A DNA stretch of 49,897 bases from a virus. Within the stretch, counting starts at the first letter, position 1. Each line of letters begins with the position of its first letter. Shown here in pieces: positions 1-49,897 of the stretch. Location: positions 1-49,897 of IMG/VR virus record IMGVR_UViG_3300030328_004331. One strand, written 5' to 3'. The notes beneath the pieces were generated by a model. The model did no database searches. It saw only the letters and a list, made by a program, of their open reading frames with translations, and was not told the DNA's origin. A program made the position numbers and the translations under genes.

Positions 1-405
1 TAAGTTGCCCGTGAGTGTGCCGCCAGCTACGGTGAATACCTCGTTACCCCCATACTTTAATGTGCCAGCAGAAAAATTCACATGACCCCTACTGTTGCCA
101 ATGTCTACATTTCCGTAGTTGTGTTTTAGAAAGAACTGGTCAGGTGTTCCTGTGGCTGAAATGTTGCCAGACTTTAATATAACACCAGCGTCATTTACAT
201 GGGAGTCAACTGTTCCTGTTAGCTCACCGCCAGCAAGGGGGAGGTAGCCTGTGGAGGCAGAGGGGTTGAGCAGTTGGTTTCCGCCAGACGTTCCGACGTA
301 CAGCTTGTTGCTGTCTGTTAAGTCTACACCTAACTCACCTACCTCAAGCGCACTAAGCGCACCCGAACCGCTTGTACGCCGTTTGATCTGAATTGTATTG
401 GCCAT
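1..405 (-). CDS. Fiber-like virion protein, N-terminal part (runs off window)
   Basis: Leftward frame open from an ATG at 403-405 to the window edge: 135 codons seen, C-terminus missing. The N-terminus has the pattern IQIKRR, then LEVGELGVDL, then NKLYVGTSGGN. The next two upstream genes carry the same N-terminal module. The rest is Gly/Thr/Asn-rich with phrases such as LPLAGGELTGTV and VAGGTLTGNL, typical of beta-rich trimeric phage tail fibers and appendages. The start follows the stop of the upstream gene directly, suggesting co-translation. Inference: the shared N-terminus anchors the protein to the tail and the missing C-terminus is a receptor-binding or spike part. Receptor specificity cannot be judged. 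Confidence 0.72.
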   Translation of the reverse strand, partial: MANTIQIKRRTSGSGALSALEVGELGVDLTDSNKLYVGTSGGNQLLNPSASTGYLPLAGGELTGTVDSHVNDAGVILKSGNISATGTPDQFFLKHNYGNVDIGNSRGHVNFSAGTLKYGGNEVFTVAGGTLTGNL

Positions 406-1452
406 TTAGAAACTTCCACAATCAATTGTCTTGTTCGTAAGTATCTGGGTTCCAGTAAGAGTGGCTACCGTGTTGTCAATAGAGAGAACGTAGTTGCTGT
501 CTATATTAAGCCCCGTTCCCGCATTAACTGGTAATGTCTGCCAACTGAACGATCCGTCTCCATCGGTGATGAGGTACTGACCGTTGGTTCCGTTACCGCT
601 CACGTTAAGCTCTGCCGCCCCTACCGTGTTGTCGGTGATCTGAGCAGCCCCTACCGCGCTGAGAGTTGCGAGTGAACCAAGGCCAGAAACTTTAGTATTG
701 GGTAAGCTGCCAGTAATGGAACTTGCATCCAGCTTCAGGGCAACCTTACCGCTCTCAATCACCAATCCTCCGTTAGCTTTCAGATCAGCACTAAGCGTGT
801 TCCCGCTCTTTGCAATACCATCCCCAGCAGTTATGGAACCCGTTCCACTAAACTGAGCAAACGCCAAGTTAGCGAGGGTTACATCTTCGTTAGTTGTGCA
901 GACCCAGCCCGTGTCAGCGTAGTCTGTTCCCTCCTCAACGAAGAAGAACATATTAGCGGAGCAACTATCATTTGCATTTAAGTCAGTTGCCCTACTCCAT
1001 GACCCACTAGCTACTACATAAATTCCATTAGAAGACCCTTGAGCGGACACTAGAACACGATCTCCAGCAACAGACGAAACCCCGTCAATCGTTGGTGTGC
1101 CTGACAGGGCTTGCGACGGAGAAACAACGTGTAGCCTGACTGACTCCCTTACGTCCAGACCTTGCACCGCCGCATCAACATCAGCCTTCCGGGCGGCATC
1201 GTTAGCGGCTACTGGCGCGGCTAGGTTAGTGATCCTCTTACTGTTTAGGTTTACGTTAGCAGTAGGGACTGGCATCAAGTTAAGAGGCCCAGCCACTACT
1301 GGCCTATTAGCCGCCTCTCCTCCTGTCTCGTTGCCCGAACCTACATAAAGTATATTGCTGACCTCTTGGAAAGCTAACTCACCTCTAGCTAATGCAGTTG
1401 GCGCAGCCGCTGGGCTGGTGTCACTGCGTTTGATTTTAATTATATTAGACAT
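406..1452 (-). CDS. Fiber-like virion protein with conserved N-terminal anchor
   Basis: 348 aa. Residues 1-40 hold the module found in three successive genes here (IIKIKRSDTS, LARGELAFQEV, ILYVGSGN). The region around residues 65-95 (NLNSKRITNLAAPVAANDAARKADVD, paraphrased) resembles the segment of many phage fibers in which a repeated linker precedes a trimeric shaft. The C-terminus ends LTGTQILTNKTIDCGSF; the L-T-N-K-T-I-D phrase is common in phage fiber repeats. No enzymatic motif is seen. The start overlaps the stop of the upstream gene by one base (TAATG). Likely a tail appendage protein; exact position in the particle is unknown. Confidence 0.75.
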   Translation of the reverse strand: MSNIIKIKRSDTSPAAAPTALARGELAFQEVSNILYVGSGNETGGEAANRPVVAGPLNLMPVPTANVNLNSKRITNLAAPVAANDAARKADVDAAVQGLDVRESVRLHVVSPSQALSGTPTIDGVSSVAGDRVLVSAQGSSNGIYVVASGSWSRATDLNANDSCSANMFFFVEEGTDYADTGWVCTTNEDVTLANLAFAQFSGTGSITAGDGIAKSGNTLSADLKANGGLVIESGKVALKLDASSITGSLPNTKVSGLGSLATLSAVGAAQITDNTVGAAELNVSGNGTNGQYLITDGDGSFSWQTLPVNAGTGLNIDSNYVLSIDNTVATLTGTQILTNKTIDCGSF

Positions 1453-1745
1453 TAGAAGAATCCTCCATTGAGGGTTTTATCATGAAGCTCTTGTATGTTT
1501 TGAGTTCCAACAGCATCGCCTTTTATTTTAAGTAGCTGCTTGATCTCTTCAGCGGTTAATGAAGAAGCTTCTTCAAACTCCATTCCCGCTATCGCTATCT
1601 TTTTTCTGGCCTGACCTCTGTTCTCTCCACCCGCACCAATATACAGAAGCCCATCGACTTCATTGTAAGCAAGCTCACCCCGACCTAAGTTACGTGGTGG
1701 GCCTTTACGCTTAGTCTCATGCTGTATCTTGGTACGAACAGACAT
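1452..1745 (-). CDS. Short fiber-like protein (minimal paralog)
   Basis: 97 aa. It consists almost only of the N-terminal anchor module (LGRGELAYNEV, LLYIGAGGEN) and a C-terminal tail (GTQNIQELHDKTLNGGFF). That tail parallels the C-terminus of the next gene: GTQ, then L, then KT(I/L), then F at the end. It therefore looks like a fiber with its central shaft missing. It could be a stub that caps or spaces the adsorption apparatus, or a product of internal deletion. One-base TAATG overlaps at both ends tie it to its neighbours. Function is inferred only from this similarity. Confidence 0.68.
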   Translation of the reverse strand: MSVRTKIQHETKRKGPPRNLGRGELAYNEVDGLLYIGAGGENRGQARKKIAIAGMEFEEASSLTAEEIKQLLKIKGDAVGTQNIQELHDKTLNGGFF

Positions 1746-2131
1746 TAGCCTATAAAGGTTATTTTATATATATCTCCGTTTTCGGCAGATGCTGGGTTGA
1801 ATGATATTTGAGTCTTGTTTGCGCTTATATATTTAATTTCAGCTTCTGCCGATGCGCCTATATCTACATATTGGTTCACTCCATTGATTTCTCCAGCGAC
1901 ATCTAAAATCGACACATCTAAATATTCTGTGTTCAGATCATGCTGGAATGTAACCTTATCGTTCGACCAATCAAGGCCGCTTTCAAAGCTTAATTTACTA
2001 GAAGCACCATCTCCTCTAGAGCTACCCGCAAAAGAACTACCTGATGTTTTCCAACTTAAAACAAAAGTAACTTTACTAACACCGCTGCTGGAGCCGCTTC
2101 CGCTTCCACTTCCTGTTATTTCTGCTGCCAT
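1745..2131 (-). CDS. Hypothetical virion protein, Gly/Ser-rich N-terminus
   Basis: 128 aa. The first 20 residues are a run of Gly and Ser; the remainder is beta-prone (VTFVLSWKT, VTFQHDLNTEYLDVSIL, DIYKITFIG). No signal peptide, membrane segment or catalytic motif is visible. It sits between fiber-like and small structural genes, overlapping the downstream fiber gene by one base, so a minor structural role is likely. I do not recognise the family. Confidence 0.6.
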   Translation of the reverse strand: MAAEITGSGSGSGSSSGVSKVTFVLSWKTSGSSFAGSSRGDGASSKLSFESGLDWSNDKVTFQHDLNTEYLDVSILDVAGEINGVNQYVDIGASAEAEIKYISANKTQISFNPASAENGDIYKITFIG

Positions 2132-2143
2132 ATGCCTGTGTCC

Positions 2144-2476
2144 TTATACGAACTCTGCGAATGTAAACTTGGTTCCACTACTACTCCACGCAGTAATTTC
2201 CCCAGTGAAGTCATCAATTTTAACAGTACCTCCAGAACCGTCATATTCAGCAGCACTTGCTTTTAGTATGAAGTGAACAACGCTAGTACTAGCAGTCGCT
2301 CCCATAGCAATATGCAACGGATTAGTTCCGTGGTTTTGTATTGTGATAGATTTTCTAGCTGGGTTATCTGCCGAAACAGTACCATTTGCTGTCTTCTTTA
2401 CAGCCGTACTAGCAGTAATTAAATTGCTAGGCTGCGGCCCTCCTCCTATGTCTGGTGTATATCCACTTGAACTCAT
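2144..2476 (-). CDS. Small structural protein (hypothetical)
   Basis: 110 aa. The middle segment KSITIQNHGTNPLHIAMG has the form 'strand, Q-N-x-G-x-N-P-L, strand', which I associate with small beta-sandwich proteins of phage heads or tails. The C-terminus (KIDDFTGEITAWSSSGTKFTFAEFV) also looks like beta strands. It lies between the adaptor-like gene and the fibers. A head-decoration or tail accessory role is an inference from context only. Confidence 0.62.
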   Translation of the reverse strand: MSSSGYTPDIGGGPQPSNLITASTAVKKTANGTVSADNPARKSITIQNHGTNPLHIAMGATASTSVVHFILKASAAEYDGSGGTVKIDDFTGEITAWSSSGTKFTFAEFV

Positions 2477-2487
2477 ATTATTTCTCC

Positions 2488-3285
2488 TTAACTTGGTCTC
2501 CCTTGATCAGGGTAAATTTGTTGACGCCTATCATCTTTTTGCGTGCACTCCCATATCATCTCACTAACTGTGTCGTTAAACTCTGATGTTGCAAACCCGT
2601 AGGATTCTGAATCGTGATCCCAATCACGGGCATGCTCCTTGGTCACATAAAGACGAACAGCTCTTTGAACCTCTGGATCGTCTCCATCTATAATATCATT
2701 ATCTGCCCAAGTCTTTTTAAAACCCGACCACTCAATTACAAGTGACTCAGAGTTAATTAGCCTTGGAGCTATGTATAGCTTGTTTCTGTATTTGGCCCAC
2801 ATGCCGTTGAAGGCTCTTTCTTCTGTGTCCGCTGACGTCTGGCTTGCCACCTGAACATTGGTCGGATCTGTAGTCGAAGACGAAGCAGACTTGTCTGTTG
2901 CTACTTTTAAATGGTCAGTCGCTTCTTCTCCCCTAATCCATTCCATTATGTCTTTGAAGGACTTCTGCTTGTAGTGTCGCTCATCAAACTTGCTTGTTGA
3001 ATTTGTATTGTCTGAATCGCTGTCTATTGTGTAGAGCCTGTTTATTACGCCGTCAGGAGCTGCAACCACAGAAGTTCTTACGTATTCCTCAACAGCTGAG
3101 TTAACAGATCCTCCTGACATTACATCTGTTTTAGTCACATTAAGCTGCTGAAAGCATGGAACATACTTTTGCAGGTGAACTAAAGCCTCAACAATGTAGT
3201 TGTTTATTACAGTACTAAGGTTCTCAGGAACCCCATACGGGAACACCTGAGAGCGAACATTTGATTTTAAAGTAGCAAAAGTCAT
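2488..3285 (-). CDS. Putative head-tail adaptor / tail tube-type protein
   Basis: 265 aa, helical N-terminus (TLKSNVRSQVFPYGVPENLSTVINNYIVEALVHLQKYVP). This resembles the opening of podoviral gp4/gp11-like connector proteins, in which an N-terminal helix bundle packs under the portal. The C-terminal half (WAKYRNKLYIAPRL, LVIEWSGFKKTW, DPEVQRAVRLYVTKEHARDW) also fits that group. Position two genes after the major capsid supports it. The gene overlaps the upstream reading frame by 4 nt. Family assignment is from pattern and context. Confidence 0.55.
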   Translation of the reverse strand: MTFATLKSNVRSQVFPYGVPENLSTVINNYIVEALVHLQKYVPCFQQLNVTKTDVMSGGSVNSAVEEYVRTSVVAAPDGVINRLYTIDSDSDNTNSTSKFDERHYKQKSFKDIMEWIRGEEATDHLKVATDKSASSSTTDPTNVQVASQTSADTEERAFNGMWAKYRNKLYIAPRLINSESLVIEWSGFKKTWADNDIIDGDDPEVQRAVRLYVTKEHARDWDHDSESYGFATSEFNDTVSEMIWECTQKDDRRQQIYPDQGRPS

Positions 3286-3692
3286 TTAGGTTTCTTTTTA
3301 AACTTACCCACCCTTTTCTTTGGGGCAGGGGCTGGCTCAGGTGCAGGCTCACCAGACATGCTTGGGTTGGCTGCAGGCTGAACACTTTCTGGTTGTGGGG
3401 GAGGAACTGACGAGTCCATCGCGTACCCCCCTTTTATCTCCTCCCTCCATTTCTTCTGAACTATCGTTCCCTGTGATTTTTTTTTTATATAATCAGCGTA
3501 TTCCTCTTTAGTGGAAACCATAACACCACCAACACCCTTGTTAATGGCAGTGTTTATTTCATTTATCAGGAACTTATCCTTGGTGGCTATGTATCCCCAC
3601 TCATTGTCTGCAGTTGGGAATATCAGCTTCTGTCCGTTGCTTAAATACAACGGTGTGGTTGGGTCAACCTGCTTGTAATAGCGATTGTTCAT
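3282..3692 (-). CDS. Hypothetical protein, Pro- and Lys-rich C-terminus
   Basis: Chosen start is the ATG at 3690-3692 (136 aa). The frame extends upstream to a GTG at 3752, but that extension would lie inside a strong terminator hairpin (3712-3754). The protein begins MNNRYYKQVDPTTPLYLSNGQK, has a mixed core with YIATKDKFLINEINTAINKGVGGVMV, a Pro/Ala-rich linker (PPPQPES, EPAPEPAPAPKK) and ends KKRVGKFKKKPK. The N-terminal part resembles small cyanophage-type proteins encoded next to capsid genes; the role is unknown. The basic tail could touch DNA. Confidence 0.6.
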   Translation of the reverse strand: MNNRYYKQVDPTTPLYLSNGQKLIFPTADNEWGYIATKDKFLINEINTAINKGVGGVMVSTKEEYADYIKKKSQGTIVQKKWREEIKGGYAMDSSVPPPQPESVQPAANPSMSGEPAPEPAPAPKKRVGKFKKKPK

Positions 3693-3711
3693 GCACCCCG
3701 AATTTATTATG

Positions 3712-3754
3712 AAAAAGGGCGGCAGGCAAGCAGTTGTAAGCCCACCTGCCACCC
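3712..3754 (-). terminator. Intrinsic terminator after the major capsid gene
   Basis: Read leftward: GGGTGGCAGG (3754-3745), an 18-nt loop, CCTGCCGCCC (3726-3717), then TTTTT (3716-3712). The stem is 10 bp with one G-U wobble. It lies just past the capsid stop and would cut transcription between the capsid and the downstream tail genes. This is a common way to keep capsid mRNA in excess. Confidence 0.82.
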
Positions 3755-3784
3755 TTGTGGCAAAACATTATAACTAATCTTAGA

Positions 3785-5668
3785 TTAGTCAGTAGCTGGA
3801 GTCTCGTCGTCAGTTAGCAAGTCAGTCTCGCTACCAGTAACAGTGGCTCCACCAATCGAAGTATAGTCAGTAGAGTTAACTACTGTATCTGGCTCAGCAT
3901 CGTCAAAGTTCTCAACGATAAGGTTATCGTCAGGACACTCAACAACTGCCGTCCAAGTAACACTGTTAAGTGTAACTTCCTTGGTTGGCGAACGCATCAC
4001 GCAGCCGTAACCGCTGTCGATCTTAGCCAAGTCTTCCAGAGCACCAACAGTGTGCACCTTACGATTAGAGTCCACGATGCCGGGATAAATACCGCCACCC
4101 AAGTCCAAGAACATAAGGAATCTGCCACTATCACCAATAACACGGGTTGAACCATCGTTATTGTAGGTGGAAGATGTGGTTAACGCTTCAGCCTTCATGG
4201 CAGAAACAAAATCATCGAAGTAATGATCGGTGATAATGTTTAGCGTGACACCCTGCGGGTAGAGCAACTCATAGCTGCGAACACGGAAACCAAGCTTAGC
4301 AATACTGCCATCTTTAACTTGGTAATCGAACGTGATAGCACTGTTGCTATTGGCTGTAACAGTAGCAGCACCGTAGTACTTAACCATTGCAGTCTGGATA
4401 CTAGCAGCAGTCTTGCTGTCCGTGTAACAGTCAATGCTGTCAGAAGGACGACCACTGTTAGAACGAGTACGATACAAGGTGTACAACTCGTTGAACAACT
4501 CAGCCAAGTTAAGACGCTGACCTTTCAAGTCCTTAACGCGACCGCAGGCCTGCAACTGCTCGTAAATGCCAATGGCATTGGCCTTGCGGCTAACGACATG
4601 GCTGCTAGCAGAAGTAGTAACACCACCCAAGTTGGCATTGTAGTGTGCGTACTGAGGATCAAGAGAAGTCCAGTTAGCTAGACTTTGGTTAGTGCCAATA
4701 CGCTTACCCCAGAAGAACGAGTTCATCCACTCGCGCTGCCACATAGCTCCAAGCTGGCGGTTACGCTCAGCAATAGTAACGTCACCGAACTTAGCAAAGT
4801 AAGGGTTGTTAGCAGTAAGCTTAGCAAACCATTCTTTGTAGAACTCATCCACACAAAGAGTGTAACGAGAAGTCTGAGTCCAGAACGGAACCACGCGATT
4901 CGGGTTCAGAGCAGGACGATTGTTACACCAGCTCTCGTAATCGCTTACGTTGTTGGCTCCAATAACAGCAACACCAGCTTCGATAGTGCCGTCAGATGTG
5001 CTGTCGCCATTGCTTACAGCTTTGACCGCAACGTCCGTGAAAACAGGAGTAGCAGCACCATCAACAGCAGCAGCAATAATCTCGAATTGAGTGCGTGTTG
5101 CTGCACCTGCAGCACTACGTCCAAACGTGTGAAGCGTACCTCCGGGAACAAACCAGCTTGCATTCGGATCAAGGCTGTAACGGTTGTGCAACCTTAGAAC
5201 CCTAGTAGCTCCGACAAGCTGAGCGTCAGAAATAGGATAAGCAGCGTTCCCGTTTGTAGCATTGTTGTTACCATAAAAAGTTGTCTGGTAACTCTGAACT
5301 ATCGCCCAGTAGTCATCATTAATGATGCTCTTCTGAGAGGCCAAGATGAACGGCTCCATAATGGAGTCAGTACCTTGAATCTTTTTCTGGTTGATCAGTG
5401 CTCCCACGGGACGCGCAGAAGACATAAGCCAGTCGTATAAACCGTATGTCTTGGTTCCGCAGGCCTTTAGCTCCATATTAGTGGTCATCAAGGACTGCAT
5501 GTCCCGATACTCACCAGCACTTCCAGATTTAAAAATATCTAAAAGCCCGCTTGGAGTGGCATATGCTATGTTAGAACGAGTAATCGTTCCACATGAGTCG
5601 TAGTTGTTGGAGATAGCCGTAGAGCATCTGCTCCCATGATCCCCAAACAGTTGGTCTTGTGTAGGCAT
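3785..5668 (-). CDS. Major capsid protein (by context)
   Basis: 627 aa, no catalytic motif, mixed alpha/beta with many aromatic residues. The order scaffold, this gene, terminator, adaptor is the usual place for the major capsid protein. It has the strongest ribosome binding site seen in the virion block (AGGAGG, 7 nt before the ATG) and its own terminator, both expected for the most abundant virion protein. It is longer than a typical HK97-fold capsid protein (300-400 aa), so an inserted domain is likely. The stretch at residues ~190-250, rich in Gly/Ala/Thr, is a candidate. The tail (SETDLLTDDETPATD) is acidic. Direct sequence recognition is weak. Confidence 0.7.
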   Translation of the reverse strand: MPTQDQLFGDHGSRCSTAISNNYDSCGTITRSNIAYATPSGLLDIFKSGSAGEYRDMQSLMTTNMELKACGTKTYGLYDWLMSSARPVGALINQKKIQGTDSIMEPFILASQKSIINDDYWAIVQSYQTTFYGNNNATNGNAAYPISDAQLVGATRVLRLHNRYSLDPNASWFVPGGTLHTFGRSAAGAATRTQFEIIAAAVDGAATPVFTDVAVKAVSNGDSTSDGTIEAGVAVIGANNVSDYESWCNNRPALNPNRVVPFWTQTSRYTLCVDEFYKEWFAKLTANNPYFAKFGDVTIAERNRQLGAMWQREWMNSFFWGKRIGTNQSLANWTSLDPQYAHYNANLGGVTTSASSHVVSRKANAIGIYEQLQACGRVKDLKGQRLNLAELFNELYTLYRTRSNSGRPSDSIDCYTDSKTAASIQTAMVKYYGAATVTANSNSAITFDYQVKDGSIAKLGFRVRSYELLYPQGVTLNIITDHYFDDFVSAMKAEALTTSSTYNNDGSTRVIGDSGRFLMFLDLGGGIYPGIVDSNRKVHTVGALEDLAKIDSGYGCVMRSPTKEVTLNSVTWTAVVECPDDNLIVENFDDAEPDTVVNSTDYTSIGGATVTGSETDLLTDDETPATD

Positions 5669-5675
5669 AATATAT

Positions 5676-5696
5676 TCCTCCTAAAAGGTGGGAGGA
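5676..5696 (-). promoter_or_regulatory. Capsid ribosome binding site inside a small hairpin
   Basis: Leftward reading gives TCCTCC (5696-5691), a 9-nt loop, then GGAGGA (5681-5676), 7 nt before the capsid ATG at 5668. The Shine-Dalgarno sequence is one arm of a perfect 6-bp stem. The stem could restrain initiation or protect the 5' end; ribosomes translating the scaffold gene, which ends at 5702, could open it. Confidence 0.6.
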
Positions 5697-5701
5697 TTTT
5701 A

Positions 5702-7246
5702 TTATCCCCAAAGCATTTCCGCCAATTCTTTTTCTGGAGTTTTTATTTGGTCTGTCCCTGTGGTCAAATTTGGCGATGAAGCAGAGGCAGCATCAGACGA
5801 GGGGGAGTTTGGTTTATTAGGGTTTTTTGTAGAATTTTTTTGTTTGGCTCGCGTCTTTTTCCCCGCAGGAGCAGCTCCATATCTTTCTAGCATTTTCCTT
5901 GATTGCTCAATTTCAGCGTTAACAGAACCGCTCAACTCCTTAATAAGTTCCTTTGTTAATAGGTTCGAATCTATAGTCCAGTAATTTTTTTTGTCAGAAA
6001 CTGACATTTTTTTATACTCAGAGTTTGTTGCGAAAGATTTCCCGTTCCACCTCTGGCTTTCAGATGGAAGGCTTTTAACATATTTCTCCCTTTCAGAAAG
6101 GAACTCTGCAACAACCTTATGTGTTTCGTTTCTTGAGTTACCAGAGAAGGTTCCGCTTTTGTCTGAGTTTTGCTGTATTTCGTACACCATACTACCCAGT
6201 GTTTCAGCAGCCGCAGAAACCTTATCAAAGACAAGTGGGTCTGATTTCTCCGCCTCCTCAAGTCCTTTCTCTGAAAGTATGCCAGCCATTTCTGGGCTAA
6301 TTTCTTTTACTAAATCTTGAATTGCTTCATTAGCTTTATCTTGAGCAACTGGCTGAGTTTCAGCCCTGTTGCTAAGCTTGTCCTCTAATTCATCAATTTT
6401 ACTTTGATATTTTTTCTCAACATCGCCTATAACCTCCTCCATCTCAACGCGCCTTTCAGCCTTCTTGAAATCAACTTGAGAATACTTAGGCTCGTTTTGC
6501 TCATAGAAAGAAGCGTGCTCCTCGGATTCAGGGTCAAAAGTTTCCCCGGGGTTTCTTGCTATCCAGTCTTTTTGGTAGTTTTTAGAAGCCTCTACAAAGT
6601 TTACAAATTGCTCCTTAACGCCTTTATACTTTGAGGGATTAGAGCCCTCCATCTGTTTAAACACTTCATAGGTTAACTGATCTTCGTTATCTAAAGATGG
6701 AGAGTTTAGCTGATCGGGCTCAGAATCTAACAAGCTGTCATCGTTGCTCTTCTTTAACGCCTCAGCTGCCGCCTGACCTGCAAGTTTTGCCATATCCTCC
6801 ATGGAGGGAACGGGATCTTTCCTTCTTAATCTTTTTTTAGGCCTCTCTTCGGGAAGCGAATCTTTGACTTCACCCCCATCGTCTTCACTAACTTCTTCTA
6901 TTTGTTCAGCTTCTTCCTGCTCTGTTTCTTCAGGGGGATTATTTTCAGCTTCTTTTTCAGCCTTGGTTTCCATCCCCATCATTTTCCTGAGCTCTAAAAG
7001 GTTACCATCAACATCAGACTGAGGCTCACTCTCTTGGCTGGCTTGCTCTTCCTGTTCTTCCTGTTCTTTATCTGGAGATTCTTTTTCTCCTGTATACTCT
7101 ACAATATCAGGAGACTTAAACTCCACATGCTTAACATTAGGGTCGTTTCTCTGAGCGCCTGATATTTCTTTTTCTGTGTCCATTGCTCCTTCAACTTCAA
7201 TACCTTGATTGAGTTCCAATACTGGTTTGTCTGGTAGTCCTGCCAT
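5702..7246 (-). CDS. Putative scaffolding protein
   Basis: 514 aa, strongly charged. The N-terminal 150 residues are very acidic (KEQEEQEEQASQESEPQ, ETEQEEAEQIEEVSEDDGG), followed by a basic patch (RPKKRLRRKDPVPS). There is a central coiled coil (VDFKKAERRVEMEEVIGDVEKKY and the following ~40 residues) and a Ser/Lys/Asn-rich C-terminus ending EKELAEMLWG. Low-complexity, acidic, helical proteins just upstream of the capsid gene are characteristic of scaffolds that template procapsid assembly and then leave. No protease motif is visible. Confidence 0.65.
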   Translation of the reverse strand: MAGLPDKPVLELNQGIEVEGAMDTEKEISGAQRNDPNVKHVEFKSPDIVEYTGEKESPDKEQEEQEEQASQESEPQSDVDGNLLELRKMMGMETKAEKEAENNPPEETEQEEAEQIEEVSEDDGGEVKDSLPEERPKKRLRRKDPVPSMEDMAKLAGQAAAEALKKSNDDSLLDSEPDQLNSPSLDNEDQLTYEVFKQMEGSNPSKYKGVKEQFVNFVEASKNYQKDWIARNPGETFDPESEEHASFYEQNEPKYSQVDFKKAERRVEMEEVIGDVEKKYQSKIDELEDKLSNRAETQPVAQDKANEAIQDLVKEISPEMAGILSEKGLEEAEKSDPLVFDKVSAAAETLGSMVYEIQQNSDKSGTFSGNSRNETHKVVAEFLSEREKYVKSLPSESQRWNGKSFATNSEYKKMSVSDKKNYWTIDSNLLTKELIKELSGSVNAEIEQSRKMLERYGAAPAGKKTRAKQKNSTKNPNKPNSPSSDAASASSPNLTTGTDQIKTPEKELAEMLWG

Positions 7247-7545
7247 TATTCTAAGTTAGGGTCTATTTCGAAACTAAGTTTGTATAGTTCCTTTTCTGGT
7301 TTGGAGTATTCATTAAGTATTTTAATGAAAGTTATTAGCTCGGAGGCGCTAGATATATGCTCATTAGCCTCCCATTCTCTGCTCTCTAAACGATTTAAAC
7401 TAGCCTCTTTTCCACCTATAGCTTGGTGGAAGGCTATCTCGTTCATCACATATTTCTTAAAGTCTTTGGCCCTGCTGTCTCCGAGCCATTCTTTTACCTG
7501 AACTACCTCTTGGTCAGTTGTAGTGTTCTTTACGTAGTTAATCAA
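7246..7545 (-). CDS. Hypothetical protein between portal and scaffold
   Basis: 99 aa, predicted all-helical (INYVKNTTTDQEVVQVKEW; ELITFIKILNEYSKPEKELYKL), acidic at the C-terminus. It overlaps the portal gene upstream by 4 nt and the scaffold start by one base, so it is translated with them. Could be an assembly co-factor; I do not recognise it. Confidence 0.62.
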   Translation of the reverse strand: MINYVKNTTTDQEVVQVKEWLGDSRAKDFKKYVMNEIAFHQAIGGKEASLNRLESREWEANEHISSASELITFIKILNEYSKPEKELYKLSFEIDPNLE

Positions 7546-9902
7546 ATCGTGTCTACGGCCTGAGGGTTAGGCGGCTCGGGGGTAGCCCCTACAGATTGAG
7601 CAAGCCTCTCTATTACTTGAGCCTGCCTGAGAAGTTGGTTCGCATTAGCTTCAGATTGACCTGCAATTTGTTGAGTAAGCCCACCAACTTCAGTTAATAC
7701 TTGCTGCCTTATTGCTTCGCTTGCTTCAGACAACTGCTGAGCAACCTGTTGTTGTATTAGCTGAGAAGCCTCTTGCATCTGTGCAACAACTTGCTGTTGC
7801 ATAGCTGCAGCGTTCTCGCTTCCTTCTTGTTCTGCTGCCTGCTGTTCTTGCGCTTGTCCTTGAAGCTCCTCAAGTGATTTTGCCATCTTAAGCCTAAAGT
7901 CCCGAGGAACACCTGCTAGTTCAAAAATCTGGTTAAGCAATCCTATTGCCTGCTCTGGCCCAACAACTTGAGCAATTAATGGATTACTCATTGCGGAACC
8001 AAACAACTGGGTCATTACGTTTGCGCTGGCTGAGTTATTTATCCTGTCCATTCCATCCCTTACAGAAGAGAATGACTCAACAGATATAGCTGTTTTATCC
8101 CTTACGGCAACAACCGGTTTAGAGGTAATACCGTCATCCGATTCCTCAACAGTAAACCCAAGACTTTCTAGCCTCTCCCTTGTAATAGGAGTTTGCAGCT
8201 GCGCGTAAAAGTCCGTTTCACCGTAAGCCATAAGGCCGTTATATATTTGTTTTTTCCACGCATATATAGCTCTGTCCACAGCAGAGCTGGTAAACTGAAG
8301 CCTGTTGCTTGTGTAGCTAGCAATACTTCTAACCTCCTCAGCGGTCTGTTCGTGAGACGCAGCTGCTCCAACCTCTTGGGCCGATAAAACAAGAACGCGC
8401 TCTAATATATCAAGTATAGACCTAACCCCATTTATAACATCAGCAGTGTTCTGCTGAGGGAACTTAAACGAGGTGAAAGCTTTCTCTGGGTCATGCTGAC
8501 CTATTCTAGCCTTCCTAGAGGAATACCCTACAAAATTTAAAGTACTGTACATATTCTGCCCAGCATCATTTATTTCCTCCACGGTTTCGGATCCAACTTG
8601 ATCTTCATCAACAAAAGTCATGTTGGTCAAGTTCTGCTTAATACTTAAAAGATATTGGGTCAGAAGGTTTCCAACATGATCTTGAAAAGGTAATATCTCT
8701 AAAGATAGGGAAGGGTTTATTGTTTGAAGCTCGTTGCTGTCATATCCATAATATATGGCTGGACAGTAAGGAAGAGGCTCTGCATATATAACAGTATCAT
8801 CTTGAGCCACACAGAACCTGAACCAAACGTCATGGTCGTAGTCGAAAAAGCCCATTGATTTTGGGTTTAACTTTTCAAAGTATTCTGTGACTAAGACGGA
8901 GTAGTCATCATGTTCGCTTGTATAATACTGAGCGTCTTTTTCCCTATCCAACAATAAAGCCCCAGATTCCTTCTGAAGAAACTTAACTGTTCCAGAATAT
9001 CCAGAGTTAATATACAGACCAAAATTCGCATTAGATGTAAGCCAGTCTATACTTCCCGCAGCAATTTTATCTTTATTGTAATAATGCTCGTTCCCACTTA
9101 AATCTCCATATCGCTGTATTGCCCAGTAACCACTAAACTTACAACCAGAATCAGAATTAAAAGAACTTGGCCTGTGGGCAACATCCCAAAAAGTTCTAGT
9201 AGGGTGAGGCATGTGGTATCTAACACCCTCTTTAATGTAGACTTCCTTTTCGTTGCCCTCGCTATCTCTAACTAATTGCTTCTCGCTATGCCAAGATTCT
9301 TTAGGGAACTGAAAACAATATCCGTAATGTAGGGTTTGGAAAATACTTTGCGAAAGCGTACTGGAATAATCGTATTGCTGAGAAATTAATTGAACCCTGT
9401 CGGTTACAATCTCGCCTTTGATTCTGTTTTTCTGTGTGCTTTTATGCGGCTCGTACTTAAATAGAGGGACAAGGTTTCGGTCGTTAAATATCCTAGCCCA
9501 TCTAATAGTTACGTAAGCCTTAACAAGCGGAACAAAAATTTGATAAAACCTAGGAAGGTTCAACGCCTTCGTCGTTTCACCTTTAGCCGAAACATGATCT
9601 TCGATTAAGTGGGAAACCCCCCAGTTATCCAAAGCATCAGCAACAGATTGGTCATCTGAATCCTTGCTAATTAAACTATGAAGTATGGTTGGAGATATTT
9701 GCCTAAGGGGAGCGTTCCAAGCTAAATCAAGAGAATGGTAAAGCTTGTGATCTCTTAAACTTCTGGAGACACCCTCTTGGATTCTGTTCCTCATCCTCCC
9801 AATGAATCTGTCTATCTTGTCGCTTTTAACCTCGGCGGTAAACGCAGACTTCATTGCTTCCTGAGAATATCCGTGATCTCTTAATATATCTAAATCTATC
9901 AT
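7542..9902 (-). CDS. Portal (head-tail connector) protein
   Basis: 786 aa, first gene of the portal-scaffold-capsid order. The central body contains patterns found in large podoviral portals: FKYEPHKSTQ, VRYHMPHPTRTFWDVAHRP, LPYCPAIYYGYDSNELQ, and a long helical part RSILDILERVLVLSAQEVGAAASHEQTAEEVR (quoted in pieces). The last ~130 residues form an Ala/Gln-rich helix (EEQQQ-type runs, IAGQSEANANQLLRQAQVIERL), fitting the barrel that reaches into the capsid. In the virion a dodecamer forms the DNA channel and docks terminase. No other gene here is a better portal candidate. Confidence 0.75.
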   Translation of the reverse strand: MIDLDILRDHGYSQEAMKSAFTAEVKSDKIDRFIGRMRNRIQEGVSRSLRDHKLYHSLDLAWNAPLRQISPTILHSLISKDSDDQSVADALDNWGVSHLIEDHVSAKGETTKALNLPRFYQIFVPLVKAYVTIRWARIFNDRNLVPLFKYEPHKSTQKNRIKGEIVTDRVQLISQQYDYSSTLSQSIFQTLHYGYCFQFPKESWHSEKQLVRDSEGNEKEVYIKEGVRYHMPHPTRTFWDVAHRPSSFNSDSGCKFSGYWAIQRYGDLSGNEHYYNKDKIAAGSIDWLTSNANFGLYINSGYSGTVKFLQKESGALLLDREKDAQYYTSEHDDYSVLVTEYFEKLNPKSMGFFDYDHDVWFRFCVAQDDTVIYAEPLPYCPAIYYGYDSNELQTINPSLSLEILPFQDHVGNLLTQYLLSIKQNLTNMTFVDEDQVGSETVEEINDAGQNMYSTLNFVGYSSRKARIGQHDPEKAFTSFKFPQQNTADVINGVRSILDILERVLVLSAQEVGAAASHEQTAEEVRSIASYTSNRLQFTSSAVDRAIYAWKKQIYNGLMAYGETDFYAQLQTPITRERLESLGFTVEESDDGITSKPVVAVRDKTAISVESFSSVRDGMDRINNSASANVMTQLFGSAMSNPLIAQVVGPEQAIGLLNQIFELAGVPRDFRLKMAKSLEELQGQAQEQQAAEQEGSENAAAMQQQVVAQMQEASQLIQQQVAQQLSEASEAIRQQVLTEVGGLTQQIAGQSEANANQLLRQAQVIERLAQSVGATPEPPNPQAVDTI

Positions 9903-10183
9903 ATCAACACTGGCTTTCCTTTTGCTTCCGCATCATCAACTGCTTTTTTTAGTCTATTGTAGCGCTCCTTCAGGGAGCTTTGCCCGTACAGTTTTAAAAA
10001 CATTTTAACAGCAACCCCCTCCTGAACTTGATCGGTGGAACCGCTATACTGACCAAAAACAACTGTACCTTTTTCTAAGTCAAACTCTGGCTTGAGCCTC
10101 TTCAAGTGTATAGAAAAAGAATATCTCCCTTGTTTGTCTCTATTGACAACAACGGAAAGATTCTTATCTGGAGCTTCCCTCAT
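9899..10183 (-). CDS. Hypothetical protein upstream of portal
   Basis: 94 aa; beta-rich centre (YSFSIHLKRLKPEFDLEKGTV) and a helical C-terminus (SLKERYNRLKKAVDDAEAKG). It overlaps the portal gene by 4 nt and shares one base with the gene before it. Part of the virion operon; function unknown. Confidence 0.6.
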   Translation of the reverse strand: MREAPDKNLSVVVNRDKQGRYSFSIHLKRLKPEFDLEKGTVVFGQYSGSTDQVQEGVAVKMFLKLYGQSSLKERYNRLKKAVDDAEAKGKPVLI

Positions 10184-10431
10184 TAAGCCAAAGCATCTGG
10201 CCCCTCAGGGACAGCGCTGTCTATAACCTGATTGTCGGACACGGGAGCGTCATACATGTAGTCTTCAAGATCTAGGTGTTCCACCTGAACCTCAACAAAC
10301 TCGGGGCCAGCAACACTTACCCTGCCCTCTACATTTTCCAACATGATTGTATCTCCTTCCGCGTAAGCAGAAAGAAGCTCCCCTATGTCCTCGTAACCGG
10401 GTTTAGTCAGATCTATTTGAATAGTAATCAT
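10183..10431 (-). CDS. Hypothetical acidic protein
   Basis: 82 aa. Begins MITIQIDLTKPGYEDIGELLSAY and is rich in Asp, Glu and Val (FVEVQVEHLDLEDYMYDAPVSD). The spacing is tight on both sides (4-nt overlap upstream, one-base downstream). Probably a soluble accessory protein of head assembly; not recognised. Confidence 0.58.
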   Translation of the reverse strand: MITIQIDLTKPGYEDIGELLSAYAEGDTIMLENVEGRVSVAGPEFVEVQVEHLDLEDYMYDAPVSDNQVIDSAVPEGPDALA

Positions 10432-10901
10432 TTCTTTTTCTTTTTAGCCCTGTAGAACTCAGGCCCCTTAGTCTCAGTTTTTTTCTTGGCGGCTTTAGAA
10501 CCAACACGGCTCTTGATAGCCTTAATGCCTTTACTGGCAACTCCCCCACCAATCCCAGTAACAGCTTTCTTAGCACCACTCTTCACCCCCTCAACAAATT
10601 TTTTAACAGCCTTCCTGTTTTGTTTCTGCTTCTTTGTTGGGTTGTCTCCAAGCGTAACGCCTAAACTGAATCTTTTTATTTTAGTGTCTATTTTTTTCTT
10701 CTCCTCTTTAAGGAGATCCATCTTGTCGTTAAGGGCTTTAATCTTTTTATCTCTTCTTGCCCTGTCCACTGCAGAAGCTTCTCTTTTTGCAGCAGATTTT
10801 CGGGCATCAGAAATTTGGGATTTACGTTCTGAAATTTCTTTATCAGCTTTAGCTTTTAAAGCCTTAAGTCTTTCGAACCCGCCTAGTTTTTTATGAGCCA
10901 T
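10428..10901 (-). CDS. Hypothetical basic coiled-coil protein
   Basis: 157 aa, about one third Lys/Arg. Residues 1-80 form a charged coiled coil (LKALKAKADKEISERKSQISDARKS, and KALNDKMDLLKEEKKKIDTKIKRF). The C-terminal half is Gly/Lys-rich (KKAVTGIGGGVASKGIKAIKSRVGSK) and ends in a Lys run. It is the first gene of the leftward portal operon and is divergent from terminase. The composition suggests nucleic-acid contact, perhaps an internal head protein; this is inference. Confidence 0.6.
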   Translation of the reverse strand: MAHKKLGGFERLKALKAKADKEISERKSQISDARKSAAKREASAVDRARRDKKIKALNDKMDLLKEEKKKIDTKIKRFSLGVTLGDNPTKKQKQNRKAVKKFVEGVKSGAKKAVTGIGGGVASKGIKAIKSRVGSKAAKKKTETKGPEFYRAKKKKK

Positions 10902-11000
10902 AATATTTTAGTTCTCCGCAAAGCCACTATGTGTATCATTTGTCCCATGTCCAGTCTAGTCTTGGAATAAAAAAAACGCGACACTAATATCGCGGAGCTT
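10902..11000. promoter_or_regulatory. Divergent intergenic region with inverted repeat before terminase
   Basis: About 100 bases between the leftward portal operon and the rightward terminase gene; promoters for both must lie here or be supplied by read-through. An inverted repeat CGCGA (10977-10981), 8-nt loop, TCGCG (10990-10994) ends at the terminase ribosome binding site (GGAG, 10994-10997). It may act as an operator or mRNA hairpin. No clear sigma-70 -35/-10 pair could be identified by eye. Confidence 0.4.
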
Positions 11001-12467
11001 ATGAGCGAACAAGACGGCGGTATATGGATGCCGCGGCTAAGCCCTAAACAGTACGAAATCTTTAACTGCTACGAACGATACGTTCTGGTTTCAGGCCCTC
11101 GATACTCAGCTAAAACTTGGGGGGTTCTTCAAAGATTAATGAGACACGCATGGGAAACTCCCTTTGCAAGAATCGGTGTATTCACCAATACGCTTAAAAA
11201 CGCTAAGGTTGGAGTGTGGGACTTGTTGTACCAGAAAATCGTACCAGAATGGACGGAGCAGCTAGAGGGCTGTGACCTAGAAACCCCCATGAAAATGGAC
11301 GGAGCAACCAGAATGGAGCACTTTAGGGTGACCAACATGCACGGTGGGGTGTCAGAGTTTCAGTTGCACTCGCTTAAAATCGAGGACGAAATAGCCCAAA
11401 AGGTTAAAGGAACCGTGTTTTCCTGCATATTTGTTTCCGAGCTAACAAACTTCAAAGAAGATTACGTTTTCCGATTCCCGAAAGGTCAGCTTCGTATGCC
11501 CGGAGTTCCTTACGACAGCCATATGTGGATAGCTGACACTAATCCGTGCGAGGATGAGGGTCAGGATTTTTGGGCTTATAAAATATGGTACGAAGAGGCT
11601 CAAAGAGATGATCACCCAAACCCTCAATACCAGAAAAATCTACACCTAATAGAAACAAAAGTAGCCGATAACACGTTCCTTGACCCTAGGGAGTTTGAAG
11701 ATCTTAAAGCTACCTTTGCCCATGACCCAGATCTGTACGCTTCATATGTAGAAGGCAAGTGGGTCGAAACATCAAAGGATTCTTTCTTCACCGGAGTGTT
11801 TAACTCAAGGCATATTGGTGGAAATAACGAGGGGAATTTTGAGAATTGGGACGTTCTACTGCCACAAGAAGACACGGATATAATGTACACAGGGTGGGAT
11901 TTAGGAGATAAAAACCACGCTGCAGTAATAATGGAAAAGGTTATGACATCCACTGGGCCCGCGTTTAACTTGCTTGATGAGCTTGTAATTATAGGGGAAG
12001 AGGTGTCGATTGAGGATTTTACTATAGCTTTTCAAGAAATGATGCGCGAATGGGAGGAAGTAAACGGAAAAAGATACCAGTGGATTCACTGGTCTGACGC
12101 CAGCGCGGTGGATAGATTTAGGTCGGCTGCTGGAACTTGGGACGCAATGATAGTATCTCAAGTTACTGGAGGTGAGATACAGCTCAGCCCGTGCCCGAAG
12201 TTCGCTGAATCCGTTAGACTAAGGGTTATGCTTACAAAGCAGCTGCTTACCGAAGGAAAACTAACAATAAGCGTAAAAGCAGAAGGAATGATAGACTCAC
12301 TAAAAGGTGGTCTTAAGAAAACTAAAGGAAGAAGCAAGAGAACATACGTTAGGAACAACAAACACAAGCACGTATGGGACGCAGCAACATACTGCATATT
12401 GGGAGAAATGTTCCACGATATTCAAATCGGGGGTGAAAGCCCGTCAGCTAAGCTTCTCAGAATTTAA
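11001..12467 (+). CDS. terL: Terminase large subunit (DNA-packaging ATPase/nuclease)
   Basis: 488 aa, the usual length. The N-terminal ATPase has a Walker A-type loop GPRYSAKT (residues ~32-39) and a hydrophobic Walker B strand followed by acid (CIFVSELTNF, ~145). ADTNP (~177) fits the coupling motif. The C-terminal RNase H-like nuclease starts at TGWDLGDKNHAAVI (~297), whose Asp binds metal; later acids include HWSDASAVDRF and HVWDAATY. It cuts concatemeric DNA and pumps it through the portal. It is the only rightward gene among virion genes and its end overlaps a leftward gene by 4 nt. No recognisable small subunit is adjacent. Confidence 0.93.
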   Translation: MSEQDGGIWMPRLSPKQYEIFNCYERYVLVSGPRYSAKTWGVLQRLMRHAWETPFARIGVFTNTLKNAKVGVWDLLYQKIVPEWTEQLEGCDLETPMKMDGATRMEHFRVTNMHGGVSEFQLHSLKIEDEIAQKVKGTVFSCIFVSELTNFKEDYVFRFPKGQLRMPGVPYDSHMWIADTNPCEDEGQDFWAYKIWYEEAQRDDHPNPQYQKNLHLIETKVADNTFLDPREFEDLKATFAHDPDLYASYVEGKWVETSKDSFFTGVFNSRHIGGNNEGNFENWDVLLPQEDTDIMYTGWDLGDKNHAAVIMEKVMTSTGPAFNLLDELVIIGEEVSIEDFTIAFQEMMREWEEVNGKRYQWIHWSDASAVDRFRSAAGTWDAMIVSQVTGGEIQLSPCPKFAESVRLRVMLTKQLLTEGKLTISVKAEGMIDSLKGGLKKTKGRSKRTYVRNNKHKHVWDAATYCILGEMFHDIQIGGESPSAKLLRI

Positions 12468-12730
12468 GCGGCATGAAACTCACCGCCACCTTCACCATCT
12501 TCATCATCAAACTCTGAAGGATCTCCAGATCCCTCGCTAAGCATATCAATCAAAACGGTTTTGGCGTACTCTGCCATACCCGCCGCAGTCAAGGCTCCAC
12601 CATAAAACCTAAGACTAATGTATTCTTTTTCTTCTAGTTCACCGTTGGAAAGAACAACAAGTGCGTGTCCGAAATGTTCAGAAAGTATGCTTGAAACTTT
12701 CCCCGCCATCTCTTTCTGAATCTCGGTCAT
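12464..12730 (-). CDS. Hypothetical protein, acidic Gly-rich tail
   Basis: 88 aa. Begins MTEIQKEMAGKVSSILSEHFGHALVVLSNG, has a beta/alpha core and ends in an acidic Gly-rich tail (PSEFDDEDGEGGGEFHAA). It converges on terminase with a 4-nt overlap and lies 3 nt after the lysozyme gene, so it belongs to that leftward operon. Not recognised. Confidence 0.6.
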   Translation of the reverse strand: MTEIQKEMAGKVSSILSEHFGHALVVLSNGELEEKEYISLRFYGGALTAAGMAEYAKTVLIDMLSEGSGDPSEFDDEDGEGGGEFHAA

Positions 12731-12733
12731 GTA

Positions 12734-13372
12734 TTACCTTGTCTTTCTTATCCTAAAGTAAGATTTCCCATCACTTCCCCTTACAATTCCCTCTCCCTTT
12801 CGAGGGGCCTTAGCCTTAATAGGAAGTTTTTTTGCCCCTAAAACAACCCCTTTAAAAGCTGCAGCGTTTCTTTCCATTCTAGGAGCCACTCCAGTTCCTT
12901 CTTTTTTGGAAGTCCTGTACTCAGCATTGTTCAGGTATTCTTCAGCAGCTGCCCTGAAATCCCCGCTGTTCATCAGCTTTAAAGTTTTAGGGCTCCCTGA
13001 CAGATCCCCCCTAAAAAAACCATCCACAACAGCATTCTGAGCTGATTTAGGAAGACTATCAAAGTTCTTAACCTTCCTTCTCGCTAAGTTAATTTTAGAT
13101 TTAATGTCGTAATCAAACAGTTTCTGCATCTGGGAATTGCTTAAAGGCATGCCCCCAGACAAAATCACATTATAATTGTTGCCAACGACCCTTTTCAACA
13201 CAGGGTCGTTCTTTGTAATAAGATGACCAACTCCTATTGTCAGGTTTCCTTTGTGGTCTTTATAAGCATATCCGGGCCTACCCTCCTTACCCTTACCCTC
13301 GCTTCGAACAATATATTCATAAAGCGAATCAGGTGCGGTAGGCCTAACTCTTTTAATCTTAGTATCTGCCAT
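12734..13372 (-). CDS. Endolysin, T4-type lysozyme (GH24 family)
   Basis: 212 aa. Residues ~14-60 carry the family signature: catalytic Glu in VRSEGKGKEG, then AYKDHKGNLTIGVGH, whose Thr/Gly/His segment completes the E-D-T arrangement of T4 lysozyme. The later helix NAVVDGFFRGDL is also typical. The last ~45 residues are a basic extension (KKLPIKAKAPRKGEGIVRGSDGKSYFRIRKTR, in pieces), possibly a wall- or envelope-binding tail. It cleaves the MurNAc-GlcNAc bond of peptidoglycan. No signal peptide or SAR helix is visible, so export would need a holin, or the protein acts from the virion. Confidence 0.86.
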   Translation of the reverse strand: MADTKIKRVRPTAPDSLYEYIVRSEGKGKEGRPGYAYKDHKGNLTIGVGHLITKNDPVLKRVVGNNYNVILSGGMPLSNSQMQKLFDYDIKSKINLARRKVKNFDSLPKSAQNAVVDGFFRGDLSGSPKTLKLMNSGDFRAAAEEYLNNAEYRTSKKEGTGVAPRMERNAAAFKGVVLGAKKLPIKAKAPRKGEGIVRGSDGKSYFRIRKTR

Positions 13373-13399
13373 AGTCGTTTACCATTTTTTTAGCCGCCA

Positions 13400-13567
13400 T
13401 TATTTACCCACTTTCTTCATTGCCATCTTATGGGACTCAGTAAATGTCTTACCCTCAGACATCAACTTCCTCATAGTGGACATGTGTTTCTTTGTATGGT
13501 GGACAGAATGTTTCTTAAGAGTGTCCTCCTGCCTCTTTGTAAGAGCTTTCTTTTTTTTAATAGCCAT
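13400..13567 (-). CDS. Small Lys/His-rich protein
   Basis: 55 aa from the ATG at 13565-13567. The frame is open further upstream, but that part shadows neighbouring genes and is Arg-rich noise. Sequence features: MAIKKKKALTKRQEDTLKKH, HHTKKHMSTMRKLM, FTESHKMAMKKVGK. It overlaps the upstream small gene by 11 nt. Small basic proteins of this kind recur next to lysis and packaging genes of marine podoviruses; a DNA-binding or internal head role is possible but unproven. Confidence 0.6.
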   Translation of the reverse strand: MAIKKKKALTKRQEDTLKKHSVHHTKKHMSTMRKLMSEGKTFTESHKMAMKKVGK

Positions 13568-13676
13568 AGCTACTTTTTTTCTTTGAAGGCTTTTTCTTCT
13601 TAGTTGAAGACTTCTTTGCTGTTCCAGCTTTTTTCTTAGTGGAACCCATCTTGTATCCTTTTCCGTATCCCGGCAT
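13557..13676 (-). CDS. 39-aa Lys-rich small protein
   Basis: ATG at 13674-13676, TAA at 13557-13559. Begins MPGYGKGYKMGSTKKK, continues with Lys/Ser/Thr blocks and ends KKKSSYGY. The MPGY-G start and Lys blocks resemble small basic proteins annotated in many aquatic phages. It sits 4 nt after an upstream gene and overlaps the next basic gene by 11 nt. The Tyr/Gly-framed Lys core is probably disordered and nucleic-acid binding. It is below the usual size cutoff for gene callers. Confidence 0.6.
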   Translation of the reverse strand: MPGYGKGYKMGSTKKKAGTAKKSSTKKKKPSKKKSSYGY

Positions 13677-13680
13677 TGTA

Positions 13681-14124
13681 TTAACTCCACTCGTCGGACT
13701 CTAGTAACTCCAGTATTGTGCCGTAGTTCTCTATGTCCTTCGCTGTGTCTAGCATAGGCTCGTTCAATGCGGCTGGCGATTCTTTGTTTTCGATTCGGTT
13801 CCACGTTAAGTTCATCATTCTCTGCAACTTATCGTTTAGCCGAAACCCAACACCAAGCATGTTCAACTCCTTCTTGTCCCAAGCCGCTATGTTCTTACTC
13901 CCATAGTCGCTTTGCTTCTTATCAAATAGTATTAAATTCTCGATTTTGTTTTTAGCCGCCTTCTTCGCCATCCCCGTTTTTAAATTCAGGGCTTGCGACA
14001 GAATCCCCGCGAGGAACGCTGTGCTCGGTTTGTGCTGCATTTTGTTCAGCGTTAATATTATCGCCTCCCTCGCCTGTTCCGTCGTCAGGCTTTCCTCCAC
14101 TGATTGTGACTTGTTTTGGGTCAT
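13681..14124 (-). CDS. Hypothetical protein with long overlap into upstream gene
   Basis: 147 aa from the ATG at 14124, or 96 aa from the ATG at 13971 (MAKKAAKNKIENLILF). The long form overlaps the upstream gene by 173 nt, yet its N-terminal part (TTEQAREAIILTLNKMQHKP, TAFLAGILSQALNL) reads like a real helical protein. The same DNA in the upstream frame encodes low-complexity Gly/Asp/Asn sequence. Either start is possible: no clear ribosome site supports 14124, and GGGG directly abuts 13971. Function unknown. Confidence 0.55.
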   Translation of the reverse strand: MTQNKSQSVEESLTTEQAREAIILTLNKMQHKPSTAFLAGILSQALNLKTGMAKKAAKNKIENLILFDKKQSDYGSKNIAAWDKKELNMLGVGFRLNDKLQRMMNLTWNRIENKESPAALNEPMLDTAKDIENYGTILELLESDEWS

Positions 14125-14617
14125 TTATTTGTATAGGTGTAATTTGTTGACCGGGCATAAAGCTGGCCTTCTTCTTTGTTTCCTCAGACTTCAATTGCTT
14201 ATTGTTCACCATGTTTCCGCATATTTTAGCGGACTCTGTTAGCTGTTTAGAAACCTCTACTGCTTTGCTTATAGCCTGAAGCTTTATAGCGTCGTCATCA
14301 GACTCATACGCAATGTCAGATGCTAGCTGCATTAACGGCTCAAGCTTCTCTGCCGAGAGAAAGACATAGCCAATACTGGTCTTAACCACTCCCTCGTTCT
14401 CTATGAAGTCCCCAAGCTTCTTGAGCTCTGAGTATTTCTTTCTCTTGAGGGCTACTAGGCCAGTCCCAGCTGCCGCCTGTTTGGCTTCTTTGTCTGAAAA
14501 CATTCCCTTAGTTGGTGGGACAATCGGTGTCTCACCCTCAGGAATGTCCAAGTTTTTGTCGTCTTCCATTAAATTTCCTGTTTCACTCATCCCATCCAAA
14601 CTCCAGATTGTTGTCAC
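13952..14617 (-). CDS. Hypothetical protein; small-terminase candidate by position only
   Basis: 221 aa as an open frame. The in-frame Met at residue 10 (MSETGNLMEDDKNL, 14590) is an alternative start that overlaps the upstream gene by only 8 nt. The central region is helical (SAEKLEPLMQLASDIAYESD, AISKAVEVSKQLTESAKIC). The C-terminal third is Gly/Asp/Asn/Glu-rich and probably disordered. A DNA-binding helical body with a floppy tail in the packaging/lysis block fits a small terminase subunit, but no HTH is clear, so I leave it unnamed. Confidence 0.55.
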   Translation of the reverse strand: MTTIWSLDGMSETGNLMEDDKNLDIPEGETPIVPPTKGMFSDKEAKQAAAGTGLVALKRKKYSELKKLGDFIENEGVVKTSIGYVFLSAEKLEPLMQLASDIAYESDDDAIKLQAISKAVEVSKQLTESAKICGNMVNNKQLKSEETKKKASFMPGQQITPIQINDPKQVTISGGKPDDGTGEGGDNINAEQNAAQTEHSVPRGDSVASPEFKNGDGEEGG

Positions 14618-14795
14618 GCGCCCAGCAGGTAGCGTCCTTGTATTTAGTTTTTAGTGGCATATAGCACATACATCCTAACTCAGGATCCTTGTATTCACCG
14701 CAAGTTCTCCTCTTTTGGCTGAATATCGGACACTGAAAGCACTCTCGGTATCTCGCCGTTCGTGTGGTCGAGTCCACCATTTGCGTGTAAGGCAT
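14583..14795 (-). CDS. Cys-rich zinc-binding small protein
   Basis: 70 aa from the ATG at 14793-14795; the frame upstream of it shadows the neighbouring gene. Cysteines are arranged as ECFQCP, then TCGEY, then GCMCYM, then ATCW, enough ligands for one or two zinc ions. The pattern resembles small Cys-rich proteins common in phage genomes. It overlaps the upstream gene by 101 nt and the downstream one by 8 or 35 nt. Role unknown; zinc binding is inferred from spacing. Confidence 0.6.
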   Translation of the reverse strand: MPYTQMVDSTTRTARYRECFQCPIFSQKRRTCGEYKDPELGCMCYMPLKTKYKDATCWARDNNLEFGWDE

Positions 14796-15474
14796 CCCGA
14801 AGATTGACCACCACATCAACTGGGCCCCTGTTTTCAGGATGTGAGGCAGACACTTTACGGCCCCTAATGAACGGCACAAGGAAATGGCCCCCAGCAACGC
14901 GGCTGTTCCGAACTCCACCGCACGGGATACTCGTTTGCGATATGAACGAACGATATACATCTATTAAATTGCCTTTCAGTTTGTAAACAACCCTAGCTAC
15001 GTACCTGCAATAATCAGCCGCCGACAAGTTCTTTCTTTTATTCTTCTCGGATCTGATCATATTGCTCCACCAAGACTTCCTAGGTGCTACCTCTAGCCCC
15101 CAGTAGATATGGTCGTTCTTAAAAGCAAGTAGCCTAGTGTTACTCATTTCTGCCCAAAACCCTTTGTTTTTGGCTATTTCGACACAGGCATCATGCCCCT
15201 TGCCCTTGAAGTCTTGACCTATGTTTTTGAACTCATCATGCAGTCCGTTCTTCCAGTTAGCCCTGTAGGGTATGGGGTATATCTCTGCAAACCCTAGGTC
15301 TATGGATCGTTGCTGGTTAATCAGCTGATCCAGCATTTTTTCCTGCATAACCTCCCAAACTAGCTTCATCTGAGGCAGGCTAATTACCCCGGTCTCAGAT
15401 ATACTTTTCAGGAGCTTTTCATCATAAAACATTTTTTTAGAAAAAAAAACTTGCAAGGCCTTTGCCGTGCACAT
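14695..15474 (-). CDS. Hypothetical protein, first of the leftward lysozyme-side operon
   Basis: 259 aa from the ATG at 15474; an ATG at 15432 (MFYDEKLLKSISETG) is equally plausible because the 14 residues before it look unlike coding sequence and neither has a good ribosome site. Features: helical N-terminus, then FAEIYPIPYRANWKNGL, an aromatic WGLEVAPRKSWWSNM stretch, and a basic helix. I do not recognise a family. It faces the rightward early genes across a 167-nt divergent gap, so its promoter should lie there. Confidence 0.62.
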   Translation of the reverse strand: MCTAKALQVFFSKKMFYDEKLLKSISETGVISLPQMKLVWEVMQEKMLDQLINQQRSIDLGFAEIYPIPYRANWKNGLHDEFKNIGQDFKGKGHDACVEIAKNKGFWAEMSNTRLLAFKNDHIYWGLEVAPRKSWWSNMIRSEKNKRKNLSAADYCRYVARVVYKLKGNLIDVYRSFISQTSIPCGGVRNSRVAGGHFLVPFIRGRKVSASHPENRGPVDVVVNLRDALHANGGLDHTNGEIPRVLSVSDIQPKEENLR

Positions 15475-15641
15475 AGGGTGCGTCCCGCAGAGGGTGGCAG
15501 GCCAAGGCAGATTAACGGCCTACCACAACAACAACAATAATTTTATCCCCCCTCGGGCTGAGGGCTCTAGCTAGTTCTGCTCACATCCTAGCGCCACCTC
15601 TGCACTCATACACTTGGCCCGGGTGGGGAGTTTTTTTTGAA
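15475..15641. promoter_or_regulatory. Divergent control region between left and right operons
   Basis: The region has no gene. It holds an imperfect inverted repeat (GTGGCAGGCC near 15496 with GGCCTACCAC near 15520, one mismatch), a small hairpin CCCTC-GGGCT-GAGGG near 15550, and a GGGGAG plus T-run just before 15642. It must contain the early rightward start and probably a leftward start. I could not pick convincing -35/-10 boxes by eye. Confidence 0.45.
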
Positions 15642-16001
15642 ATGACAATACATCAGTTAAACCAAATCAACATTGACGCCCTGAGCTTTCGCATCTATGC
15701 AGCCTTGCTGTGTGAAAACGACATGAGCCTCAACCGAATCGCAGCCAAAACAGGTGTCACTTGGAAGACAGTTAAGAGAAAAATTAATACACTGGAATCC
15801 AAGGGGCTTGTTATAAAAACAAATAACAGATCTAAAACTGACACCTACTCAGGAATAGACAGGACTATGGAAAATAACCTAAGTACTATGGAAAAAGACA
15901 TAAGTAGTGTTGTGGAAAATAACACAACAACTGTGGAAAATGGCATAGGAGCTATGGAAAATGACCCAGAAACTATGGAAATTTACGAAAAATACTCGTG
16001 A
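15642..16001 (+). CDS. Winged-helix DNA-binding protein, putative replication initiator
   Basis: 119 aa. Residues ~14-60 form a winged helix-turn-helix (LSFRIYAALLCEND, SLNRIAAKTGVTWKTVKRKINTLESKGLVIK). The C-terminal half is six copies of a short Met-Glu-Asn-type unit (TMENN, TMEKD, VVENN, TVENG, AMEND, TMEIY), because the DNA there is a 21-bp repeat array. The arrangement (DNA-binding protein, iterons inside its gene, AT-rich DNA, then helicase) parallels lambda gene O and oriL. Inference: it binds its own repeats and recruits DnaB. An alternative is a simple repressor of the early operon. Confidence 0.7.
   Translation: MTIHQLNQINIDALSFRIYAALLCENDMSLNRIAAKTGVTWKTVKRKINTLESKGLVIKTNNRSKTDTYSGIDRTMENNLSTMEKDISSVVENNTTTVENGIGAMENDPETMEIYEKYS
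15864..15984 (+). repeat. Six 21-bp iterons (candidate phage origin)
   Basis: Consensus ACTATGGAAAATNACNNAN. The GG positions fall at 15869, 15890, 15914, 15935, 15956 and 15977: spacings 21, 24, 21, 21 and 21 bp, close to two helical turns, so all copies face the same side of the helix. All multiples of three, they keep the reading frame. AT-rich DNA with two ~49-bp-spaced repeats follows, then the helicase gene. Confidence 0.7.
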
Positions 16002-16115
16002 AAACCAGAGTAATCATATATCACATATATATATTATATAGTACTAGTATCTCTAACACAAGTAAATAATCACATATATATCTCTAGTTAATTAATATCT
16101 CTAACACAAAGGAAA
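16002..16115. other. AT-rich region with direct repeats (candidate DNA-unwinding element)
   Basis: The gap between the wHTH gene and dnaB is mostly A and T with TATATA runs. It contains two imperfect copies of a block offset by about 48 bp: ATCACATATATAT at 16020 and 16069, and TATCTCTAACACAA at 16048 and 16096. A third partial TATCTCTA lies at 16079. Its place between iterons and helicase gene suits a duplex-melting site. Confidence 0.6.
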
Positions 16116-17483
16116 ATGAGCAGAACAAAAACGCACCTAGAAGACATCAATGCAGAGAAGGCTCTGATAGGTTGCATCCTCCTAGACCCCGAAGTACTCG
16201 ACAAGCTTCTCGGTAAAACCGAGAAGCCACTGCAACTCTTCACAAGCTTTAGCTGTAAGAATCTCCTAGTCGCCATGCTCAAGCTAAGCGACACAGGCAA
16301 GATGGTGGACAGAGTAACCCTCTCCCACGAACTTCTGAAAGCTAACAAAGAAACCAACACCATCATCTTCATGGATGAATGCGAGTCTCTAACTCCATCA
16401 TCCGCCAATTGGGAGTACTACCTCGGGATCCTGAACGACCTACACAAAGCCAGAGAAACTAAACGTCTGTGCGATGAGGTATCACATAGAATATCTACAG
16501 ATGGCAATGCTGAGCCTACAGGGGTACTAGAAGAGCTTTTTGAAAGCGTAGAGGGTCTGTGTAGGGCAAAGGATAAAGAAACGTCTGTACGGGCTTATAA
16601 GGACGTTGCACCTGAAGCTGTAGATTTCTTTCAGACATGCTTCGAAAATAAAGGCAAGGTAACTGGGATAACAACTGGTCTCTCTAACCTAGACGAAATG
16701 ATCAATGGCCTAAACAAAAACCACCTCAATATCGTAGCAGCTAGGCCTTCAGTAGGTAAAACATCCCTAGGTATCTGCATAGCAGATGCTGCCGCCAAGG
16801 CTGGTAAGAAAGTCCTGTTCTTCTCTCTGGAAATGTCAGCCTCCGAAATCATGATGAGATCTATCTGCTCTCACATGGATCTCAATTACAGAGACTGTCT
16901 CAACGGAGACCTGTCCCCAGAAGAACTAAAGAAGATAGCAGTAGGTATAGATCACGTATCCAAATACCCCATATTCATAGACGACTCTTCCTCCATCACT
17001 ATCCACCAAATAAAATCAAAAGCTAAACGGTACAAACGTGACTTCGGAATAGACATGGTAATCGTAGACTACCTACAAATTATTACCACCAACCAGAAAC
17101 ACGAAACCCGTGACAGAGAAATAGCATCCTACTCCTCAGCACTAAAACAAATAGCAAGAGAACTAGGCGTCCCCGTAGTCTGCCTATCACAACTATCCCG
17201 AGACGGAGCCAAGAATGACCGCAAACCAAGACTAACCGACCTCAGAGATAGCGGCGCAATCGAACAAGACGCAGATGTAGTCATCATGATCCATAGAGAT
17301 AATGCTGTTGACAATCAAATGGATAGACCATACCCATTGTCTCTCATCGTTGCCAAGCAGAGGAACGGGCCCGTAGGGGAAATAGAAGTGGAATTTGTAC
17401 CTCAATACACAAAACTAAGAGTGCCATCCCTTATGAACTACCCAGACGCTCCTCCCACAGATTCTTTTGGGAACCCATTATAA
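16116..17483 (+). CDS. dnaB: Replicative DNA helicase, DnaB family
   Basis: 455 aa, the usual length. The N-terminal domain (residues ~8-110) begins EDINAEKALIGCILLDPEVLDKL. The RecA-type C-terminal domain has ITTGLSNLDEMINGL, Walker A ARPSVGKTS (~211), FFSLEMS (H1a), MVIVDYLQI (Walker B), and SQLSRDGAKN through LRDSGAIEQDADVVIMIHRD. These are all DnaB signatures. A hexamer unwinds DNA 5' to 3' at the phage fork. No primase is fused and none was recognised in the window, so host primase may be used. Ribosome site AAAGGAAA is directly upstream. Confidence 0.95.
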   Translation: MSRTKTHLEDINAEKALIGCILLDPEVLDKLLGKTEKPLQLFTSFSCKNLLVAMLKLSDTGKMVDRVTLSHELLKANKETNTIIFMDECESLTPSSANWEYYLGILNDLHKARETKRLCDEVSHRISTDGNAEPTGVLEELFESVEGLCRAKDKETSVRAYKDVAPEAVDFFQTCFENKGKVTGITTGLSNLDEMINGLNKNHLNIVAARPSVGKTSLGICIADAAAKAGKKVLFFSLEMSASEIMMRSICSHMDLNYRDCLNGDLSPEELKKIAVGIDHVSKYPIFIDDSSSITIHQIKSKAKRYKRDFGIDMVIVDYLQIITTNQKHETRDREIASYSSALKQIARELGVPVVCLSQLSRDGAKNDRKPRLTDLRDSGAIEQDADVVIMIHRDNAVDNQMDRPYPLSLIVAKQRNGPVGEIEVEFVPQYTKLRVPSLMNYPDAPPTDSFGNPL

Positions 17484-17907
17484 TAAGCGATACGGCAGTG
17501 TAGCAGAATGCTTAGTAACAGCTGAACTTCTCAAAAGAGATTGGTATGTCTCCACACCAGAAGGAGATTATGCCCCCTATGATAGAATAATAACCAAAGG
17601 CATCTTCACCCACAAAATACAAGTGAAGTCCGCCTCCAAATATAACCACCCCTCAGGTAAAGAAAGATGCTACAAGTGGACTATCAGAGGCGGTCACGAT
17701 AAAAAAACAATCCACGACCTAAACGATATAGACTTCTATATCTTCCTAGGCCTCGCCAGCATGCACTTCCTCATCATTCCCTACGATATTATCTATGGAA
17801 TGAAGACCATATCCGTTAATACAGAGAAAAAAGAAGACTCCAAATGGGGGCTCTACGTAGGCGCATGGGGCCTTTTAGAGAATAAAGGCTACAAAGACAT
17901 CACCTAG
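17467..17907 (+). CDS. PD-(D/E)XK nuclease-like protein
   Basis: 146 aa. Start taken as TTG at 17467, overlapping dnaB by 17 nt; no ATG occurs before the conserved core. The core reads RYGSVAECLVTAELLKRDWYV, then GDYAPYDRII, then KIQVKSA: Glu in the first helix, Asp on the first strand and Q-V-K on the next. This is the archaeal Hjc / homing-type PD-(D/E)XK arrangement. A DNA junction or repair nuclease is likely; coupling to the helicase gene suggests a replication or recombination role. Confidence 0.7.
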   Translation: MGTHYNKRYGSVAECLVTAELLKRDWYVSTPEGDYAPYDRIITKGIFTHKIQVKSASKYNHPSGKERCYKWTIRGGHDKKTIHDLNDIDFYIFLGLASMHFLIIPYDIIYGMKTISVNTEKKEDSKWGLYVGAWGLLENKGYKDIT

Positions 17908-18025
17908 GCTTATTAATTTGCCTAGCCTGCACTATAGCTCGCTCTATTATATCAATAGCCCTCTGATTTCCTATTGTCGCAACCTCTTCAAGAGCCAACT
18001 GTAGCGTTTTAATTAAGTCTGCCAT
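17900..18025 (-). CDS. Possible 41-aa leftward peptide
   Basis: ATG at 18023-18025, TGA at 17900-17902. The predicted peptide MADLIKTLQLALEEVATIGN plus a second helix (RAIDIIERAIVQARQ) looks like an amphipathic helical hairpin. It is antisense to its operon and overlaps the nuclease gene by 8 nt; no good ribosome site is seen. Could be real or chance. Confidence 0.33.
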   Translation of the reverse strand: MADLIKTLQLALEEVATIGNQRAIDIIERAIVQARQINKPR

Positions 18026-18317
18026 AGCCCAGACAGCCTAACACCTAGGCATCCCCCGAAAAAGTCGTTTCTAGAAATGGGCTTAAAGTCGCGCAAGCAG
18101 GTATACACACACACACGGGCGTACCCCCCCATACCCCGCTCCCACCGGGGGGTAGTGAATCCCAAATATCAGGACACTCCCGTTAATCAACGAAATAGTA
18201 TTTTCTTTAAAAGGAAAATCCCGCGCCGCATTGGGGCAGAAATACACTATTGAAGAAAGGACAGTAACGGTTAGGACGTTTCCCCCGTTACTCAACCCCT
18301 ATACTTCAATCAATAAT
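18026..18317. other. Non-coding stretch before the basic-protein gene
   Basis: About 290 bases with no convincing gene. It holds a CACACACACA run near 18104, a C-rich/G-rich pair (CCCCGCTCCCACCGGGGGG near 18134) that can fold, and an A+T-rich block (TTTTCTTTAAAAGGAAAATC) near 18201. A TTG-started extension of the next gene reaches 18231, but the ATG at 18318 is preferred. A promoter for the GC-richer gene that follows may sit here. Confidence 0.35.
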
Positions 18318-18890
18318 ATGAAAAGCGAAACACGCACAAGCGGAGCGACGGGTTCACGTCGCACAACCACAACCACAACCGCAAAGCCAGCCCGTAAAAA
18401 GGCCAAGGCAAAAGCCAAGCCGAAAGTCGTTAAAAAATACGATACCAAGGCGCGGCTTTACGCTACTGCCGCATCGGCTCGCAAGTCGTCTGCCAAGGCG
18501 AATTACGATGCGCTCGCGGAAAAGGGCAAGCTGAATCTTTGCAAGGCTGACAAGGCGGGCAAAGATTCAAACGCGGCACGGTTGGCCAAGTATCTTTTCG
18601 GCATCATCGCGGGCAACCCCGATGCGACCGAGATAAACGCGGCCAAGCAAATCGCAAAGGATGTTCGGAAGTTCACGGTTGAAATTGGAAAAGAATCCTT
18701 ATCCAAGCACGCCGCGAACATCGAAAAAGGCGAGATCGAACTTTCGTTCTCAGTCTCGATGCCCGGCAACATTATGAAGAAAAACGGTTTGCGTCAGGTT
18801 GTCACCCAGCGGATGGTGAAAAAGGGATTGAATAAGTCTGATTTAATCAAGACGCTCCAACTCACTCCCAGTCAAATGCTTAAAGCATAA
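18318..18890 (+). CDS. Lys/Ala-rich basic protein, histone-like N-terminus
   Basis: 190 aa from the ATG at 18318. The N-terminus is a disordered basic tail (RRTTTTTTAKPARKKAKAKAKPKVVKK). The body is helical (RLAKYLFGIIAGNPDATEINAAKQIAKDVRKF), then a beta segment GEIELSFSVSMPGNIMKK, then a helix and a short C-terminal HTH-like KGLNKSDLIKTLQLTPSQML. Base use is GC-richer than neighbours, hinting at separate origin or high expression. A strong terminator follows. A nucleoid-type DNA-binding role is inferred from composition only. Confidence 0.7.
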   Translation: MKSETRTSGATGSRRTTTTTTAKPARKKAKAKAKPKVVKKYDTKARLYATAASARKSSAKANYDALAEKGKLNLCKADKAGKDSNAARLAKYLFGIIAGNPDATEINAAKQIAKDVRKFTVEIGKESLSKHAANIEKGEIELSFSVSMPGNIMKKNGLRQVVTQRMVKKGLNKSDLIKTLQLTPSQMLKA

Positions 18891-18908
18891 ACCCCTAGCG
18901 GGAACAGA

Positions 18909-18944
18909 CCCCTCACACTCGAAAGAGTGTGGGGGGTTTTTTTT
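18909..18944 (+). terminator. Intrinsic terminator after the basic-protein gene
   Basis: CCCCTCACACTC (18909-18920), loop GAAA, GAGTGTGGGGGG (18925-18936), then eight T (18937-18944). The stem is 12 bp with one wobble and a GNRA tetraloop. Confidence 0.92.
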
Positions 18945-18995
18945 GTTATCTCGTTGTTTTTTTTGTTTTTCAATCAGTAAAAAGTACTTTGCTGG

Positions 18996-19038
18996 TACAA
19001 ACGACAGAAACGGACAGGCCAAGTTCCTGTCGTTTGTA
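18996..19038 (+). promoter_or_regulatory. Long inverted repeat before a small operon
   Basis: TACAAACGACAG (18996-19007) and CTGTCGTTTGTA (19027-19038) form a perfect 12-bp arm pair, 4 nt before the ATG at 19043. An alternative inner stem, GACAGG (19013-19018) with CCTGTC (19026-19031), competes with it. It could be an operator for a dimeric repressor or an mRNA switch hiding the start. Confidence 0.55.
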
Positions 19039-19042
19039 TCAG

Positions 19043-19240
19043 ATGAACGCGAAATGCGAAAGACCTGTGACCGATAAAAAGGAGCAGGCATCAGTCCCTC
19101 CAACTAGCGTCGAGCTAACCGCGTTATATGCGTGGGTAGTGGGGCGAGGAAAGCAATGCCCGAAAGGGGTGTTGCAGGTTGCGGAGCGAATGCTCCAAAA
19201 TCAAATCCAGATTGCCCAATTTGACGAAAGGTATAAATGA
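19043..19240 (+). CDS. Hypothetical protein after the inverted repeat
   Basis: 65 aa from the ATG at 19043; the open frame upstream of it runs through terminator and hairpin sequence. Contains a helical C-terminus (PKGVLQVAERMLQNQIQIAQFDERYK) after SVELTALYAWVVGRGKQC. It overlaps the next gene by ATGA. No family recognised. Confidence 0.6.
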   Translation: MNAKCERPVTDKKEQASVPPTSVELTALYAWVVGRGKQCPKGVLQVAERMLQNQIQIAQFDERYK

Positions 19241-19476
19241 GGACGGGAACCCGATACAGAAAGAAACGGGCCTCTCGAAAGAAAAGAGAGGCGAAGGTTT
19301 ATCGGCAGTCGAAGGACAAGCAACTAGTTGCAGTCCCTGTCGAGAGTTTGTTTGACCCTGAGAGAAACCTACGTGGTGGATGGGGTCGTCAGACCGAAGT
19401 GAAGAACCATTACAAAGCCGCCAAAGCGGCAGCGAGAAAGGTAAACAAAAGTGAATTGGTAACATATCACAAATAA
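19237..19476 (+). CDS. Small very basic protein
   Basis: 79 aa; the first 25 residues are mostly Arg/Lys (MRTGTRYRKKRASRKKREAK). The rest includes LVAVPVESLFDPERNLRGGWG and a helix YKAAKAAARKVNKSE. It starts by ATGA overlap with the preceding gene and ends 13 nt before a terminator, so the two form a short unit just ahead of the ~1 kb RNA. RNA or DNA binding is inferred from charge; a link with the adjacent structured RNA is worth testing. Confidence 0.6.
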   Translation: MRTGTRYRKKRASRKKREAKVYRQSKDKQLVAVPVESLFDPERNLRGGWGRQTEVKNHYKAAKAAARKVNKSELVTYHK

Positions 19477-19489
19477 GTAATAACCGCGA

Positions 19490-19522
19490 AGCGGGTAGGT
19501 GTAAAAGCCTGCCCGCTTTCTT
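19490..19522 (+). terminator. Terminator-like hairpin before the long RNA region
   Basis: AGCGGGTAGG (19490-19499), 8-nt loop, CCTGCCCGCT (19508-19517) with one G-U pair, then TTCTTC. The tail is T-rich but interrupted, so strength is uncertain. Confidence 0.62.
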
Positions 19523-19528
19523 CATTGC

Positions 19529-20569
19529 TTGCCATCTGTTTTGTTTTATTCAAGGCAGATGGCAGTCAATTTAGATTGCCTGCTCATAGTGTGAGAGTGT
19601 GCGTAAGCCGACAAATATCGTGCTGATAGTCGAGTCTTTTTAGGCTAGGACGCTATCGGAGAGTCGAGGCACAATCACGTTGTGTGATGTAATATCAGTT
19701 CTGGTGATAGGCTGTCGCGGAAGCGGCGGTGAAACAAACGAACGTCCCTTGGAGCGTAAGCGAATATGCGGAAGAAAAAACCGTTAGGGACAGCCACTTG
19801 TGCGAGCAAGTGGGGCATACGGGTGAGCCTGTGTGGACACGTCTTGAGACTGGAACAGAGAAAAGCAAGCGCAGCCTTTTAGGTGTTGCCTGCACGGTTG
19901 AGATTACCGTGCAATAGGCATGAGTAAGTGCGCGTTCACAATGCAACGTGATTCGTTTAGTCGGGAATGCCAGCGTAGGGCCAGCAAGCCAAACACTCGC
20001 AAGCTATGAGCAGTGGTAGTGGCGAGTCATGTCAACTACTGTTAGCGGACAACACTTTAGTCTCTCCGTGTGAACCATGTATTTGGGTGTAGCACGGTCG
20101 CTAGAGGTTGTCCGTGTAGAATTGTCTTTATAATTCTGGCAGTTTTGATGTGTCGGCAAAGGCATGCCTACTCTTACGAGGATAGCCCATGACACAAGGT
20201 CACGGGCGCGACCACACCGAACGACCCCAGCCATGCATAGCACATGGACGGGTGATAACTGTGAGACCGTGCACAATCCATACGATTCGTATGGGCATAG
20301 CTATTATGCGGAACAGTTAGTTGGCTAGCGTACTCTGCGCTAGTTGGCTCAATAGCAAGGAGTGGCTCTCAGCGAGAGTCAATAGATGTAGTCGTGGACA
20401 TCTAAAACAAACACGACACAGAGACATGTCAGTTGTTAGGGAGTATTCTCCTCTGCCTTATGGCAGATGCCCTCTCAACTGCGTGTCTTCTTTTGTGTCT
20501 ATCACGATAGGTACAAAAGAGGACACGACAAACAAAACCCCCAGCCGATTTGGTTGGGGGTCTTTTTTT
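19529..20569 (+). ncRNA. Candidate ~1 kb ornate structured RNA
   Basis: About 1,040 bases with no credible gene, bounded by terminator-like hairpins. I found many short-range stems by hand: 19531-38/19556-63, 19744-48/19787-91, 19794-800/19807-13, 19816-23/19828-35, 19891-98/19906-13, 20046-53/20107-14 (enclosing a further stem 20066-70/20093-97), 20118-23/20132-37, 20150-54/20191-95, 20278-84/20288-94, 20295-99/20305-09, 20325-30/20338-43, 20364-70/20374-80, and a long three-part hairpin 20482-87/20522-27. The density and nesting recall the giant phage-associated RNAs GOLLD and ROOL. Orientation is set by the strong terminator at 20538-20569. Family membership is not shown. Confidence 0.72.
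20538..20569 (+). terminator. Strong intrinsic terminator ending the RNA region
   Basis: CCCCCAGCC (20538-20546), loop GATTT, GGTTGGGGG (20552-20560), then TC and seven T (20563-20569). Nine base pairs with one wobble. It separates the RNA from the small-gene operon starting at 20594. Confidence 0.92.
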
Positions 20570-20593
20570 GTGCCCTCGTTTAGGAAATAAATC

Positions 20594-20788
20594 ATGAAGC
20601 TATTAAAGATAGATAGTGGAATGGGAATCAGAGAGCAGATTAAAGGTGCTGCTAACTCTGAGGATTTGGCCACGTTGGTCAAAGAGATTGCCACCGCTCT
20701 GGAGAGTGGCAAATTGGTAGACGTACCGAGCAAGACTCAGGCGCGTTGGGAAAGGACTGCGGATCGCAGGAGAAAGGAGCTCTCGTAA
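20594..20788 (+). CDS. Hypothetical small protein
   Basis: 64 aa, helical (LATLVKEIATALESGKLVDV), ending in Arg/Lys (WERTADRRRKELS). Ribosome site AGGAAA lies 9 nt before the ATG. It is the first gene after the RNA terminator and leads a run of six small tightly packed genes. Not recognised. Confidence 0.62.
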   Translation: MKLLKIDSGMGIREQIKGAANSEDLATLVKEIATALESGKLVDVPSKTQARWERTADRRRKELS

Positions 20789-20789
20789 T

Positions 20790-21020
20790 ATGGCAAAGCT
20801 GGAGCACAAGAACTATAAGGGGTACTCCTTTATGGTCACTGTCTCTTCCCCTACTTGGAAACAAACGAACGTCCAAGACGGGGAGAGGTACATTCAAATG
20901 CTGGAGGTTCCGAGTAAGGGTTCCTCTCTGGAAAACGCAAGGCGTCTTGCCTTGGAGGAGTTGAGGAACTCTTTCCCTGAGAAGGATGGGCATGAGTTCA
21001 TAGGGATGAAAGTATTATAG
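20790..21020 (+). CDS. Hypothetical small protein
   Basis: 76 aa, starts one base after the previous stop. Alternates beta-like (YKGYSFMVTVSSPTW) and helical (LENARRLALEELRNSF) segments, which suggests a small alpha/beta domain. Family unknown. Confidence 0.6.
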   Translation: MAKLEHKNYKGYSFMVTVSSPTWKQTNVQDGERYIQMLEVPSKGSSLENARRLALEELRNSFPEKDGHEFIGMKVL

Positions 21021-21025
21021 GTCTT

Positions 21026-21283
21026 ATGAAAGATAGCATGTTGCGTCCTCGCACGAAAGCGGGGACTGAAGAGATGTCTGCCAGAATAAGGGGCATGAGA
21101 AAAATGCTCCAAGGTTTTGACGACAGCCCACACGTAGATTTACGTGTGGCAGCAAGGGTATTCAAAGAATACTTTTCGTTTGACTGGGTGGAGGAAGAAG
21201 AACTGCCTTCTCCTCGTCGTTACAAAAGCCCACACGGAGCAGATTGTGCCAACACAGCATGGGAGGCTGAGGAAAAAGAATGA
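21026..21283 (+). CDS. Hypothetical small protein
   Basis: 85 aa. Basic N-terminus (RPRTKAGTEEMSARIRGMRKML), a helix RVAARVFKEYF-type segment and an acidic WVEEEEL stretch. Its stop overlaps the ATG of a 29-aa membrane peptide (ATGA). No function assigned. Confidence 0.6.
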   Translation: MKDSMLRPRTKAGTEEMSARIRGMRKMLQGFDDSPHVDLRVAARVFKEYFSFDWVEEEELPSPRRYKSPHGADCANTAWEAEEKE

Positions 21284-21369
21284 TACTTAATGTATTTGGT
21301 GCGGTTGCGTTATTCGCAACCGTGCTATTCTTAACCTTAATCCTAGTAGATTGGTGGAAGGACTGGTGA
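21280..21369 (+). CDS. 29-aa single-span membrane peptide
   Basis: ATG at 21280 in an ATGA overlap with the previous stop; TGA at 21367-21369 overlaps the next ATG by one base. The peptide is MILNVFGAVALFATVLFLTL followed by ILVDWWKDW: one hydrophobic helix of ~21 residues and an aromatic charged end. Such micro-proteins modulate membranes or serve as small holins or superinfection factors, but nothing here decides. Start/stop coupling on both sides supports real translation. Confidence 0.6.
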   Translation: MILNVFGAVALFATVLFLTLILVDWWKDW

Positions 21370-21539
21370 TGCAGTTAAAGAAAAGAAACAGGCTCGCTAG
21401 TAAGCGAGTGGAACGCAATGAAGTAGACCGGGGACAGTTAATGTTCAAGGACATGATTGCAGACAGACTGGTCTCCACTAAGGAGGGACTGGTGAAGTTC
21501 GCAAAGATAAAGGAGCTCCTAAAGAATGAAGATACCTAA
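21369..21539 (+). CDS. Hypothetical small basic protein
   Basis: 56 aa from the ATG at 21369, coupled by TGATG to the membrane peptide. An upstream TTG in frame would add six residues but is not needed. Charged helix: MQLKKRNRLASKRVERNEVD, then LMFKDMIADRLVSTKEGLVKF and KIKELLKNEDT. Unknown function. Confidence 0.58.
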   Translation: MQLKKRNRLASKRVERNEVDRGQLMFKDMIADRLVSTKEGLVKFAKIKELLKNEDT

Positions 21540-21801
21540 GTCTTTAGACAGACCTGAAGGGATCCGCAAGCTGACATGGCATGTGGAAAGGATGATAGAA
21601 GATCCTGACTACGGCCAAGAATCAAACTGGTTTGGAGGGTTTAGTATATGGGACGTTTACAGAACTGTAGCGGATGAACTAGACAACTCAATCACTAGGG
21701 CTAAACGTGAGGGCAAAAGAACGGGGAAGAAGTGGAGACAAAGAGAGATAGTAGCCATTATTAAATGGCTGAAGTCCAAGGAGTATGACCACTTGTGGTA
21801 A
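21526..21801 (+). CDS. Hypothetical protein
   Basis: 91 aa, overlapping the previous gene by 14 nt. Contains ESNWFGGFSIWDVYRTVADELD and a basic C-terminal helix (KKWRQREIVAIIKWLKSKEYD). The IKWL segment resembles a DNA-binding recognition helix, but this is weak. It ends 9 nt before the first of two conserved RNA elements. Confidence 0.6.
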   Translation: MKIPKSLDRPEGIRKLTWHVERMIEDPDYGQESNWFGGFSIWDVYRTVADELDNSITRAKREGKRTGKKWRQREIVAIIKWLKSKEYDHLW

Positions 21802-21809
21802 AACTTAAG

Positions 21810-21880
21810 ACTGATAGGTAGTCGTACTATTAAGAGGTACGTAGGTGTTGTTGTTACCTGTCATAGCCGCCTATCAGTTC
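21810..21880 (+). ncRNA. Structured RNA element, copy 1
   Basis: Outer stem ACTGATAGG (21810-21818) with CCTATCAGT (21872-21880). Inside lie GTAC/GTAC and AGGT/ACCT hairpins. The 19-base core GGTAGTCGTACTATTAAGA (21817-21835) and a CCGCC before the 3' arm recur in copy 2 at 22404-22476. There the closing stem has a different sequence but still pairs, which is covariation evidence. It lies just after a stop codon; it is not a tRNA (no T-arm consensus). Confidence 0.6.
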
Positions 21881-21895
21881 TTTAATACAAATCAA

Positions 21896-22126
21896 ATGAA
21901 CAATTCGATTCAATACTATTACGAGATCAGAAACCCCAAATCTAATTGGGGGCCGTTTTTAACGGAGCTAACAGCAGACAAACAACTGGAAGACTTGCAA
22001 TATAATGAAGCGTTATCTGGCCCTTTTAAAATATACAAAATTAAAAGCGCAAACAATTCATCTTTTCCTTATGCAGTCAAATCCGTTATCGGAACAAAAG
22101 AAAACGGACGTTGGAATTTAATATGA
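21896..22126 (+). CDS. Hypothetical protein
   Basis: 76 aa from the ATG at 21896 (MNNSIQYYYEIRNPKSNW). A GTG-started extension at 21845 would begin inside the RNA element and is less likely. Beta-prone with FKIYKIKSANNSSFPYAVKSV in the middle. Its stop overlaps the next ATG (ATGA). Not recognised. Confidence 0.58.
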   Translation: MNNSIQYYYEIRNPKSNWGPFLTELTADKQLEDLQYNEALSGPFKIYKIKSANNSSFPYAVKSVIGTKENGRWNLI

Positions 22127-22404
22127 ACCAGTTTGAAAAGAATAGTGTGCACCTAAACGGTGCGGGTTATAGGTTTGGCATAGCCAAGCTAGATGGAGCA
22201 GTAACTAAGTCACTGCTGGAACCTAAGTTTGGAAAGCTAAACTCAGTAGCTATCGTGCCTGTGTGGGTGAACCCAGACAAAACTAATGAAGAGATGTTAT
22301 ATGCCATCCTTGGTAGTGAACCAAAGATAGGCGAGAACGATGAGGTATCTATACCTCAGAGCGAGGTGAAGAACCTTATATATTCAGAACCAGTAAAACT
22401 TTAG
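22123..22404 (+). CDS. Hypothetical protein
   Basis: 93 aa from the ATG at 22123 (ATGA overlap). Beta-rich: HLNGAGYRFGIAKLDGAV, KLNSVAIVPVWVNPD, MLYAILGSEPKIGEND. It ends at the first base of the second RNA element. No known family. Confidence 0.6.
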   Translation: MNQFEKNSVHLNGAGYRFGIAKLDGAVTKSLLEPKFGKLNSVAIVPVWVNPDKTNEEMLYAILGSEPKIGENDEVSIPQSEVKNLIYSEPVKL

Positions 22405-22476
22405 GCACTCTGGTAGTCGCACTATTAAGATGTGTGGGGGAGTTTAGTAGTCGCCCTATGTATCCGCCAGTGTGCC
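22404..22476 (+). ncRNA. Structured RNA element, copy 2
   Basis: Outer stem GGCACTCTGG (22404-22413) with CCAGTGTGCC (22467-22476), one mismatch. It has the same core GGTAGTCGCACTATTAAGA (22412-22430, 18 of 19 bases as in copy 1) and CCGCC before the 3' arm. A second GTAGTCGCCCTAT occurs at 22447-22459. More hairpins (22485-91/22502-08) and a terminator follow, so a ~175-nt transcript end is possible. Confidence 0.6.
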
Positions 22477-22534
22477 GATTATTTCCTGTCTGCTGAGTGG
22501 TAGACAGGGGGCGTTTGCTTACGTATGGCAAGCG

Positions 22535-22578
22535 AAGGGGTCTCATGCTTCCTCCTGACATGGGGCCCCTTTTCTTTT
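22535..22578 (+). terminator. Terminator whose loop can pair with the next ribosome site
   Basis: AAGGGGTCTCATG (22535-22547), loop CTTCCTCCTGA (22548-22558), CATGGGGCCCCTT (22559-22571), then TTTTCTTTT: a 13-bp stem with two wobbles. The loop sequence TTCCTCC is complementary to GGAGGAA at 22581-22587 in the next gene's leader, so the read-through transcript could form a loop-leader contact. Confidence 0.85.
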
Positions 22579-22600
22579 AAGGAGGAAAGGAAGGTTACCT

Positions 22601-22777
22601 ATGTATAATAATAGTAATAAACATAATAGAAGAATGGTTACCATAACTCTGAAAGAGCTGATTGAAGACGAAAGGTTGGAGCAGCTTTCGAAAAGCAAAG
22701 TGACGATAGAAGAGGTTAAAAAATGTCTAGCAATTCAAAGCAGAAACTTGGACAGGTACTTACCCAAAAACAATTGA
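22601..22777 (+). CDS. Hypothetical small protein after terminator
   Basis: 58 aa from the ATG at 22601; ribosome site GGAAGG ends 6 nt before it. Charged helical sequence (MVTITLKELIEDERLEQLSK, KVTIEEVKKCLAIQSRNLDRYL). It overlaps the following gene by 55 nt in another frame, which is long for this operon, so one of the two may be wrong or translation may be shared. An internal Met at residue 12 is an alternative start. Confidence 0.5.
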   Translation: MYNNSNKHNRRMVTITLKELIEDERLEQLSKSKVTIEEVKKCLAIQSRNLDRYLPKNN

Positions 22778-22947
22778 TTAAAGTACAGCGTATTATTTCA
22801 TGTAGTTTAGGGGACGAGCAAAAAGTAAATGCCTTAAGAGAGTATTATAACAGGCCAATTATAGAGCGAAGGCTTAAAAGAAAGGGATGGAACCCTGACA
22901 TGTTGGCTTATGTAACAATATCAAACTCAAGGAAAAGTGAAAAATAA
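22723..22947 (+). CDS. Hypothetical small protein
   Basis: 74 aa, ribosome site GAAGAGG 7 nt before the ATG. Helical and basic (LTQKQLIKVQRIISCSLGDEQKVNAL, then IIERRLKRKGWNPDML). It overlaps the next GTG-started gene by 11 nt. No family assignment. Confidence 0.58.
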   Translation: MSSNSKQKLGQVLTQKQLIKVQRIISCSLGDEQKVNALREYYNRPIIERRLKRKGWNPDMLAYVTISNSRKSEK

Positions 22948-23221
22948 ACCGAGCAAAGCATACCTTGTTAACAGAGCGCACGAGGTATTGAAGTACACGA
23001 AATCTGCCATCTGCTACTCATGTGGAAATTTGGTGGAAGACAGGCACGAAGGATATTGCCCCGGCCCGTGCCGAGATGGGGGAGATGTTCACTCCCTTCT
23101 TGAAACCTACGACAAACGTAAGGAATGGGGTATTGGTCTTGAACTAAAACCATACAAAGAATTTCAAGTCAATGTTGACTGGAAACAGGAGAGCCATGTC
23201 CCGGGCAATCCTGTCATGTAA
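22937..23221 (+). CDS. Zinc-binding-motif protein before the Ubl gene
   Basis: 94 aa, GTG start at 22937. Central Cys set: CYSCGNLVEDRHEGYCPGPC, giving two CxxC/CxxxC knuckles likely to bind one zinc. The rest is helical and then beta-rich (GIGLELKPYKEFQVNVDW). It ends 23 nt before the tandem ubiquitin-like gene. A zinc finger beside a Ubl conjugation set invites thought of an adaptor or ligase-like role, but two knuckles are not evidence of that. Confidence 0.6.
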   Translation: MKNKPSKAYLVNRAHEVLKYTKSAICYSCGNLVEDRHEGYCPGPCRDGGDVHSLLETYDKRKEWGIGLELKPYKEFQVNVDWKQESHVPGNPVM

Positions 23222-23244
23222 CAAGGGGCAATAGGAAATGTGAT

Positions 23245-23685
23245 ATGATACATATTACTGTTCGTTATGGTTTGGAGCGCAGTGCTTCAATTGAGGTGAG
23301 TGAAGGTACGTCCATCGCTCAGGTGTTGGAGCAGGTTCGCCCTGCTCTTGGCTTTGGCTGCAACGTCAAGGCGTTAATCGGTGGTGCTGCTCAGCCAGAC
23401 AGCAACACCGTTCGTGATGGAGATGTAATCTCTGTCGAGACCGCTGCCAATTCTAAGGCATCGGAGGTATCCGTAACAGTCCGCTATGGACTGGAGCGGC
23501 AGGTCACCACATCTGTGCCAGAGGGCTCCTCTATTGAGGAAGTACTCGGCAGGGTGCGGGCAGCGTTGGGCTTTGGCGATAACGTCAAAGCGTTAATCGA
23601 CGGGGCGGCTCAGCCGATGACCAATGGGGTCGCTAACGGCGACGTCATTACCGTCGAGACAGCGGCCAATTCAAAGGCCGTTTAA
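23245..23685 (+). CDS. Tandem ubiquitin-like (beta-grasp) protein
   Basis: 146 aa made of two copies of one domain: residues ~2-72 and ~75-145, offset 73. By hand 47 of 67 aligned residues are identical. Each copy has a VRYGLER strand, an EGxSI turn, a helix (VLxxVRxALGFG), NVKALI, and GDVIxVE, the beta-grasp order of ubiquitin, ThiS and MoaD. Copies end ETAANSKA; there is no C-terminal Gly-Gly. Tandem Ubl proteins occur as BilA and ISG15. E2-, E1- and JAMM-like genes follow. Codons are GC-richer than those of neighbours. AGGAAA lies 6 nt before the ATG; a terminator follows. Confidence 0.85.
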   Translation: MIHITVRYGLERSASIEVSEGTSIAQVLEQVRPALGFGCNVKALIGGAAQPDSNTVRDGDVISVETAANSKASEVSVTVRYGLERQVTTSVPEGSSIEEVLGRVRAALGFGDNVKALIDGAAQPMTNGVANGDVITVETAANSKAV

Positions 23686-23710
23686 GTGTAGTCTTTAGGA
23701 GCAGAACAGC

Positions 23711-23738
23711 AACCCCCATGGGAAACCATGGGGGTTTT
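23711..23738 (+). terminator. Intrinsic terminator between Ubl and E2-like genes
   Basis: AACCCCCATGG (23711-23721), loop GAAA, CCATGGGGGTT (23726-23736), then TTTT. Perfect 11-bp stem. It would make Ubl mRNA more abundant than the enzyme genes downstream, which fits a substrate-modifier protein. Confidence 0.88.
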
Positions 23739-23763
23739 CTGTTCCTATAACTGATAAAATAAA

Positions 23764-24633
23764 ATGAATAATCAAAGAGATAATAGAACATATAAAGATA
23801 TAGTTGGTGGTGCACACCTGATAATAACAGATGAAGGTGTTTACGAGCCAAGGCACGTCCTCCAATACAAGGGAACAATGGAAGAACATCTGCAGAAGTT
23901 TGTAGATGCTGCTCCAACTAGGCTGATGGACTTAGCAACTTACAACGGTAAGCCTATTCACGTTAGCTTCGTTCCGTCAGGTAGAGAAGACATGAGAGGA
24001 ACATATTATGTTAGCGTTGAGCTAAAGACACTAAGGTTCAACACTACATATGAAGTATGTACTGAAACAAATGGGGGAACAGTAACTGATAAGTGGATTG
24101 CTCCTACATTCAGAGAAATGAATGGTGATGGTTACCAAACCTACTCACTAGACTGGCAAGTACCTAGCTCGCTACAGCTATACATATCTTTCGAGATGGG
24201 CCAATCCCATGCAAGAGGATACCAAGCTGGAGAAGGCGCAGTGAGGACAGGAATGACTGCGTTCACCCCGCAGAACTCTTATCTGCACTGTAAGATTAGA
24301 GAAAATTATATTGCTGAACATCGAATGCCCGAAGCTGCTAAAGGTTGGTTCCGACTACCAACTGGTAACGTGTATGAGGATGGCAAGATATGTTTCGGAG
24401 CTTCATATGCAACAGAAGTAGGTCTTGTTGAATCAACCAAGGCAAATCTTGAACTGTTCTACAGCACCCCTTGGAACAGTGACTTGATAAGAGACTTGAG
24501 AACCAAGTCTAAAATGATGTTTCGATTTCATGCTGAGGACAACCAGCAGCTGCCTATCAAATGTGAACATGACAAACTGCATGAGTTGATGGAGTCTTTT
24601 AATAGTGTAACCATGGAAAGGATACCGGTATGA
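23764..24633 (+). CDS. E2-like protein (PRTRC protein B / Prok-E2 type)
   Basis: 289 aa. The key segment is LPTGNVYEDGKICFG at residues 198-212, matching the E2 active-site layout 'P..N-(V/I)-Y-x-x-G-x-(I/V)-C'. C210 is the candidate thioester Cys. A short helical/aromatic part (LELFYSTPWNSDLIRDL) follows, as in PRTRC B proteins. The N-terminal ~190 residues are beta-rich and hold no second motif I can name. It should accept the Ubl from E1 and pass it to a target. Gene overlaps the next by 4 nt. Assignment rests on motif plus E1/Ubl/JAMM neighbours. Confidence 0.75.
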   Translation: MNNQRDNRTYKDIVGGAHLIITDEGVYEPRHVLQYKGTMEEHLQKFVDAAPTRLMDLATYNGKPIHVSFVPSGREDMRGTYYVSVELKTLRFNTTYEVCTETNGGTVTDKWIAPTFREMNGDGYQTYSLDWQVPSSLQLYISFEMGQSHARGYQAGEGAVRTGMTAFTPQNSYLHCKIRENYIAEHRMPEAAKGWFRLPTGNVYEDGKICFGASYATEVGLVESTKANLELFYSTPWNSDLIRDLRTKSKMMFRFHAEDNQQLPIKCEHDKLHELMESFNSVTMERIPV

Positions 24634-25097
24634 ATATAAGTAAAATAATAATAAGGGACTTGATAAGCAGGCCCGTTGTTCGACAGGAAAATATAAGAGC
24701 TCAATTTGAGAATGTTCTTGCCGATCAGGGGAAGTATTACATCAACCTACAGAATTACAGTAGACAAGAAGATGTAGATAGGATGAACCGAGAAGAAGTG
24801 CTGTTGTTTTTACGCGCTCTTGTTTGCGCGGGGTACTTCTACAAACTGACGAATGAGCAGAGAGAGATTCTTACTGACCCGTACAAGGTGCTTCAAGAAA
24901 GAGTGCTGGGTGTAAAATCTGGGTCAATACAGCGTAAGTTTTTGCGGAACGTAATGTGTACAGATTCATCGCACAGAGTATTCCATGACCCGGATATTGA
25001 TGAGCAAATTGATAATGTTCTTGCTGATCTTGAACAAGATCCAGATATAGAATCACTTCAAGCTGCATTTGATAATATAGGAGATGATGATGAGTAG
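24630..25097 (+). CDS. Unknown protein in the Ubl cassette
   Basis: 155 aa, helical. Segments: MNISKIIIRDLISRPVVRQEN, VLLFLRALVCAGYFYKLTNEQREIL, a basic RKFLRNV stretch, and an acidic C-terminus (DEQIDNVLADLEQDPD ... GDDDE). Overlaps E2-like and E1-like genes (4 and 8 nt), so it is made with them. It may be a structural partner of the E1/E2 pair or a target-recognition protein. No motif or family recognised. Confidence 0.65.
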   Translation: MNISKIIIRDLISRPVVRQENIRAQFENVLADQGKYYINLQNYSRQEDVDRMNREEVLLFLRALVCAGYFYKLTNEQREILTDPYKVLQERVLGVKSGSIQRKFLRNVMCTDSSHRVFHDPDIDEQIDNVLADLEQDPDIESLQAAFDNIGDDDE

Positions 25098-25833
25098 GAA
25101 CTATCATGTTATAGGAGCAGGCGGAGTGGGGAGTTGGTTACTCCCCGCTCTGGTTAAACTAGCTAATCCACAAGACAACATCTATCTATGGGATGGAGAT
25201 ACACTTGAACCTAAGAATATGGACAGGCAACTGTTCAGCCCGTCTGACATAGGTTCCAACAAAGCTGAGGCTTTGATGAGGAAGTATGCTCAGGAAGCAG
25301 CATGCAATCTCTACGCAAAGAACGAGTACTTCACATGTAGTAAGGTAGACCTAAGTGATTCAGGGAATTATTGGTTAAGACACGACAAAGATGAAGTAGT
25401 TCTGTTTGGTTGCGCGGACAACCATCCAAGTCGAGCCGAGATACTACATGTGTGCGACAGGGATGGTGTGTGCTCTATCATTGGCGGCAATGGATATACA
25501 GATGCCGATGGATATTATTATGATGCTTCATATGAGGGCACGCCATGTGACCCGAGGGTATACTATCCCGAAATCCTGACAGATAGAACTGGATCCCCAG
25601 TACATGCAGATGGTTGCACTGGTGAGGCTCAGAAAGAAACACCTCAACTTGTGCTGGCTAATATGTGGGCAGCGGCGCATATGCTACACCTTCTTTGGTA
25701 TCATGTTCTTGGAGGTATAGCTGAGTCTTTGCCTGAAGATATGAAGGAGCATATGCCTATGCTTTCTAGGAACTCAGCTTATATGTTTGAGACAGTTAAG
25801 AAAGGTATGCTTGAGGACGGGGCTTTAAAGTAA
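25090..25833 (+). CDS. E1-like adenylating enzyme (ThiF/MoeB family)
   Basis: 247 aa from the third of three consecutive ATGs (25084, 25087, 25090); AGGAG ends 6 nt before 25090, favouring that start. Rossmann loop GAGGVGSW (residues 9-16), acidic strand end LWDGDTLEPKNMDRQLF (ATP/Mg and the RQ pair), GSNKA, and FGCADNHPSR are E1 signatures. C176 in ADGCTGEAQKETPQ is a candidate catalytic Cys. It should activate the Ubl C-terminus by adenylation. It is a compact ThiF-type E1 without the extra domains of eukaryotic UBA1. Confidence 0.86.
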   Translation: MSRNYHVIGAGGVGSWLLPALVKLANPQDNIYLWDGDTLEPKNMDRQLFSPSDIGSNKAEALMRKYAQEAACNLYAKNEYFTCSKVDLSDSGNYWLRHDKDEVVLFGCADNHPSRAEILHVCDRDGVCSIIGGNGYTDADGYYYDASYEGTPCDPRVYYPEILTDRTGSPVHADGCTGEAQKETPQLVLANMWAAAHMLHLLWYHVLGGIAESLPEDMKEHMPMLSRNSAYMFETVKKGMLEDGALK

Positions 25834-25859
25834 AGTTTTTTGTGAGAAAGGAATGATCA

Positions 25860-26966
25860 ATGCCTACAGGAGTATATGAAAGAAAGAATAACTATAAAGA
25901 AAAGTCCTGCCCGACATGTGCTAAAAAGTTTATATCTTATAACAATAACAAAACCCATTGCAGCAAGGAGTGCAGGATTAACCACGGAGAAAGAGAGTGC
26001 ATAAAATGTAAAGTCACACAACCAATTGCACACTTTACCGTTTTAAATAAAAACTCCAAAAACAAAACCGGGAGGCGGAAGACATGCAGGAAATGTTTGG
26101 GACAGGTGAAGTGGGACGGGGAAGGAAGAAACCCTAGCAAATACTTAGGTAAGAACGGAAAAAGCACATGCTGTCATTGCGGCAAAACAAAACCGATAAC
26201 GGATTTCGTGTATGATCTTAAGAAACAACAAGGCATCAAGTATTACAGAAAGTGTAAGGATTGCCATAACGCATATGCAAGGGAGCGGAGGAAAGACCCT
26301 AAAAGGAAGAAGCGTGAATCCAAGCAAGCAAAACGTCGGCTGGAGATTAACAAAAGAAACCCGGAGTATTACGATAAAAAAAGAAAGTTAAAAAATGAAT
26401 GGAGAGAAAAAAACAGAGAGCAAAGTAGGGAATACGAAAAAAAATACTACAGTTTAAACAAAGAAAAAATTAATAAAAGGAGAAAAGAACAAAGAAATAA
26501 TATGTGTAAAGACCCAGAAAAATTAGAAAAACTCAGAGAGCTTAAAAGGAATTGGTCTCGATCAGAAAAAGGTAAAGAGAGTATTAAAAAATCCCGTAGT
26601 AAAAACTATAATAAAACTAAGAAGTACCTATATAATAAATACCACACAAACCCACAATACAAATTGAGTTGTCTGCTTAGAAGTAGGCTTAGTCATGCTG
26701 TTAGGGGCAGGGTTAAGCATTCTAGTACAATAGACTTGTTGGGAATGACTATTGATGACTTCAAGTGTTATTTCAAATCCAAGTTCAAAAGGGGTATGTC
26801 ATGGAAGAAATTCTTAGCGGGCGATATACACATCGACCATATAAAGCCTTGTGCTTCCTTTGATCTAACAAAAGAGTCAGAACAAAAGAAATGTTTCCAC
26901 TACACAAATCTTCAGCCTTTGTGGGCAATGGATAATTTTAAAAAGGGAGCTAAGATAGCAGCATAA
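25860..26966 (+). CDS. Free-standing HNH homing endonuclease
   Basis: 368 aa. N-terminal zinc knuckles (SCPTCAKKF ... HCSKEC; ECIKCKVTQP ... CRKCLG; CCHCGKTKP ... KCKDC), a long Lys/Arg/Glu-rich linker, and a C-terminal HNH core: DIHIDHIKPCASFDL then HYTNLQPLWAMDNFKKG. Freestanding HNH genes are common selfish elements in phages. It lies between the E1-like gene and the next cassette gene with no reading-frame overlap, and is more A-rich than its neighbours. It is probably an insertion that did not break a gene. Confidence 0.85.
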   Translation: MPTGVYERKNNYKEKSCPTCAKKFISYNNNKTHCSKECRINHGERECIKCKVTQPIAHFTVLNKNSKNKTGRRKTCRKCLGQVKWDGEGRNPSKYLGKNGKSTCCHCGKTKPITDFVYDLKKQQGIKYYRKCKDCHNAYARERRKDPKRKKRESKQAKRRLEINKRNPEYYDKKRKLKNEWREKNREQSREYEKKYYSLNKEKINKRRKEQRNNMCKDPEKLEKLRELKRNWSRSEKGKESIKKSRSKNYNKTKKYLYNKYHTNPQYKLSCLLRSRLSHAVRGRVKHSSTIDLLGMTIDDFKCYFKSKFKRGMSWKKFLAGDIHIDHIKPCASFDLTKESEQKKCFHYTNLQPLWAMDNFKKGAKIAA

Positions 26967-26970
26967 TTTT

Positions 26971-27594
26971 ATGGAACAGGTAACCATAGAGAGGGTACTT
27001 GACCAACCTCTAATAGAAATGGTCAAGCTAGCACCGACAAACCCCATGACAAGGGGACAGGTACGGGCATCCACAAATCTGGTAATCCCAGATGAGGTGG
27101 TCACATCGGAAGGCATCATCGAGTATGTCTTGGAAAACTTCGACGCATCCAAAGCACCTAGTTCTCGCTGGGCGCGTGACCAACAGCTTCAAGCTCAACG
27201 TCAACAAAGAGATGAGAGGCTGAGGGCAGATGCTGAAAGGAGGCAAAGACTAGATAATGAAGCCTTGTTTATCGTAAATTGTGATGGAACCCAAAGCAGG
27301 GACTACACCTCTTATGAAACACACAGAGCTTTCTACACAGTAAGAACAAGGTTTAGTGCTGGAGACTTTGATGGTTTAGAAAGCAAAGAAGAGGTGGTAG
27401 ATAAGATTCGTGACATGATCACAGATCAAATGCACGAAGAAGGCTATCATGATGAAGAACATATGGACACTCATAACACTGAGTTTGAAGACTCAGAACC
27501 CATAGAGTTAGATGAGGACGCAGAAGAAATTTGGGAGAATAACAAAGATGCTATAGCTAGTGCTCTTGGTTTGACCCCGGAAGAAATGGAGTAA
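26971..27594 (+). CDS. Unknown acidic protein in the Ubl cassette
   Basis: 207 aa. N-terminal alpha/beta part (VTIERVLDQPLIEMVKLAPTNP), a central charged coil (RDQQLQAQRQQRDERLRADAERR), then a beta/alpha part (DYTSYETHRAFYTVRTRFSAGDFDG) and an acidic C-terminus (EPIELDEDAEEIWENN). It lies 4 nt after the HNH gene and 4 nt before the JAMM gene, so it is part of the enzyme unit. Not recognised. Confidence 0.65.
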   Translation: MEQVTIERVLDQPLIEMVKLAPTNPMTRGQVRASTNLVIPDEVVTSEGIIEYVLENFDASKAPSSRWARDQQLQAQRQQRDERLRADAERRQRLDNEALFIVNCDGTQSRDYTSYETHRAFYTVRTRFSAGDFDGLESKEEVVDKIRDMITDQMHEEGYHDEEHMDTHNTEFEDSEPIELDEDAEEIWENNKDAIASALGLTPEEME

Positions 27595-27598
27595 AATA

Positions 27599-28720
27599 AT
27601 GCAACTAATACTACACAAAGATACAGTATATGAGCCAGTAGAATCACAATTCTACACTGGCCACCAACCAGTAAAGATAGTCAAGGGAGAGCCAGCTCTC
27701 TCTTGGAAAGGCGGCAAGATCTCTATCGAAGAATGGAATAAGATTCTTTCTTTCTTCAAGTGGTCTTACGACACGACAAAGAGCGAGACGCAAGTGCGCT
27801 TGCTCTATCACCCCGAACAAAACAATTGGAAGGCGTGGGCTTTCCCTCAAGAAAGGGGCACAGGCATGACCGCAAAGGAGGTCGATGGAGAAGAGAAAGA
27901 CAAGCAACGTGAAATGTTTGAAGGGTACATTGTTAACGGCACTGTACATCATCACTGTTCTTCTACTGCTTTTCAGTCAGGGACAGACAAGGATAACGAG
28001 CAAAGCCAAGATGGCTTACATATCACGATAGGTAAGATGGACTCTGCAATGTATGACATACACGGCAGGGTGTGTCGGTCTGACTCTATGTACGACTGCG
28101 TTTACAAGCAGTGGTTTGAGTATCCCGAAGAGTGGGATGGTGTTATCCCTGAAAGATATATCAGCCATGCTGTTTCGGATATGCTTGTTACCCCGCCTGA
28201 CGATCAGAGCTTTCCTGATCAATGGAAAGACAACCTAATAGAGGTTAAGCGTCCTGTTGCCACAACTCATTGGCGAGGCAATGGGAGTCAGTTACCAATG
28301 TACAACAGGTATGGGGCAACGAGCTACCCTAAATCAACACCCGTTGTTAGCGGCTTCTCTCAAAGCAAGGACAAGCAAGAAGATCTTATTCCTGTAGAAT
28401 ATACAGACGCAGAGAAAGAAGATGCTGCCATGCAGGTAATGAAAGAATGGGTTGCCACTTATGGTGATGAGCTGAAGACAGATGCTGCCCAGATACCAGA
28501 CCTTTGGGATTCTATATTGTTACACGAATACACAAAGGAACTTTCAGAACTGGTAACCGAATATGGCATAGAGGAACTAGAGTTCGAACAGTACGCTGAT
28601 AAACTTCAAGAGAAGATCTTAGAAAAGGATCTCGAAGAAGATAATAAAACTTCAGGGTATGATCCTTACGAAGCTCAAGCGCAGTCTTGCTATGGTGGAT
28701 ATGATCATTATGGAGTATGA
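27599..28720 (+). CDS. JAMM/MPN+ metallopeptidase (deubiquitinase-like)
   Basis: 373 aa. Residues 117-130 read HHHCSSTAFQSGTD: H117 and H119 are the HxH, then seven residues, S127, two residues, D130, an exact JAMM zinc site (HxHx7Sx2D). E63 in KSETQVRLLY is the likely catalytic Glu 54 residues upstream. The following GLHITIG and DIHGRV fit the PRTRC-A/JAB family. The C-terminal ~150 residues are acidic, of unknown use. It should cleave Ubl from precursors or conjugates. It lies 4 nt after an unknown gene and overlaps the next by 4 nt. Confidence 0.85.
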   Translation: MQLILHKDTVYEPVESQFYTGHQPVKIVKGEPALSWKGGKISIEEWNKILSFFKWSYDTTKSETQVRLLYHPEQNNWKAWAFPQERGTGMTAKEVDGEEKDKQREMFEGYIVNGTVHHHCSSTAFQSGTDKDNEQSQDGLHITIGKMDSAMYDIHGRVCRSDSMYDCVYKQWFEYPEEWDGVIPERYISHAVSDMLVTPPDDQSFPDQWKDNLIEVKRPVATTHWRGNGSQLPMYNRYGATSYPKSTPVVSGFSQSKDKQEDLIPVEYTDAEKEDAAMQVMKEWVATYGDELKTDAAQIPDLWDSILLHEYTKELSELVTEYGIEELEFEQYADKLQEKILEKDLEEDNKTSGYDPYEAQAQSCYGGYDHYGV

Positions 28721-28932
28721 ATCAATCAAGTCACCTAGATGTAGATGAAGATCTGCCATTGTTTTGGCTTGAAGTTGATGAGGAGTCTCTTGATGAGATA
28801 TTGATGGATAACGGAATAGTTCCTTGCCACCTGCACAGGAACCTCGCCACCGACAAGCTAAAGGCCAATGCTTTGTCGTGGGTCAGATCAAACGTAGAAG
28901 AATTGGCCGAAGAACTAAGAAAAAATAATTAA
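28717..28932 (+). CDS. Small acidic protein after the JAMM gene
   Basis: 71 aa, Asp/Glu-rich (SHLDVDEDLPLFWLEVDEESLDEILMDNG), with a C-terminal helix (KANALSWVRSNVEELAEELRK). ATGA overlap with the JAMM gene and zero gap to the next start. Unknown; possibly a regulator or substrate in the same unit. Confidence 0.6.
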   Translation: MNQSSHLDVDEDLPLFWLEVDEESLDEILMDNGIVPCHLHRNLATDKLKANALSWVRSNVEELAEELRKNN

Positions 28933-29937
28933 ATGGAAAAGCTTATATATGTAATGGATCCAGTCACAAGAAATCTGTCACTGGATGTTAGCAGATGCAG
29001 CGAAGCGTACAATATTCGCATGGGAAACAACAAATGGCGTAAGTCTCTGTATGATTTTACTATACCACATAGTTTAAAAAACAGACACATGTTCCGAGAC
29101 ATGAGAATGGAAGGGATGTCTGAGCATCACCTTGAAAATACTTATGCCGAGCTTGTTGATGTCCTTCCAGACATGAGCAATAATGAGAATCACGATCGAC
29201 ATACAACAAGAAGGCAGGAAAGGAGTCTCTATCTTAGCCCAGAGGTTGGTTCTGATTGTGAAGAGTACCTAACCAACAGGGAGTCAATTCCTTACTGGAA
29301 GTACATCAGACTGTACTACAAGCGAAAGCGATACGAATGGCAAGAGAACGGAGGATACTCTTGTGTAGGCAGCGAAGACATTACCTTTGCTGTGTGGGGC
29401 AGGGACGGGAGAGTTAGGATCGCCCCGTCAAGAATGATTCAAGTAGGCAAAGGTATCAGCCTTTACAACAGGCTTAATGCTTTATTCGGGCTGAGCTATC
29501 ACAGGTCTGCACTAGAGTCTGGGATTGGAAACTCTACCCCTTACTTCATGATTCAAAACGGCATGCTTAGAATGGTTGTCCCAATTATAAACAAGCAAAA
29601 CTCAACGAGGGTTCGTTACTACGGTGTATGGAGATCCCACATTCCTGTAATAGATGGAGACATCTTTGATGTTAAGACTAATAAACTGAACTCAAGAATC
29701 CTAGATGGGCTTCCACCTATGCAGGATATTTTATCTGACATATCGCCAAACTATTCCATTCCTCAGAGACTAAGGAACCAGTTCCGCCAAGCCCCCAACA
29801 ACCCATCAGTTAGGTCGGCAATAAGAGCAGAGATAAACCAAGTAGTCCCCGACAATGTAACAGACGAACAGGGACTTAATAACTTTCTTTCAGGAAGTAG
29901 AACAATCATATCGGAACAGGGGGTTTATTCTTTATGA
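28933..29937 (+). CDS. Unknown 334-aa protein ending the Ubl-cassette block
   Basis: Begins MEKLIYVMDPVTRNLSLDVS. Mixed alpha/beta with a basic, Tyr-rich stretch (YWKYIRLYYKRKRYEW), a beta-rich centre (VRIAPSRMIQVGKG, MLRMVVPIINKQN) and a helical C-terminus (IPQRLRNQFRQAPNNPSVRSAIRAEI). No zinc, nucleotide or nuclease motif stands out. Starts immediately after the previous stop and overlaps the next gene by 4 nt, so it is translated with the cassette. A target or target-recognition protein is one guess. Confidence 0.62.
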   Translation: MEKLIYVMDPVTRNLSLDVSRCSEAYNIRMGNNKWRKSLYDFTIPHSLKNRHMFRDMRMEGMSEHHLENTYAELVDVLPDMSNNENHDRHTTRRQERSLYLSPEVGSDCEEYLTNRESIPYWKYIRLYYKRKRYEWQENGGYSCVGSEDITFAVWGRDGRVRIAPSRMIQVGKGISLYNRLNALFGLSYHRSALESGIGNSTPYFMIQNGMLRMVVPIINKQNSTRVRYYGVWRSHIPVIDGDIFDVKTNKLNSRILDGLPPMQDILSDISPNYSIPQRLRNQFRQAPNNPSVRSAIRAEINQVVPDNVTDEQGLNNFLSGSRTIISEQGVYSL

Positions 29938-30119
29938 GATACAAAATAGGGCTACATGAGAGGCATATATTTTGGTCTGTTGTGGAAGCAGACAGCGAAG
30001 ATGAAGCTATCGAATTAGCGAGAGGCGGGTTAGGAGAACCATGCGACAAGGATATGGAATATGTTGAGACATTATCGGCAGACCCCGAAGTCATAAGGAT
30101 AAGCAAACAAAAATCATGA
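29934..30119 (+). CDS. Hypothetical small protein
   Basis: 61 aa. Looks like a small alpha/beta domain: MRYKIGLHERHIFWSVVEADSEDEAIELA, then GGLGEPCDKDMEYVETL. The EADSEDEAIELA phrase (strand, then acidic helix start) is common in small phage proteins of unknown function. ATGA overlaps at both ends. Confidence 0.6.
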   Translation: MRYKIGLHERHIFWSVVEADSEDEAIELARGGLGEPCDKDMEYVETLSADPEVIRISKQKS

Positions 30120-30298
30120 GCAACGAAACAGTACACAAAATAAGAACGGAGCTTCTTGTAGAACAGGAGAAGCTGAAGGCATCACAGTTAAGGACAAGGT
30201 TAAACCTCCTAATCCAAGACATGAACAGAATAGCCAAGCACACCAACTGTCACTTCGCCGCAGCCGTGGCAAGAGACGCAATAGAAAGTAACAAATGA
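30116..30298 (+). CDS. Hypothetical coiled-coil peptide
   Basis: 60 aa, nearly all helix (VHKIRTELLVEQEKLKASQLRTRLNLLIQDMNRI, in pieces) ending AVARDAIESNK. ATGA overlaps at both ends. Could be a dimerising accessory factor; not recognised. Confidence 0.57.
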   Translation: MSNETVHKIRTELLVEQEKLKASQLRTRLNLLIQDMNRIAKHTNCHFAAAVARDAIESNK

Positions 30299-30501
30299 AC
30301 CCAATGGAGCAGAAGATACATAAAGAATCCCATGCAGGTCACATCATACTTGAGGACTGCATATACGAAGTGAAAGAGAAAATATCAAACAAGATAAAAG
30401 AAAACATCTTGTCTGGCAGGTGGCTCCCCGAAACAAAGGCGGAGCAGGAAATGTTAAAGGAACATTTAAAGTCAAAAAAAATTTGCAATAAGAAAAAATA
30501 A
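30295..30501 (+). CDS. Hypothetical small basic protein
   Basis: 68 aa, helical (HKESHAGHIILEDCIYEVKEKISNKI) with a Lys-rich end (LKSKKICNKKK). Four-base overlap upstream. After it comes a 54-nt AT-rich gap. Confidence 0.55.
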   Translation: MNPMEQKIHKESHAGHIILEDCIYEVKEKISNKIKENILSGRWLPETKAEQEMLKEHLKSKKICNKKK

Positions 30502-30555
30502 CTGATAACTATTTCTTTTTTCTTATTCAGGATTCGTCTACCTGTGAGAGGTGGA

Positions 30556-31080
30556 ATGAAAAAGAAAGTGAAAATGAGCACTAAATCAAACAACGGAGCT
30601 CCGTCTAATGGAGCTGTTATTCTTAATGTGGAATGTGTCTTGTCTGGGTACAAGGATGCAATCACATTGCAAAACGTAATCAGCGATATGGCTGAAAAGG
30701 TAACGATGCTGGCTTTGATTCCAGAACCAAGCTTGTGTTTTGGATCTGAAGCTAGGGCTAAGTTTCTTGTAGAGGAATCAAAGGTTAAGCCTAAGGTTTC
30801 GCTAGAAAAGGCTAAGCCTTCCTCTTCAAAGAAGAGAAAGAAGACTACGGTTAAGAAGAAGTTCAAGCCCTCGTCTAAGATCACTGACAAAAGAGGAGTG
30901 TGGTTAACTGACTCAAAAGGAAAAGAGGTCATTGACCATAAGGCTACGCTAGCCAACCTTGGACTTTCAGAAGGCGAGCTTATGGCTATGCCTACAAGGT
31001 TCGGTACTCTTGAGAACCATCTGAAGAATTCAATGAGAGCCTCAAGGGTGTGGAATAGAAAGAAAACTGCTAAGCGTTAA
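30556..31080 (+). CDS. Basic protein with Lys/Ser linker
   Basis: 174 aa from the ATG at 30556 (MKKKVKMSTKSNN); an in-frame GTG at 30544 is an alternative. AGGTGG stands directly before the ATG. N-terminal domain ~residues 20-75, a Lys/Ser linker (KPSSSKKRKKTTVKKKFKPSS), then a C-terminal helical domain (HKATLANLGLSEGELMAMPTRFG and ENHLKNSMRASRVWNRKK). The linker suggests two domains on a flexible basic tether. DNA binding possible. A strong terminator follows. Confidence 0.6.
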   Translation: MKKKVKMSTKSNNGAPSNGAVILNVECVLSGYKDAITLQNVISDMAEKVTMLALIPEPSLCFGSEARAKFLVEESKVKPKVSLEKAKPSSSKKRKKTTVKKKFKPSSKITDKRGVWLTDSKGKEVIDHKATLANLGLSEGELMAMPTRFGTLENHLKNSMRASRVWNRKKTAKR

Positions 31081-31089
31081 CCTAATCAG

Positions 31090-31119
31090 GCGGGGGTGGC
31101 GAAAGCCACCCTCGCTTTT
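31090..31119 (+). terminator. Intrinsic terminator
   Basis: GCGGGGGTGGC (31090-31100), loop GAAA, GCCACCCTCGC (31105-31115), TTTT. Eleven-bp stem with one wobble. The ATG of the next gene follows 5 nt after it. Confidence 0.9.
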
Positions 31120-31124
31120 CAGTC

Positions 31125-31373
31125 ATGAGTAAAATAGAACAAAATCTTTTAAACCAAACGCGAGAGATAATAGAGTCTTCAAAAGACACACTGATAAAGT
31201 GCATCGAAGACATGAATGAACACGCTCACAATCGAAACCTTCAAGGCGGAGACGCAACTGATTGGGTTATTAAATACCAAAAGATGCGCGACAAGTTGAA
31301 TGACTGTGAAGATATTTTAGACGACCTAAAGGAAAAGTATTCAGACACATGCTTTACCTATGAAGATTCCTAA
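31125..31373 (+). CDS. Hypothetical helical protein
   Basis: 82 aa, two long helices (IEQNLLNQTREIIESSKDTLIKCIEDMNEHA; VIKYQKMRDKLNDCEDILDDLKEKY), so a coiled-coil dimer is likely. Starts just after the terminator; overlaps the next gene by 14 nt. Function unknown. Confidence 0.6.
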   Translation: MSKIEQNLLNQTREIIESSKDTLIKCIEDMNEHAHNRNLQGGDATDWVIKYQKMRDKLNDCEDILDDLKEKYSDTCFTYEDS

Positions 31374-31572
31374 AGGAACAACTCAGATACTACTAGAAAC
31401 TGTATACAAAGAATCCACTAGGCGTTGCCTCATGGACGTTAAGGATATGGACTGCATTGCTGGCGTGCCCGGAACTGTGGTTTTCCTTAAGAAAGATGTA
31501 GAGCTTGGCCGATTTGAATTCGATGGCAAGTGGCCAATAGAGGACGAAGACAATGCCAAAAAAAATAAGTGA
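31360..31572 (+). CDS. Hypothetical small protein
   Basis: 70 aa, mixed (MKIPKGTTQILLETVYKESTRR; GVPGTVVFLKKDVELGRFEFDGKWP). The VPGTVVFLKKDVELGRFEF segment looks like a small beta domain. Overlaps the next small gene by 20 nt. Confidence 0.55.
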   Translation: MKIPKGTTQILLETVYKESTRRCLMDVKDMDCIAGVPGTVVFLKKDVELGRFEFDGKWPIEDEDNAKKNK

Positions 31573-31717
31573 AATGACTATGGAAGAAATCAGAATTTAT
31601 ATTGAGTCCAATATAAAAAACACAAGTGACATTACTGCCTCAAGAATATACGAGGTAATGACTGGGCACTTGGCACAAACAAAAACAAAACAGAACAAGA
31701 TAAGAGTAATAACATGA
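31553..31717 (+). CDS. 54-aa basic helical peptide
   Basis: ATG at 31553, TGA at 31715-31717 overlapping the next ATG (31714). The sequence begins MPKKISEMTMEEIRIYIESN and continues KNTSDITASRIYEVMTGHLA, a helical protein with a basic end. Coupled starts on both sides support it; it is short enough to be missed by size-limited gene calling. Confidence 0.58.
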   Translation: MPKKISEMTMEEIRIYIESNIKNTSDITASRIYEVMTGHLAQTKTKQNKIRVIT

Positions 31718-32022
31718 GTGAAGAAAACATTGTCCCAATGGAGGACAGCAGCGAAGAGAACGAAAACTTGGAGCTGCAAGAAAAGGTAGCCAACGAACTA
31801 GGAACCAAGATCATTGATCTTGTCAGAGGAAGCGTCAAAGATGACCAGCTCCACCCAATGACAGCATCACTGTTACTGGCAGATGTAGCCGCAATGCACT
31901 GCTCCCCCGGGGGATATGCTGGGGTGGCTATATACTTAGAAGCAATGGCAAGACACTGCAGAGCGGAAGCTGAACACCAACAATCAAAAGAAGAAGAAAG
32001 TAAAGAAGAAGAAAAAAACTAA
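31714..32022 (+). CDS. Hypothetical acidic helical protein
   Basis: 102 aa, acidic ends and a central helical core (ELGTKIIDLVRGSVKDDQLHP, ASLLLADVAAMHCSPGGYAGVAIYLEAMARHCRAEAE). The core looks like a small four-helix or two-helix unit with a Cys pair (HCSPG, HCRAE). ATGA overlap upstream. Not recognised. Confidence 0.58.
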   Translation: MSEENIVPMEDSSEENENLELQEKVANELGTKIIDLVRGSVKDDQLHPMTASLLLADVAAMHCSPGGYAGVAIYLEAMARHCRAEAEHQQSKEEESKEEEKN

Positions 32023-32065
32023 AATAAAAGCTTGATTCTTTTTTAACTTAGATCATAGTTCCTTC

Positions 32066-32209
32066 GTGCCTGTTATATCAATAACACCTGACACTCATAA
32101 GAAACTTAAGGAAGCCTGCAAATCAAACGGGCTTAAATTAACTTACGTTGCTAATGAGGCTGTCATTCAATACGTCAAAAGTTTGAACACGAAAAAGAAC
32201 TCTAAGTGA
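32066..32209 (+). CDS. Ribbon-helix-helix-like small protein (GTG start)
   Basis: 47 aa from GTG at 32066. Sequence: strand VISITPDTH, helix KKLKEACKSNG, helix TYVANEAVIQYVKSL, then a Lys-rich end. This is the CopG/Arc layout, in which a short strand forms the dimer ribbon and two helices follow. It would bind DNA as a dimer and could repress the recombination genes. Its stop overlaps the next start (GTGA). No ribosome site is obvious. Confidence 0.52.
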   Translation: MPVISITPDTHKKLKEACKSNGLKLTYVANEAVIQYVKSLNTKKNSK

Positions 32210-32533
32210 ATGATTCATCTGGTGATTCAGGGGCATGGACACATAGCCAACTTCAAGAACTGCAAGGCTTGTTGGAGGAATATGTTAGTCACAGTCCCAA
32301 AAGCAAAAAAGCAGATGATGGCAATAGAGAAAGATTTCGTGTCACAATTGACCTCCTTGTATCGGACAACAGAAGACGAGACCCAGACGGGGCAATCAAT
32401 ACAATCATGGATTGCCTCGTCAGTTCCGTTAGACGACTCCGTGAGGGAGATCAACGAAATTGTGGTGCGAGTAAAACGCGCCCCCAAAGGAAACGAGGGG
32501 GCAATAGTGAAACTAGATAAAATAAGTAAGTGA
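32206..32533 (+). CDS. RusA-like Holliday junction resolvase split over two frames
   Basis: Two overlapping frames each hold half of a RusA-like protein. Frame from GTG 32206 gives RVTIDLLVSDNRRRDPDGAI and NTIMDCLV (to ~32421). The frame open from ATG 32210 to 32533 gives PLDDSVREINEIVVRVKRAP and GNEGAIVKL. Joined by a +1 shift near 32420-32430 they make the family order: RxxDPDx acids, D-x-L helix, DDS acids, C-terminal beta hairpin. Neither frame alone is complete. Either a programmed shift, a recent mutation, or a sequencing error. RusA cleaves four-way junctions; recombination genes follow. Confidence 0.6.
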
Positions 32534-32534
32534 T

Positions 32535-33416
32535 ATGAGCCTAGAGTTCAAGAAAGCGACAAAGAAAAGCGCCAAGTTACGTGCTGGTATTTACGGCACG
32601 TCAGGTAGCGGAAAGACGTACACCTCGTTACTCATTGCTAAGGGCATGGGCGGCAAGGTTGCGTTCATTGACACAGAGCATGGAAGTGCGAGCAAGTATT
32701 CAGACTTGTTCGAATTTGATGTCTGTGAGTTGGACTCCTTTGATCCAAGGGAGCTTATTAAGGGATTGGAAAACATCCCTAACGTGTATGATACCGTTGT
32801 GATTGATTCCATGTCAGCATTCTGGCAGGGAGAGCAAGGTATCTTGCAGCAGGTGGAGAATGCAGGCAAGCGTTCGCAAGGTGGCAACTCCTTCAGAGCG
32901 TGGGCCGAAGTTTCTCCTACTCTAAACCGTATCAATGACTTGGTTATGGGAGCCCCATATCATGTCATTACAACACTCAGAGCTAAGACTGAGTATGTTG
33001 TTGAGCAAAACGCTAAAGGGAAAGCAGCACCTAGAAAGGTTGGTCTTGCCCCAGTGTACAAGGAAGGATGGGAATACAACCTAGACTTTGTTGCACGCAT
33101 GGACAACGACAATGCGTTGATAGTTGAGAAGACTAGAATCCCTGATTTTGCTGGAGAGGTAATCAGCAAACCAGACGAGAAGGTTGGTCAAAGACTGGCG
33201 GCTTGGCTTGGTGATGGAGCTAAAGTTCCTACCCCGATTGAAGAATTAGAGGTGCTGATTGCTGAGGTTACTACCCCTGAGAAGTTCATAGAAGTAGCGA
33301 ACAGGAGGGGGCATTTAGAAGATGGAATAAAAGATCTGTCTTTAATACCGAACGAGAAGGTTAACTTCTTTCTTAAGAACTGGAACGATATTGTTCCTAT
33401 AATACAGGAAGCATAA
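32535..33416 (+). CDS. Sak4-like RecA-fold recombination ATPase
   Basis: 293 aa. Walker A GTSGSGKT (residues ~20-27), then the strand ending VAFIDTEHGS, Walker B VYDTVVIDSM, and HVITTLRAKTEY. The N-terminal opening and the domain order match Sak4, the single-strand annealing RecA-like family of phages. It is followed by nuclease and SSB, the usual trio for DNA end resection, coating and annealing. Overlaps the nuclease start by one base. C-terminal ~80 residues are family-variable. Confidence 0.85.
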   Translation: MSLEFKKATKKSAKLRAGIYGTSGSGKTYTSLLIAKGMGGKVAFIDTEHGSASKYSDLFEFDVCELDSFDPRELIKGLENIPNVYDTVVIDSMSAFWQGEQGILQQVENAGKRSQGGNSFRAWAEVSPTLNRINDLVMGAPYHVITTLRAKTEYVVEQNAKGKAAPRKVGLAPVYKEGWEYNLDFVARMDNDNALIVEKTRIPDFAGEVISKPDEKVGQRLAAWLGDGAKVPTPIEELEVLIAEVTTPEKFIEVANRRGHLEDGIKDLSLIPNEKVNFFLKNWNDIVPIIQEA

Positions 33417-34192
33417 TGGCATACGTAAAGCCAGACAACTCTGCTCACTGGTACACCGGTGATGGAGAGCCGAGACATACTAGGGATAACGGCAAGCCAA
33501 CTACCCTAAAAGATGCTAGAGTAGAGGGATTGTTCCCAAGTGTTACATCAATACTGAACGTCTTGGCTAAGCCTGCTCTGGAAAGCTGGAAGATAGAACA
33601 GGGTATCCTGTCTGCCTTGCGGCTTGAACAGGGGGAGGATGAATCAACTGATGACTTCGCAAAAAGAATTGTGCAAGACATGAAAGTTGCCACATCTTCT
33701 GCTGCTGTATTCGGAACTAAAGTTCACAACGCTCTTGAACAGTACAACATCGACCGAACAGAACCCGATGAAGATGATGAGGTGTTGCCTTGGTTCAAAG
33801 AGTATCAACCTTGGTTCGATCAGAACATAACCAAGGTGCATCAAGCTGAAACAGTACTTGTTAATCAGCAGTATGGTTATGCTGGGACTGTCGATCTGGT
33901 AGCAGATCATAACTTGTGGGGTAAGTGCGTCATAGACTTCAAGACTCAAGGAGTTAAGAGGAGGGCGAGATTCTACGAGACGTGGATATACCAGTTGGCA
34001 GCTTACCAGCAGTGCATAGAGGGAGAAACTAAGTGCCTTTCTCTAGTAATAGATTCTAAGGCTCCATCTGAACCTGTTGAAAAATTATGGGGCAACGATG
34101 AAGTCAAGGAAGGTTGGGCGATATTTAAATTGTCCAACGAGTTATATCAGAAAACAAAAAACTACAAGCCTCCAGTAAAGGAGGTATTCTAA
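33416..34192 (+). CDS. RecB/Cas4-like exonuclease (PD-(D/E)XK)
   Basis: 258 aa. Core signature: AVFGTKVHNALEQYN (His of helix 1), QQYGYAGTVDLVADHN (Asp), CVIDFKTQGVK (D-x-K) and YQLAAYQQCIEG (QxxxY). This is the RecB-type nuclease, which resects DNA ends to leave single strands. The Tyr-rich N-terminus YVKPDNSAHWYTGDGEP is conserved in phage versions. It overlaps Sak4 by one base and lies 7 nt before ssb, so the three are one module. Confidence 0.85.
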   Translation: MAYVKPDNSAHWYTGDGEPRHTRDNGKPTTLKDARVEGLFPSVTSILNVLAKPALESWKIEQGILSALRLEQGEDESTDDFAKRIVQDMKVATSSAAVFGTKVHNALEQYNIDRTEPDEDDEVLPWFKEYQPWFDQNITKVHQAETVLVNQQYGYAGTVDLVADHNLWGKCVIDFKTQGVKRRARFYETWIYQLAAYQQCIEGETKCLSLVIDSKAPSEPVEKLWGNDEVKEGWAIFKLSNELYQKTKNYKPPVKEVF

Positions 34193-34199
34193 ACGTAAT

Positions 34200-34583
34200 A
34201 TGTATAATAAACTAATAGTAATGGGAAACCTAGTTCGCTCTCCTGAGGTGAAAGAAATAGGTAACGATAACACGGTCTGCAACTTCACAATAGCGGCGAA
34301 CCGTAAGAGAGGAGACAATGAAGAGGTCGCTTACGTTGACTGTGCTTCCTTCGGGAAGCAGGGAGAGGTAATCGGCAAGCACGTCTCAAAGGGAGACCGC
34401 CTTCTAATTGAAGGCCGACTAAGAACAGAAAGCTGGGAAAGTGAAGGGAAGAAGCGCTCCAAGCTTAGCTGTATAGTTGAGCAATTCTCCTTTGCGAACG
34501 GCCCTAAAGGCCAGTCAGACTCCGAGTCTGCACAACAAACCCTGAGTGCTGCCACGCAGTCCACAGGTTCGTCCCCGTTCTAA
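34200..34583 (+). CDS. ssb: Single-stranded DNA-binding protein
   Basis: 127 aa. OB-fold signatures: MYNKLIVMGNLVRSPEVKEI, VCNFTIAANRK, VAYVDCASFGKQGEVIGKHVSKGDRLLIEGRLRT (in pieces). C-terminus ends STGSSPF, keeping the terminal Pro-Phe but without the acidic run (DDDIPF-type) by which bacterial SSB recruits partners. It coats single strands during replication and recombination. Confidence 0.92.
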   Translation: MYNKLIVMGNLVRSPEVKEIGNDNTVCNFTIAANRKRGDNEEVAYVDCASFGKQGEVIGKHVSKGDRLLIEGRLRTESWESEGKKRSKLSCIVEQFSFANGPKGQSDSESAQQTLSAATQSTGSSPF

Positions 34584-34587
34584 CTAG

Positions 34588-34875
34588 ATGGGCAGGCCTG
34601 CCGCAAACAAGAATAGTGAAGCTGGCATGTCTGCCATCATTGGGATGATATTGAATGAGATCGGGGGTCGGGCTGTCCTGACCCCCGGTTCTGTTCAAGA
34701 GTTTATGGATCAATGCGAAGACACGAGGCACTTTGTTGACATTAAAACAGAAGGGTCTGGGGACTTAGTGATAACTTCGCTGCACGAAAAAAGGGATGGA
34801 ACAATTGATAAAACTTATTTGGGGATAGATTACGACAAGGAGTATCCAAGGGGATGTCTGTCAGGGTTATCGTAA
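34588..34875 (+). CDS. Hypothetical protein
   Basis: 95 aa, begins MGRPAANKNSEAGMSAIIGMI. GRP-type N-terminal (AT-hook-like but single) then helical and beta (FVDIKTEGSGDLVITSLHEK). Starts 4 nt after ssb and overlaps the next gene by 22 nt. Role in the recombination operon unknown. Confidence 0.58.
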   Translation: MGRPAANKNSEAGMSAIIGMILNEIGGRAVLTPGSVQEFMDQCEDTRHFVDIKTEGSGDLVITSLHEKRDGTIDKTYLGIDYDKEYPRGCLSGLS

Positions 34876-35153
34876 AACATATTGATGGCAAATATAAATT
34901 GTATGTCAGGTCAGTTGGGACAGATAGCCCTGCTGGGGATAGGCTTGCAAGAGGTAAAGAGTTGCCTAATCATAAGTGGGAGTACGACAATGAATCCGAA
35001 GCTCAGCTAAATGCACTAGAGCTGCAGAGATACCTAGACGCATACGAAAACGACAAGCAGAAACGGGTAAGGAAAAGCAAAAGGACAGAAGAGCAAGAGC
35101 AGAAGTATAGAGATTATATTTCCAGACATAATGCGATTAATAGAAAAACTTGA
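34854..35153 (+). CDS. Hypothetical basic protein
   Basis: 99 aa. N-terminal beta part (VRVIVKHIDGKYKLYVRSVG) and a long basic C-terminal helix (RYLDAYENDKQKRVRKSKRTEEQEQKYRDY). AAGGGG stands just before the ATG. Overlaps the next gene by 23 nt. Confidence 0.55.
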   Translation: MSVRVIVKHIDGKYKLYVRSVGTDSPAGDRLARGKELPNHKWEYDNESEAQLNALELQRYLDAYENDKQKRVRKSKRTEEQEQKYRDYISRHNAINRKT

Positions 35154-35454
35154 TAGGATGCCGCCGTTCCTTTGTAGGTTAATGGCAAGAAGGAACGGGA
35201 GATCGCCATCAAACAAAGAGCTATCCGCCGATAGTGGGATACCTCTTACGACATTAAGAAGAATATGTGAAAAGAAATCATGGGAGGACGTGCCTGTTGG
35301 GTTGGCTCAAAAATTTAGCACAGCCTGCGGGGTTGACCTATTAAGGCAGACAAGAAGTTTAGAATATTTCAAGAGAAGAAAGTTCGCGCACATAAAGAAA
35401 AGCCCGAACCTAAAGTACTACAGTAAATTATTAAAACTATGGAAAGAAATGTGA
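35131..35454 (+). CDS. HTH-type DNA-binding protein beside integrase
   Basis: 107 aa. Helix-turn-helix: RSPSNKELSADSGIPLTTLRRICEKKSW (residues ~24-51), then VPVGLAQKFSTACGVDLL, the Cro/C1-like arrangement, and a basic C-terminus. It precedes and overlaps the integrase by 16 nt. It could be an excisionase-like directionality factor or a repressor. The HTH is a moderate match only. Confidence 0.6.
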   Translation: MRLIEKLDRMPPFLCRLMARRNGRSPSNKELSADSGIPLTTLRRICEKKSWEDVPVGLAQKFSTACGVDLLRQTRSLEYFKRRKFAHIKKSPNLKYYSKLLKLWKEM

Positions 35455-36299
35455 GCAATAAAGAGGTGTCCAATAAACTGTCCGAGTTCATGGCTGAAAG
35501 AAAGAACAGCGGGATAATCGGAAACAACAGTATGCATTGGGCTTTAAACATATTCAAAGAGGATGTTGATTCGGATAATGTAGAGGCCGAAGAGACTGCT
35601 ATTTTTGAATACATAAAAAGCTTAAAAGAAAAGTACAGACCATCAAGCGTTAAAAAGATAGCCGTAAGTATAGGTTCCTTTTTTAAATGGATGCAGAGAA
35701 GGGGGTACTCTGAAACACTTATAGTGGAAAGATTCCCCAAGGGATTAATAAGTGTCCCGTCCAAAAGCATCGTCGTCTTTACTGATCAGGATTATGAAAA
35801 TATTAAGAAGGCAGCTCAAGGGACATGCTTGTACTCCCTGTCGGTTATAGGGTGGAACACAGGAATGCGCCTAGTTGACTGCGCTACACTAAAGTGGAGT
35901 GAGTGCGACCTAGAACAAAAAATAATAACAAAAGAGCCAAGTAAAACAGAAGAGCACGAAACATCTGTCGTCATTCCTATGACAGACGAGCTTTACAATC
36001 TTCTGGCTGAACTGCATGAGGTAAGGGATGGCAAATACATAAACAGCTTCAACGCTTACAGGGCTATGGGTGGGGGTCTATCAAAACTTTACATAGAATT
36101 TTTAAAGAAAAACAATCTTTACCAAAAGGGTAAAACATTCCACGCTTTCAGGAGGACAGCTATATCAAAGTGGCTATCCCACAAAAACGCTGATATTGTG
36201 ACAGTTAGAAACCTTTCAGGACACAAGAGCATACTAGGATTACTGCCCTATGTTCACGCAAGTCACGATAAGAAGAAATTAATAATGGGAATTGAATGA
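35439..36299 (+). CDS. int: Tyrosine recombinase (integrase)
   Basis: 286 aa. Catalytic residues: R in NTGMRLVDCATLKW, H-x-x-R in FHAFRRTAISKWL, H in LSGHKSILGLL, and Tyr in LPYVHASHD. A SAM-like N-terminal core-binding domain (residues ~5-100) contains KYRPSSVKKIAVSIGSFFKWM. It cuts and rejoins phage and host attachment sites through a Tyr-DNA link. It supports an integrating lifestyle. An attachment site could not be identified; it is normally next to the gene. Confidence 0.9.
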   Translation: MERNVSNKEVSNKLSEFMAERKNSGIIGNNSMHWALNIFKEDVDSDNVEAEETAIFEYIKSLKEKYRPSSVKKIAVSIGSFFKWMQRRGYSETLIVERFPKGLISVPSKSIVVFTDQDYENIKKAAQGTCLYSLSVIGWNTGMRLVDCATLKWSECDLEQKIITKEPSKTEEHETSVVIPMTDELYNLLAELHEVRDGKYINSFNAYRAMGGGLSKLYIEFLKKNNLYQKGKTFHAFRRTAISKWLSHKNADIVTVRNLSGHKSILGLLPYVHASHDKKKLIMGIE

Positions 36300-36865
36300 T
36301 ACAATACCCCACCATAGTTCTAGACGAACATGAAATGGCTCTTGCCGAGAAGAAAGCTCAAGAGCTTGTTAATTTCTTTTTGCCTAGGATTAAGAGTAGG
36401 GGTAAATCGGGATCCAGCATACAGAATTTAGAGGAAAGAATTAAAAGGCTGAGGCAAGATCAGTTCACTGGTCAGCTTGCTCAGCTAGGGGGGACGATGT
36501 ATCTGACGGGTAGCGATCAGATGTACAAGCTCCAGAGGTGGAACTGCATGAGGACTCCAGATAGAGGGGACGGGGGATACGATATACCGGGCCTGAGTTT
36601 AGACTTCAAGGGGTCTAGGTTGAGGCCTACTAAAAAGCCTACCGACTATGTTCTGGCTGTCAGAGAAAACGAAAGAAAAGCAGACTGGACTTACGGTCTG
36701 GTCGTTGTTGACAAGTTCAAGGACAAAACCTTTTGTCATATAATGGGATGGGTGTCTGACTCAGAAATGCAAGGAAGGCTGGAAGAAAGCGGACAGTTTG
36801 CTGGGGCATATGTCACCACCAACTCAGAGCTACACCCTTTCCCAAACATGAAGTGGGAACTTTAA
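36296..36865 (+). CDS. Restriction-endonuclease-like PD-(D/E)XK protein
   Basis: 189 aa. Core: TPDRGDGGYDIPGLSLDFKGSRL (residues ~86-108), i.e. GDGGxD then D-F-K, the layout of type II restriction-like nucleases. The upstream helix (ELVNFFLPRIKSRG) and later TYGLVVVDKFKDKTF and GWVSDSEM fit the fold. It overlaps integrase by 4 nt. Could attack host DNA, serve in exclusion, or repair. No methyltransferase partner is adjacent. Confidence 0.68.
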   Translation: MIQYPTIVLDEHEMALAEKKAQELVNFFLPRIKSRGKSGSSIQNLEERIKRLRQDQFTGQLAQLGGTMYLTGSDQMYKLQRWNCMRTPDRGDGGYDIPGLSLDFKGSRLRPTKKPTDYVLAVRENERKADWTYGLVVVDKFKDKTFCHIMGWVSDSEMQGRLEESGQFAGAYVTTNSELHPFPNMKWEL

Positions 36866-36867
36866 CA

Positions 36868-37116
36868 ATGAAAGCTAAACTAGGACAGTTAACTAAAGTA
36901 TTAAACAAATCCCGAAAGGGAAACGAAAACACCACCTACAATGCAATGTGGGCGACAGAGGCTGGAAAGCCTTTCCCTATTCTCTTAACAGACAGAGAGC
37001 TGTATACAATAAGAGAGAGGGCAGAAGACCATAAAGAAGACATGCCTGCTTTGGATATACCAATACCAAAGAGGCCTTCTTTCTTTGGAAGATTTTTTAG
37101 ACATTCTCGGAGATGA
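36868..37116 (+). CDS. Hypothetical protein
   Basis: 82 aa from the ATG at 36868 (two nt after the nuclease stop); a GTG at 36853 in frame is an alternative. Begins MKAKLGQLTKVLNKSRKGNEN and has LLTDRELYTIRERAEDHK, ending in a basic/aromatic FFGRFFRHSRR tail. Function unknown. Confidence 0.55.
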   Translation: MKAKLGQLTKVLNKSRKGNENTTYNAMWATEAGKPFPILLTDRELYTIRERAEDHKEDMPALDIPIPKRPSFFGRFFRHSRR

Positions 37117-37304
37117 ACCAATTAATCGGGCAACGATTCTCCGAGGCCCCGCCCCGTGAGTGCGGTGTGCGGGGCACTACTCTAAACGCAGGGCGTATGG
37201 TGTCGCAGGAGATCTGCGGACAAAGGCTGAACGGTTTCTCTTTGGTTGCGTTGCCGTTCAATGCTATCGCCTATCATGAAACAAAGCCCTGTGTTACCCT
37301 TTAA
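37113..37304 (+). CDS. Doubtful small ORF in folded region
   Basis: 63 aa, coupled to the preceding gene by ATGA. It may be real, but much of its DNA is hairpin: GCCCCGC (37146-37152) with GCGGGGC (37169-37175) and TGAACGG (37228-37234) with CCGTTCA (37254-37260). The encoded sequence (GQRFSEAPPRECGVRGTTLN) is unremarkable. It may instead be a structured transcript. Confidence 0.32.
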   Translation: MNQLIGQRFSEAPPRECGVRGTTLNAGRMVSQEICGQRLNGFSLVALPFNAIAYHETKPCVTL

Positions 37305-37394
37305 AGTCTGGGTGTCTCACCCACCAAATCCCGTTCCTCACGGGTTAAGTTGTGTTCAATGGTTAAGGACAGTTGAGACGGGGCATCCAGACTT
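37304..37394 (+). ncRNA. Folded RNA leader candidate before a metallopeptidase gene
   Basis: Outer stem AAGTCTGG (37304-37311) with CCAGACTT (37387-37394), second stem GTCTC (37314-37318) with GAGAC (37375-37379), hairpin CCCGT (37330-37334) with ACGGG (37340-37344). An alternative hairpin GGGTG-TCT-CACCC competes with the second stem. It ends 9 nt before the ATG at 37404, so it could be a regulatory leader. Family unknown. Confidence 0.5.
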
Positions 37395-37403
37395 ATATTT
37401 AAA

Positions 37404-37754
37404 ATGAACAGAGGACTCCCAACTGAAGTAGACATCCTTAATCTTACTTATAAGATTAACTGGATGAATCCACCTGAAGAATCAGGTGCTGAGCAATTGG
37501 GATTGTGTGACTTCCAATCTCAGATTATATCAGTAACAAAGTCTCTGCCCCGACAGTCGAGGGCAGAGACGCTACTTCACGAAATCATACACGCAATCAA
37601 TCACGGGATGGGTGCACCCAACAAGATAGACGAGGAGAAGTTTACCACAAAGATGTCTATCGGGATTGCCACCACAATCAAGCAGAGCCCAGATGTTTGG
37701 AAGTGGATAATGAAAGAGATTTCCTCTAAACCCCGTAAGCCCTCCTCGTCCTAG
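37404..37754 (+). CDS. Small HExxH zinc metallopeptidase-like protein
   Basis: 116 aa. Signature LLHEIIHAINHGMG (residues ~54-67): HEIIH supplies two His zinc ligands and the Glu base. The downstream KIDEEKFTTKMS acid (EE) may be the third ligand, as in gluzincins. The sequence resembles small phage metallopeptidases related to ImmA/IrrE. A role such as cutting a repressor or host protein is inferred. Its end overlaps the giant leftward gene by 29 nt, antisense. Confidence 0.7.
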   Translation: MNRGLPTEVDILNLTYKINWMNPPEESGAEQLGLCDFQSQIISVTKSLPRQSRAETLLHEIIHAINHGMGAPNKIDEEKFTTKMSIGIATTIKQSPDVWKWIMKEISSKPRKPSSS

Positions 37755-40700
37755 AGAGAGCCCTTCTGTAGCCAGAAGAATCCCCTTCAGATCTTCTTCT
37801 TCCTCTAGCCCTTTCAAATACTGACTTAGCCCTAGCGGTGCTTCGGCTTCTCTTCGGTCTTCCTTCTGCGATAACAACAGAACGTGCGTCTAATTTAATC
37901 CTGTTCGGCCTACCGCCTAACATCCTATACCCTTTGTTAAAGTTTTCTTCTGTTCTCCTGAAAGCATCCAGCCACTCAGGGCCATACTCTGCTATCTTCT
38001 GCTCCACTTTTGCTTTCATGCTGAACGTAATAGTTCCCTTTGTTTCGGTCGACCAAGGATCCCTCCCCCAGTACAGTCTCATAACATAATCGACTGGATT
38101 TTCTTTCTTCATTTCCTCAGCCTTGCCAACAGCTAAAGAAAACTCTTTGAGAAGCTTTTCACGCTTATTTGCTATAGCATAAGAAACCATCGCGTCTATA
38201 TGAGGGCTAACAGGTGTTGCTGAACCGAACCCACCAGAACCAAATCCTTTTTGTTTGCTGTAGTCTGTGTCTATAAACTTTCGTATTAATCTTTGGTTGT
38301 TTGCATAGTCAACCCTCCCAGAAGAAACGGGAGATATTAAATTCATGGCAGACCTTATTGCAGGGTTTCCAAACGTAGACTTAACATAGTAATCAAACTT
38401 ATAGAAAGGGTCTTTTGTTTGAGCAACACCAACACCGTAACCTATAATCTTTTTAACCAATGATTGCCAAAAGAACTCAATGCCACTAGCTGCCCTAGGG
38501 GCAGTACCAGAAACAAACCCTCCAAAAGCATTGATTGGAATGTTAAACATCGGGAAGGCTGCAAAAGCATATTGAATCCAGCCACCAACTTGACGACTTA
38601 ACTCTTCCTCTTCGTATGGTTGCTTGTTAGCCGCAACTTCCCCATAAAACATTTTAGCAAACTCTTCAATGATCTCGTCTGTAGCAATACTATAACCAGC
38701 ACCAACCAAAGTTAACGAACCCATTACAGCTAGTAACTGCTGGAACCTTAACCCGTGCACACTCCACCACCTAGTGTCTCCTTTGATGGATCTAGAATAC
38801 CAAGAAACGGAATTGTGATAAGCGGCAACACTCCAGCCCATAAGCCTCCACATGTTTGAAGCAGCCACACTTGATCTTACTTCAAGTGGTCTGCTAGCTA
38901 TTGTGTTTGCGTTCTCAGAAAAGAGTGCTATTCCAATTTTTGCTGTCTTGTCTGCATCTAAAAACTGAGCGTTCTTATCCGAGTCTAACTGCTGAAGGAA
39001 CATCAAAGCCTCCCTGTGAAAGTCTAATCCAGACTGGGCAAACAAGTCCTCAAGGAACTTCATGCTAGACTCGTTTTGTTTTGCCAAGCCAAAAAACTTT
39101 TCCCCCCAAAGGTGGCTTGGTGAAATAACATCTCCCTTGTCTGGGTCAAAAGACTTATCAGGAGAGTTGTACCACTTCCACAATCTATCTTTATATAGAT
39201 CGTGCATCTTCTTGAGGCGAGCATCCAGCTCTCTAGCGATGGTATTAGCACCCCTGAAAGATATATTATTGCCCGTCATATCAAAGATTCTGGGGCCAAT
39301 GTTCCCTCCAGTTTCTATGCCGATCCAAGCTAAAGCATTGTAAGCTTCAACAAGTCTTTTGTACGCCCTGCCCTTTGCGGTTTCTCTTCTTGAGGCAAGC
39401 TCTTCCTCTCTCTCTATTCTTCCTCTTGTCTCTAGGTTCCTAAAATAATTATCAAACCTACCAGCCGCATCTATTCGTATGCCGTATCCCCGTGAAGCAA
39501 TGTGTGCTAGGTTCTCGTTAATTTTAAACTGCCCCAAAACAAGCTCCTTAGCCCAAGCCTCATCCATGCTTTTCTTAAGGAAGGCTTTTATAGCAGGCTT
39601 GATCCTTGCGCCCTTGCCATCCCCTTTGAAACCAAGTTTTGCTGCAGACACCAACCCCGCACCAAGGCCGTAAGAAGCAGCTCCACCGGTTTCTAATATA
39701 GCAGCAACATGGTTCCATATCCCTGATACGTGAAGCCTAGGGGAGAAACCAAATATTGCCTGTATTCTTTTTCTTGTTCTTTGGGGCGTGCCTAACAGGT
39801 TTCTGAAGCCTGTTTTAATAGAAGCCATAGCTGCTGCTGTAAGGTCATTGTATGCGGTTTGAGCAACACCTTGGGCTAAGGCTTGCTCGTATTTTTGGTC
39901 TCTTAATTGTATGGATTCAATCTCGTTAGACAAAGCTTCAAGCTTGCTTATGTCCATGTGGAGAGTGTCGTACTTAATAAAGTTATCACCGTTACCTGCA
40001 GCCCTTGCTTGATCTGCAGTAAACCCTTCAATTTTTTTATCCAACTTACTCTTCGCTCCCCTTAGGTATCCCTTAACTCCCTCAAGAGAACTTATAAATC
40101 TTTCTATATATTGAGCTGAAGAGTCAGCAACTATCTTTGCAAGCTGCGGTGTGTTGTGGATTCCGTAATCATAAAAATACCAATTAGCTATAGGCTCCTG
40201 CCTTGCGGTGTTAAAGCTGTTCCTTTCCTTAAGTACTATTATCTTTAGATCTTGGCTTTGAGCCTTGCTCATGTTCGGGCTAACCTTTAGATGAACCCTC
40301 CTAATCTGAGAAACCATTTCCCTTAGTATCTCATAAGTAGCTTCTTCCTGAGTAAGGGACATATCTATTTCCACATCCTCTTCGGACTTACTTAAATCAA
40401 CAGACCTAGACGAAAAGTATGCCCCAAGTTCTTCAAGGTTTGTTATGCTCCCCCTGCCTACAAGATCTCTAGCGTCACTGTATATGCTTGGGTTCTCGAA
40501 ATAAGGGTTTGTTCCGTTTGTTATCTTCCCTTCCCTGTGGCCAAGGAAGGCCTCAACATATCTCCACTCAGACCCTATTAAATCATATAGGCTTTCCTTA
40601 CCTAAAACCTTAGCTTCTTTGTATATTGAAAGTTTCATGGCCCTAGCCACGTCATCTGCAATATCTCCATTAGCGTTCTGTTCGTTTATAAGCCTAATAG

Positions 40701-43700
40701 GTTCAATTATCTGTTCGTAGTATTGGTTGACCCTCTCTGCGAAAGCAACCGAAGACATAACAAAAGTTTTAGGAAGAACAGTTTCGCTAGTTTTAATAGG
40801 CTTTCTAGTGAAAGAAACCTTTCTTGGTTTGTCCTTGCCTTTCGACGGCCTCTTGCCCCTAACCTCTTCCTCTACTTCTCTTGAGGCTGCAATATCTCCC
40901 CTTAGTACCTTAAGGTTTAGGTCGTAAAGCTCTGTTATTCCTTTTGATTGGTATTCAACAGCGGCCTTGTCTTCTTTTGTTATCTTATGTTCAACTCCAC
41001 CAACCCAAAGGCTGTCTCCAACTTCTAGCTCTCGCCCCTTTTCATTCATTAAGGCGAAGTATTCTTGTCCCACATCTAGCCACCATTGCTCCACGCCCAA
41101 CACATCCGCGGCATGCCCATGGGATTCAGCAGCATCATAAAGTCTTTTTGCGTTGCCCTGTTCAAATCCTTTTCTCCAATCCTCAGATCTTTCGCTAATA
41201 TCAACATGGTTTTGTAGCTCTTGAGTAGACACTCTGGCGGGGTAACCACCTAGATCTAACAAGAAGTTTGACATAGGCTTAAACTTATAACCCAGCTTTC
41301 CTACGTTTAAGATCTTGGATCTTTCCGAAACCCCGCCCGCCCTTGTTGTGTTTGAGTTGTAAAGAGCCTTTATCATGTCTCTTTGTTCAACCCAGAAAAA
41401 ATTAAACACATCGTCTAGGTTCTCTTCACCCTTTGAGATCCTTTCGTTGGACTCAATTATGTAAGCGTTTAACTTTTTAAGATGCTCGTCTAGAAAACCA
41501 AGCTGCCTCTCAAGGGAAGCCTTGTCTCCTACGTCCATAGAAATGTTAACCACCTCCCCGTCTGGAGACGGGAGTATTAAAGAATCTTGCGTGTACTCTA
41601 TCTTCTCGTTTGGCTTAAGCTGAACCGCCTCAACAGCAGTCTTTCTTGCGTCCTTAAATTCTCTAGAGTTAACAACATCGTCAAGAACAGAAAGTGAAAG
41701 CTCCGTCTCCATAAACGTTTTAACAAACCTTTTAAGCTCGCTCTTCTTAGAAATGTAAATCCTTGCGAGGTCAGCCTCTTTTTTAGATGTGCTTCTTATT
41801 GTGTTTAACAGTGTAGTTAATGCAGCTCTCCCTCCTTTTGACTGCATCTCTTCAAACCATTTTTCGTATGAAGAATAAACAGGAGACTCTAGTTCTATAT
41901 CCCTTGTTAACTTTTCTATTAAATCTCTGTCTCCATCTTTAACAGCTTTCTTTAGTTTCTTTTCCAGCTTAGATCGTTTCTCGCTTGAAATATATTGGTC
42001 AAGGTTACTCGGGCTGGAGCTCTTATCTATCATATCCCTTGAGTACGAATCAATATCATCAGCAATCTTAAGTTGTTTCTTGTCTATGTCATGCTTAAGC
42101 CTTATCTGCCAAGCTGCAAGTTTATGTAATGGGGTTATATTAACATCAACCTTTTCCCTCTTCTTACCCAGCTTTTCATATTCTTTTAAAATATCATCAG
42201 GGCTCTCAAGCTTTACTTTTTTAGGCGGAGGTCTAAAGCCCTCTACAGAAGGATCAAGAGCTGCTTCTAACTCAGCCTCCCCAGTCTTTATTTTTTTGTA
42301 CTCATTAAGAATACCTCGCCAGCCCCTGCCACTAAACAAAACCCTCCTACCCCTTTCAGTGGAATAAAGTTCTGCGTACATGTCTTCAACAATATTAGAA
42401 AGATTTTTACCAAGAGTAACATCGTTGATTTGGTCGTTAAGCTGCATTATTGAAAACCCAAAACCTTCAAGTAACCGAGCAGCTTCGCTTTGCCTTCCCT
42501 TTGCGTCCGCCTGCCTTAGCAACTCCCAAGCTCTTTCTTTGGCGTCCTTTGATACTGTTGCCAGATACTCCTTATCATAGTGAAGCTGTTTTGTTTCTTC
42601 CCATAATTCAGATAACTTGTCCTTGCCTTCATTTAAGGTCTCCATCTTGGCTTGAAGCCTTTGGTATCCAGATATAAAAAACTCAAAGTTTAAAGCAACA
42701 GTCCTTGAAACAACTTGCCACATAGATTCAGGCATCTTTTTATCAGTAGACTGGGCTGCGCTCATATCAAGGTAAGTCCTTGGGCTTAGCGTAGTGTGCC
42801 CTGTAATACTGGAAAAATCTTTAAGGTACTGGGCAATGCCCTTGTTCCTTTTTAGCTGGGTCATGACCTGTATCCTAGCGGATGGATTCACATTTCCTTC
42901 CTCGTCCAGAATCATTCCAGCATACTTCTCGCTGTTGGCTAAGTTAGCTAAAGAGTTTTCAACTAAGTCAGACAAAAGCGTAGAAGCCGCCCCGGCCTCA
43001 GCAGCAATAAGCTCAGCTGCCTCTGGGTTGGCCCCCTCCCTATACCCAGCAACCAATGATCTTTCTACCTCTTGCTGATACTCGTACTTCCCAAATGTTT
43101 TTGCAGGGAGACTTCTTCTCCTGCTGGAAAACTCCCCGTTATTAAACTTCCTAACAATAGACTCCTTTAGGTCTCCAGTTATAAACTCCTTAATGTACTT
43201 AAATATCTCCTTAACCTTGTTAACGATAGCTTCAAACCTAGATTTAGAAATATAAGGAAGGCTAGATAGTTCCTTTATCTTTCCTTCTTCTGTCATCATG
43301 TAAACAAAATACTCCGCATCATTAATCAAGGGGTAAACAGAGTTAACAGCTTCGTTAAAATTTTCAGGGAAAGAGACACCCTCAGGAAGGACTTTCCTCC
43401 TAACACCCCTGCTCCACTCCACAGTATCCATACTGCCACCCGCCTCAATTAGAATGTCAGCAACAATCTTTTGGTATTTAGTTCCAGCCCCTCTTGAAAG
43501 TTTTTCAATGGCTGCAGTCCGCATGCTTTTAATGTGACCAAGCTCCCTATCCCCTAGGAAACCGAAAAGACTGTGAGTTAATTCGTGTGCTATGTCAGAG
43601 TCTGCGCCCTCCTTGTTTCTTGTCTCTAGATTAATAGCTGAAGTTAAGCGTCCATTGATTTCGTGGAACTTACCAGAAAGCCTAACCCCTCCAGCCACAA

Positions 43701-46700
43701 TGTCCTCAGCTATCTCAAAGTTTAGATCACTTAGATATTTACCGGGAACATTATCCAGTATCTCCATACCCCTCCTAACCATTTCCTCTGGCAAGACACT
43801 TGAGTATTCCTCAAGTAAACTTCTTATTTCCTGAGGCCCCTTAGCTTTAGCTAAAACATTATATTTGTCATTAGCAGCGGTTTCTTCAGTGGGCTTGCCG
43901 AATAGTTTTCCAGTTGCGCCAACCTTACCGCCCTTAAACATTATACGCTTTTCACTTAGGTAGTCTTGAGGGACTGCTTTTCTAGCAGTTATAGTCTCGA
44001 AAATTTCAGGAATATATTCAAATGTCCCCATACTTTCCAGACCCTCGGCGTAAACTTCTACTTCTTTATCGGTAACAGTTCTAAGTCTCTTCCCGAATGG
44101 AGACTTCTTTACGTCACCCGCGGCCCTGACAGACTTGGTTGCCCTGTCACCATAAGCGCCCTTAGTGTCCTCTATTAAAGTATCAATATCGTGTGCGACC
44201 TGAACAGCGGTACTCTTTGCAGACCTTTGCGATTTAATCCCAAGCAAGTCCCTGAAAAGTTTTGCGTTCATTCCAGATTGCTTTATTAAAAGATTGCTAG
44301 TGTCTTCAAAAAGCTCGGAAAGCATCCTCTTTCTTAAGAGTCTATTAGGTGAGTTAGCTTCTTTCCTCCATCTCCAGTTATACTCAGCAGACTGATAGGA
44401 TCTCATTGCATTATCATAAGATGTTCTCTCCTTATCGTATGCCGCTTGAGCCTGTTCTATCTGCTTTTCAGTAAGCCCCCTTGTCTTTGGTTTTTTAGGA
44501 GCCTTGATGGAAGGCCTCTTGGGCTTCTGCAATTCAATATCTCTTAATATCTCTGAAGCGTTTCTGTTATACGCATCAAGAACTAGCTGCTTATTACTCT
44601 CATTCCCGTATCTACTGTCACCCTCCCATTCTTTAGAAAACAAAAGCGAAGAAACATCATCTGGGTTTTCTAATATAGCCTTGTACCTAGCAAACAAATC
44701 AACAGCTGAGTACTCGTTTGAGCTCTCGTTCCTCTTCACCTTGAAGTGAAGCTTGCTTAAATCTCTTTCACCGTTCTCTCTCCACCTGTCAATAATAGTA
44801 CCTTCATTGTACTCTATTGCGATCTTCATTAGGGTGGTGAAAAGACGCCTGTTATCAAACTTGCTTTTAAAGTTCTTGCCCTTAGTGAAACTTCTTAGCT
44901 CATGCTTTAGGTAGTTTGTGCGCATTTGCTGCCTACTAACAGCCCCAGATATAATATCTCTGAAGTAAGTAAGAAAAGCTTCCCAAGGGGTTGAGTGGTT
45001 TTTTTGTTGCTTAGCTTGAAATTTTTGGAAAGCTTCTGCTGGTAAATCCTTCTCGTGCCTACCAACGGTTTGTTTGTAAAGATCGGTCTCTGCCATCTCC
45101 TCAAACTCCCAAGCAAACGCACGGTTCATGAAATTCTTTAGAACTTTGCTGCCTCTTCCAAAGGCCATGGAAACAATAGCAGAGATTTCTTGATAAACAT
45201 CGTGCTCCTTACTCCAATTTTTATACTCAAGCTGGTCTTCAATGGATATGTTTTCCCTGTAATTAGATTCAAGATCCTCCTTAAAAGTATTTAACTCTTG
45301 AGCAGCAACCCCCTCTGCCTCTTTCCTTGTAGCTAGAAAAGATTTAGTTGGCACATACTCATCTTCTTTTATAGTTACCACCTTCCCCTCTTCGTCTATT
45401 TTTATCAGACCGTATGACTCCCTTATCCTTTTCTTTTCTTCTTTTACAGCCTCCTTAATTTCTTTTTCTACGGCCTCAACCTTCTGGACAACTTCGGATT
45501 TGTTATCTAGGGGGTTAATTGAAAGCCTAAGAATAAGATCGCTAAATTCTTTAGCCCCATTGAGGGGCTTACCAAACGAGTCAAAGAAATCTTTTGTTCC
45601 ATCTTTGTTTATGTTTGCTTTCATTAAATTGTTCTTAACAAGAACATCTAATAACCTTGCAACTGATTTCTCTGAAGTCTTCTTAGCAATAGTGGGTAAG
45701 CTATCAAGTGCGTCACCATCAAAAACCTCTATGTTAACCTCGTCGTGTGCCACAACCGCCTCAGCATTTGCAGTATGAACATCATCCATAGACTCAGAGG
45801 TGAACGAAGCTCTATACCTTCTTGCTGCATTTGCGTTCCTACCTTTAAGCTTCCTGACCCTAGCGTTGTCCTGCCTCTTAACCTCCTCCATCTCCCTGTC
45901 AGTAACAACATCAGAAGAGTAGTCTGTAATCTCGGTTGACTCTATTGTTACGACATCTGGATTGTCTTCAGGTATAGTCTCATAGACTAAAGTATTAGGG
46001 TCGCCATCAGACATTATCTTATCAGCTAAATCAGAGTCCTGTAATATTGCCCCCAATTCTTTTTTGAAAGGCAGGGCATAGCTTGTAACTGGAACAGAAT
46101 AAAGCCCCCTTGTGATAGCAAAAGCCCTAGCTTCTAAAGAGGAATAGTCAGTGTCACCTATCTCCATGTTTAAGAATCTCTGAAGCTCTGCCATTTCTGA
46201 TTCTTTGTCAGGGGTAAGCTGCAAAGGAATAACCCCTACAGTTTTTATCTTACCCAATGTTCTTTTCTCTGACTGACTTTGCTCTTCGTCGTATTTATCC
46301 CTCCACTCTTTTAAAGAAAGATAATCTCCATTAGGATGCTTGCCTAAAGTTCCTGAGTAAACCTTTTGTATGCTTGCCTCTGCGTCCTTAATATATATGT
46401 CATACTTTTCCCTTAGCTGTTTTTCTTTTGCCGTATCTAAGTTATTGTCTCCCAGCTCCTTTATGGTTCTGTTAACACTTTCCCTCTTGGTTTTAAGTAT
46501 AGAAACATAATACAAGAACCTATCAAACTTCCTTGAAAGATTATACTTAACCCCTTGTCTTTCTATAGAAGGGGGAAGATCGTTCCCGCTTAAGTCAAGA
46601 CCGTTGACAACTATGTTTTCAAAAGGTTTTGTTGCTAAGTCGTCATTCCTGTACCGCCTATAAAGGTCAAGCCCCTTAACCATGTCTGATTCAGCCGTTA

Positions 46701-49700
46701 TGATTTCATCAGCCATGTCCCTAGCCCTGTTCCAATCTTGTATAGCCCTGTCAGAAGCAGCCCTAATAGCGTCTCTGATTGCGTCGGCAAACTCCATTGG
46801 GGTTAGCCTAGCAATCTGTTCCTTCTTGTTGGCTTTGGATATATTCCTAGGCTTAAAGCTTTTAGATATATCCATCTCCTCATGGTTTCTTGCGAAATTA
46901 ACATAACCAGATAGCGCTGCATGCCCTTCGGAAGTATCCCTCTTAAACTCTGCAGCTAGACCATCGCTCCCAATTGAATCAAATATGTAAGAAAGCTTTT
47001 CCCTTAACACATGACGATCAAGAACGGATTGGGGCATTTCGGACTGGAACTTCCACTCTGATTTTTTACCCACCTTATTCCAGTTCTCTGACCTAAACTC
47101 TCCGTTACTGTCCCATATTAAATCATAAGGGACATAAACGAACGCAGTAGTTTTTTTGTCTTTAACATAGGGGTCTGACTTAAGATCCTTTGCTAACTTG
47201 TCTTTTAATTTGTATACCGTGGAAGGAGTGTTGGCTAAGTTTATAGACTTAATTGTTATAGACCTTTTTCCTTTTGTCTCGCTAAACCCAATGTAGGAAT
47301 CAGTGGCTTGTCCGTTTTCGTTGTATAGGTTGCTAGCGGTTGGGTTTGACTCAGGGCCCTCAATAGGCATGAAGTATTCAACCGAATCCTTTGTTCCATC
47401 AACCCCGCTTACAGTAAGGTTTTTTGCTTTGTCTGAATTAACAACTATTGCCGACCTACCTAGCTTGTGGAAGGTAGCCCCTCTTGGAACCTGAATAATG
47501 TTTTCTCCGATCCAGTCTATAAAGCTTTCCTTCACTTTAAAAGGAACCTTAACCAACGTTGCTTCCCTGTTCCCCAAAAAGTCTGGATCCCCTAAAACAG
47601 TTTCTGTTTTATAATCTATAATTTCCTCGAGAATACTGTCTACCCACTGTGAAACATTTCCGTTTTTATCTATAATCTGTTTCTTCTGGAAAGACTTCCT
47701 CTTCCTTGCTTCTTCGAAATATTTAATAACAGCGTCACGAACTAGGGTGATTTGAGACGGGTCTATCTGTACTTTTTCTGACTTCAAAGAAACCATAATG
47801 TCTGTAGGCCCTTGAAGCAGGTCTAAGTAATCTGCAAGTATCTCTGTGTTCGTTGGGTTTTTCTTACTACCCGCCTGAAGTTTCTTTATTTTTAAACTAA
47901 GATAAGCATCACGTATGCTATATTTTATTTGTTGTCCGACCTCAATTATGAGATCAGATAAAGCGTTGAAGTTTATTGGGGCAACAAAAAGAAAAGAGTT
48001 TGTGCTAGATAAATCAGGTTTAAAAACTTGAGCGGCAGAATCTTTAATCCTTTCAAGGCTTTCGTTTTGTTTGGATTGATTGGCATCTTTCTGTTGCTTT
48101 AAATTCGCAATTTCTTCTTTTATTGAAACCTCTGTCTTGGCTCTAGGTTTATCTGTCTTGGCTCTAGGTTTAGCAGGGGCGGTTCTGCCTGCGACTGGCT
48201 TAAGGCTTGAAGGTCTTCCAGCTTTCTTTTTGGGTGTAGTTGTTGTTTCAGCAGTTTCCTGCTTGGCTGTCTCTTTAGGTGTCTCTTTAGGTGTCTGTTG
48301 AAAATAAGACCGTCTTTTTGTTCGCCTTTTTTTACTGGATTTCTGTTCTTGAAATCTTTGTGTTTGTTGAGCCGCGCTACCTCTATATGCCTCAGGAATG
48401 TTTCTTGCTAGAGAAGCTGGAATTTTAGGAGCCCCTGCTAGAAGTTGAAGTTCCTTTGGGTCAGTAACCCCGGGAGTCTCTATAGAGGAAGACTCCCTCA
48501 TCTGCCTTAGAATATCTTCGTTTTCTTTCTGAGCATTCCTTCGTATTTCTGCGTTTGCCCTTACATCCTGAAGGGTTTGGTTTACGTCTTCGACTGTAGA
48601 CCTAGGAGACCTTACCGCTCCTACCTCCTTATCTGTGGCATCCCTGATTTGATCTATGGTAAAGTTAGGCCCTTCTTCGTTGAGAACAACCTCTCCGTTC
48701 CATATAGCTTGAATCACATTTCCGCTTCTAGGGTCAACATTAGTTATCTCAGCCAAGACAACACCCTCTTCTGTTTCGTGTAAGTATCTTGCTCCCACTG
48801 CGGCAGTGTAATCTAAGTCTGAGTTTTCAGTTTTGTATGGAGCAAGAGACTGAGGCATTGGATTATCATATGTTGCCGTGTTAACGGCCCTCTGCCTTTC
48901 TACATTTAAGTCGCTTTGTATTTCAGCATCTACTTGTTGCTGTTCTATATTAACACCAGCGTTAGATTCTGCTGCCTGCCTAAGTTCTGCTGCAGTCTTC
49001 TCCAACTCTGTTAGTTCTTTTGTTTCCTCTGGCTTAGCCTCTACGCGAGACCGCATAGCGACAACTATAGGGGAAAGCTCTTCTTTTATTTTGCTCTTAA
49101 CCGAGTCTTCCTGCTGAAGGTTGTCTGCTTTTTCTAGAAACTCCCCAACAATATCTACTTCTTGCTGAGAAAAATATCTTTCTGAATCGTTAACAGCTTT
49201 CCTAGTGCTATCAATTAAACCTTTATAAACAGCTAGCTGAGACTGCGACTGAATAGACTGTCTTTCTTCTGGGGTAAGGGCAGAAGCTACCTCGTTTAAG
49301 AACTCAGCGTCTTCATCTGGGGTTGGATTCCTGTCTCCTAGATAATTACCATAAGCCCCTAACCCTCCCATTGCCCCGCCACCAACAAAACCAGCTGCGG
49401 TTGCGTCTACTAATCTGAAAAAGTTTTCTGGAGTTGCTAGATCATATGTTTTGTCAGCCAAAAGAGCAGCAGCTTTGTTTGTCCCTAGAGATACAGCTTC
49501 TTGGGCTAACTCTGTTACAGCCTCTTGACCAGCAGTACCAAGGAGGCTATATAAAATATCAGTATAAAACCTCTTACCCGTGCCACCTTTTGAGTTTAAA
49601 ATTCTACTTATTGGTAAGTAGTTTAAAGCACCTTGAACAGCTCCACTAGCAAGGGCTAGCGGCCTGTTTTCCACACCTGTTATTTCTCTAGTTTCACTGA

Positions 49701-49897
49701 ACTCCGACCCCTGCATGGTGGCTGTCATCCCTAACCCAATAGTTCTTGCAGCCTTGCCCTTAAAACCTTTACCACCTAACCCAAGGATTTTACTCCCAAA
49801 CCTACCTATTGTACCAAGTGTACCCGCAACACCTGCCCCAGTTGTGGTGGGCTCAGGAATTAATGCGGCTATAACAAAAGGCGCTAATTGACCGCCT
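37726..49897 (-). CDS. Giant virion/polyvalent-type protein with HExxH domain (open at window edge)
   Basis: Open frame of more than 4,050 codons; no stop upstream to 49897, so the N-terminus lies outside. An in-frame ATG at 49728 gives 4,000 aa. Residues below are counted from it. Membrane-like stretches lie near ~3,665 (LLAVMGSLTLVGAG) and ~3,720. HELTHSLFGFLGDRE at ~2,048 is a zinc-peptidase signature (H2048, E2049, H2052; the later Glu could be the third ligand). A Lys/Pro-rich linker with repeats (TPKETPKET; PRAKTDKPRAKTE) lies at ~460-540; many charged coiled coils; the last ~60 residues are Arg/Ser-rich. This is the style of large phage proteins ejected with DNA. Confidence 0.75.
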   Translation of the reverse strand, partial: GGQLAPFVIAALIPEPTTTGAGVAGTLGTIGRFGSKILGLGGKGFKGKAARTIGLGMTATMQGSEFSETREITGVENRPLALASGAVQGALNYLPISRILNSKGGTGKRFYTDILYSLLGTAGQEAVTELAQEAVSLGTNKAAALLADKTYDLATPENFFRLVDATAAGFVGGGAMGGLGAYGNYLGDRNPTPDEDAEFLNEVASALTPEERQSIQSQSQLAVYKGLIDSTRKAVNDSERYFSQQEVDIVGEFLEKADNLQQEDSVKSKIKEELSPIVVAMRSRVEAKPEETKELTELEKTAAELRQAAESNAGVNIEQQQVDAEIQSDLNVERQRAVNTATYDNPMPQSLAPYKTENSDLDYTAAVGARYLHETEEGVVLAEITNVDPRSGNVIQAIWNGEVVLNEEGPNFTIDQIRDATDKEVGAVRSPRSTVEDVNQTLQDVRANAEIRRNAQKENEDILRQMRESSSIETPGVTDPKELQLLAGAPKIPASLARNIPEAYRGSAAQQTQRFQEQKSSKKRRTKRRSYFQQTPKETPKETAKQETAETTTTPKKKAGRPSSLKPVAGRTAPAKPRAKTDKPRAKTEVSIKEEIANLKQQKDANQSKQNESLERIKDSAAQVFKPDLSSTNSFLFVAPINFNALSDLIIEVGQQIKYSIRDAYLSLKIKKLQAGSKKNPTNTEILADYLDLLQGPTDIMVSLKSEKVQIDPSQITLVRDAVIKYFEEARKRKSFQKKQIIDKNGNVSQWVDSILEEIIDYKTETVLGDPDFLGNREATLVKVPFKVKESFIDWIGENIIQVPRGATFHKLGRSAIVVNSDKAKNLTVSGVDGTKDSVEYFMPIEGPESNPTASNLYNENGQATDSYIGFSETKGKRSITIKSINLANTPSTVYKLKDKLAKDLKSDPYVKDKKTTAFVYVPYDLIWDSNGEFRSENWNKVGKKSEWKFQSEMPQSVLDRHVLREKLSYIFDSIGSDGLAAEFKRDTSEGHAALSGYVNFARNHEEMDISKSFKPRNISKANKKEQIARLTPMEFADAIRDAIRAASDRAIQDWNRARDMADEIITAESDMVKGLDLYRRYRNDDLATKPFENIVVNGLDLSGNDLPPSIERQGVKYNLSRKFDRFLYYVSILKTKRESVNRTIKELGDNNLDTAKEKQLREKYDIYIKDAEASIQKVYSGTLGKHPNGDYLSLKEWRDKYDEEQSQSEKRTLGKIKTVGVIPLQLTPDKESEMAELQRFLNMEIGDTDYSSLEARAFAITRGLYSVPVTSYALPFKKELGAILQDSDLADKIMSDGDPNTLVYETIPEDNPDVVTIESTEITDYSSDVVTDREMEEVKRQDNARVRKLKGRNANAARRYRASFTSESMDDVHTANAEAVVAHDEVNIEVFDGDALDSLPTIAKKTSEKSVARLLDVLVKNNLMKANINKDGTKDFFDSFGKPLNGAKEFSDLILRLSINPLDNKSEVVQKVEAVEKEIKEAVKEEKKRIRESYGLIKIDEEGKVVTIKEDEYVPTKSFLATRKEAEGVAAQELNTFKEDLESNYRENISIEDQLEYKNWSKEHDVYQEISAIVSMAFGRGSKVLKNFMNRAFAWEFEEMAETDLYKQTVGRHEKDLPAEAFQKFQAKQQKNHSTPWEAFLTYFRDIISGAVSRQQMRTNYLKHELRSFTKGKNFKSKFDNRRLFTTLMKIAIEYNEGTIIDRWRENGERDLSKLHFKVKRNESSNEYSAVDLFARYKAILENPDDVSSLLFSKEWEGDSRYGNESNKQLVLDAYNRNASEILRDIELQKPKRPSIKAPKKPKTRGLTEKQIEQAQAAYDKERTSYDNAMRSYQSAEYNWRWRKEANSPNRLLRKRMLSELFEDTSNLLIKQSGMNAKLFRDLLGIKSQRSAKSTAVQVAHDIDTLIEDTKGAYGDRATKSVRAAGDVKKSPFGKRLRTVTDKEVEVYAEGLESMGTFEYIPEIFETITARKAVPQDYLSEKRIMFKGGKVGATGKLFGKPTEETAANDKYNVLAKAKGPQEIRSLLEEYSSVLPEEMVRRGMEILDNVPGKYLSDLNFEIAEDIVAGGVRLSGKFHEINGRLTSAINLETRNKEGADSDIAHELTHSLFGFLGDRELGHIKSMRTAAIEKLSRGAGTKYQKIVADILIEAGGSMDTVEWSRGVRRKVLPEGVSFPENFNEAVNSVYPLINDAEYFVYMMTEEGKIKELSSLPYISKSRFEAIVNKVKEIFKYIKEFITGDLKESIVRKFNNGEFSSRRRSLPAKTFGKYEYQQEVERSLVAGYREGANPEAAELIAAEAGAASTLLSDLVENSLANLANSEKYAGMILDEEGNVNPSARIQVMTQLKRNKGIAQYLKDFSSITGHTTLSPRTYLDMSAAQSTDKKMPESMWQVVSRTVALNFEFFISGYQRLQAKMETLNEGKDKLSELWEETKQLHYDKEYLATVSKDAKERAWELLRQADAKGRQSEAARLLEGFGFSIMQLNDQINDVTLGKNLSNIVEDMYAELYSTERGRRVLFSGRGWRGILNEYKKIKTGEAELEAALDPSVEGFRPPPKKVKLESPDDILKEYEKLGKKREKVDVNITPLHKLAAWQIRLKHDIDKKQLKIADDIDSYSRDMIDKSSSPSNLDQYISSEKRSKLEKKLKKAVKDGDRDLIEKLTRDIELESPVYSSYEKWFEEMQSKGGRAALTTLLNTIRSTSKKEADLARIYISKKSELKRFVKTFMETELSLSVLDDVVNSREFKDARKTAVEAVQLKPNEKIEYTQDSLILPSPDGEVVNISMDVGDKASLERQLGFLDEHLKKLNAYIIESNERISKGEENLDDVFNFFWVEQRDMIKALYNSNTTRAGGVSERSKILNVGKLGYKFKPMSNFLLDLGGYPARVSTQELQNHVDISERSEDWRKGFEQGNAKRLYDAAESHGHAADVLGVEQWWLDVGQEYFALMNEKGRELEVGDSLWVGGVEHKITKEDKAAVEYQSKGITELYDLNLKVLRGDIAASREVEEEVRGKRPSKGKDKPRKVSFTRKPIKTSETVLPKTFVMSSVAFAERVNQYYEQIIEPIRLINEQNANGDIADDVARAMKLSIYKEAKVLGKESLYDLIGSEWRYVEAFLGHREGKITNGTNPYFENPSIYSDARDLVGRGSITNLEELGAYFSSRSVDLSKSEEDVEIDMSLTQEEATYEILREMVSQIRRVHLKVSPNMSKAQSQDLKIIVLKERNSFNTARQEPIANWYFYDYGIHNTPQLAKIVADSSAQYIERFISSLEGVKGYLRGAKSKLDKKIEGFTADQARAAGNGDNFIKYDTLHMDISKLEALSNEIESIQLRDQKYEQALAQGVAQTAYNDLTAAAMASIKTGFRNLLGTPQRTRKRIQAIFGFSPRLHVSGIWNHVAAILETGGAASYGLGAGLVSAAKLGFKGDGKGARIKPAIKAFLKKSMDEAWAKELVLGQFKINENLAHIASRGYGIRIDAAGRFDNYFRNLETRGRIEREEELASRRETAKGRAYKRLVEAYNALAWIGIETGGNIGPRIFDMTGNNISFRGANTIARELDARLKKMHDLYKDRLWKWYNSPDKSFDPDKGDVISPSHLWGEKFFGLAKQNESSMKFLEDLFAQSGLDFHREALMFLQQLDSDKNAQFLDADKTAKIGIALFSENANTIASRPLEVRSSVAASNMWRLMGWSVAAYHNSVSWYSRSIKGDTRWWSVHGLRFQQLLAVMGSLTLVGAGYSIATDEIIEEFAKMFYGEVAANKQPYEEEELSRQVGGWIQYAFAAFPMFNIPINAFGGFVSGTAPRAASGIEFFWQSLVKKIIGYGVGVAQTKDPFYKFDYYVKSTFGNPAIRSAMNLISPVSSGRVDYANNQRLIRKFIDTDYSKQKGFGSGGFGSATPVSPHIDAMVSYAIANKREKLLKEFSLAVGKAEEMKKENPVDYVMRLYWGRDPWSTETKGTITFSMKAKVEQKIAEYGPEWLDAFRRTEENFNKGYRMLGGRPNRIKLDARSVVIAEGRPKRSRSTARAKSVFERARGRRRSEGDSSGYRRALSRTRRAYGV

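Follow-up and report, generated by a model that had tools for sequence, protein, structure and literature searches.

A candidate class of large ornate phage RNA with a constant 3' hairpin and an exchangeable body

To our knowledge, only a handful of bacterial and phage RNAs of great size and elaborate structure have been found, and we know of no phage example whose function has been explained. Among them, ROOL is often encoded close to tRNA islands, and GOLLD lies near tRNAs or contains them. Both GOLLD and ROOL assemble into RNA-only cages (PMC12286853), and GOLLD consists of a conserved 3' part and a more variable 5' part (PMC12286853). GOLLD builds up when cells lyse and is bound to ribosomes in pull-downs, and phages can be produced without it (PMC12286853, PMC7567579). 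Phage ICP1, which has no tRNAs, carries an ncRNA of ~800 nt in a 1-kb space devoid of ORFs, and large phage ncRNAs can reach the top of transcript abundance (PMC7567579). The lncRNAs of phage K, which adjoin tRNA genes, were likened to GOLLD and ROOL by position and abundance and not by sequence (PMC9241854).

The window, meaning the whole stretch of 49,897 nt that was analysed, is a 49.9-kb phage contig with genes for the terminase large subunit (11001, + strand), DnaB helicase (16116, + strand), a Sak4-like protein, an exonuclease and an integrase. Positions 19529-20569 of this phage, which infects bacteria, almost certainly encode a structured noncoding RNA, and it very probably lies outside the known Rfam classes (Table 1). 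The existence of the RNA class is well supported, and its function is what we infer. The reading preferred here, with a probability of about 0.6, is that this ornate phage RNA represents a new class, its 3' hairpin constant and its body exchangeable, and that it would act in infection as a particle or RNP.

Table 1. Features of the RNA locus and its surroundings (positions in the window)
Feature	Position	Strand	Remarks
Exchange cassette, 2.4 kb	18147-20589		blastn of window against L034 (G007)
Variable upstream protein	18231-18890	+	Followed by terminator 18906-18946
Small protein MNAKCERPVTDKKEQ...	19043-19240	+	pI 9.1; G006 homolog located after the RNA
Small basic protein, 79 aa	19237-19476	+	pI 10.9; candidate partner; directly upstream of the RNA
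5'-edge palindrome	19519-19575		Core TGCCATCTG/CAGATGGCA; inverted-repeat scan
Probable large structured noncoding RNA, type A	19529-20569	+	~1,040 nt with 5' palindrome and terminator; fold, homologs, compensatory changes
Second 5' hairpin	19561-19580	+	GGCAGTC/GATTGCC; read directly from the sequence
Central domain	19995-20140	+	Helix 20046-20053/20107-20114, CGGACAAC/GTTGTCCG
3'-terminal hairpin, 22 bp	20482-20527	+	GTGTCTTCTTTTGTGTCTA...TAGGTACAAAAGAGGACAC; inverted-repeat scan and blastn
Intrinsic terminator of the RNA	20537-20568	+	Stem 20537-20561, 11 pairs, then CTTTTTTT; T-run to 20568; consensus scan
First gene past the cassette	20594-20788	+	Directly past the cassette in G007 too

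The region corresponds to the interval from the stop of ORF 19237-19476 to the ATG at 20594. The largest ORFs within it are short or have weak starts, namely 62 aa at 19729 (+ strand), 89 aa from a TTG at 20321 (+ strand), which reads across the terminator, and 90 aa from a TTG at 20004 (- strand). No conserved reading frame was found when the region was compared with its relatives by tblastn; the matches are short and fall in several frames on both strands, indicating that nucleotides and not a protein are conserved. An earlier note, made from the sequence of the window, had described ~1,040 bases without a plausible gene, and both its coordinates and the lack of any gene-like or conserved ORF are borne out. 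Recovery of a frameshifted gene, named there as grounds for refutation, did not occur in the tblastn comparison with relatives.

Positions 19570-20569 fold with a minimum free energy of -385.5 kcal/mol, compared with -322.4±8.9 in dinucleotide shuffles (z -7.1), and z is -4.3 once both ends with their strong hairpins are cut off. Perfect hairpins with a stem of at least 6 pairs number 8 against 2.0±1.35 in 200 shuffles, approximately a fourfold excess, and those of at least 7 pairs number 5 against 0.5. Therefore the earlier count of more than a dozen stems is reached if near-perfect or longer-range stems are included, but not with perfect hairpins. Other single 1-kb windows of the record also hold up to 8-10 perfect hairpins, so that the hairpin count alone is no proof of an RNA, and the proof is comparative. 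The G+C content is 49% in the region and 44% in the whole record. The strong terminator that had been proposed at the 3' end was also recovered by the consensus scan, with its stem and T-run, and a scan of 18800-20700 for sigma-70-like promoters gave none.

In IMG/VR, 15 contigs encode a portal protein 76-88% identical to that of the record. Four of these (G006, G007, G008 and G013) span the place of the RNA, and all 4 carry a large, ORF-poor, structured stretch there; the contig G003 stops within the RNA and supplies the 5' end only. It can be seen that the sequences form two types with homology within each: type A comprises the window, G006 and G003, and type B comprises G007, G008 and G013. 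The sample thus amounts to 2 full and 1 partial member of type A and 3 of type B, two of which are 95% identical.

The type B members can be aligned by sequence alone. RNAalifold predicted 236 pairs in this alignment, and in 44 of them both sides have changed with the pair kept. Within the RNA proper, 43 compensated pairs were counted against 19.5±2.9 in column-shuffled alignments, none of 100 reaching 43, and the energy z is -12.4 (100 column shuffles). When the 5' palindrome and 3' hairpin are left out, the alignment still has 34 compensated pairs against 15.8±3.5, and a z of -8.0. Single-sequence folds gave z values of -6.3 for G007 and -7.3 for G008. As examples, a domain-closing helix reads TTCGAAC/GTTCGAA in G008 and TTACAC/GTGTAA in G007, and the G008 hairpin CTAAGT/GCTTAG is replaced by AGTTGAG/CTCAACT.

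Type A is more diverged. Its central domain has an energy z of -6.8 and 10 compensated pairs against 4.5±2.0 in shuffled alignments. The main helix of this domain, which surrounds GTGAACC...GGGTGTAGC, reads CAGACAGC/GCTGTCTG in G006. The 5' domain without the palindrome, in an alignment by sequence only, gave an energy z of -0.07 and 16 compensated pairs against a mean of 10.6; the structure-aware alignment stands at z 4.3 above shuffles, a control that tests sequence and structure jointly. A z of -8.6 for a home-made alignment of the whole of type A is not relied on, because its anchors were picked by eye and both terminators were included. These two domains of type A are less strongly supported by the alignments than the type B fold. 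The search for compensatory changes among homologs, by which the earlier note proposed to judge the RNA, has thus turned out positive for type B and for the type A central domain. The marks of a large ornate phage ncRNA, namely several hundred nucleotides, no ORF, an elaborate fold and covariation, are all found at this locus.

Several pairs of the 5' palindrome show compensation in G006 and G003 (TGTCATTAG/CTAATGACA), and the palindrome would be either a DNA operator or promoter element or else the first hairpin of the RNA. It and the second 5' hairpin, whose counterpart in G006 is GACAGTC/GACTGTT, are mutually exclusive, GGCA being common to both.

Only one element is clearly common to both types, the 3'-terminal hairpin (blastn of window against G008, E 3e-4), which occupies the same position and contains GTGTCYTYTTTT(T)GTGTCTA ... 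TAGRYACAMAARRGG. At its tip, an extra domain of ~145-155 nt is present in G006 of type A and G007 of type B. Whole-length structure-aware alignment of A with B, made with a home-made Sankoff-type aligner, was no better than its controls, whether these were reversed, rotated or shuffled. The B core, used as a covariance model, retrieved every B member and no A member; homology is thus seen within the types and not between them. Because of these two results, the claim put forward from the alignments is of one 3' module with two apparent body types, rather than of one proven family. Types A and B may even be two RNA classes linked by a single common hairpin.

DNA similarity to 50,697 phage records was confined to two chance scraps (26-35 bases, E about 1 or worse), and the portal and small proteins had no relatives in the same records. 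No match to the portal was found in bacterial genomes, and the variable upstream protein used as bait drew no relatives. A pattern of the 3' hairpin matched only the four known relatives in IMG/VR; its 25 matches in GTDB genomes were rejected, since all are without the second arm and are therefore chance. Among parts of four distant contigs, which are fragments with terminases of 34-42% identity, no ORF-free gap of at least 350 nt was found. Also, the B-core model, which misses type A too, found no match in the distant terminase relatives, whose contigs are fragmentary.

Window and G007 are 97.9% identical in blastn up to 18146 and match again from 20590, with no match between. The terminase gene of the window is 94.9% identical in nucleotides to that of G007, its sister, and 76% to that of G006. 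The window is of type A and G007 of type B, while the more distant G006 is again of type A, so descent of the phages does not predict which type of RNA they carry. Judging from these alignments, a cassette with the RNA and the adjacent variable protein gene is replaced between phages; its contents are the variable protein, the small basic proteins and the RNA. The RNA is present in every spanning phage (the window and 4 relatives) while its type changes. That the nearest relative has a completely different version in this place points to a function of the RNA that makes exchange worthwhile.

A tract rich in C, and so in G on the minus strand, lies at the left edge of the cassette, at 18115-18150. 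The relatives read have similar tracts in this position, such as CCCCCATGCCCCCGCTCCCACCCCC in G013, and the tract may serve in recombination or regulation. Elsewhere in the genome, G007 has no match to 25805-26748, around the ORF 25860-26966 for an HNH-type, endonuclease VII-like protein, and the flanks are 93-96% identical; this is a probable homing-type insertion or exchange.

In type A the variable upstream protein is basic (pI 10.3), whereas type B has an acidic one (pI about 6); that of the window matches nothing in Pfam or PHROG. Both small basic ORFs noticed ahead of the RNA are indeed present. In each of the 3 type A phages the RNA is preceded by the protein of the 19237 type, and in each of the 3 type B phages it is followed by another small basic protein; the two families showed no similarity when compared, and neither gave a recognised RNA-binding family. 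Structure predictions for both are of low confidence, the model for 19237-19476 being helical. As for the suggestion that such proteins are partners of the RNA, the constant adjacency within each type weakly favours it, but the failure to match an RNA-binding family speaks against it. The 5' part of ORF 19043 (19043-19091) is 92% identical to 11027-10979 of L033, within the G006 ORF past the RNA, indicating that small genes are shuffled around the RNA. The genes after the RNA differ among the window, G006 and the type B phages. Ahead of ORF 19043, a long inverted repeat with 20-nt arms (90%) lies at 18992-19042, and an analogue of different sequence, GTCATTGCATCTG...CAGATGCGATGAC, precedes the small basic ORF of G006.

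Two further observations concern the remainder of the record. A phage-borne ubiquitin-like cluster extends over 23245-25833, which we take to resemble PRTRC-type systems. The product of 23245 is read as a putative tandem beta-grasp Ubl protein (weak Pfam hits only), and DNA repeats within its gene are consistent with tandem duplication; 23764 is Prok-E2_D-like (E 9e-4, short of the Pfam cut-off) and 25084 matches ThiF/E1 (E 1.5e-13). Additionally, a single ORF of 4,000 aa on the minus strand (37726-49728) takes up a quarter of the record without a significant Pfam or PHROG match. A virion RNA polymerase, with hairpin promoters, was considered for this protein and set aside, no family match being found.

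The earlier note had suggested a member of GOLLD or ROOL or a new class, and proposed searches with the GOLLD, ROOL, OLE and HEARO models. Rfam cmscan of the region gave nothing at gathering and, at E<=10, only weak generic hairpin or terminator matches that score far under the cut-off, with no large class among them. One of these, Phe_leader at 20466-20570, was rejected as a generic hairpin-plus-terminator match (32.8 bits against a cut-off of 55). In direct searches of five phage records at E<=10, no match was obtained with ROOL (RF03087), whose model, run on 118 genomes from the order that includes Vagococcus, recovered full-length ROOLs in 5, with GOLLD (RF02032) or OLE (RF01071), models run without a positive control, or with HEARO (RF02033). 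Neither the window nor any of eight related loci contained a tRNA gene. With the models empty and no tRNAs nearby, a new class is favoured and membership in GOLLD or ROOL is not; the structured RNA itself stands.

A divergent member of one of these four classes would have the similar size (0.7-1.1 kb), the phage location, the ornate fold and, as in GOLLD (PMC12286853), the conserved 3' and variable 5' layout seen here, but it is made very improbable by the empty cmscan and direct searches at E<=10, by a ROOL model that works on known genomes and by the lack of tRNAs nearby. A decayed or frameshifted protein gene could account for about 1 kb free of genes in a dense phage genome; however, the relatives share no conserved frame and compensation occurs at base pairs and not at codons, so this explanation is hardly credible. 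A DNA element, such as an origin of replication or a site for recombination or packaging, with inverted repeats acting in DNA, would agree with the palindromes at 18992-19042 and 19519-19575, the lack of a detected promoter and the nearby exchange boundaries. It is nevertheless improbable given the compensated pairs of type B over about 900 columns with many G-U exchanges, the long-range nested helices and mostly far from palindromic stems, and the one-strand intrinsic terminator closing the unit. The + strand also folds better relative to shuffles (z -7.1 over 1,000 nt, against -5.5 over a 961-nt part of the - strand), a weak argument against a DNA element because the stretches differ. Likewise, a long leader or cis-regulatory region would be placed, as here, upstream of a same-strand run of small genes, but a strong terminator separates it from 20594, the downstream genes differ among the window, G006 and the type B phages, and about 1 kb is far above the size of known leaders, which makes it distinctly improbable.

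A more serious alternative, though an unlikely one, accepts the RNA and denies it a function in conflict: it might be a late abundant RNA occupying ribosomes or host RNA-binding proteins, for example, and the A/B swap a neutral by-product of recombination around the variable protein gene. GOLLD, which accumulates on lysis and binds ribosomes and yet is dispensable, offers a precedent (PMC12286853, PMC7567579), and other small genes nearby also vary between the window and G007. However, all 5 spanning phages keep the RNA, its body and the protein change together, and neutral swapping alone leaves the constant 3' hairpin unexplained.

Returning to the preferred reading of a new phage RNA class, an abundant RNA particle at the time of infection is proposed because of the precedents of GOLLD, ROOL and ICP1 (PMC12286853, PMC7567579). 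The fold, the homologs, the compensation, the terminator and the swapping of types are seen in the sequences; for transcription, particle formation, partner and target, we infer the following scheme. The RNA would be transcribed at a high level during infection and independently terminated, and its body would fold into a particle, alone or with the adjacent small basic protein. The conserved 3' hairpin could serve as a handle for a common phage or host factor, and the body could act on a host or competitor target. If this target varies between hosts or rivals, the observed swapping of RNA type between phages, along with the adjacent variable protein gene, would be favoured. A function as a swappable effector is only tentatively suggested. 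Doubtful in its full form is an allelic large-RNA system, in which an effector of 0.7-1.1 kb, with a constant 3' handle (optionally bearing the ~150-nt apical domain) and a type-specific body, might be exchanged as a cassette with the variable protein, hosts, defence systems or rival phages being the source of selection.

The searches indicate a real and very probably undescribed large phage RNA, and its pattern of exchange is unusual. The two exchangeable types in near-identical phages represent a natural experiment on the function of large RNAs, and the RNA is a new cryo-EM candidate for RNA-only assemblies. Like ROOL, it is a large ornate RNA of a phage or prophage with no conserved ORF, but it differs in having no match to the model, no tRNA island, two sequence types and a 3' hairpin that bears an apical domain in some members. 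GOLLD is also a phage RNA of 800+ nt with a conserved 3' part and a more variable 5' part; it differs from the present RNA, which has no match to its model and no tRNA inside or nearby, and the constant part here is one 22-bp hairpin whereas that of GOLLD is a domain of 416 positions. OLE is likewise large and ornate and acts as an RNP with small proteins, but it comes from extremophile and anaerobic bacteria and not from phages, and it has no match here. By description and not by sequence, two more systems are comparable. The phage K lncRNAs (PMC9241854) are long noncoding phage RNAs too, although theirs adjoin tRNA genes. The ICP1 ncRNA (PMC7567579) also fills a stretch of ~1 kb devoid of ORFs, and its phage too lacks tRNAs; it adjoins a lysis cluster whereas the RNA here adjoins replication genes, and its expression has been shown whereas that of the present RNA is predicted. 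As far as sequence can tell, the RNA of this phage resembles GOLLD, ROOL, OLE and HEARO in its size, setting and ornateness.
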